Below, in pieces: positions 1-29,153 of a stretch of DNA of 29,153 bases (position 1 is the stretch's first letter; the number at the start of each line of letters is the position of its first letter). Source of the DNA: a virus. The stretch lies in the IMG/VR virus record IMGVR_UViG_3300007960_008811, positions 1-29,153 of that record; one strand, written 5' to 3'. The position numbers and the translations under genes were made by a program. The notes beneath the pieces were generated by a model. It was not told the origin of the DNA and ran no database searches. It worked only from the letters and a program-made list of their open reading frames with translations.

Positions 1-103
1 ATTGGCCCCAAAAATCGGCGTTGTTCTTTTTGAATGTAGAATCGATGTATTCTATTCTGATGTCCTTCCATCCTACTTTTATCATTGTTGGTTTTGAATC
101 CAT
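1..103 (-). CDS. Unknown protein, 3' part cut off by window edge
   Basis: An open frame starts at ATG (103-101) and runs off the left edge; the visible N-terminus begins MDSKPTMIKVGWKDIRIEY and continues to about residue 34 without a stop. It lies 11 bases downstream of the SprT-like gene on the same strand, in a region where every gap is tiny, which supports it being real. The opening (short beta strand, then IEY/ID) resembles small phage proteins that later carry a zinc HExxH motif, but that part is outside the window, so this is only a guess. Confidence 0.6.
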   Translation of the reverse strand, partial: MDSKPTMIKVGWKDIRIEYIDSTFKKNNADFWGQ

Positions 104-114
104 AATTTATTATA

Positions 115-522
115 CTACTTTATGTCGACGTTGTCTACAGTTAATGATAATTTGATTCCAGCTGATCTAAATTTACTGCGCCATCTATAAAAATTTTCAT
201 TGTGGTTACACGAGTCTTTTATGATCCAATATTGATAGGCGTGTACCATTTCATGCGCCAATACTTCTACAAATGTTTTGAAGTCCTTGTATTTTGGTAA
301 AACATATAGATCCATCCATTTGCTATCACGTGATTCGTCCTCCATTATTACACAACCCACACAGTCACGCATCCTTTGGATATGGTTGTACCTAAAAGCA
401 GGAATCCTGTTGTTGAATATAAGATTATTTAAAATATCGAACCATAAATCGAGATCTGACATTTTGGTTTTATAAGCCCCTGTGTGATACACATCGATCA
501 ATTTTTCAAGTTTTTTTGCCAT
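115..522 (-). CDS. SprT-like zinc metalloprotease domain protein
   Basis: A 135-residue protein with HEMVH at residues 90-94 (His90, Glu91 and His94 as zinc ligand, general base and zinc ligand) and a downstream HNENF at 107-111 whose His107 is the likely third ligand. This layout, with an N-terminal helix-rich segment and the HExxH near residue 90, is that of SprT-like proteins, a family related to the DNA-protein crosslink protease Spartan. Stand-alone SprT-like proteins of this size are common in T4-like marine phages; their role there is not established. The start ATG (522-520) overlaps the end of the upstream gene by 17 bases, suggesting translational coupling. The C-terminal zinc-ribbon of longer SprT proteins is absent. 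Confidence 0.85.
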   Translation of the reverse strand: MAKKLEKLIDVYHTGAYKTKMSDLDLWFDILNNLIFNNRIPAFRYNHIQRMRDCVGCVIMEDESRDSKWMDLYVLPKYKDFKTFVEVLAHEMVHAYQYWIIKDSCNHNENFYRWRSKFRSAGIKLSLTVDNVDIK

Positions 523-1186
523 CGATATGTTTCACCAAATCTTTGTAATTTATAGATCTATAATTTTGTTTTGAAGTTATTAAATTTGATTGATTTCCTT
601 CTACAAATGTAAAAGTCACATCAGGATGTCTTTCCATAACGTCAGAAATTTGTCTGTCCCATACAGTCACGTGAACCGTTGTCTTGTCGTTGTTGTAATT
701 AGTAGTATTGACATAGACATTATTATCCGCACCATCGACTCCGCAGTCAAAACCCAACATGTATAGATTGGTGTGTCCATCATGAACAGCTATATGTGTG
801 GCAGTCGGTCCGGCACCTCTGTGTGGGTTAGAAGGAATCAAATGCGATTTACCTCCAAATCTGGTCATGCAATTATGATTGGTGTAAACATTGTTATTTT
901 GATCGTATCCAGATTCCACTACTTCTTTGTACATGAATCTATCAACAACGACTAAAAATGTTGGTTTATAATCTCTGTAAAGAGCGTTACATCCATACAC
1001 GTCGTCTGGTAATAAATTTAAATCAAAATTGCTTCTGCTTCTGCCATTCCCGATGATAAAAGCATCCTTGCCGGCAGGATCGTTGAAAATAGTTCGAGGC
1101 ATCCAAACTCTTTCTTCGTATTTTTTGCCTCCCTTGATTATAAGATTTGCAATAATTTCTTCGCCCTTGTAATCAGATATGGCCAT
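506..1186 (-). CDS. MptE/DUF115-like protein, possible glycosyltransferase-like
   Basis: A 226-residue protein with IIGNGRSR at residues 44-51, YGCNALYRDY at 64-73, VVVDR near 79-83, and later HRGAGPTATHIAV and LYMLGFDCG. The order glycine-rich nucleotide loop, GCN-type motif, D-R, then G-T-A helix and GFD resembles DUF115/MptE-like Rossmann proteins, which occur in flagellin and surface glycan loci as putative glycan-transfer enzymes and in marine phages. Its place among sugar genes fits that reading. It starts directly at the base before the peroxiredoxin stop codon and overlaps the SprT-like gene by 17 bases. The family assignment rests on motif memory only; the true activity is unknown. 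Confidence 0.6.
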   Translation of the reverse strand: MAISDYKGEEIIANLIIKGGKKYEERVWMPRTIFNDPAGKDAFIIGNGRSRSNFDLNLLPDDVYGCNALYRDYKPTFLVVVDRFMYKEVVESGYDQNNNVYTNHNCMTRFGGKSHLIPSNPHRGAGPTATHIAVHDGHTNLYMLGFDCGVDGADNNVYVNTTNYNNDKTTVHVTVWDRQISDVMERHPDVTFTFVEGNQSNLITSKQNYRSINYKDLVKHIDGKKT

Positions 1187-1672
1187 TTATTTTTTTAAAA
1201 CTAACAAACAGTTTTCCGCTGATGACTTGTCCAATCCTTTTTCGTCTACAAACATGTTTACAATTTTACCATTAGATATAACAGCGACAAATCTTTTGCA
1301 TCGCTGGCCATATATGCCCATATCTGTCAGCAGTCCGAGTTGCTCAGATACTTCTCCTAAAGGATCAGCGGCCATTGTGATTTTAGCACCATCGTGATTG
1401 ACATAATCACTGAAAGCGTTCATTACATCTGGATCATTTACGCTCAAACAAATTATTTCATCTATTCCTTGATCATAGATTTCTTGTTCATGTTTGACAT
1501 AACCAGGAAGGTGTTTGTTGGTGCAAGTTGGTGTAAATGCTCCCGGAATACCAACTACTACAACATTCCTATCTTCGATGTATTGGTCTAAATTAACTCC
1601 ATCATCATTGATGAAAACTTCACCCGAGGGTACATCTTTTGCGTCATAATTTTCAAAATCAAATAGTTTCAT
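1187..1672 (-). CDS. Peroxiredoxin (Prx5/AhpE-like thiol peroxidase)
   Basis: A 161-residue thioredoxin-fold protein reducing peroxides with an active-site cysteine. The signature GIPGAFTPTC places the peroxidatic Cys at residue 50; Thr47 and the later Arg in YGQRCKRF complete the expected active site. This motif and the length fit the Prx5 subfamily (redoxin domain). A second cysteine pair (IICLSV, QRCKR) could provide a resolving thiol. I chose ATG 1672-1670 (MKLFDFENYD) over an upstream in-frame start near 1762, because the latter would lie deep inside the preceding glycosyltransferase; the chosen start leaves an 8-base gap. A soluble antioxidant enzyme is an outlier within a run of glycan genes, and it may act as an auxiliary stress gene. 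Confidence 0.9.
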   Translation of the reverse strand: MKLFDFENYDAKDVPSGEVFINDDGVNLDQYIEDRNVVVVGIPGAFTPTCTNKHLPGYVKHEQEIYDQGIDEIICLSVNDPDVMNAFSDYVNHDGAKITMAADPLGEVSEQLGLLTDMGIYGQRCKRFVAVISNGKIVNMFVDEKGLDKSSAENCLLVLKK

Positions 1673-1680
1673 GCTGTTAA

Positions 1681-2433
1681 TTATCTCCAGTGGTTGATGA
1701 CCAAAGGATCGAATTGAATATCGCCCGGATCTGGTTTTCCATGGAACACTGCTATCGAACATTCAGACGGTAAGCCATCTTTGACAAAATATTCTTTGGT
1801 GATTTGTCTTCCATTTTTAAATTTTTTCCTCATCTCTGTTGTGTACTTCTTGGTCACAAACTTGTCATGTGGAGATCTTTTTTTCTCTCCGGGTTCAAGA
1901 CCAATTTCCCATTTGTAACTCATTATCCATTCTTTGGGCCACAGCACAGGGTCTCTAACTTCTGCTGTGAGGTAATCCTGATCGCCTCTGTGTTTCCTCA
2001 TGATGTCTGATTCGTTTTGTTTAAACTTTTCGTAAAGATGATGATATTTTCCGTGATCGAATTTCATTACCGAAGAATTCTTTACATGGAAGTTTGGAAT
2101 CCTGCATCTATTAAAATCTTGGATAATGGAAAATTTATTTTGGGCAAAATCCCACAGTTTTTCTATGTTCCGGAAAATGACAACATCCAAGTCGAGATAT
2201 AAAACTTGTCCTTCGAACGGCATGTCCTTGTTGAACATGTGTACTTTGTTCCACCAAGTCTTAAATTTGTTTTCAACAATAACTTCGATGATAGGATTTT
2301 TGAGTCCTCTTGGTTGATCCGTGATACAGAAAAATTTAAACCCCGTAGTGTGCCTTTCGCACATGTTGTATAAGATTTCAACATACTTGTTTGGATATTT
2401 GTCCCCTGTGCAAACTGAAACTATGGATCTCAT
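1681..2433 (-). CDS. GT-A glycosyltransferase with DLD metal site
   Basis: A 250-residue protein. The N-terminus MRSIVSVCTGDKYPNKYVEI is typical of short GT8-like transferases; LYLDLDVVIF has DLD at 81-83 as the metal and nucleotide-sugar binding DXD motif; the C-terminal AVFHGKPDPGD supplies a further His and Asp near the active site. GT8 enzymes transfer a hexose from UDP- or GDP-sugar with retention. Preceding TWWNKVHMF is the usual lid helix before the DXD strand. The acceptor and donor cannot be told. Its ATG overlaps the TGA of a 36-residue membrane peptide (ATGA). Confidence 0.8.
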   Translation of the reverse strand: MRSIVSVCTGDKYPNKYVEILYNMCERHTTGFKFFCITDQPRGLKNPIIEVIVENKFKTWWNKVHMFNKDMPFEGQVLYLDLDVVIFRNIEKLWDFAQNKFSIIQDFNRCRIPNFHVKNSSVMKFDHGKYHHLYEKFKQNESDIMRKHRGDQDYLTAEVRDPVLWPKEWIMSYKWEIGLEPGEKKRSPHDKFVTKKYTTEMRKKFKNGRQITKEYFVKDGLPSECSIAVFHGKPDPGDIQFDPLVINHWR

Positions 2434-2540
2434 TTTGTTGCTAAAAATATTCCTAACACGAGCCAGAAAGGCGTGCTAAACATGAACCCAAAATAAATGC
2501 GTGTTACCCAGCGATCAAATTTTGTCTCAGTCTCTTCCAT
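2430..2540 (-). CDS. Small single-pass membrane peptide, 36 aa
   Basis: ATG at 2540-2538, stop TGA at 2432-2430. The peptide has a charged N-terminus (MEETETKFDRW), followed by a hydrophobic stretch from about residue 15 (IYFGFMFSTPFWLVLGIFLA) and a short TK tail, so it is a likely single-pass membrane peptide. Evidence that it is real: an AAGGA ribosome-binding sequence lies 5 bases before the ATG; its stop forms the same ATGA overlap with the next gene that most junctions here show; and it fills what would otherwise be an unusual 70-base gap. It overlaps the end of the KpsC-like gene by 37 bases. No function is recognisable; a holin-like or transferase-anchoring role would be speculation. 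Confidence 0.65.
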   Translation of the reverse strand: MEETETKFDRWVTRIYFGFMFSTPFWLVLGIFLATK

Positions 2541-3364
2541 GGAATTCCTTGCCTTATTTCTTCTATAAACCATTCTGTATAACTTATCTTTTTTAACCAT
2601 TCTGTGCGATCAGGTTTGGCGGGACTATTTACATCGCCGCCGATAGGATTTCCTACTTCCCAGCACAGAGAAGATTGATCAACATACACAGGCACCCCTG
2701 CTATTACAGATTCGATAGCAGGATTTGAGTTGTAGTTTACAACACAATGGGCATTGGTCAAAGATTGCATAAAATCAACTTCGTCTACGGAACCGATCAG
2801 TTTGATTCTTCTGGGTGTAGATACAAAAATCTTCCTTTCCTTCATTTCCGGAAAATGCACCAAAAATCTTGGATGTGGCCTAAACCATATGGGTCTATCC
2901 GTTTGAGACCGAATCCAGTCTATCATCTTGTTCGCCCATTGACCCATGTTGCCTTGATTCCACGCTATAGACTTTTCGTTCTGTCCGCATACAATAATAT
3001 GATCTCCATGGTTGTGCCATGGTTCCGGCACTAAGTTAAAAAGTTTTAGCCTATTATCATCCACATTATCATTGCCAAAATCAGCATCTCTGTTGATGCC
3101 GTTTATGGCAACCTTCCAGGAAGTATTTCTTTTGAGTGCGCCTACTTCTATGATTAAAAATTTGGATTTGCCTTTGTAGTGATTATAGATTTCGTCCCTG
3201 CCATAAATCCCTAATAACCAAGACCACATCACTACAACATCTGCTTGAGGTCTTTCGTGGTTTTTACATATGATATAATTTTCATTGCGAATTGATTCGA
3301 TAAAAGCTGCCATAATTGGCTTTCCTGCCTGGGCACAAGTGTCTGGAAATACTGCTATTTTCAT
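2504..3364 (-). CDS. KpsC-like glycosyltransferase, paralogue A
   Basis: A 286-residue protein of a family that occurs four times in this window. Shared features are a central IWFRPHPR-type motif after a conserved T-D-R-P, then a CVVNYNSNPAIESVIAGVPVYV segment that matches the S/N-x-x-x-x-E/D-A-x-x-x-G-x-P motif of GT-B capsule transferases (KpsC/KpsS, CDP-glycerol transferase-like), and a C-terminal tail with PDRTEWLKKISYTEW and EEIRQG. GT-B enzymes of this type bind the nucleotide sugar at the G-x-P helix. The N-terminus (MKIAVFPDTCAQAG) is shorter than in the 327-residue paralogue. The start overlaps the SGNH gene's TGA (ATGA). The sugar transferred is unknown. Confidence 0.65.
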   Translation of the reverse strand: MKIAVFPDTCAQAGKPIMAAFIESIRNENYIICKNHERPQADVVVMWSWLLGIYGRDEIYNHYKGKSKFLIIEVGALKRNTSWKVAINGINRDADFGNDNVDDNRLKLFNLVPEPWHNHGDHIIVCGQNEKSIAWNQGNMGQWANKMIDWIRSQTDRPIWFRPHPRFLVHFPEMKERKIFVSTPRRIKLIGSVDEVDFMQSLTNAHCVVNYNSNPAIESVIAGVPVYVDQSSLCWEVGNPIGGDVNSPAKPDRTEWLKKISYTEWFIEEIRQGIPWKRLRQNLIAG

Positions 3365-3993
3365 TTTAAAAATTCATACAACTCTTCGGCAATAAGTTGA
3401 TGTCCTTTTTGATTTGGATGATACTTGTTTGGATATATGTAAGGATTGTTCTGGTATTTGACCAGTTCGTTTGTGCTTGTATTCATCTTTGCTTGAAACA
3501 TTTCCAAAGCAGTTTTTGGAACAAATTTTCTCTTGTCTATTCCGGGATAAGTCCAATTGATTTTGGTCCAACCTTCGAGATAAATGTCTTTTACAATAGT
3601 TTCACTGCTCTGAATCATTTTTTGTAGTGCCAAAACAGTTATATTCGCTCTATGGTTATCTAATTCATCAGATTGTAAATGCTCGTAATAAAATTTTGTG
3701 TTATGACTTTTGTCTCCGGTCGGTCTGATGGTTCTCCATTCGTTGTCTTGATGTAACATGTAACGGATAGGATTTGTTATAAAAAACACAACAGTATCAG
3801 TTAAAAATTTTGTGCGAGACATATATTCTTTGAGTTGGATCAATAGATGATCGATCGATGTGCCTTCTTGTGAACAGTTTATGAATTCTTGTGTGCCTAA
3901 TTTTTCATGTAAAATTTCACCAAATGTTTTTTCTCCTGGATTGAGTTCTACGCCCGCAGGCCAACTGTCACCAAAAACGACTAACCTGCTCAT
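3361..3993 (-). CDS. SGNH/GDSL-type hydrolase
   Basis: A 210-residue SGNH-fold esterase candidate. Block I is VVFGDSWPAG (GDSW, nucleophile Ser10), Asn residues in FINCSQEG and FITNP could form the oxyanion hole, and the C-terminal YHPNQKGHQLIAEEL carries a His in the position of the catalytic D/N-x-x-H block. Such enzymes deacetylate or acylate glycans, which suits the sugar-gene context. I chose ATG 3993-3991 rather than an upstream TTG because it overlaps the preceding stop as ATGA, like its neighbours. A second SGNH-type gene lies at 27140. The catalytic Asp expected before the final His is Asn here (HPNQKGH), as in some family members. Confidence 0.75.
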   Translation of the reverse strand: MSRLVVFGDSWPAGVELNPGEKTFGEILHEKLGTQEFINCSQEGTSIDHLLIQLKEYMSRTKFLTDTVVFFITNPIRYMLHQDNEWRTIRPTGDKSHNTKFYYEHLQSDELDNHRANITVLALQKMIQSSETIVKDIYLEGWTKINWTYPGIDKRKFVPKTALEMFQAKMNTSTNELVKYQNNPYIYPNKYHPNQKGHQLIAEELYEFLK

Positions 3994-4334
3994 TGGCTGG
4001 ATCTCACGTGACAAACTGATTTTCCGCTCTTGTTGTAGTATTCGAATTTTATTGTAGGACCAATTATGAGTTGTTTTTTATTCTCGCGAGATAATTCGAA
4101 CTCGTGATTTCCACATTTACATATTATGACGCCAAACATACAAGTGATCAATCTCCATGTTGTTTCATTGTTGTATTTGATTTGTTGATGTGGTTTATTA
4201 TAATCGTAGTAGTCTCTCACAAACGAAACTGGTACAATTTTTTCATAATCCTCTTGGATGTAAGTTATTGAAGTATCGCCTAAATCGTTTTCTATTATAA
4301 AAATTTGATTGTCAATCTTTTTGTATGATTTCAT
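3990..4334 (-). CDS. Small cupin-like protein of unknown function
   Basis: A 114-residue protein starting MKSYKKIDNQ. It is rich in alternating beta-strand patterns with a central RLITCMFGVIICKCGNHEFEL and an ending SVCHVRSSQ. The size, strand spacing and location between an FkbM methyltransferase and an SGNH hydrolase recall small cupins of sugar loci (WxcM/FdtA-like ketoisomerases, RmlC-like), but the characteristic His cluster of those enzymes is not clearly present, so the activity is unassigned. The ATG at 4334 forms ATGA with the preceding stop; an in-frame ATG at 4352 is the alternative. Also unusual are three cysteines in close spacing (TC, CKC). Confidence 0.6.
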   Translation of the reverse strand: MKSYKKIDNQIFIIENDLGDTSITYIQEDYEKIVPVSFVRDYYDYNKPHQQIKYNNETTWRLITCMFGVIICKCGNHEFELSRENKKQLIIGPTIKFEYYNKSGKSVCHVRSSQ

Positions 4335-4963
4335 TTTGGTCCATATATGCAATCTCTAGTAATTTTAAACAATCTTGTGTAACCCTGTCTGTCTAATTCA
4401 TTATGGCTCGCCATTTTGTCCAACCCAAAACGTTCACTGTTAAAAACACACCGTTCTATGATAATAATAGGTTTACACTTTTTAATTGTTGCTTCGGCTC
4501 CTTTGAGCACATCGATTTCTAATCCTTCCACATCAATCTTTAAAACATCAACATCTTGGAAACCGTGCTCGTCTAATGTTTTTATTTCTATGTTTCCCTG
4601 TTGGGCGGGAATTAATCTTGTTGAACCGAGATGGTGTTCAACTGCAACTTCGAGATTACCTTGGGCTGGTTGGCTACCAAGACCATATGGATACAGTTGT
4701 ATGTTTTGGTATGGCTCACAATTTTTTTCAAAGCATTCTATGTGATAAGGTGCAGGCTCAAAAGCAGAAACTTTTTTGTAATATTTTGCAAAGTCCACAC
4801 TCCATCTGCCCACATTTCCTCCCACATCAACCATGTGATTTCTTGTTTTGGAAAATTCTAAAACTTTATCTTGTAGAATCCGATCGTGCGTGATTACTGA
4901 TTGAGCGTTGTGGTGTTTGGGTAAATCACCATCTGGTATATAGAATCCATCTACTAATTGCAT
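4331..4963 (-). CDS. FkbM-family SAM-dependent methyltransferase
   Basis: A protein of about 210 residues with the SAM-binding motif VDVGGNVGRW (DVGGNVG at 46-52), acidic FEPAP at the end of strand 2, and DVLKIDVEGLEIDVLKGAE followed by KPIIIIER, the classical FkbM signature. FkbM enzymes O-methylate sugars or polyketides; next to sugar epimerases this is most likely a sugar O-methyltransferase. I prefer ATG 4963 (MQLVDGFYIP), which overlaps the upstream gene by 10 bases and gives the family's usual N-terminus; ATG 4999 is possible. A second, more divergent FkbM-like gene lies at 14403. Confidence 0.85.
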   Translation of the reverse strand: MQLVDGFYIPDGDLPKHHNAQSVITHDRILQDKVLEFSKTRNHMVDVGGNVGRWSVDFAKYYKKVSAFEPAPYHIECFEKNCEPYQNIQLYPYGLGSQPAQGNLEVAVEHHLGSTRLIPAQQGNIEIKTLDEHGFQDVDVLKIDVEGLEIDVLKGAEATIKKCKPIIIIERCVFNSERFGLDKMASHNELDRQGYTRLFKITRDCIYGPK

Positions 4964-5691
4964 AGTCTTTCGTCCATCACAAACCGTTTGGGTGTCCATC
5001 CCAGTGCTCTTAATCTATGAGAAGGTAACAAGTTTTCTTGTGATTCATAATCAAAGCCATTTGTAATAGGAACATCTAATCCATTGAATGCCACTAATTG
5101 ATCGACAGCAACTGTGCGACCGGTGCCTACTTCGAAAATACCTGTCTCGTTTGGATTATCGATTATAGTTTGAATGGCAGAAACAACATCGGATACATGG
5201 ATCAAATCTCGATGATGAGTTGTAGCGTATTTCAAAGTCTTGTTTTGAATCTGAGGAATCAGCATGTCACCACGAGCACCATCGCCCCATACAGTTGAAA
5301 ATCTTAACCCTACAGAATTTTTTGGAGCAATGAATTCATTTACATATTTTGAAATTGCGTATGGATTGCCATGCCATCTCTTACAAGCAGACGATGAAGC
5401 ATATATCACTCTTGTGTTGGACTGTTCTGCAATATCAAAAATTTTCTTTGTGTGCTCTACATTCACCTTCCAATATTCATCAGGATTTTCAATCGATTCT
5501 CTGATCCCTGCTAAAGCGGCTAGATGTATGATTAGATCTGTCTCTTTTTCCAATAAGCCATTCAATGTGAAGCCATCGATGTTTTTTCCAATCTTAATGT
5601 CCCAGCAAGTCAACATATGCTTATTTTTCATCAAATGGTTTACAAGGTGACTGCCTATGAATCCATGGGATCCTGTAACTGTAATATGCAT
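4954..5691 (-). CDS. NAD(P)-dependent nucleotide-sugar epimerase/reductase, short form
   Basis: A 245-residue extended-SDR protein. TGSHGFIGSHL at residues 6-16 is the dinucleotide-binding glycine motif, HLAALAG at 56-62 the second, and SSSACKRW with GNPYAISK supplies the Ser and Y111-x3-K115 catalytic residues. RDLIHVSDVVSAI and FEVGTG are the substrate-domain hallmarks. Family members usually have 300-340 residues; this one is shortened mainly in the substrate-binding C-terminal half. In the company of Gmd and a ColD-like dehydratase it could be the final 4-reductase or epimerase/reductase (ColC-like role), but the sequence itself also fits a generic UDP-sugar 4-epimerase-like enzyme. A 12-base gap separates it from the upstream GT25 gene. 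Confidence 0.8.
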   Translation of the reverse strand: MHITVTGSHGFIGSHLVNHLMKNKHMLTCWDIKIGKNIDGFTLNGLLEKETDLIIHLAALAGIRESIENPDEYWKVNVEHTKKIFDIAEQSNTRVIYASSSACKRWHGNPYAISKYVNEFIAPKNSVGLRFSTVWGDGARGDMLIPQIQNKTLKYATTHHRDLIHVSDVVSAIQTIIDNPNETGIFEVGTGRTVAVDQLVAFNGLDVPITNGFDYESQENLLPSHRLRALGWTPKRFVMDERLCN

Positions 5692-5703
5692 GATAGTATT
5701 ATA

Positions 5704-6336
5704 TTATATATTGAATGATCTGTCTACGGTTAAACTGTCTTGACTGGTAACTCTTACAGCCCTTGGTCTGACAACTTGTATGGTGACGTATTTGTCTTTG
5801 ACAAACATATCTGAAGCAGTCAATCCGTCTGTGTAAGCACCTTCGATTAATTTTTGTGCCGCATGGGGTTTCAACACATATCCATAGGTGCCTTTGAGTT
5901 GTTGTTCGCCTTTTCTGTAGTGATCAAACTTTTGGACAATGGGATCTATACTTTGATCAGGATCCGGATCAATAAATCTGTGTGCATCTAAATGTAGGAC
6001 ATCTTCGAAAGGTTGCAAGAAAGTGTTTGATACAACTTCGGAATCATGCTCAAGCACTAATATCGGTTCGTTGATATCGACACATTTTTTCCAAACATTC
6101 AAATGAGAAATCATACATCCTCTAACCCCTCCCCGTTTCCATTTGATAGAAAACAGTTTAGGTCCTGGTAGATAGGGTTTTAATTTTTCTTTTGCAATGT
6201 AATCATCTGCTTGAGAAGGAGTATAACCGGCAAATAGTTCTACATCCAATCCATATTTTTTTGCAGAAGATAATGCAGTTTGACTTGCTTTAACTGTTGA
6301 TTCTATTGTTGGCAAATAAATTACAAACGATTTCAT
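5704..6336 (-). CDS. GT25-like glycosyltransferase
   Basis: A 210-residue protein beginning MKSFVIYLPT. The N-terminal strand, VRGCMISHLNVWKKCVD (the G-C-x-x-S-H motif), and PILVLEHDSEVV (E-H-D in place of the usual E-D-D metal motif) are the signature of family 25 lipooligosaccharide glycosyltransferases (LgtB/LpsA-like). TYGYVLKPHAAQKLI is the C-terminal G-Y-x-x-x-x-x-x-A motif. The ATG (6336) overlaps the previous TGA as ATGA; upstream in-frame starts would run deeper into the KpsC-like gene. GT25 enzymes transfer galactose or glucose to lipooligosaccharide, so a surface glycan target is likely. Donor not readable. Confidence 0.8.
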   Translation of the reverse strand: MKSFVIYLPTIESTVKASQTALSSAKKYGLDVELFAGYTPSQADDYIAKEKLKPYLPGPKLFSIKWKRGGVRGCMISHLNVWKKCVDINEPILVLEHDSEVVSNTFLQPFEDVLHLDAHRFIDPDPDQSIDPIVQKFDHYRKGEQQLKGTYGYVLKPHAAQKLIEGAYTDGLTASDMFVKDKYVTIQVVRPRAVRVTSQDSLTVDRSFNI

Positions 6337-7316
6337 TTGATCATTTGTTCTATGTGGGGTCGATATCGCTTCCATACTTGTCCACTTTTTACTTCGTCGA
6401 TGGTCCATGAAGCATAAGCGAGATCATTCAACCATTGTGTTCTGTCCGGGGTAGGTGGATTTTCAATTTTGGAAAAATCGTTGGTTCCGATGTCCCATGC
6501 CAAGCACAAGTCGGAGGTCATTACAACAGGAATGCCGTAGGTAGCTGCATCAACAGCTGCTGTAGAATTATGTGTTATCACACACCAACAATCCTTGAGT
6601 TCTTCCAAGAAAGTAAATCTATAATCTTCTGTTGGTCCACCACCGAGCGTAACTGATGTAACTTGAATTTGAGGATGTTTGACAGACATGTCTTGTGCAG
6701 TCTTGATTGCATGGTTAGGGTGAGGTCTTAATTTTATGGGTCTGTCTGTCACACCTTTTAATTTTGATATCACATCGTCCACCCATTTGTATGGATCTGT
6801 CTGTGTTCGAGACATAGACCAATTATCTTTTGGTTGTGTACACAACAGTATGTGTTTTCCATCTTTTCGCCATGGTTGGCTTTTTGTTGTTAGGTATGAT
6901 TCTATTTTATTCCATCTATCTCCTGGAGAATTTTTATTAAGGAAGTTTCCATCCCTCATTGGTGACCATAACCCACATCGATAATAGTGCTTGTCCCATT
7001 CTGTTGCTCGGTTGCCTAAAGAAGTCCAAATGCCGCCGTCGAATGAAATACACACTCCGCCGTTTTTTTCTTGGAATTGTCTGATTTTTTTCCTATTTCC
7101 TTTGAGAAAATCTCCCGCAGAATCAGGACCATAACCAAAATGAACAGCAACTTTTGATCTTGGATTTCCATTCCATCTTTCAGGATCCCCATCGCCTTCT
7201 ATCCAGATAGGTTCGTCGCCAGCAGATTTGATACCTTCTCTCCATGCTTTGATCATTTCGAAAGAAGCGCCTTTGCCTCTGCGTTTTACTGTGTTGCGGA
7301 ATATGTCTACTTTCAT
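6333..7316 (-). CDS. KpsC-like glycosyltransferase, paralogue B
   Basis: A 327-residue protein, the longest of the four KpsC-like paralogues. N-terminal half: MKVDIFRNTVKRRGKGASFE then HFGYGPDSAG and GGVCISFDGG. C-terminal half: DRPIKLRPHPNHAI (the R-P-H-P motif), CVITHNSTAAVDAATYGIPV (H-N-S-T with A-x-x-x-G-I-P, the nucleotide-sugar binding region of capsule-type GT-B transferases) and PDRTQWLNDLAYASWTIDEV. The HNST motif here is the clearest link to the KpsC/KpsS and CDP-glycerol transferase-like fold. Its ATG shares one base with the gmd stop (TAATG). It is in the same leftward unit as the Gmd/ColD-like pair and so is a candidate to use their product, which is an inference. Confidence 0.7.
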   Translation of the reverse strand: MKVDIFRNTVKRRGKGASFEMIKAWREGIKSAGDEPIWIEGDGDPERWNGNPRSKVAVHFGYGPDSAGDFLKGNRKKIRQFQEKNGGVCISFDGGIWTSLGNRATEWDKHYYRCGLWSPMRDGNFLNKNSPGDRWNKIESYLTTKSQPWRKDGKHILLCTQPKDNWSMSRTQTDPYKWVDDVISKLKGVTDRPIKLRPHPNHAIKTAQDMSVKHPQIQVTSVTLGGGPTEDYRFTFLEELKDCWCVITHNSTAAVDAATYGIPVVMTSDLCLAWDIGTNDFSKIENPPTPDRTQWLNDLAYASWTIDEVKSGQVWKRYRPHIEQMIK

Positions 7317-8293
7317 TATGGTTGCAATCTATTCAGATCCGCATTTACCATAATCTTAATCATGTCTTCAAATGATGTTGTAGGTTGCCAACCAAGTTCT
7401 TTTTGTGCCATTGTAGAGTCGCCATACATCCTTGCAACATCAACTGGTCTTTTGAACATTGGGTTGGTGCCAACATGTTTTTCCCAATCTGTTATTCCAA
7501 CATGAGCAAATGCTAATGATAAAAATTCTCTTATTGTATGGAACTGACCGCTAGCAATGACATAATCTTTAGGAGTGTCTTTGTTGAGCATTAACCATAT
7601 CGCTTCCATGAAGTCTGGAGCGTATCCCCAATCTCTTCCAGCATCGAGATTTCCTAAAATAATTTTGTCAGATAATCCTAATTTGATCCTTGCAACACCG
7701 TCAGTGATTTTCCTTGTCACGAATTTTATTCCTCTCAAGGGAGATTCGTGATTAAACAATATACCAGCCACAGCATATATGCCGTGTGCTTTTCTAAACA
7801 TTGATGTAGTCCAATGACCATAAAGTTTTGCAATGCTGTATGGTGTGTTTGGCCAAAATGGTGTGTCTTCATTTTGCTTGTCGCCTATCGCACATGCATC
7901 TCCAAACATTTCTGAAGTTGATGCTTGGTAAAAACGAGTGGATGGTGAATGTGTTTTAATTGCCTGTAAACAATTGAGAGGTCCTATGGCATTGGCTTCT
8001 GTGGTCATTTTTGGAATTTCCCAACTGTCTCCAACATTTCCTTGTGCACCTAAATTAATAAAAAAATGAGGTTGTATATTTTTCACCAATTGATTCATAG
8101 AATTTTCGTCTGTGATATCTCCAGTGACTAAATCGATGTCGTTGGTTATTCCTAAGTAATCTAAATTTTCTAAATTAGGAGCACTGTATCTTTTTAATAC
8201 TCCATAAACTTTATAACCTTTTTCAAGTAAAAGTTTGGCCATATATGGACCGTCTTGTCCAGTCATGCCAGTTACTATCGCCGTCTTGTTCAT
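7316..8293 (-). CDS. gmd: GDP-mannose 4,6-dehydratase
   Basis: A 325-residue extended SDR that converts GDP-D-mannose to GDP-4-keto-6-deoxy-D-mannose with enzyme-bound NADP. It shows TGMTGQDGPY at 8-17, LGAQGNVGDSWEIP, the catalytic STSEMFGD segment (Thr126, Glu128), and PYSIAKLYGHW with Tyr152 and Lys156. ILFNHESPLRG and RDWGYAPDFMEA are Gmd-specific and separate it from other SDRs. It is somewhat shorter than E. coli Gmd (about 370). The ATG at 8293 overlaps the upstream stop as ATGA, which decides the start over MEGDKK six codons upstream. The substrate supply (mannose-1-phosphate guanylyltransferase, phosphomannomutase) is not in the window. Confidence 0.95.
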   Translation of the reverse strand: MNKTAIVTGMTGQDGPYMAKLLLEKGYKVYGVLKRYSAPNLENLDYLGITNDIDLVTGDITDENSMNQLVKNIQPHFFINLGAQGNVGDSWEIPKMTTEANAIGPLNCLQAIKTHSPSTRFYQASTSEMFGDACAIGDKQNEDTPFWPNTPYSIAKLYGHWTTSMFRKAHGIYAVAGILFNHESPLRGIKFVTRKITDGVARIKLGLSDKIILGNLDAGRDWGYAPDFMEAIWLMLNKDTPKDYVIASGQFHTIREFLSLAFAHVGITDWEKHVGTNPMFKRPVDVARMYGDSTMAQKELGWQPTTSFEDMIKIMVNADLNRLQP

Positions 8294-9102
8294 TTTTTTA
8301 TCCCCTTCCAATATGGATGATCCCAGTTGTACTTGATGTCTTCTGGCAATGATTTTCCGATTTGTTTTCTTTTGTCGCCCTTCATATGGTCCATGTATGT
8401 GCCCAATTCTGAATTGATGAATGGATGTTTGCCACCTCTAAAACCTCTCCACCTTCCGTCATTTAAATCGTTTTCTTTGTAATCCTTGTACTTGTTTATA
8501 AACATTTGTCTTGTTGCATCTAAAGTATGGCAATCCGTATGCCCTTTGAGTTGCCAAAACTTATCTTCAGTGTACCATTTCTTCCATTCTACAAAAAACT
8601 CTTTGGCGTAAGGACTCTTTAAATTGAAAGATAAAAAACCAGTTTCTGTGAATTTTTTTGGTCTACCAAGTATTGTGATAAAACAATCTTCAGGCATAAT
8701 ATGCTCCACCCAAGCAGTTGGAACATCATCGAATGTAAAAGTATCACTGTCGAGATAATACAACATGTCTGTGTCACAGTTTTCTGCGGCATCGCACATA
8801 GCAAAAACTTTGGCACTAAATTTTAGTGCATCGTATTCGTAGTTGTAAGCAGGATCACCTTCAGTCATTATAGGAGTTCGCTTGTCTTTGTTTCTGTGAA
8901 TAAATTCTACCCAAGTTGGTTGTGCTTGTTCTAACTTGTAATACTGTCCATTGGTGAGATCAATTTGATTGTCGAAGTTGTCAGGATAGACAAATTTTTT
9001 ATATTCTTTGGGCCAACGCTGTTCTATCGACTCCAAACAATTACGGGCCGGAGAAGGCCAATATTTTTCAGGATAGGTTACTACTATTGAGCAAGATTTC
9101 AT
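8290..9102 (-). CDS. DXD glycosyltransferase-like protein, paralogue of 10310
   Basis: A 270-residue protein starting MKSCSIVVTYPEKYWPSPAR. MLYYLDSDTFTFDDVP has a D-S-D metal motif of GT-A transferases, followed by GRPKKFTETGFLSFN, the G/T-E-T/C-G-F element seen after the DXD region. The C-terminal block KHPFINSELGTYMDHMKGDK with GKS and YWKGIKK is almost the same as the C-terminus of the gene at 10310 (INSPLGKYMDHLKG, YWKSIKG), so the two are paralogues. Both flank the ColD-like gene on opposite strands. Known relatives occur in marine phage and bacterial glycan loci; donor and acceptor are unknown. The stop overlaps gmd's ATG, and the ATG overlaps the ColD-like gene's stop. Confidence 0.75.
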   Translation of the reverse strand: MKSCSIVVTYPEKYWPSPARNCLESIEQRWPKEYKKFVYPDNFDNQIDLTNGQYYKLEQAQPTWVEFIHRNKDKRTPIMTEGDPAYNYEYDALKFSAKVFAMCDAAENCDTDMLYYLDSDTFTFDDVPTAWVEHIMPEDCFITILGRPKKFTETGFLSFNLKSPYAKEFFVEWKKWYTEDKFWQLKGHTDCHTLDATRQMFINKYKDYKENDLNDGRWRGFRGGKHPFINSELGTYMDHMKGDKRKQIGKSLPEDIKYNWDHPYWKGIKK

Positions 9103-10262
9103 GATGTGAGTTTTTTTACAACCTCGTACATGGCATCAATTCCTTGTGAAACATCCTTCATTCCGTTGCCTACAAAAAAACCTTCGTCTTCTATTTCGTC
9201 GGCACCAGGATAATCGCCATTGGTGATACAATCCAACATGTTCATCACAGGTTGTCTTAACCAATTGCCAGAGGCAAGTGGTCTTGATTGGATTCCTGCT
9301 TTAGTCAGTTCGGAAACTAATTCGTCTCTTCTGCCTCTCAACTCGCCAGTACAAATACAACCAAATGAGAACCAACTGGAGTCTCCTTGTGTTTTTTGCA
9401 ATTTAAAATATTTTTCATCGCCAAACAATTTAAAGAAGTGTTCTTTATTTTTTAATCTTGCAGATAAAATACTATCCCATTTTTTAAGTTGTTCAAGTCC
9501 TACAGCGCCACTCATTTCCAAAGGTCGCACTGTGTAACCCGGAGTTACAAAAGTAAAATTGTCTTTCCATCCTCCTGTCTTTTCAAACAATGGATTAGAA
9601 TCGGACAGATCTCTGCACCATCCGTGTGCTCTTAATGAACGCAACCAATCAGCATCTTCTGAATTGTCTATGGTCACCATTCCGCCTTCCATGGTTTGTA
9701 AATGATGAGAAAAGAAAAATGATTGAGTGCCTATTATGCCGTGGCTCCCAGTGTATTTGTTGTTGTACTTCGCCCCCATCGACTCGCAGTTATCTTCAAT
9801 GACAAACAAGTTGTGTTTGTCGGCAATCTTATAGATCGAATCATAGTCGCATGGATTGCCTAACAAGTTGATCGCCATGATGGCACAAGTGTTAGGTGTG
9901 ATTGCACTTTCTATTTTAGTAGTGTCGATGTTGAATGTTGTTGGATCTACATCTACAAAATTTAATTTGAAACCGTTCTGATTGACAGGAAAATAACTGG
10001 TGGACCAACCTACTGCCGGAACAATGATGTCGCCGGTGAGTTTGTACTTCAACTTTAACAATGCCAGCATCAACAAGTTGGCTGATGATCCTGAGTTGCA
10101 CATCACTGCATGTCCGTGTCCGAAATGTTTGGCATACGCAATTTCAAACTCTTTTACTTTCGCCCCCATGGTGTACATGTCGGAAGATATGACTTGATTT
10201 ATGGCATTGATTTCTTGTTGTCCCCAAGTGCTCGATGCTAATGGGTATATTGGTTCAGGCAT
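9099..10262 (-). CDS. ColD/RfbH-type PLP-dependent sugar 3-dehydratase (DegT fold)
   Basis: A 387-residue DegT/DnrJ/EryC1/StrS-fold enzyme. NSGSSANLL (56-64) holds the phosphate, IEDNCES (155-161) gives the Asp pairing with PLP nitrogen. The residue that is the Schiff-base Lys in aminotransferases (SFFxxKxxxxxEGG) is His186 in SFFFSHHLQTMEGG. That substitution is the hallmark of GDP-4-keto-6-deoxymannose 3-dehydratase ColD (388 residues, His188) and of RfbH. PGYTVRPLEMSGAVGLEQLKK is the family's C-terminal signature. RfbH's cysteine-rich iron-sulfur site is not evident, so ColD is the better model. With gmd two genes away, GDP-4-keto-3,6-dideoxymannose is the likely product. Start ATG 10262 is preceded by AAGGAG at good spacing. 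A related uncharacterised His-type clade remains possible. Confidence 0.82.
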   Translation of the reverse strand: MPEPIYPLASSTWGQQEINAINQVISSDMYTMGAKVKEFEIAYAKHFGHGHAVMCNSGSSANLLMLALLKLKYKLTGDIIVPAVGWSTSYFPVNQNGFKLNFVDVDPTTFNIDTTKIESAITPNTCAIMAINLLGNPCDYDSIYKIADKHNLFVIEDNCESMGAKYNNKYTGSHGIIGTQSFFFSHHLQTMEGGMVTIDNSEDADWLRSLRAHGWCRDLSDSNPLFEKTGGWKDNFTFVTPGYTVRPLEMSGAVGLEQLKKWDSILSARLKNKEHFFKLFGDEKYFKLQKTQGDSSWFSFGCICTGELRGRRDELVSELTKAGIQSRPLASGNWLRQPVMNMLDCITNGDYPGADEIEDEGFFVGNGMKDVSQGIDAMYEVVKKLTS

Positions 10263-10267
10263 TCATT

Positions 10268-10300
10268 CTCCTTGTGTTTTAATTACTGGGTATTTAAATA
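10268..10300. promoter_or_regulatory. Divergent intergenic region with palindrome TATTTAAATA
   Basis: This 47-base gap separates the two diverging gene blocks. The sequence TATTTAAATA at 10291-10300 is a perfect palindrome, so it presents the same TTTAAATA element to both strands, close to a sigma-70 -10 box and to the TATAAATA late-promoter element of T4-like phages. On the plus strand it would place a start site at or just before ATG 10310; on the minus strand it leaves about 20 bases of leader with AAGGAG (complement at 10268-10273) before ATG 10262. No clear -35 box is visible in either direction. Confidence 0.45.
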
Positions 10301-10309
10301 GTTTTTAAT

Positions 10310-11125
10310 ATGAGCAGGACAGTTTCGGTTATAACTACTTTTCCACCAAGCAAGTGGGACGAGTACGCCAAACGCATGGTCGAAGGATTTGTATGGGGAT
10401 GGCCCGAGAACATCGACCTCACTGTGTATTACGAAGACAGTATTCCTGAAGATGCACCTAAATCGGATAGAGTAAAATGGATAGACATTCATCAAGCATG
10501 CCCTGAGTTGGTAGCATTCAAGGAAAAACACAAAAACAATCCATACGCCAACGGACACAAGATTGGAACAGATACAAATAAAAAAGGATCATTCTTGTTC
10601 GAGGCTGTGCGATTCGCACATAAATCATATTGTGTATCACATGCAACCCTCAACAGTTCTACAGACTTAGTTGTCTGGTTGGACGCAGATGTTGTTACCC
10701 ACAGTCCTGTGCCATACGAATTTGTTGAGGGTCTACTTCCAGAAAATTTTTACACAGCATACTTGGGCAGACAGCACATTTACCCCGAGTGTGGGTTTGT
10801 GATCTATAACACACATCATCCAAAGCACAAAACATACATGGAAGATTGGCAAAAACTTTACAACCAAGATGACTTGTTCAAACTTGAAGAATATCATGAT
10901 TCGTATCTGTTTTGGCATTTACTCAAACAACACGATTTGGTCAAAGAAAGTTTCAACATTTCAGAAGGCCATCCGCATCGTCCAGGAGTGCATGTGTTCA
11001 TAAATTCTCCTTTGGGAAAGTACATGGATCATTTGAAGGGATCCAGGAAGAAACAAGGAAAATCTAAAGCATCCGACCTATACTCCAAACGTGACGAACG
11101 TTATTGGAAATCTATCAAAGGATGA
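10310..11125 (+). CDS. DXD glycosyltransferase-like protein, paralogue of 8290
   Basis: A 271-residue protein beginning MSRTVSVITTFPPSKWDEYA. LVVWLDADVVTHSPVP contains D-A-D, the GT-A metal site, and YLGRQHIYPECGFVIYN matches the E-C-G-F element that follows in the paralogue. The C-terminus HVFINSPLGKYMDHLKG, then GKSKASDL and YWKSIKG, mirrors the gene at 8290. First gene of the rightward 10310-12695 unit. The ATG lies only 9 bases after the TATTTAAATA palindrome, so its transcript may be leaderless. The TGA stop overlaps the next ATG (ATGA). Donor and acceptor are unknown. Confidence 0.75.
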   Translation: MSRTVSVITTFPPSKWDEYAKRMVEGFVWGWPENIDLTVYYEDSIPEDAPKSDRVKWIDIHQACPELVAFKEKHKNNPYANGHKIGTDTNKKGSFLFEAVRFAHKSYCVSHATLNSSTDLVVWLDADVVTHSPVPYEFVEGLLPENFYTAYLGRQHIYPECGFVIYNTHHPKHKTYMEDWQKLYNQDDLFKLEEYHDSYLFWHLLKQHDLVKESFNISEGHPHRPGVHVFINSPLGKYMDHLKGSRKKQGKSKASDLYSKRDERYWKSIKG

Positions 11126-11889
11126 AATTAAAATTAGCAACCAATCATGGCCCGGAGTCCAAAGCCTGGCAAGTGCTTTCACCACTCAAACAATATAATG
11201 ATTCAACTGGCATTGACACAGTGTGGGGTCTTGGTGCAGGAAATTTTGCCGTAGTGAAAAATTGTATTGCCGAAAACAAGAATTGGTTGTACACAGACAT
11301 GCCCTACTGGAATAGATATAATCCACATGAACCCAACAGAACATATCATTGGAGGACCTGTTTAAATAATGTCCATTGTAATCAGGTATTCGATCTACCC
11401 AGCGATAGGTCCAAGCACATCGAACTCAAAGAATGGAGACACGATGGTGAATACATTTTGGTAGCTCCTTCCTCCGACACAATCCATAGGTATTTGGGCA
11501 AAACAAATTGGACACAGGAGACCGTAAACAAGTTGAAACAAGTGACCGACCTTCCGATTAAAATTAGATCTAAGCCAAGAAAGAAAGGAACTTCGGGACC
11601 ACACGTTGCAGATATTCCTCTGTCGGAAGATTTTTCAAAAGCAAAATATGTTATCACATCATGCTCTATGGTTGGAGTGGAAGCAGTCATAGAAGGCATA
11701 CCTACGTTTTGTGAACCAGAGGCAGGATGTGCTCCTGTGGCTAATACAGACATTTTTTCTTTAGAGCCAAAGTTCAACGATAGGCAACAATGGTTGAACA
11801 CTCTATCATATCATCAGTGGACGACATCTGAAATACAGAGCGGACAATTCGAATCAACATTCAAGGACTTGTACAAAGACTTCCTATGA
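11122..11889 (+). CDS. KpsC-like glycosyltransferase, paralogue C
   Basis: A 255-residue protein starting MKLKLATNHGPESKAWQ, chosen because its ATG overlaps the previous TGA. The N-terminal half has GLGAGNFAVVKN and MPYWNRYNPHEPNRTYHWR; the C-terminal half has DLPIKIRSKPR (a variant of R-P-H-P), YVITSCSMVGVEAVIEGIPTFC and DRQQWLNTLSYHQWTTSEIQSG. The A-x-x-x-G-I-P helix and the WL-x-LSY-x-QWT tail tie it to the other three paralogues. It lacks the His of the R-P-H-P motif (RSKPR), so it may use a different donor or be catalytically altered. Next gene starts by ATGA overlap. Confidence 0.6.
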   Translation: MKLKLATNHGPESKAWQVLSPLKQYNDSTGIDTVWGLGAGNFAVVKNCIAENKNWLYTDMPYWNRYNPHEPNRTYHWRTCLNNVHCNQVFDLPSDRSKHIELKEWRHDGEYILVAPSSDTIHRYLGKTNWTQETVNKLKQVTDLPIKIRSKPRKKGTSGPHVADIPLSEDFSKAKYVITSCSMVGVEAVIEGIPTFCEPEAGCAPVANTDIFSLEPKFNDRQQWLNTLSYHQWTTSEIQSGQFESTFKDLYKDFL

Positions 11890-12695
11890 AAGCAGTAAAA
11901 ACAAATAGACCATTCACTGAAAAGATTCCGAGAGCTTGGGCACAGGGAACTGGATGCAAGATCATAGATCCTGTAACAAACGATCAAGAAATGTTTGAGG
12001 ACGTTTATTTTTACTTTGGCATCTTGAGAGGTTCGGGTGACATGATGAAACGTTCTATCCAAAATGGATGGGACTATTTTTTCTGTGATCATGCATACTT
12101 CAACGCAGGACATGAAGGAGCTAATCCATGGTACAGGATAACCAAAAACTCACAGGTTAATTCTGTACTAACTGACAAGCCATCGGACAGGTATGACACG
12201 CATTTCCAACAAGATATAAAACCATGGCGCACGAATGGTAACAAAATTATAGTGTGTCCACCCACTGGAGCCATTGAGTGGTTCTTTGATGCACAAGAAT
12301 GGCTAAACACCACTGTAAAGACCTTAAAACAGCATACAGACCGTGAAATTGTGGTGAGGGACAAGCCTATGGATCCGCAAGTTGCCACCACAGCAGGAAT
12401 AACGCAGTTGGTTGGTTTTAACAAAAAAACCATAGATAAACCATTACATGAGGATTTGGCTGATGCTCATGCAGTGGTTACATTCAATTCTAATGTGGGA
12501 GTAAAAGCAGTCTGCGAAGGCATACCTGTCATATGCGGTCCTGAATGTGCGGCATATCCTGTGGCTAATAAAATCGAGAATGTAGAAAATCTAAAACAGT
12601 TTGATAGGCAGCCTTGGCTCAATCATTTGTCTTACAGTCAGTTTACTTTAGATGAAATTGCATCTGGATTTGCTCATCAAACTCTCATATCGTAA
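11886..12695 (+). CDS. KpsC-like glycosyltransferase, paralogue D
   Basis: A 269-residue protein in tandem with paralogue C and closest to it: FYFGILRGSGDMMKRS, HAYFNAGHEGANPWYRIT, REIVVRDKPMD in the place of R-P-H-P, then AVVTFNSNVGVKAVCEGIPVICGPECAAYPVAN and DRQPWLNHLSYSQFTLDEIASG. Both C and D carry CEP/GPE-A-G/A-C/Y-x-PVAN after the G-I-P helix, a feature absent from A and B, so C and D form their own sub-clade by recent duplication. The 3' end overlaps the convergent asparagine synthase by 19 bases with no terminator between them. Confidence 0.6.
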   Translation: MKAVKTNRPFTEKIPRAWAQGTGCKIIDPVTNDQEMFEDVYFYFGILRGSGDMMKRSIQNGWDYFFCDHAYFNAGHEGANPWYRITKNSQVNSVLTDKPSDRYDTHFQQDIKPWRTNGNKIIVCPPTGAIEWFFDAQEWLNTTVKTLKQHTDREIVVRDKPMDPQVATTAGITQLVGFNKKTIDKPLHEDLADAHAVVTFNSNVGVKAVCEGIPVICGPECAAYPVANKIENVENLKQFDRQPWLNHLSYSQFTLDEIASGFAHQTLIS

Positions 12696-14401
12696 CATTG
12701 TGCCCATGAACGCATCATCCAAGAAATAAGTCTTGGTTTCTTTTGTGTTTGATTGGACTGTGATATCACATTCTTCAAGCAATCATTTTTCGACATATAG
12801 GAATTCATAAAGTCCTGTAATTTTTTATTGTCGTTCAGCCAGTACATCAACGGAACTGTCCATCCTGTTTTAATTTTGTTGATTATGTAATCAGGCATTA
12901 CACCCCTGTATGCCAACTTGGTTGGTAGTTTGGTCTGAGATTTTTCAATGCCCATCTTGTGTGATGAGTTGATATCCAAACAATACTTCATGAATCTTTT
13001 TGTGGCCAACGGAAATCTCCCCTCCATGGAGAATGCCATTCCGAACTTGTCATTCCTTGCAAAGAAATCTTCAGGAACCTGTGTGACACAATCTAATGCC
13101 ATGTATGAATTCACATGATCTGCTGGATTCCATACTTGTTCGGGCATCTGTTTGATTAGTATCGCATGTAGTTCCTCGCGAGAAATCTTTCTTTTCATCT
13201 CAACAGGACGCTTTATTCTGTGCATCCATTTCCACACAAGGCCTTCCCACGATTTAATTTTTTCTTCAGGTTTAGTGAGTTTCCAATACTTTGGGTAACC
13301 TCCCAAAAGTTCATCCCCCATGTCTCCCGCCATGGTGACCACTACACCTGCTTCTGATAATTTTTTATTTGTTTCGTAGTACATGGGCATGTTCCAATTG
13401 TATACAGGTTGTTCCATGAACCACATAGTCTTGTCCCAGCACGCCATCATCATTTCCGGTGTGATTTCTATTTCTGTATGGTTCATGTTGTAGTCTTTTG
13501 CAAACATTGCCGCATGTGTGGCATCGTCGTTGTGATCTTCATCTGTTATTACATTAGGATTCATTTTGTTTGTAAAGGTATCCAATGAACCAAGCACACT
13601 GTTCAATTCATGTGCTACCAAAGTAGAATCCAACCCACCCGATAAGAACATTCCAAACTTTCGTATGCCGAGTGTAGACATTTTTACAGTTTCGTGTGAC
13701 TCGTATCTAAATTCTTCCAAATCCAATCCTTTGTTGCTGTTTGGATGGATTGTGAATGTGTGCGAATTGGTAAATTTTTTATTTGCCACACTGTATGTGA
13801 GTGTTTGTCCTGGCATCAATTTTTTAATGTTGTTGAACAACGAATGATTGGTTGCATTTACTCCACAGTAACTCATACATGCAGATGCAACATCATCGAT
13901 GATTCTCGAATTGGGAACTTTGTCTAACATGCCTTTGATCTCACTGCCGAACACCAATCCGTCGGATGTTTCTGCGTAATAGACTGGTTTTATCCCCGCA
14001 TGATCTCTGCTTAGGATTAAATTTTTTGTTTGTCGATCGTAATAGGCAATGCCATGCATGGAGTCGATTTCATTTATAGCAGAATATGGATCTCTATCCA
14101 TGAGAAATGCAAGTAGTTCTGTGTCGCAGGAGGTATTTGGCTGGAATTGGTTATGATATTTCTTGACCAGTTCTTGATAGTTAAAAATTTCTCCGTTGTA
14201 AACCAACACATTGCCCTTATCAGTTATCCAAGGCTGTTTGCCTTCAACAGGGTTAGAAGTAATTGCCAATAAATTATGTCCTAATGTTATATCTTCGTCT
14301 GACCAAATATCGAAGCCATCCGGTCCCCTGTGCGAACAGGATTCGATAAACTTTTGAACAAATTCTTTGTCTCTTTTTGTTATTCCATATATGCCGCACA
14401 T
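12677..14401 (-). CDS. asnB: Glutamine-hydrolysing asparagine synthase (AsnB type)
   Basis: A 574-residue two-domain enzyme. The N-terminal glutaminase domain begins MCGIYGITK with Cys2 as nucleophile after Met removal, and has HRGPDG, the YNGEIFNYQEL loop and the RDHAGIKPVYY motif. The C-terminal synthase domain has the pyrophosphate motif SGGLDS at 254-259 and GDMGDELLGGYPKYW. It would make asparagine from aspartate, ATP and glutamine, or amidate a sugar carboxylate: AsnB-like enzymes are common in O-antigen loci (WbpS-like), and context favours that reading. The C-terminal part (PEDFFARNDKFGMAFSMEGR, KMGIEKSQTK) is complete. It lies one base downstream of an FkbM-like gene. Confidence 0.9.
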   Translation of the reverse strand: MCGIYGITKRDKEFVQKFIESCSHRGPDGFDIWSDEDITLGHNLLAITSNPVEGKQPWITDKGNVLVYNGEIFNYQELVKKYHNQFQPNTSCDTELLAFLMDRDPYSAINEIDSMHGIAYYDRQTKNLILSRDHAGIKPVYYAETSDGLVFGSEIKGMLDKVPNSRIIDDVASACMSYCGVNATNHSLFNNIKKLMPGQTLTYSVANKKFTNSHTFTIHPNSNKGLDLEEFRYESHETVKMSTLGIRKFGMFLSGGLDSTLVAHELNSVLGSLDTFTNKMNPNVITDEDHNDDATHAAMFAKDYNMNHTEIEITPEMMMACWDKTMWFMEQPVYNWNMPMYYETNKKLSEAGVVVTMAGDMGDELLGGYPKYWKLTKPEEKIKSWEGLVWKWMHRIKRPVEMKRKISREELHAILIKQMPEQVWNPADHVNSYMALDCVTQVPEDFFARNDKFGMAFSMEGRFPLATKRFMKYCLDINSSHKMGIEKSQTKLPTKLAYRGVMPDYIINKIKTGWTVPLMYWLNDNKKLQDFMNSYMSKNDCLKNVISQSNQTQKKPRLISWMMRSWAQCYDMRV

Positions 14402-14402
14402 A

Positions 14403-14951
14403 TTAATCTCTCACATACACTCCGTCATGCGGTTCACCTCTAAGGTTCCAAACGTCCATTAGTGTATATCCTATCGATAGTAGGTACTCGTGTGATTGGC
14501 ATCTGGTTGGATTGTATTCACAGAATATCACAGGATCGCTTTTATCGATTGTATCATGACCTCCTCTCAAGACTTTTTCTTCGTAGCCATCGCAGTCAAT
14601 TTTTATAAATCCAACATCGGCGAAGGCGAATGAGTCTAAGGTAGAAAGATTAACAGCCATAGTGCTTGATCCTTTAGGTTCGTAAGAACCTTTAATTCTT
14701 CCAACGCCTGGTTTGGTGTATTTTATTCCTGGAAATTGATCTAAGCCACTATGAATAAATTCTATATTAGGGTATTGATTGATGTCTTCTTTCCTATCTC
14801 TAAAATCAAAACTTTTTACATGTTTAAAATCTTGTGACATGATTTTGCTCCATGATAAAACATCACAACCTATGTCGAGGCCAAGGTTAAAATTTTTAAT
14901 ATAAGGTCTACAAAAATCATATTGGCTTTTATACACTGCAAATTTATACAT
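14403..14951 (-). CDS. FkbM-like SAM methyltransferase, divergent
   Basis: A 182-residue protein with LGLDIGCDVLSWSK (SAM motif I near residues 24-37, with Cys in place of the second Gly), VKSFDFRDRKED for motif post-I, a Ser/Thr-rich STMAVNLSTLDSF (the L-D-S/T before the FkbM core) and VGFIKIDCDGYEEKVLRGG, the diagnostic FkbM I-K-I-D-x-x-G block. It is shorter than the copy at 4331. It sits between asnB and a sulfotransferase, so a modified sugar or lipid-linked intermediate is the likely substrate. Its ATG overlaps the sulfotransferase end by 8 bases. Confidence 0.75.
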   Translation of the reverse strand: MYKFAVYKSQYDFCRPYIKNFNLGLDIGCDVLSWSKIMSQDFKHVKSFDFRDRKEDINQYPNIEFIHSGLDQFPGIKYTKPGVGRIKGSYEPKGSSTMAVNLSTLDSFAFADVGFIKIDCDGYEEKVLRGGHDTIDKSDPVIFCEYNPTRCQSHEYLLSIGYTLMDVWNLRGEPHDGVYVRD

Positions 14952-15771
14952 ATAATAATTGTTTTAAAGTTTTCCTAATTCTTGTTAAATTTTTATCTTG
15001 ATCTATATAATTTTTTATCTCTATCGGAAGAGATTCCTGGTAATTAGATCCACCTTTTCTAACAAACAGTTTGTTGTTATCTTTTATATCTTTGGTGTAA
15101 TTTTGTTTTTCACGTTTCTGTGCAATATCGAACTTGTTTTCGTTAATGGATTTTTCCAGCAATTCTGGATCAACTCCATTTGTTGTAAATTCAATCAATT
15201 CATTCCAGCCTTGATTTTCCTTTAGATTTTCATAAGATAATATCAATTTGTTGGGGACTTTTTCTATGAGGTCTAAAGATATATCAAACCATTTGATGAT
15301 TCCTTGTAATCCGAAAGTTTTATTTTTAAACCATTCCATCATTGATAAGTTTCGTGGATTTTTTGAGCGTAGATCATCGTAATAAAAACTTATAACTGCA
15401 TCAACTGGATCTCTAAAAAGGAATATAGTGGGTTTGAAAAGATAAAAGTTTTCAAAAACAAAACTTTGTGTCTTTTGTTCAAATATTTCAAATTCTATTT
15501 TGGATATTTTATCACCCAAACTGAAGTAATCATGTGTGAAACTAACCAAAGGACAACCCTTTTTTTTCCTTGCGATCATTTTATCCATGTGTGTGCTGTT
15601 TAATCTATGGGTTTTGAATACACCATATTTGTAATGAAAATAAGATCCGAGTGTATACCTCACCCATGTGCGTCCACATTTAGGAAAACTTAAAAAGAAA
15701 AAATCTGCTTGTTTGTATTCATTTACAAGATCGTAGTATCTTCGACTAACACCAGGATTATCTATGTGCAT
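14944..15771 (-). CDS. PAPS-dependent sulfotransferase
   Basis: A 275-residue cytosolic-type sulfotransferase. FFLSFPKCGRTWVRYTLG (28-41) is the 5'-phosphosulfate loop, FLFRDPVDAVISFYYD (117-131) the 3'-phosphate binding segment with Arg120 and Ser128, and VRKGGSNY (237-244) the C-terminal R-K-G motif that closes over PAPS. It would sulfate a hydroxyl, here most likely on a glycan or lipid, given the surrounding genes. His in KTHRLN and SFTHDY are candidate catalytic bases. It is rich in A/T-ending codons and lysine/asparagine, slightly more than neighbouring genes. A 5-base gap separates it from the upstream transferase. PAPS synthesis genes are not in the window. Confidence 0.88.
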   Translation of the reverse strand: MHIDNPGVSRRYYDLVNEYKQADFFFLSFPKCGRTWVRYTLGSYFHYKYGVFKTHRLNSTHMDKMIARKKKGCPLVSFTHDYFSLGDKISKIEFEIFEQKTQSFVFENFYLFKPTIFLFRDPVDAVISFYYDDLRSKNPRNLSMMEWFKNKTFGLQGIIKWFDISLDLIEKVPNKLILSYENLKENQGWNELIEFTTNGVDPELLEKSINENKFDIAQKREKQNYTKDIKDNNKLFVRKGGSNYQESLPIEIKNYIDQDKNLTRIRKTLKQLLYV

Positions 15772-15776
15772 TCAAC

Positions 15777-16508
15777 TTACCAACCGCCATCGTCTTCTGC
15801 AATTTTTTGCTCAACGGTTTTGGTCAAAGTTGACTTGTATTCACGTTCCGCATCTCGCCATTCTTGGGCGTATGGTACATCCTGTAGATGCTCGAACCAT
15901 GGTCCACCTTCTGTGTAGTGCAACATCTTTGGTTCACCGTCTTCTGGCGATTCGTACCAGTCAGTCAACCAATTCCATTCGTGTGATATCTCGCCTATCT
16001 CATGATCTCCCAACCATACAAATCTATGATGCCACAAACCATCGTTGGTATTGAGTGCATTAAGATCTAAAAGTTTATTAGAAGGATGTTCGCAGTTCCA
16101 TAACACACAGGATGACCAATTCTTCCTTGGGTATATGGTTTGCGTTTTGCCATCCATTTTGGTTGTGGTGTTGGGTGTGTAGTCATGCTTGGCCACCATC
16201 ACCGCATAGTTGTCATTGGCTTGGTTAAACAACTCTTTGATATCTGTGAGACATAAAAAATCACAGTCAATGAACAATGCCCAACCCTTGTAACCTGTCA
16301 GCATGGGCACAAAGAAACGTGAGAATGTGAACTCTGTGGATGCTTTGGCATCAACATCACGAGTGTAAACACCAAGTTCTTTGAGTGTTGGTAATTTGAG
16401 TGGATATACTTTTACATCGGGATTGTGTTTTTGTATTGAATGTTTGGCAACTTGGTAGGCAATGTCCTCCCTTGAATCCCAGCCAACGAAAACTTTCATG
16501 TCCATCAT
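15777..16508 (-). CDS. Glycosyltransferase with DCD metal motif (GT8-like)
   Basis: A 243-residue protein starting MMDMKVFVGWDSREDIAY, whose ATG overlaps the HAD gene's TGA (ATGA). It has STEFTFSRFFVPML, GWALFIDCDFLCLTDI with the D-C-D metal site, YPRKNWSSCVLWNC and WNWLTDWY, followed by MLHYTEGGPWF. This motif set marks a widespread family of short GT8-related transferases that are abundant in marine alphaproteobacteria and their phages. The donor is unknown. It follows the HAD nucleotidase-like gene and two tRNAs and precedes the sulfotransferase in the same leftward unit. Confidence 0.85.
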   Translation of the reverse strand: MMDMKVFVGWDSREDIAYQVAKHSIQKHNPDVKVYPLKLPTLKELGVYTRDVDAKASTEFTFSRFFVPMLTGYKGWALFIDCDFLCLTDIKELFNQANDNYAVMVAKHDYTPNTTTKMDGKTQTIYPRKNWSSCVLWNCEHPSNKLLDLNALNTNDGLWHHRFVWLGDHEIGEISHEWNWLTDWYESPEDGEPKMLHYTEGGPWFEHLQDVPYAQEWRDAEREYKSTLTKTVEQKIAEDDGGW

Positions 16509-17083
16509 GTCTTGTTTATATAGTAATAGATTTGTTGCCAATTGTCAACTTTGGTAACCCTTGGATCATCCATGTAAGCGTTGAACTCGTGTTTCATCAA
16601 CACAGATTTTAATCCCATGTCCGCACCAAGCACAGCATTTGTGAATTTGTCTTCTACCCACACATAACCAGAATCCTTCCATGGCAACAGTGCTTGATCT
16701 TTGTCAGCCCCCGTGGACAAACAGATAACTTGCTCCCATACATCTCCGTACAAGTCTTGTAAATTTTGTTCTCTGAGTTTGTGGCTATATTTGTCTGTGT
16801 GCATAGAAGTGATGGCAATAAATCGCCAGCCTTCATGTCCGAGTTTTTTTATCACTTCCACAGAATCTCTCAATGGTTCGAGATATCTCATCCAAGCACT
16901 CATGTTAAAATGCCATGTGAGTGTTTTCATTTGCTCTCTGGTTCCTTCCCACCTTAAGTGAGCAGTGTACTGAGTCGGATCCTTTACTTTAATTTTGTAG
17001 TGTTGTTCTAAAAATTGATCAAAACCTTTTGCCCAATCCAGTATAACACCATCTACGTCTGTTAGTATTATTTTTTCTTTCAT
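16505..17083 (-). CDS. HAD-family phosphatase, 5'-nucleotidase-like
   Basis: A 192-residue protein. Motif I is KIILTDVDGVILDW with nucleophile Asp9 and Asp11; motif II is FIAITSMHT; motif III/IV is WKDSGYVWVEDKFTNAVLGADMGL, with the acidic E-D. This is the arrangement of small C1-cap HAD hydrolases annotated in T4-like cyanophages as 5'(3')-deoxyribonucleotidase-like, which could act in nucleotide recycling; a sugar phosphatase role cannot be excluded. The leader upstream contains a purine-rich AAAGAGAAAAA before the ATG and a G/C-rich double hairpin, which may affect its translation. Confidence 0.75.
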   Translation of the reverse strand: MKEKIILTDVDGVILDWAKGFDQFLEQHYKIKVKDPTQYTAHLRWEGTREQMKTLTWHFNMSAWMRYLEPLRDSVEVIKKLGHEGWRFIAITSMHTDKYSHKLREQNLQDLYGDVWEQVICLSTGADKDQALLPWKDSGYVWVEDKFTNAVLGADMGLKSVLMKHEFNAYMDDPRVTKVDNWQQIYYYINKT

Positions 17084-17098
17084 TTTTTCTCTTTCTAC

Positions 17099-17128
17099 GG
17101 GGGGCGCCTAGTACACCCCCCTACTAGG
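17099..17128 (-). promoter_or_regulatory. G/C-rich alternative hairpins in leader of the HAD gene
   Basis: The arms CCTAGTA (17107-17113) and TACTAGG (17122-17128) form a perfect 7-bp stem with an 8-base loop. The loop carries a C6 run (17116-17121) that is complementary to a G-run at 17099-17104 just outside the stem, so two mutually exclusive stems can form. On the transcribed minus strand this lies between the type-II tRNA and the HAD gene start, 15-45 bases upstream of its ATG. No U-tract follows, so it is not a standard terminator. It may be a processing signal, a leader switch or a transcript-end block. Confidence 0.5.
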
Positions 17129-17131
17129 ATA

Positions 17132-17218
17132 TGGTACGCCCGGTGAGACTCGAACTCACAATTGCCCAGAGGGTCACACAATCGAGTTGTGCCTGTCTAA
17201 CCATTCCAGCACTGGCGC
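17132..17218 (-). tRNA. Type-II tRNA with long variable arm, isotype uncertain
   Basis: An 87-base RNA with encoded CCA. Acceptor stem GCGCCAG pairs with CGGGCGT (G-U closing pair, one A-G mismatch), D stem CTG/CAG with loop GG, T stem GTGAG/CTCAC with loop TTCGAGT, and a variable hairpin CCC-TCT-GGG. The D arm (TGCTGGAATGGTTAGACAGG) and discriminator A look like tRNA-Leu. At canonical positions the loop is CTCGATT, giving anticodon CGA (Ser) with U at position 37 and an A-G pair at 31-39; a better-paired stem gives loop ACTCGAT, anticodon TCG (Arg). None is a Leu anticodon. It could be mis-evolving, a recoding tRNA or a decaying gene. Confidence 0.75.
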
Positions 17219-17241
17219 ACTATTATTGTAACATCTTTTTT

Positions 17242-17316
17242 TGGCATCTCCTACGGGAATCGAACCCGTGTCTTCACCGTGAAAGGGTGATGTCCTAACC
17301 GCTAGACGAAGGAGAC
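17242..17316 (-). tRNA. tRNA-Glu (anticodon TTC)
   Basis: A 75-base cloverleaf with encoded CCA. Acceptor GTCTCCT pairs with AGGAGAT (discriminator G), anticodon stem TCACC/GGTGA with loop CTTTCAC (anticodon TTC, reading GAA and GAG), T arm ACGGG-TTCGATT-CCCGT. All stems are well paired. It starts 2 bases downstream of the 88-residue gene's stop and is 23 bases from the next tRNA, so it is probably cut out of a longer leftward transcript. Confidence 0.95.
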
Positions 17317-17318
17317 AT

Positions 17319-17585
17319 CTATCTGAGTTGCACTATTTGGTAATTGGAATCGCCTTGCCAACTCAACTTAAAGTATACAACATCTTTGTCACGTGTCAAG
17401 TACATCATGTTGTAAAACGATTCACCGAGGATGTTGTTTTCTGTGAGCCACACGTCGAACTGGGATTTGATTTTAAATGCCCGACTCATGCCTTTGGGCC
17501 ATCCGCCTGGTGCGGGTATGTAGATTTTCCATTTGTATTTGGAATCGTAGTCTTTTTCTGTCTTGGGAGGTTTATTCGGATTCAT
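17319..17585 (-). CDS. Hypothetical protein, 88 aa
   Basis: A small basic protein starting MNPNKPPKTEKDYDSKYKWK, with aromatic-rich KIYIPAPGGWPKGMSRAF, FDVWLTENNI and a C-terminal VVYFKLSWQGDSNYQIVQL. No family is recognised. The strand-rich end and alternating charges suggest a compact soluble domain. Reality is supported by its position: its ATG immediately follows the upstream stop (17586), and its stop is 2 bases before the tRNA-Glu gene. Confidence 0.65.
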   Translation of the reverse strand: MNPNKPPKTEKDYDSKYKWKIYIPAPGGWPKGMSRAFKIKSQFDVWLTENNILGESFYNMMYLTRDKDVVYFKLSWQGDSNYQIVQLR

Positions 17586-18164
17586 CTACTCGATTGAACA
17601 AACCAAATGGATCCTGTCGATCTGACTGGCATTGATAGCTGTGTGCAGAGGCAAAGTGTCGGTGTGCCACCATGTGTTTGCCTGCATGTGTTTGACCTCA
17701 TCACCTATGATCATCAAACAACCTTCCGCTGTGATTATGGGATAATGCACACGGGTGTTTTCATCGTTGTGCCAACTCAAACAAGTTTTAGGTTTCATCT
17801 TCATTAATCTAATTCTGCCCAAACTTTTTCCATACTTTGTTTTTACAGAGTTGTACACTTCTTCAAACATGGTGTGTTTGAATTGACTGCACAATTGAGT
17901 GAAATCACTTTCCTTTTTTGGTTCAGCAAGTTCTGGAACTATTCTTTCCATACTACCATCATCTTTTTTAATTCTATATGAATTTGCCCAATCGTATGTG
18001 AGGCTGCCAGTTCCGTATTCATAATCATCTGGTCTTTCGGGAATGGTGTTTATACAAATGCTGTTGTTTGTATTCCAATGAATTAATTTTTTATCTAATA
18101 ATCTATTGAGATCTGAGTTTAAATCTAAAATAGGAAGATCTTTGATTGGTGTAAAGTGACTCAT
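17586..18164 (-). CDS. Aspartyl/asparaginyl beta-hydroxylase-like 2OG-Fe(II) oxygenase
   Basis: A 192-residue protein with the fold and motifs of Asp/Asn beta-hydroxylase-like oxygenases. CLSWHNDENTRVHYPI places the iron ligands at His132-x-Asp134 and the Arg that binds 2-oxoglutarate nearby; LPLHTAINASQIDRIHLV gives the distal His174 and a further Arg184. The AspH family hydroxylates protein side chains or small molecules with O2 and 2-oxoglutarate. It is the only such gene in the leftward unit; seven other 2OG-type genes sit on the other strand. It lies 12 bases downstream of the TonB receptor. Substrate unknown. Confidence 0.8.
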   Translation of the reverse strand: MSHFTPIKDLPILDLNSDLNRLLDKKLIHWNTNNSICINTIPERPDDYEYGTGSLTYDWANSYRIKKDDGSMERIVPELAEPKKESDFTQLCSQFKHTMFEEVYNSVKTKYGKSLGRIRLMKMKPKTCLSWHNDENTRVHYPIITAEGCLMIIGDEVKHMQANTWWHTDTLPLHTAINASQIDRIHLVCSIE

Positions 18165-18176
18165 TGTGCATACTTA

Positions 18177-19985
18177 TCAAAACAAATATTTGAGAGATAT
18201 GGAAAAAGTTCTTTCTGGCTGTTTGTAACCATATGGCCTTTCAAAATCTAAGTTGGTGACATTTTCTATCGATGCTTTGATCAATAAATTATCATCCACA
18301 AGATAATCAGCACCCACATTTGTGAAATGTTGATATTCTCTGTCTACGGTTGTATATGTGGTTGGATGGATGTCTCTGTGCTTGCCATAATATTGCCAAT
18401 CATACCAAATATTAAGTTTGTCGTTTATCTGATGGTCAAGTCCTATGTTTGCCTGCCACCATGGTCTCCTTGTCATTTGTGTGTTGGTAGAATCCTGCGC
18501 CGAAACATACATCAATCCTATCTTCAGTGATGAATTGTCCACTTGTGTCCTGCTAGAAAAATCCCATCCATTTATTTTCGTTTTGCCATCTGTGTCATTG
18601 GTGTATGTTGAATTTGAGTAATTAATTTGATCTGTTATTTCAGTGGTGAAGAACATGCTTTTGCTTTCGAAAGTGTACCATTTATCTTGCGTGTATGTTT
18701 TAATACCTATCTCGTATGTCACTGCTTTTTCTTCTTTGAGGTCTGGGTTACCGGTGTATCCAAAATTGTCTGCGCCATACATTTCGTACAGTGTGGGTGC
18801 TTTGTAACCTGTGCTTGTACCGGCCACCAATGTCATTATATCATTAAGTTTGTAACTACTACCCAACCTGTATGTTGACACAGGATCGTGCAAAGTATTC
18901 CAATCTCGTCTGACGCCGCCATTTATCACAAACTTGTTGTATTCCCAATCAGCATTGATGAATGTGGCATAATTTTCTGCTTTTTTGTCGACACTTGAAT
19001 TGTATGATCCTCTGTTTTCAAACTGAGCAGAATAAAATTGTAGATCAGTGCCTATTGTGTAATCTACACTGCCCACCGCATCTGTGTAACTTACCACAGT
19101 GTGTTTGTTGTCACTGTTATAATCATCTATTTCAGCACCGTTGACATATTGTCTGTCATGGACACCATAATCGGCTACCCAGTTCCAATTATTTCCTTCG
19201 TATCGCATTTGGTAAAAATAAAATTTTGCATCGCTGGTGTAATCTGCATCATCAACTCCACTGCCATCTAATTCAGTTTCTGAATTCCTGTACACTATTG
19301 TTGACTTCAACATGCCATTGTTTACAAAGTGCTCTGAATCAAAATTTAATGTTTGATAAAAATAGCCATCCTTGTCTCCACCCTTGACCACCGAGTAACC
19401 GTCCGATTCGTCTTGTGTTGCCTTGATAGAGTAACTGCTTGAGTTGTTCCACCATCCCTTGTTTACATTGATGCCTTTGGTATTGTTCGATCCATGTGTG
19501 AGTGTGGCCTCATCTGTGACTGTTGGTGCTGTGTTGATGTTGACGGCACCACCTATGGCACCACTGCCAAAAAATGTGCTCTGAGATCCTTTGTAAACAT
19601 CGATACCTATGGAATATTCTACCGGATCGATGCCAGCATCGAATAATCCATTTGTGGTTGAGTGATCAGTGATGGGCGAACCATTTATCAAAAATAATGT
19701 GTGATTAGAATTTGTTCCTCTGGTGAACACAGACGTCTGTTGTCCTTTGCCGCCTGATCGTATTGAAGTGATTGATGAATTGGTGTTTAGCACATCGCCA
19801 ATCACAAAAGAGTTTGAATTATTCTTAGGCCAAACTGTGTCAACATTTACCGTGGATGTGCTTAACCCTGTTGGATAAAGCCATTGGACGGGTATTGTTA
19901 TTTCAAGTTCTGCTTTGGCGGAAAAAGTAGATATAACTGTTGAAAAAATTAATATCAGTTTCAGTAGTGTATTTTTCAATGACAT
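18177..19985 (-). CDS. TonB-dependent outer-membrane receptor, BtuB-like
   Basis: A 602-residue outer-membrane channel for energy-driven uptake of scarce ligands. The N-terminal signal peptide is MSLKNTLLKLILIFSTVIS with cleavage likely after SAKA (about residue 25). The plug follows: VFTRGTNSNHTLFLINGSPI, IDPVEYSIGIDVYKGSQST and FFGSGAIGGAVNI are the conserved plug motifs. The rest is a beta-barrel of alternating aromatic strands ending in SLKYLF with C-terminal Phe, the Bam sorting signal. The short length (about 600) and VYKGSQS pattern resemble BtuB-type cobalamin receptors, but the ligand is unproven and no cobalamin riboswitch can fit upstream. The start overlaps the upstream membrane gene by 83 bases. 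A TonB receptor would be exceptional in a phage. Confidence 0.9.
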   Translation of the reverse strand: MSLKNTLLKLILIFSTVISTFSAKAELEITIPVQWLYPTGLSTSTVNVDTVWPKNNSNSFVIGDVLNTNSSITSIRSGGKGQQTSVFTRGTNSNHTLFLINGSPITDHSTTNGLFDAGIDPVEYSIGIDVYKGSQSTFFGSGAIGGAVNINTAPTVTDEATLTHGSNNTKGINVNKGWWNNSSSYSIKATQDESDGYSVVKGGDKDGYFYQTLNFDSEHFVNNGMLKSTIVYRNSETELDGSGVDDADYTSDAKFYFYQMRYEGNNWNWVADYGVHDRQYVNGAEIDDYNSDNKHTVVSYTDAVGSVDYTIGTDLQFYSAQFENRGSYNSSVDKKAENYATFINADWEYNKFVINGGVRRDWNTLHDPVSTYRLGSSYKLNDIMTLVAGTSTGYKAPTLYEMYGADNFGYTGNPDLKEEKAVTYEIGIKTYTQDKWYTFESKSMFFTTEITDQINYSNSTYTNDTDGKTKINGWDFSSRTQVDNSSLKIGLMYVSAQDSTNTQMTRRPWWQANIGLDHQINDKLNIWYDWQYYGKHRDIHPTTYTTVDREYQHFTNVGADYLVDDNLLIKASIENVTNLDFERPYGYKQPERTFSISLKYLF

Positions 19986-20388
19986 GTTTTAATATTATAT
20001 GAAAAATTACAGTACTTGTCAATGTGTTGACGAAGAAAGGAATGGCCGCCAAATAACAGGCCAATAAACCTTCTATGCTGTATCCATACCAACCCGAAGT
20101 CCAAACACCGAAATTAGTGATTGTAAAAAAAATCAAACTGGATATGATCGGACCTTTCTGTAGATATGCTATGACAAACAATGATGCGTACACCCATATC
20201 ATAAAATTGTGCCAACCCAAAAATACATCTGTAAACATGTAAGTCAACAGTGCTGGCAATAAAGAGTAGTGTCCACCCAAACTGAAAATCGCCAACACCG
20301 GAGTGAAGTTCGGCGGATGTGGTAAAAATCTTGAAATTAAAATTAAGAATAGTAGGAATACGTAGACATGATTAATTCTGTTCGTCAT
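19903..20388 (-). CDS. DUF6580-like integral membrane protein, putative transporter
   Basis: A 161-residue hydrophobic protein with about five membrane segments. RFLPHPPNFTPVLAIFSLGG, MFTDVFLGWH, FFTITNFGVWTSGWYGYS and CYLAAIPFFVNTL match the DUF6580 family, whose members resemble S components of ECF transporters and frequently neighbour TonB receptors. It would supply the inner-membrane step for the ligand taken up by the receptor, which follows it with an 83-base overlap. The C-terminal tail after residue 135 (KHVIEKYTTETD) is polar and longer than usual. The ATG sits where the divergent promoter's start site is predicted (leaderless). Confidence 0.8.
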   Translation of the reverse strand: MTNRINHVYVFLLFLILISRFLPHPPNFTPVLAIFSLGGHYSLLPALLTYMFTDVFLGWHNFMIWVYASLFVIAYLQKGPIISSLIFFTITNFGVWTSGWYGYSIEGLLACYLAAIPFFVNTLTSTVIFHIILKHVIEKYTTETDINFFNSYIYFFRQSRT

Positions 20389-20394
20389 AGTGTT

Positions 20395-20423
20395 ATTGTA
20401 TTAAAGTTGTGATAGTTTGTCAA
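20395..20423 (-). promoter_or_regulatory. Sigma-70 promoter for DUF6580/TonB receptor unit
   Basis: On the minus strand TTGACA (plus coordinates 20418-20423) is followed after exactly 17 bases by TACAAT (20395-20400). The expected start site, about 7 bases beyond, falls at 20388, the A of the ATG, so the transcript is predicted to be leaderless. The -35 box is only 6 bases from the -35 of the opposite promoter. Confidence 0.8.
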
Positions 20424-20429
20424 CAAATC

Positions 20430-20458
20430 TTGACAGATAGCACCTAAAATTGTATTAT
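20430..20458 (+). promoter_or_regulatory. Sigma-70 promoter for the oxygenase gene block
   Basis: TTGACA (20430-20435) and TATTAT (20453-20458) are separated by 17 bases. The start site is expected near 20465, giving a 5' leader of only about six bases before ATG 20471. It is the only clear promoter for the rightward block to the window end, where all genes then overlap or abut. Confidence 0.8.
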
Positions 20459-20470
20459 ATAAGTACCTCT

Positions 20471-21085
20471 ATGTACAGCGAACTTTTATCTTTTGGCGAT
20501 TTCATCAAGTTGGATTATTATATCGAATGCCATAAACTTTTGGCTGAGATAGAACCTTTCGAATGGCACAAGTATAATCCAAGGAAACAAATACCGAGAT
20601 ATGGATTGAGCGTCACCAGTCTAACTGGTGAGAGAGATGGTATCGATCTTGATTCTCTGTATGAATACAACAAGGAACACAACACAGAGTACACTGAATT
20701 AGATTTTAAAACAAAAACAGATGTGTACCATGCCAGCGAAGAAACAAGGAAAGCAGTTGCACCATTTGATGCACACATCTCACGCACCCACTTTCTTAAA
20801 CTTGGAGCAGGAGGATATTTTCCGGCACATCGAGATTGGAGACATTTGAATGTACAAACAAGTTTTCGAGTGTTGGTGCCGATTAAAAATTGTAATCCAC
20901 AAGACATGTATTTCATCTATGACGGCAAAATACTAAATTTTCAACACGGATTTCCTTACTTTTTGAACACCAACAAAGAACACTGCTTGTTTTCGCTTTC
21001 GGGAAACAGTATAATGTTAGTACTTAATGTAGAATGTAACAAAGAAACGTTAAATACAGTTATAGAGAGGATGGCATCAAGATGA
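20471..21085 (+). CDS. 2OG-Fe(II) oxygenase-like protein (AspH-like fold)
   Basis: A 204-residue protein starting MYSELLSFGDF at ATG 20471; the in-frame TTG at 20450 lies inside the promoter and is rejected. HFLKLGAGGYFPAHRDW holds the iron ligands His120-x-Asp122, and NKEHCLFSLSGNSIMLVLNV the distal His171; SFRVLVPI contains the Arg/hydrophobic core before it. This double-stranded beta-helix pattern is that of small Asp/Asn hydroxylase-like oxygenases common in marine phages and bacteria. First gene of the rightward block. Overlaps the desaturase by ATGA. Substrate not identifiable. Confidence 0.75.
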   Translation: MYSELLSFGDFIKLDYYIECHKLLAEIEPFEWHKYNPRKQIPRYGLSVTSLTGERDGIDLDSLYEYNKEHNTEYTELDFKTKTDVYHASEETRKAVAPFDAHISRTHFLKLGAGGYFPAHRDWRHLNVQTSFRVLVPIKNCNPQDMYFIYDGKILNFQHGFPYFLNTNKEHCLFSLSGNSIMLVLNVECNKETLNTVIERMASR

Positions 21086-21756
21086 TCGAATGGTTAATTG
21101 TAATATTCATAGGTATTTTATGGTCCCAGATTATTTCACATTGGGGAGCATCTATTCTATTACACAGACACTATTGCCACAAGCAATTTAAAGTGCCGGG
21201 GTGGTTTGAAACCATAGGTTTGGCCATGTTGATGATTGCCTGTATCAGAACGCCGATTGGTTGGATAGCATCACACAGGATGCATCATGTCCATTCAGAT
21301 ACAGAACATGATCCACACTCTCCTAAGTATGTAGGTTTTTGGAAAGTGCTGTCGACAACATGGGAAATTCCAAGGATACCGATTAGATACGCAAGAGATT
21401 TGTACAAAAATCCTAAACTTGTTTTTTGTCACAATCATTGGGGGAAAATTCTAATTGGTGCTAACATTGTTAGCTTCCTAATTCATCCATATTTTTGGGT
21501 GGCGTTTTGTGTGGTTCCTTTTATCTTTGCAAAGATAGGCTTTGGATTGCTCAACACAGTTGGTCATTCAAAAGGTCCAAGCAATGTAGCATGGCTCAAT
21601 CTTTTTATTGCTGGTGAAGGATATCATAAAAATCATCATGATAATTTTAGAAGAATCAGATTGCACAAGTGGGACACAGGCGGTTGGATTGCAGAAAAAT
21701 TTTTCAAAAACTATGGACAAAAAACAAACACTTCTAAATCAGTCGTTAGCAGTTAG
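21082..21756 (+). CDS. Fatty acid desaturase (stearoyl-CoA desaturase-type)
   Basis: A 224-residue membrane di-iron desaturase. The three His boxes are complete: HRHYCH at 28-33, HRMHH at 65-69 and YHKNHH at 181-186, with GLLNTVGH before the last. Hydrophobic helices flank the first box and lie at about 122-150. This is the delta-9 acyl desaturase family (acyl-CoA or acyl-lipid). The usual 290-330 residues are trimmed, mainly in the C-terminus. ATG overlaps the previous TGA. In this block it may desaturate a lipid or an acyl chain of a small molecule rather than bulk membrane lipid; that is inference. Confidence 0.9.
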   Translation: MIEWLIVIFIGILWSQIISHWGASILLHRHYCHKQFKVPGWFETIGLAMLMIACIRTPIGWIASHRMHHVHSDTEHDPHSPKYVGFWKVLSTTWEIPRIPIRYARDLYKNPKLVFCHNHWGKILIGANIVSFLIHPYFWVAFCVVPFIFAKIGFGLLNTVGHSKGPSNVAWLNLFIAGEGYHKNHHDNFRRIRLHKWDTGGWIAEKFFKNYGQKTNTSKSVVSS

Positions 21757-22498
21757 AACTTTTCCACTCGACGAAGTCAAAAAAATATGTGATGAGTTTT
21801 TTCTTGAAAATCATTACGAAGTTTCTAAACCTTACTCAAAAATAAGTGATTGGCTCAAGCCGATTGTTGATCTTTCAGAGTTCAAACATTTCTATCCTGC
21901 CAATGGAGTAACAGAAGGCTTGAATTATTGGATGATGCAAGAGCAAAGAAAGATACAGACAAAATCTGGAGAATATGCATGGGTAGAAGGGCATGAGACA
22001 GGCGACATGTATTACATCAGTTGTCCGAGTTCCGTAGATGGAAATTTTTGTGAAATACCCACAGACAAACCTGTGGTGTTGGACCTTGCTTACATAGGTT
22101 CCACTGCAATTAAAAGTTTACACATTCCAGACAATGTTGAAAAAGTTTTCTTTTCTCTCAGCAAAAGTTTGGGCCTTAGAAATTACCGAATTGGTTATTA
22201 CTGGTCCAGACATTCAGATCCAATGTTAGAAAAATTAATCTATTCTGCCAAATATTACAATTATCATTCTTTTGCTTTAGGTGAAAAGATAATAGAACAA
22301 ATCCCTGTCAACTTTGTGTATGATAAATTGAGTCCTATTCAGCATGATTTGTGTAAAGAATTAGACCTTACACCAAGTGATTCATTATGGTTGGCTACAA
22401 CCACAGATCAAGCATATAATAAGTTTAAGCGAGCAAATACTAATCGTATTTGTTTGAGTAATCTAATCGAAAGTGCATACAATGATAGAAGCATATAG
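21713..22498 (+). CDS. Miniature PLP-dependent aminotransferase (fold type I)
   Basis: A 261-residue protein beginning MDKKQTLLNQSLAVRTFPLD. VFFSLSKSLGLRNYRIGYYW is the PLP lysine motif of class I/II aminotransferases (Lys151 in S-x-S-K-S-x-G, Arg159), LDLAYIGS supplies the Asp124/Tyr127 pair and GVTEGLNYW the phosphate-helix start. Canonical enzymes are about 390 residues, so the N-terminal arm and much of the small domain are missing. Either an unusually compact transaminase or a degenerate PLP protein. The start was chosen at ATG 21713, overlapping the desaturase by 44 bases; the longer reading frame from 21608 would lie deep in the desaturase and is unlikely. Confidence 0.75.
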   Translation: MDKKQTLLNQSLAVRTFPLDEVKKICDEFFLENHYEVSKPYSKISDWLKPIVDLSEFKHFYPANGVTEGLNYWMMQEQRKIQTKSGEYAWVEGHETGDMYYISCPSSVDGNFCEIPTDKPVVLDLAYIGSTAIKSLHIPDNVEKVFFSLSKSLGLRNYRIGYYWSRHSDPMLEKLIYSAKYYNYHSFALGEKIIEQIPVNFVYDKLSPIQHDLCKELDLTPSDSLWLATTTDQAYNKFKRANTNRICLSNLIESAYNDRSI

Positions 22499-23306
22499 AT
22501 CCACACAAAAAATACAGGACTTTTCTGACAATGATCTTTTGGATCTTGCAAATAAAATCCATAAACAAGGAGTAGCAGTTTTTTACGATCAAAAACTTGA
22601 GATGGGCGACCTTGTTGATATCTGTAAGCGATTTGGTGAGTGTGAAACTCCTAATCTCTTTATGAATCCTACAGAACATCCTGAAATTTCTTTGGTGACA
22701 GGCAAACGCAAAGACGACGGTCAGAAAATAGGTATGTTTGGGGACACAGAATTAGGGTGGCATTCAAATGGCAACTCGAGGCATTTGATCGACAAAATTT
22801 TAATTAGTTTGTATTGTGTTGAGGAAGACATCAACACAACTTTAAGTGTGTGTCATACATCTAAACCTTTCTATGACATGAGTACGGATGAACAAGAATA
22901 TTGGAAATCTATCAAGATACGTTTAAAGTTTGTAAACAACACAGTGTACAGTTTGGAAGAAGGAGATCCTGAACTGGAATTTATGAGCAAACACAAGGGC
23001 AGTATCCGTGGGTTGGTCGATCAGCATCCACACACAGGTGATTACTATTTTTATTTTCCATATCATTTTATAATTGGTGCATGGGAAGGCACCAAAAAAA
23101 TTGATCATACAGAGATTATTGACAAGTTGATGCCAAAAATTTTCCAATCAAAATATCAATATCATCATATATTCAAAAAGGGCGACTTATTACTGATGGA
23201 TCAGTTCACAAGTTTACACCGACGCACTCCTGTAATGGACAAGGAAAGACTGTTATGGAGAGTCGCCAGTGATTTTAAAAGGATACACCATGAACAAAAA
23301 TCTTGA
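22482..23306 (+). CDS. TauD/TfdA-family 2OG-Fe(II) oxygenase with HSN triad
   Basis: A 274-residue protein with the TauD-type architecture. The N-terminal part has KIHKQGVAVFYDQKLEMGDL and CKRFGECE; ELGWHSNGNSR (about residue 94) takes the place of the H-x-D iron motif; DQFTSLHRRTPV holds the distal His and ERLLWRVASD the Arg that binds 2-oxoglutarate. In canonical members the middle residue is Asp or Glu; here it is Asn, which could reduce or alter iron binding. The ATG at 22482 is chosen over a GTG at 22473. It overlaps the preceding gene by 17 bases and the next by 17. Substrate unknown. Confidence 0.8.
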   Translation: MIEAYRSTQKIQDFSDNDLLDLANKIHKQGVAVFYDQKLEMGDLVDICKRFGECETPNLFMNPTEHPEISLVTGKRKDDGQKIGMFGDTELGWHSNGNSRHLIDKILISLYCVEEDINTTLSVCHTSKPFYDMSTDEQEYWKSIKIRLKFVNNTVYSLEEGDPELEFMSKHKGSIRGLVDQHPHTGDYYFYFPYHFIIGAWEGTKKIDHTEIIDKLMPKIFQSKYQYHHIFKKGDLLLMDQFTSLHRRTPVMDKERLLWRVASDFKRIHHEQKS

Positions 23307-23868
23307 AAGATATCTATACAAAGCCCAATTCATAACTCCGCAAAAAGCAGATGAAGTTAGGAATGTCTTAGATACAGAAACTACCTGGGTAGACTTTGAT
23401 TACAAGGGTCCTGAAAATATTTGTGTGCAGGACAATCCACAGATTCCTTATCATGTCACTGAATTAGGGTTAGAACACCAAATGACAAAGTATTTAGAAA
23501 CACAGATCGATCGTGTTGTTAACGATTATATACACAACTATTTGCAGGACATAACTTGGTTCACATACTGGAATGGTAAGACACGATTCTACTATATCAG
23601 ATATCCAACCGGATCAGATGGCATGGGAACTCATGCCGATCACGTGAGAAACATCTTCGACGGAACCAGGCGAGGCATACCAACTCTTACAGTGTTAGGA
23701 TCATTGAGTGACGAGTACGAAGGTGGAGATATAGTATTTTGGCAAGACACTCCTAAACGATTAAAAAAAGGAGAAATTTTTATTTTTCCTTCGATATTTT
23801 TGTACCCGCATGAAGTAACACCTATCACAAGTGGCACAAGATATTCGTTCGCTGTATGGATATGGTAG
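23290..23868 (+). CDS. Prolyl-4-hydroxylase-like 2OG-Fe(II) oxygenase
   Basis: A 192-residue protein starting MNKNLERYLYKAQFITP. RYPTGSDGMGTHADHVRN carries iron ligands His115-x-Asp117; EGGDIVFW and GEIFIFPS are the standard strands; YPHEVTPITSGTRYSFAVWI provides His174 and the 2OG-binding Arg184. This is the P4Hc layout of small phage and bacterial prolyl-4-hydroxylase-like enzymes. All catalytic residues are intact, so it should be an active oxygenase. Substrate unknown; a protein or amino-acid hydroxylation is typical for the family. Confidence 0.85.
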   Translation: MNKNLERYLYKAQFITPQKADEVRNVLDTETTWVDFDYKGPENICVQDNPQIPYHVTELGLEHQMTKYLETQIDRVVNDYIHNYLQDITWFTYWNGKTRFYYIRYPTGSDGMGTHADHVRNIFDGTRRGIPTLTVLGSLSDEYEGGDIVFWQDTPKRLKKGEIFIFPSIFLYPHEVTPITSGTRYSFAVWIW

Positions 23869-24506
23869 ACAAAAATATCCCTTGGCCAACTATTAATGAT
23901 CAGACATCTGAGTTTGTTAACGTCCCTCTGATAGAAAACTACAAGTTTTCCGACATGTGGTATCTTGATACCAAACAGGCCAAACCACTATTTGAAAAAC
24001 AAGCGGACATCATCATAGCAAAACAGTGCAAAGGCATCATTGATGTTGGATGCAGACATGGACCTGTGAATGCAATACTGCATGAAAAAGGATACACAGA
24101 TTATAGGTACATGGGTTTTGATACATCTGTAGAACCAATTGATTTGGCCAAGCAACAATGGGCGCAGTTTCCTAACATAGAATATAGGAATGCTTCATGG
24201 CATGACAAAAAAAGTATTTTGGTTGATTTTGATGTAGACCAAGTGATATGGAGTGGCGTGCTGATATACCAACCAGACAAACATCATCAAGTATTTCATG
24301 ACATCACTGTGGATTTGTACAACAGCAAAAATGCAATCATCGCCGAAGTTTATCATGATCAAAAATACAAGGAAGATAGGCTCCTATTAAATACCATTAC
24401 ACACGAAATGGATCAATACACACAGAAATATTCTCAAGTTGATCAAACTCTTTTAGATTGTGAAATATTTTCTGGAAGGAGACTTGTTCTTGACATTACG
24501 ATATAG
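23856..24506 (+). CDS. Class I SAM-dependent methyltransferase
   Basis: A 216-residue protein with motif I GIIDVGCRHGPVNAIL, an acidic GFDTSVEPIDLAKQQ strand 2, and a D-Q-V-I-W-S-G-V motif IV-like segment followed by a Tyr. It is a small-molecule-type Rossmann methyltransferase. The start may be ATG 23856 or ATG 23862; both overlap the previous stop. Lying between two oxygenases, it could methylate their product. No family more specific can be claimed. Confidence 0.75.
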   Translation: MDMVDKNIPWPTINDQTSEFVNVPLIENYKFSDMWYLDTKQAKPLFEKQADIIIAKQCKGIIDVGCRHGPVNAILHEKGYTDYRYMGFDTSVEPIDLAKQQWAQFPNIEYRNASWHDKKSILVDFDVDQVIWSGVLIYQPDKHHQVFHDITVDLYNSKNAIIAEVYHDQKYKEDRLLLNTITHEMDQYTQKYSQVDQTLLDCEIFSGRRLVLDITI

Positions 24507-24552
24507 AATAGAAAAAAGGAAAGTTGATGTCAGCAAAAGGAAATACGTCAAC

Positions 24553-25269
24553 ATGGATCCACACAACGATCGACCAGATTATGATCATCTTCAAATTCAC
24601 GATCAGTATGTTGGTTACAGAGATGCATTCTATACACCCATTGATATGCCAAAGATTGAAGTTGATCTTGATCATATAGAATCACTTTGGTCCGATCCAA
24701 CTATGGAAAAAGGCACAACCGCAGGAACTATTGCTGTTGGCAAAGTTTTGTTTTTGAAGATGAACATGTTTACATACGTGGACGGCAATCCTCCTTGGTA
24801 CGCATGGGCAAAAAGTGAAATACCTCACATTTGCGATTTCATCGACCAACTACCATTCAAATCTATAAGGCAGTGTGCATTTGTGCAACCACCAGATGTT
24901 ACACCACCACACTACGATGAACCCATCACAATGACTCCACACTTGAGAGACAGTGCGCCTTCGCAGTACAGGATAAGATGGAGCAGGGTTACTGACAAAG
25001 ACAATGAAATATTTTACATGAGCAAAGATTCAGGAGCCACGAAGATATATCCTGTATTGCCCGACGAGACGAACACATATGTCTATGATGGATCTGTATG
25101 GGAACATGGCACAGATTGTGGATTTAAAATGAGCGAAAGAGCATTGATAGTCATGTCAGGAATATTAGACATACCAAAACATCACGACCTGTTGGAAAGA
25201 TCTATTAACAAGTACAAGGATTATGTTTTGCATGACAAAGAATTTGAACATACCATATCTCAAAGTTAA
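24553..25269 (+). CDS. 2OG-Fe(II) oxygenase-like protein, 238 aa
   Basis: A protein starting MDPHNDRPDYDHLQIHDQYV at ATG 24553, preceded by AAAAGGAAA at good spacing; a GTG at 24460 in frame is the less likely longer start. PPDVTPPHYDEP gives His120-x-Asp122, WEHGTDCGFKMSERALIV gives His185 and Arg196, all spaced as in AspH/P4H-like oxygenases. The long N-terminal extension (about 90 residues) is rich in Asp and aromatic residues and unlike the other copies. The 46-base gap before the start is one of the few real gaps in this block. It overlaps the next gene by 38-47 bases. Confidence 0.7.
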   Translation: MDPHNDRPDYDHLQIHDQYVGYRDAFYTPIDMPKIEVDLDHIESLWSDPTMEKGTTAGTIAVGKVLFLKMNMFTYVDGNPPWYAWAKSEIPHICDFIDQLPFKSIRQCAFVQPPDVTPPHYDEPITMTPHLRDSAPSQYRIRWSRVTDKDNEIFYMSKDSGATKIYPVLPDETNTYVYDGSVWEHGTDCGFKMSERALIVMSGILDIPKHHDLLERSINKYKDYVLHDKEFEHTISQS

Positions 25270-25948
25270 TCTCACAGTACCTGTATTAGACATTTGCGAT
25301 GAGGCCACCCACTTACTTGAAAACAATATGTATGAACCTCATAGATCAGATGACGGCCATGGCTGGAATGTTTTCACTCTGTTTGGCGAGGGAGAGTACA
25401 TAACCATCGGGGGTAACTGGGGAGATCCTGCAAAATACCATTGGACCAAACTTGCTGAAAAGTATTGCCCAAAAACTGTCGAGTGGTTAAAAAGTTTGCC
25501 TTACACAGAAATTTATAGAGCGAGATTTATGTTTTTAGAACCACAGGGACACATTAAGATACACCATGACAAAGAGCCTAATGAGACTTTAGGACACACA
25601 GTTGTGGACGATGCTATGAACATAGCAATCAAACATCCACAAGGATGTTACATGAGGCAAGTCTACAAAGATCATTACAATGAAGTCCCGTTTGATGATG
25701 GCACTGTATTTTTCTTTAATAACCGGTACTTTCATTATGTTTACAACAATAGCACCCAAACAAGAATACACATGATAATCCATGCAAAATGGTTGCCCTT
25801 GCACACCGAATATACTAAGATAAATTTGATAGAAAAAAATTATTTAGACCATGAAGAATTTGCATATTCGAACAACGCATGGAACAACAAGGAAGCATTA
25901 AATGAAAAAATCTCAGCATATACACCAGACCTGTCTTATCATTGTTGA
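25232..25948 (+). CDS. Aspartyl/asparaginyl hydroxylase-like 2OG-Fe(II) oxygenase
   Basis: A 238-residue protein starting MTKNLNIPYLKVNLTVPVLD. EIYRARFMFLEPQGHIKIHHDKE supplies His111-x-Asp113; FFFNNRYFHYVYNNSTQTRIHMIIH gives His168 and Arg178; the N-terminal WNVFTLFGEGEY and the W-L-K-S-L-P segment are typical of the AspH-like group. A start three codons upstream at ATG 25223 is possible. Both starts overlap the preceding gene. All iron ligands are present. Substrate unknown. Confidence 0.75.
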   Translation: MTKNLNIPYLKVNLTVPVLDICDEATHLLENNMYEPHRSDDGHGWNVFTLFGEGEYITIGGNWGDPAKYHWTKLAEKYCPKTVEWLKSLPYTEIYRARFMFLEPQGHIKIHHDKEPNETLGHTVVDDAMNIAIKHPQGCYMRQVYKDHYNEVPFDDGTVFFFNNRYFHYVYNNSTQTRIHMIIHAKWLPLHTEYTKINLIEKNYLDHEEFAYSNNAWNNKEALNEKISAYTPDLSYHC

Positions 25949-27140
25949 AAATTTAAGTCAACACGGAGATCATTTTGAAATAGGTGCGTGCCAAAATTAT
26001 ACCAGCAGTATGATTTATGAACTTCAAAACAAAGTGCCTGAGATGGTCATCCAAACGGTTGCTTCATATGACGAGGCAATGACCCATTTTGATAAGCACA
26101 AATATATTTTTGTTTCGTCAATTGGCAATTACATAGAGTGGTACAACTTTAGTTACATCATTGATAGGATGGCCCAAGAAGATCTTGCATTGGTTGGGCA
26201 CATCTTACACAAGCGTGGATATTATGAGATACATGATCAAGTTTTTGTCATTGATGTAGAAAAATGGAAACAGGCAGGCAGTCCACATATAAGAAAATCT
26301 GTCAAAGATAAAGCGTGTGCTATTGAGAGAGATCCGGACAACATTCATCATGATTATACCCCAAAATGGATCAAAGCTGATCAAAACTCACTTGCACAAC
26401 CTTACAAGATTCCTGTTGATGGCATGTTCCTTGGTTCTCATTTGATATCGGAATTTGCCCGTCATAATTTAAAAATATCCGCATTCAACAGTCTTGAAAG
26501 GAAACACAAGTATTATCTTTATGGAGGAACAGAATGGTTTTATCCAGCACTGTTCATGTCTGAAAGTTATGCATTTTGCAACGAACCATTGGAAAGAATG
26601 GTCGATGAAATGCCAAATGATATCCAACAGTATTTTGGCATAGCCAGTCCTTATTACATATTGGCACTGTCCTATAAAAATCCTGCCTGCAAAGATTGGT
26701 ATATTTTTGATAACAATCATATACAATTATTGTACTGCAAATGGGTGTTAGAAAAATTGCCAACATTTGATTATGATGTGAGAAATACACTGTCTGCATT
26801 CCTAAGAGAATATCCATGGATTAAATCCAAGGATTTTGAATCTATCGACACTAACCCGTATTTGAAAAAAATTGTTGATTACACACAAAAATTATTGAAG
26901 CCTTATGACTTAGGGAAAATAAATTACATCGAACAAAACATATGGGTGGATCAAAAGATCAATATTCAAAACAAACCAACTCTTGCATACACATCGAACG
27001 TGTTCAGATATCAACCGGCGAGCAAATGGATGCCTTTGTCAAAACAAAAACAGGCAGAAATTAGTTTTTTAAATATTCTAAAAAACAATCCTAATGTACA
27101 CACGATTGTGAATGATATGAAAACTGAAAGGATAAGGTAA
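25902..27140 (+). CDS. Conserved protein of unknown function, 412 aa
   Basis: A large soluble protein starting MKKSQHIHQTCLIIVENLSQ with no signal peptide or membrane segment. YIEWYNFSYIIDRMAQED then LALVGHILHKRGYYEIHDQVFVIDVEKWKQAGSPH, and DGMFLGSHLISEFARHNLKI are recognisable blocks; the G-H-I-L-H motif and the stretch through DVEKW recall GT-A glycosyltransferase cores (display of a G-H-I with a strand and a W), but no DXD motif is clear. It may be a glycan-related enzyme; I cannot assign a function. The start ATG 25902 overlaps the preceding gene by 47 bases and the stop shares one base with the next ATG (TAATG). Confidence 0.6.
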   Translation: MKKSQHIHQTCLIIVENLSQHGDHFEIGACQNYTSSMIYELQNKVPEMVIQTVASYDEAMTHFDKHKYIFVSSIGNYIEWYNFSYIIDRMAQEDLALVGHILHKRGYYEIHDQVFVIDVEKWKQAGSPHIRKSVKDKACAIERDPDNIHHDYTPKWIKADQNSLAQPYKIPVDGMFLGSHLISEFARHNLKISAFNSLERKHKYYLYGGTEWFYPALFMSESYAFCNEPLERMVDEMPNDIQQYFGIASPYYILALSYKNPACKDWYIFDNNHIQLLYCKWVLEKLPTFDYDVRNTLSAFLREYPWIKSKDFESIDTNPYLKKIVDYTQKLLKPYDLGKINYIEQNIWVDQKINIQNKPTLAYTSNVFRYQPASKWMPLSKQKQAEISFLNILKNNPNVHTIVNDMKTERIR

Positions 27141-27955
27141 TGCAGTTGCATTGTTTTGGGGACTCGAATATTTGGGGGGATGAGCAACCTAACTGTACAA
27201 TTGGAATAAATTCACAACCCAGCAAAACTACCTTCCCCTACTATCTTGCAAAAAAATTGGGTATAGAAACTGTGTACAATCATGCTGTTTCAGGAGGATC
27301 ATTGCAGTTGGTCGCTGACAGTCTACTTTTTAACTTTTTACCAAAAAATCATTCTCATGATGATATTGTGATAGTATACCTTCCCAATTGTTCGAAATAC
27401 TCATTTGTAACAAATGATAGAAAAGAGTATAACAGCGTTGAAGATATTATTAGATACCGTTTGAGGTCATGTGTTTATGACAATGAGTTGAAAAAAGACA
27501 CAGTGGAATGGATGATGAAGCATTTGTGGCATGAACAAGCTTTGTATTATAATGTGATAAAACATATCATTACTATCGATACTTTCCTAAAAGATTACAA
27601 CAATGTATTCTATTTTTGGAACACCAGGCATCATTTCAGCAGTTTTCGTAAAGGCCAAGACGGATTAGATTCGGAATTAAATTTTAGAAATGCTTGGTTT
27701 CCAACTGATGATCTCGCAGAGCCGTGCATAGGAAATAGCGTGTTTGATAAGGATATTATAGATCATGATAATCCCGCATTCGAGAGAATAAAAAATCGCA
27801 CAGTGGATTGGGACATTTTGTCGGTTTTCGATAGCATAAGCGACCAATTAAGTGTACATAAATACAAGCAGAAGCATCATGCACCACAAGTCCATGAGCA
27901 CTATGTTGATACGTTTTTGTATGAACATATTAAGGAGAAATTAAATGTCGATTGA
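27140..27955 (+). CDS. SGNH/GDSL-like hydrolase, phage-type
   Basis: A 271-residue protein starting MQLHCFGDSNIWGDEQPNCT. The GDSN at 7-10 gives nucleophile Ser9; HAVSGGSLQLVAD holds the second-block Gly, DIVIVYLPNCSKYS the third-block Asn, and QKHHAPQVHEHYVDTFL a His-rich end where the catalytic His is expected. These features match the SGNH fold used by esterases and acyl-transferases. Compared with the 210-residue homologue at 3361 it has a longer insert between blocks III and V. It lies between a large unknown gene and two 2OG oxygenases, so an ester-cleaving or acylating step in the same pathway is plausible. Confidence 0.65.
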   Translation: MQLHCFGDSNIWGDEQPNCTIGINSQPSKTTFPYYLAKKLGIETVYNHAVSGGSLQLVADSLLFNFLPKNHSHDDIVIVYLPNCSKYSFVTNDRKEYNSVEDIIRYRLRSCVYDNELKKDTVEWMMKHLWHEQALYYNVIKHIITIDTFLKDYNNVFYFWNTRHHFSSFRKGQDGLDSELNFRNAWFPTDDLAEPCIGNSVFDKDIIDHDNPAFERIKNRTVDWDILSVFDSISDQLSVHKYKQKHHAPQVHEHYVDTFLYEHIKEKLNVD

Positions 27956-28541
27956 AAGTCCTATTGTTAACGATTACGTGATTGAGTTACCACAACTTAT
28001 TGATTTATTGCCAACGCCGGATGAAGTGCTTGCAATGAAATCTTCCAAAGTTGATGTGGTTGATCCGGAATATACTTCTGCATGGGACGGCCAAAGATGG
28101 TATTTGATCACAGACAATGATAAAAGCAATAGTGTAATCAGTAAATTCAATGCTGGTCACATGACTTCGTATCCTGAAGTATGGTTGGTGGAAAAAGAAG
28201 CCGGCAAATGGATACGTCCACACATCGACACAGACAGATTGGTTGTTTTGATTTATCCTATAGTACCTTCATCATACGATATTCAATTCACAGACAAATG
28301 GGAAGGTGACAACAATTTCTTTTTTAGGTCATATGAAAACACGACTCCATATGATTACAATGTGTTGCACACTCACACATACACATGTCCAACTCTACTA
28401 AACAGTAAAATTCCACACTGTCTTCCTTCCGAGGCGGCAAAGACAACATTCCAAATTTCATTATATTTTGGTTATGACGCCTGTTCAGATTGGGCGGGGA
28501 TTGTCAACACTTACAACAGCGGTGATTTGATCACACTTTAA
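27945..28541 (+). CDS. 2OG-Fe(II) oxygenase-like protein, tandem copy 1
   Basis: A 198-residue protein starting MSIESPIVNDYVIELPQLID. WLVEKEAGKWIRPHIDTDRLVVLIYPI carries His93-x-Asp95; HTHTYTCPTLLNSKIPHCLP gives distal His158; KTTFQISLYF replaces the usual R-x-S strand with K-T-T. It is a close paralogue of the next gene: both show W-L-M/V-x-K, P-H-x-D, L/M-x-x-P-I, T-Y-x-C-P-T-x-x-N-S-x-x-x-H-C and F-Q-I-S. The ATG overlaps the preceding stop by 11 bases. Substrate unknown. Confidence 0.75.
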   Translation: MSIESPIVNDYVIELPQLIDLLPTPDEVLAMKSSKVDVVDPEYTSAWDGQRWYLITDNDKSNSVISKFNAGHMTSYPEVWLVEKEAGKWIRPHIDTDRLVVLIYPIVPSSYDIQFTDKWEGDNNFFFRSYENTTPYDYNVLHTHTYTCPTLLNSKIPHCLPSEAAKTTFQISLYFGYDACSDWAGIVNTYNSGDLITL

Positions 28542-28547
28542 TTTTCT

Positions 28548-29066
28548 ATGTACAATGATTTTGTCATAGAAGTCCCTCAACTTGCAAATTTATTTGATGA
28601 GGATGCTTTGTGGCAGGCATGCCAAACCAATCCGAATCATGACAACAAAAATTATGGAGTGAAGTGTTGGGAAGTCAAGCCAGACCAGCCAGAGGTAGAA
28701 CACATCTTTAAAATCATCAATCAAGACAAGTTATCACAACCGCTGATCGGATGGTTGATGTACAAGTACAAAGATGAATGGCTGAAGCCACATGTTGATG
28801 TTGGTAGAGATGCTATTCTTATGTTTCCTATTGAACCAAAAAATTACAAAATTTCTTTTTTGGATAACAAAGAGGATATGAACACCATTTACGAACACAC
28901 ATATGTTTGTCCAACAATTGTGAATTCTAACATCTTACATTGTGTGTATGATGAAGGCATTGAAAGGAAATTTTTCCAAATTAGTTTCTCTTTTGATAAC
29001 TGTGTGTGGGATGATGTCATAAAATATGTGTACAATGGACAACTATTCCATACGACTCTACAGTGA
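28548..29066 (+). CDS. 2OG-Fe(II) oxygenase-like protein, tandem copy 2
   Basis: A 172-residue paralogue of the preceding gene, starting MYNDFVIEVPQLANLFDED. GWLMYKYKDEWLKPHVDVGRD has His82-x-Asp84, HTYVCPTIVNSNILHCVYDEG has distal His131, and ERKFFQISFSF is the C-terminal strand. It is shorter in the middle loop (the region NNFFFRSYENTT of copy 1 is lacking). Iron-ligand positions are conserved. The two are separated by only 6 bases. Paralogy suggests a recent tandem duplication with divergence. Confidence 0.75.
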   Translation: MYNDFVIEVPQLANLFDEDALWQACQTNPNHDNKNYGVKCWEVKPDQPEVEHIFKIINQDKLSQPLIGWLMYKYKDEWLKPHVDVGRDAILMFPIEPKNYKISFLDNKEDMNTIYEHTYVCPTIVNSNILHCVYDEGIERKFFQISFSFDNCVWDDVIKYVYNGQLFHTTLQ

Positions 29067-29153
29067 AAATCCTGATAATAATCGTTCTCTAATAGAAGAT
29101 TTCAGGCGCAAAACTTTTGATGAAGGCAGTACCAGTCTGTCGCACAAGAAGTA
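29035..29153 (+). CDS. Unknown protein, 3' part cut off by window edge
   Basis: A frame opens at ATG 29035 and runs to the right edge without stop, beginning MDNYSIRLYSENPDNNRSLI and continuing about 39 residues with EDFRRK, STSLSHKK. It overlaps the preceding gene by 32 bases, as most junctions in this block do. No family can be recognised from the fragment. Confidence 0.55.
   Translation, partial: MDNYSIRLYSENPDNNRSLIEDFRRKTFDEGSTSLSHKK

Follow-up and report, generated by a model that had tools for sequence, protein, structure and literature searches.

Organization of the locus

The window, meaning the whole stretch of viral DNA that was analysed (29,153 nucleotides), holds between positions 20471 and 29066 a run of 12 overlapping open reading frames in one direction (+), with overlaps of 1–47 bases between most neighbours. 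Seven of these 12 genes encode 2OG/Fe oxygenases, each backed by Pfam, profile or fold evidence. A 13th gene, GNAT-like and cut by the end of the contig, is counted with the cassette. The features are as follows.

17586-18164, − strand: eighth oxygenase, AspH family, in a divergent gene group (Pfam Asp_Arg_Hydrox, 3.5e-12)
20423-20395, − strand: divergent promoter-like site, TTGACA-17-TACAAT (consensus scan, 11/12 matches)
20430-20458, + strand: candidate sigma-70-like promoter 5′ of the run, TTGACA-17-TATTAT (consensus scan, 11/12 matches)
20471-21085, + strand: g1, AspH-family 2OG/Fe oxygenase, 204 aa, core family
21082-21756, + strand: g2, SCD1-type membrane desaturase/hydroxylase, 224 aa, core (Pfam FA_desaturase, 3e-9)
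21713-22498, + strand: g3, mini fold-type-I PLP aminotransferase-like enzyme, 261 aa, core
22482-23306, + strand: g4, TauD-family protein, 274 aa, core (Pfam TauD, 6e-20)
23290-23868, + strand: g5, prolyl-4-hydroxylase-like 2OG oxygenase, 192 aa (Pfam 2OG-FeII_Oxy_3, 1e-10)
23856-24506, + strand: g6, SAM-dependent methyltransferase, small-molecule type, 216 aa, core (Pfam Methyltransf_31, 3e-6)
24553-25269, + strand: g7, 2OG oxygenase of an unnamed family, 238 aa
25223-25948, + strand: g8, AspH-family 2OG oxygenase, 241 aa (Pfam Asp_Arg_Hydrox, 1e-16)
25902-27140, + strand: g9, uncharacterised, 412 aa, conserved beside the g8 homologue
27140-27955, + strand: g10, possible SGNH/GDSL hydrolase, 271 aa, accessory
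27945-28541, + strand: g11, AspH-like 2OG oxygenase, 198 aa
28548-29066, + strand: g12, 2OG oxygenase, g11 paralogue, 172 aa
29035-29153, + strand: g13, start of a GNAT-like gene after the cassette (39 codons)

An earlier note, made from the letters of the sequence, had described one packed, co-directional run containing seven oxygenases of AspH, P4H and TauD type with H-x-D...H or H-x-N iron-ligand motifs, and this description was confirmed. Its single clear promoter fared less well: the site at 20430-20458 stands, but promoter-like sites overall were not far above shuffled expectation in the consensus scan, and control of the whole run by one promoter is plausible. The longest of the cassette genes, g9, did not appear in the title of that note.

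Strong purifying selection (dN/dS of 0.01–0.08) was observed wherever dS could be estimated, that is, for every gene except g12. The remainder of the window is rich in sugar genes (an epimerase, a GDP-mannose dehydratase-like protein, a DegT aminotransferase, glycosyltransferases, and sulfotransferase-like and AsnB-like proteins). Given that hallmark typing of the window and of the three relatives nearest to it found no gp23, neck or gp8 gene, the probable T4-like nature of the window is deduced from other carriers.

Oxygenases of the cassette

The H-x-D/E...H iron triad is present in six of the seven oxygenases (g1, g5, g7, g8, g11 and g12), the exception being g4. Although g1 alone gave no Pfam match, 13 of the 15 members of its aligned family match Asp_Arg_Hydrox, and H120-x-D122...H171 is invariant across that alignment; its best solved relatives are a β-hydroxylase (7v4f) and L-proline cis-4-hydroxylase (4p7w). 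The assignment of g5 is reinforced by a match to PHROG 61, a 2OG-Fe(II) oxygenase family (8e-21). The start of g7 was taken as the ATG at 24553, a GTG further upstream at 24460 being possible. Pfam was without a match for g7, in which H-x-D...H is invariant. The g7 family showed no hhalign match to the AspH families or to the g11 families; therefore, its structure was predicted. The AlphaFold2 model (pLDDT 83) gave AspH, PHD2 and prolyl hydroxylases as its best PDB matches in Foldseek (E about 1e-4). The paralogues g11 and g12 are 31% identical and share the same motif (H93-x-D95...H158 in g11); a predicted double-stranded β-helix for both derives from hhalign comparison with the AspH-family profile (E 1e-5, probability 82). 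All seven proteins therefore have fold or family support for the double-stranded β-helix (direct Pfam matches of g4, g5 and g8, Pfam matches of family members in g1, a fold search in g7 and a profile match in g11 and g12). Homologues of the eighth oxygenase head the cassette in other phages, lying 5′ of the desaturase in L005, L007, L021 and L041.

In g4, H-x-N...H replaces H-x-D...H, a substitution for which the earlier note had left room. H94-S95-N96...H246 is invariant in an alignment of 19 orthologues, and H-x-N rather than H-x-D occurs in 126 of 130 open reading frames of the family. Membership in the TauD sequence family stands, as judged from the Pfam profile, but the classical TauD/TfdA H-x-D/E...H triad is missing, and we make no claim of classical catalysis; the H-x-N site might have no activity, or one that is not oxidative. 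The nearest solved relative is the isonitrile-forming oxygenase ScoE (E 8e-7), which in contrast carries H-x-D in the alignment (WHADY). No other Sco pathway genes were seen at the cassette, and a literature search on the H-x-N motif returned nothing relevant. For enzymologists, the g4 family raises the question of whether a site with a natural Asn ligand is functional or performs different chemistry.

Desaturase, PLP enzyme and other proteins

The earlier reading of g2 as a complete tri-His-box desaturase was borne out. Its profile matches acyl-CoA desaturase 1 (5e-14), and the ten SCD1-type ligand positions (H28, H33, H65, H68, H69, N158, H162, H182, H185 and H186) are invariant among 20 sequences. 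The family thus has the three His boxes and the N-x-x-x-H ligand pair of mouse acyl-CoA desaturase 1 (SCD1) at a length of about 215–225 aa, compared with 339 in the mouse enzyme. By its metal ligands g2 is assigned as an SCD1-type membrane desaturase with a putative acyl-CoA or acyl-lipid substrate.

No Pfam match was obtained for g3. Its AlphaFold2 model (pLDDT 90.8) matched the fold-type-I PLP enzymes Trp aminotransferase, HisC, CobD and alliinase in Foldseek (E 2e-8 to 1e-7), and N111, D124, K151, R159 and R245 are invariant in the family, these residues being equated with AspAT positions by motif and not by superposition. The model thus points to a fold-type-I PLP fold and site (Asn, Asp, Lys and two Arg) with predicted transaminase activity. 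Of the 261-residue PLP transaminase proposed earlier, the PLP fold and site hold; the Foldseek list also contains lyases and one decarboxylase, which leaves transaminase as one of several activities among its relatives. The site looks complete within only 261 residues, and g3 is accordingly of interest to enzymologists for the lower size bound of a fold-type-I PLP enzyme.

The methyltransferase named in the earlier note corresponds to g6, which also has weak profile matches to phosphoethanolamine N-methyltransferase, ToxA, juvenile hormone acid methyltransferase and trans-aconitate methyltransferase. No homologue of g9 was found in Pfam, PHROGs, NCBIfam or PDB; in those relatives that have it (L090 and L094-L096) it sits 3′ of the g8 homologue. 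The SGNH hydrolase of the same note can be kept for g10 as a candidate, with a Lipase_GDSL match below the cut-off (E 0.02), but not as a core component, since g10 occupies its place in the cassette only in the nearest relatives. Both g9 and g10 are accessory genes of one subgroup, outside the conserved core. The 39 codons of g13 are 74% identical to a 200-aa GNAT-like protein of L004. This GNAT-like family, which is core in many relatives, matches Pfam Acetyltransf_1 weakly and below the cut-off (E 0.004) and has no PDB match.

Conservation of the cassette as a unit

Synteny was scanned from three separate anchors, the mini-aminotransferase, the TauD-type protein and the desaturase, which returned 38, 15 and 20 distinct phage clusters, respectively, most of them with the core. 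The recurrent core consists of the desaturase, the mini-aminotransferase, an AspH-type oxygenase, the TauD-type protein and the methyltransferase, often with the GNAT-like protein. Around the mini-aminotransferase, in the 38 clusters with enough flank, AspH was present in 100%, desaturase in 95%, TauD in 84%, methyltransferase in 82% and GNAT in 68%. Around TauD, the desaturase, aminotransferase, methyltransferase and AspH genes were present in 15 of 15 clusters and GNAT in 13, and around the desaturase (n = 20) AspH was found in 20, TauD in 19, methyltransferase in 17 and aminotransferase in 16. The order desaturase-aminotransferase-TauD occurred in 17 of the 38 mini-aminotransferase clusters and desaturase-aminotransferase-AspH in 7, gene order being kept though aminotransferase identity drops to about 30%.

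The core proteins have correlated distance matrices (Mantel r 0.28–0.75); the values for TauD with the aminotransferase and desaturase (0.28–0.33) suggest that TauD has been exchanged more freely than the rest. Variable additions in relatives include extra 2OG oxygenases and FMN reductase, peroxiredoxin and radical-SAM genes. In some relatives radical-SAM/SPASM genes adjoin the cassette, and radical-SAM and PP-loop genes lie near some. The core contains no carrier protein, ligase or transporter, and no glycosyltransferase recurs in it. A search for plasmid carriage of the cassette gave no match. The synteny scans rule out chance or local co-location. Co-location is not confined to the window, and a fold or family assignment backs each of the seven oxygenases; both tests named in the earlier note thus came out in its favour, and the view of the cassette as one functional unit is strongly supported.

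Possible function

Recurrence of the core across a diverse set of aquatic phages, numbering in the dozens, and in a few predatory bacteria very probably reflects a real, undescribed pathway that forms or modifies a small molecule or lipid during infection. More specifically, we give about an even chance to the proposal that the run is the form taken in one subgroup of a biosynthetic cassette that is conserved and independently exchanged among aquatic phages, at least some of them T4-like, and that during infection produces or alters a small molecule or lipid head group derived from an amino acid or amine. In its favour, the methyltransferase, TauD, AspH and aminotransferase families have nearest relatives, among solved or named proteins, that mostly use free small molecules (phosphoethanolamine, the ScoE substrate, L-proline and histidinol phosphate). 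The agreement of the three anchors, the conserved gene order, the correlated distance matrices, the purifying selection and the gene set of a Bacteriovoracaceae MAG also count for it. The enzymes would act in sequence on one substrate. Here, the 2OG oxygenases would hydroxylate or otherwise oxidise carbon atoms, the desaturase would work on an intermediate that is hydrophobic or bound to the membrane, the PLP enzyme could move or eliminate an amino group, possibly with 2-oxoglutarate/glutamate exchange, and the methyltransferase and GNAT-like protein would cap a product that is possibly membrane-associated. Our best guess for the role is a change in the envelope or the metabolite pool of the infected cell. 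The tailoring pathway suggested in the earlier note is consistent with these enzyme types at the level of protein families.

It is unlikely, though it deserves weight, that the cassette instead tailors polypeptides, above all tail fibres or virion proteins, by hydroxylation, methylation and acetylation, so tuning receptor binding or stability. The AspH and P4H folds are those of classic protein hydroxylases, and in Pelagibacter phage Mosig the end of the cassette adjoins genes for an S74 peptidase and tail fibres, within the VrlC-to-neck interval that passages of one study describe as the host recognition cluster (PMC7029224). Both observations also count against the small-molecule reading, as do the radical-SAM/SPASM neighbours in relatives, which are also compatible with a peptide or glycan as substrate. 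The absence of a carrier protein, ligase or transporter from the core and the doubt over oxidative activity of the H-x-N site weigh against it as well. By contrast, in other phages, among them G012 and G024, the cassette is not between VrlC and gp14 but tens of kb from the gp8-neck interval (the window is too short to be placed in this respect), and bacterial chromosomes carry the same set. To our knowledge, moreover, folded proteins are not the usual substrates of a membrane desaturase or a PLP aminotransferase-like enzyme.

Somewhat less probable still is decoration of a surface glycan or LPS, in which an amino sugar would be made, oxidised, methylated and acylated to alter phage receptors (superinfection exclusion) or virion glycans. 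Sugar genes dominate the window, and glycosyltransferases of the host recognition island are argued, in the passages found, to alter the host surface (PMC7029224); however, the recurrent core is without a glycosyltransferase, and sugar chemistry offers no evident role for a desaturase.

That unrelated auxiliary genes have piled up in a hypervariable island, their packing being island architecture and not one pathway, would agree with the freer exchange of TauD and with T4-like islands in general, which gather mixed genes, several 2OG oxygenases per genome being normal in cyanophages and pelagiphages (PMC3037559, PMC9599517). This explanation is already made unlikely, to the point of being improbable, by the reciprocal co-occurrence from three anchors, the gene order kept at 30–60% identity and the same set on bacterial chromosomes. 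Hypermodification of phage nucleic acid is very improbable: 2OG, methyltransferase, GNAT and PLP enzymes are known in DNA hypermodification, an overlap counted in its favour together with the radical-SAM and PP-loop genes near some relatives, but the cassette showed no hallmark of base modification, a membrane desaturase does not fit and the Bdellovibrionota cluster adjoins housekeeping genes.

Phages carry single auxiliary metabolic genes. A bolder form of the small-molecule or lipid reading, possible but doubtful, is that a widespread phage family has a complete new oxidative pathway whose product, formed during infection, is a small molecule or lipid of a new class, with a sub-minimal PLP enzyme and an iron enzyme with a natural 2-His-1-Asn site at its centre, and that this pathway is shared with predatory Bdellovibrionota. 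If true, marine viruses would run dedicated biosynthesis in infected cells by means of a multi-enzyme oxidative cassette that has no recognised counterpart, has stayed together in dozens of lineages and also occurs in predatory bacteria.

Comparison with known systems

Within the searchable literature, queries on the gene set, on phage-encoded biosynthetic clusters and on Bdellovibrio clusters returned nothing relevant, in agreement with the earlier note, whose author knew of no described system of this makeup. Individual genomes of T4-like cyanophages and pelagiphages encode several different 2OG oxygenases, often close together, but those of pelagiphages are paired with ferrochelatase, unlike the cassette, and the words desaturase and aminotransferase are absent from both reports (PMC3037559, PMC9599517).

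Related gene sets are present on Bdellovibrionota chromosomes. Those of MAG JAFMBV010000002 and its relatives share the desaturase, mini-aminotransferase, AspH, FMN reductase, F10 and methyltransferase with the phages, and their TauD is 56% identical with the same H-x-N; they differ in the chromosomal setting, a longer aminotransferase (about 290–330 aa) and the presence of radical-SAM/SPASM enzymes. A Bacteriovoracaceae MAG carries two desaturases, an aminotransferase, two AspH and two TauD proteins, FMN reductase, F10 and a methyltransferase, together with four more small genes resembling 2OG oxygenases; the whole set lies beside aro genes. Two Rha-like antirepressor genes near this cluster hint at mobility. 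Most Bdellovibrionota matches comprise only the aminotransferase with radical-SAM, sometimes with AspH. A phage-only origin is ruled out, L055-L057 and other Bdellovibrionota contigs carrying housekeeping genes beside family members (aro genes, EF-Tu, nrdAB and trpS, identified by reading open reading frames). Although its record places L054 under Paceibacter, this contig resembles phage DNA that was binned there, and it was left out of the bacterial carriers.

In pelagimyophages the VrlC-to-gp14 interval is a hypervariable "host recognition cluster" of tail fibres, glycosyltransferases and radical-SAM cassettes, within which the Mosig cassette falls; the passages found of that study do not describe the cassette and mention stearoyl-CoA desaturase only for freshwater fonsimyophages (PMC7029224). 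Mosig (EXVC030M; MT647606, Mosig_00072-00081) is the single isolate with the cassette, which its announcement does not discuss (PMC7892664). Since this cultured carrier exists, growing on Pelagibacter HTCC1062, the cassette is testable now. Like the window, Mosig has AspH, desaturase (77%), aminotransferase (58%), TauD (71%), methylase, GNAT and AspH in one run; it carries FMN reductase, peroxiredoxin and F10 where the window has P4H, g7, g8, g9, g10, g11 and g12.

Gene organization

The entire IMG/VR virus record is a linear fragment of 29153 bases, with the features listed here.

Features of the window (position, strand, description)
506-17083: large sugar/surface-modification cluster, with glycosyltransferase-like genes, an epimerase, a GDP-mannose dehydratase-like gene, a DegT aminotransferase, FkbM-like methyltransferases, a sulfotransferase-like gene and AsnB; most gene names come from reading ORFs
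1187-1762, minus: peroxiredoxin (Redoxin, 4e-23)
17132-17316, minus: tRNA genes, Ser(cga) and Glu(ttc)
17586-18164, minus: eighth oxygenase
18177-19985, minus: TonB-dependent receptor (Pfam, 1e-25)
19903-20388, minus: DUF6580 membrane protein (Pfam, 4e-23)
20471-29066, plus: twelve-ORF run, with overlaps of 1-47 bases between most neighbours
final 119 bases: start of a GNAT-like gene (first 39 codons)

A TTGACA-17-TATTAT sequence (11 of 12 consensus matches) lies upstream of the twelve-ORF run, and a similar site faces in the opposite direction. Given that the GNAT-like start at the 3' edge is 74% identical to the gene at the same position in a relative, the cassette extends beyond the contig end. 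The peroxiredoxin fits the profile of one located within the cassette of other phages. The genes for the TonB receptor, the DUF6580 protein and an AspH enzyme form a divergent group that is kept in near relatives and is complete in both of the two that reach far enough. Top matches to the receptor in the phage collection were vitamin B12 receptors on bacterial-looking records, and it also matched a PHROG of unknown function; an outer-membrane receptor encoded by a phage is unusual.

Enzymes of the run

Direct Pfam matches identified g4 as TauD, g5 as 2OG-FeII_Oxy_3 and g8 as Asp_Arg_Hydrox. In the g1 family, Asp_Arg_Hydrox was matched by 13 of 15 aligned members and H-x-D...H was invariant. 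No family match was found for g7, which kept H-x-D...H in an alignment of 12 sequences; its AlphaFold2 model (pLDDT 83) gave human AspH, PHD2 and prolyl hydroxylases as top matches (E ~1e-4, TM-scores ~0.4). The paralogues g11 and g12 both carry H-x-D...H and match the AspH profile (E 1e-5). Taken together, Pfam, family, fold and profile support bear out the seven oxygenases counted in the run by the earlier note.

The TauD-type protein g4 has H-S-N...H, as do all 19 aligned orthologues (65-75% identity). H-x-N was present in 126 of 130 homologous TauD-type ORFs and likewise in the Bdellovibrionota homologues. Among characterised enzymes of the TauD fold, none is known to carry Asn naturally at this position, and one literature search found none.

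The short desaturase retains all ten SCD1-type ligand positions (nine His and one Asn), invariant across 20 sequences, and its profile matched acyl-CoA desaturase 1 (5e-14). For the 261-residue mini-PLP enzyme, g3, no convincing match was found in Pfam, PHROG or NCBIfam; its model (pLDDT 91) matched Trp aminotransferase, HisC, threonine-phosphate decarboxylase and alliinase (E 2e-8 to 1e-7). By motif, its invariant residues N111, D124, K151, R159 and R245 can be equated with those that bind PLP in aspartate aminotransferase; the enzyme may act as a transaminase, a lyase or a decarboxylase. The methyltransferase most closely, if weakly, matched small-molecule enzymes.

Conservation and distribution

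The conserved gene unit is real. Full order is kept in three near relatives, and L090, a locus from a more distant phage (aminotransferase identity 36%), carries homologues of the desaturase, aminotransferase, AspH, TauD, P4H and methyltransferase together with g7, g8, g9, g11 and g12, nearly in the order of the window. Viral contigs were scanned with a mini-aminotransferase profile, the best 80 of 126 relatives were kept, and loci were clustered at 95% identity and searched with own-built profiles. The 38 clusters with enough flank contained AspH (38), desaturase (36), TauD (32), methyltransferase (31) and GNAT (26); the AspH figure is partly background, since these phages commonly carry AspH-like genes. 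TauD-anchored clusters held desaturase, aminotransferase, methyltransferase and AspH in 15 of 15, and desaturase-anchored clusters held AspH in 20 of 20, TauD in 19, methyltransferase in 17 and aminotransferase in 16. Distances of the core proteins were correlated across loci, and dN/dS was 0.01-0.08 in all comparisons with unsaturated dS, g12 being left out.

Pelagibacter phage EXVC030M (Mosig) was the sole carrier among 50,697 phage records. Its cassette lies inside the VrlC-to-neck interval, with tail-fibre genes on one side and a sugar/radical-SAM group on the other. In two other phage records (G012 and G024) the cassette is outside the gp8-neck interval and thus has no fixed tie to tail fibres. 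T4-like gp23 was present in 6 of 23 viral records. The phage cassette (TauD 71%) also occurs on an 8.6-kb GTDB contig filed under Candidatus Paceibacter, a placement that is probably a binning error.

Related genes are also chromosomal in Bdellovibrionota, where a Bacteriovoracaceae MAG contains nearly the full gene set with adjoining aro genes. Within this bacterial version are four consecutive ~176-aa genes with H-x-D-like motifs, a 593-aa radical-SAM protein, a PP-loop/AsnB-like gene and an HTTM-like membrane protein; two Rha-like antirepressor genes lie nearby. The mini-aminotransferase (E <1e-15) was detected in ~17 of 369 Bdellovibrionota genomes, usually alongside radical-SAM genes and sometimes AspH, and was not found on any plasmid. 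Bdellovibrionota homologues of ~290-330 aa, amid several radical-SAM/SPASM enzymes and sometimes AspH, seem to represent a bacterial cluster type of their own that has not been described.

Proposed function and known systems

Judged by the types of enzyme present, a single substrate would be oxidised, desaturated, altered at an amino group, methylated and perhaps acylated. For each enzyme taken singly, the closest relatives of solved structure mostly use free amino acids, amines or small acids, and the desaturase would place one step in a membrane or hydrophobic setting. On this basis a pathway for a small molecule or a lipid head group is favoured, with roughly even chances of being correct. 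The main rivals are tailoring of proteins, which is unlikely by comparison, and tailoring of glycans, which is slightly less likely still. How the steps are ordered, what they act on and how the phage gains from them are inferred.

No description of this gene set was found in the literature. The cassette can be filed as a phage auxiliary or biosynthetic cassette. Comparable systems already known are the sets of 2OG oxygenases in cyanophages and pelagiphages (PMC3037559, PMC9599517) and, in pelagimyophages, the host recognition cluster (PMC7029224); the relevant passages on these systems do not describe the present combination of genes.
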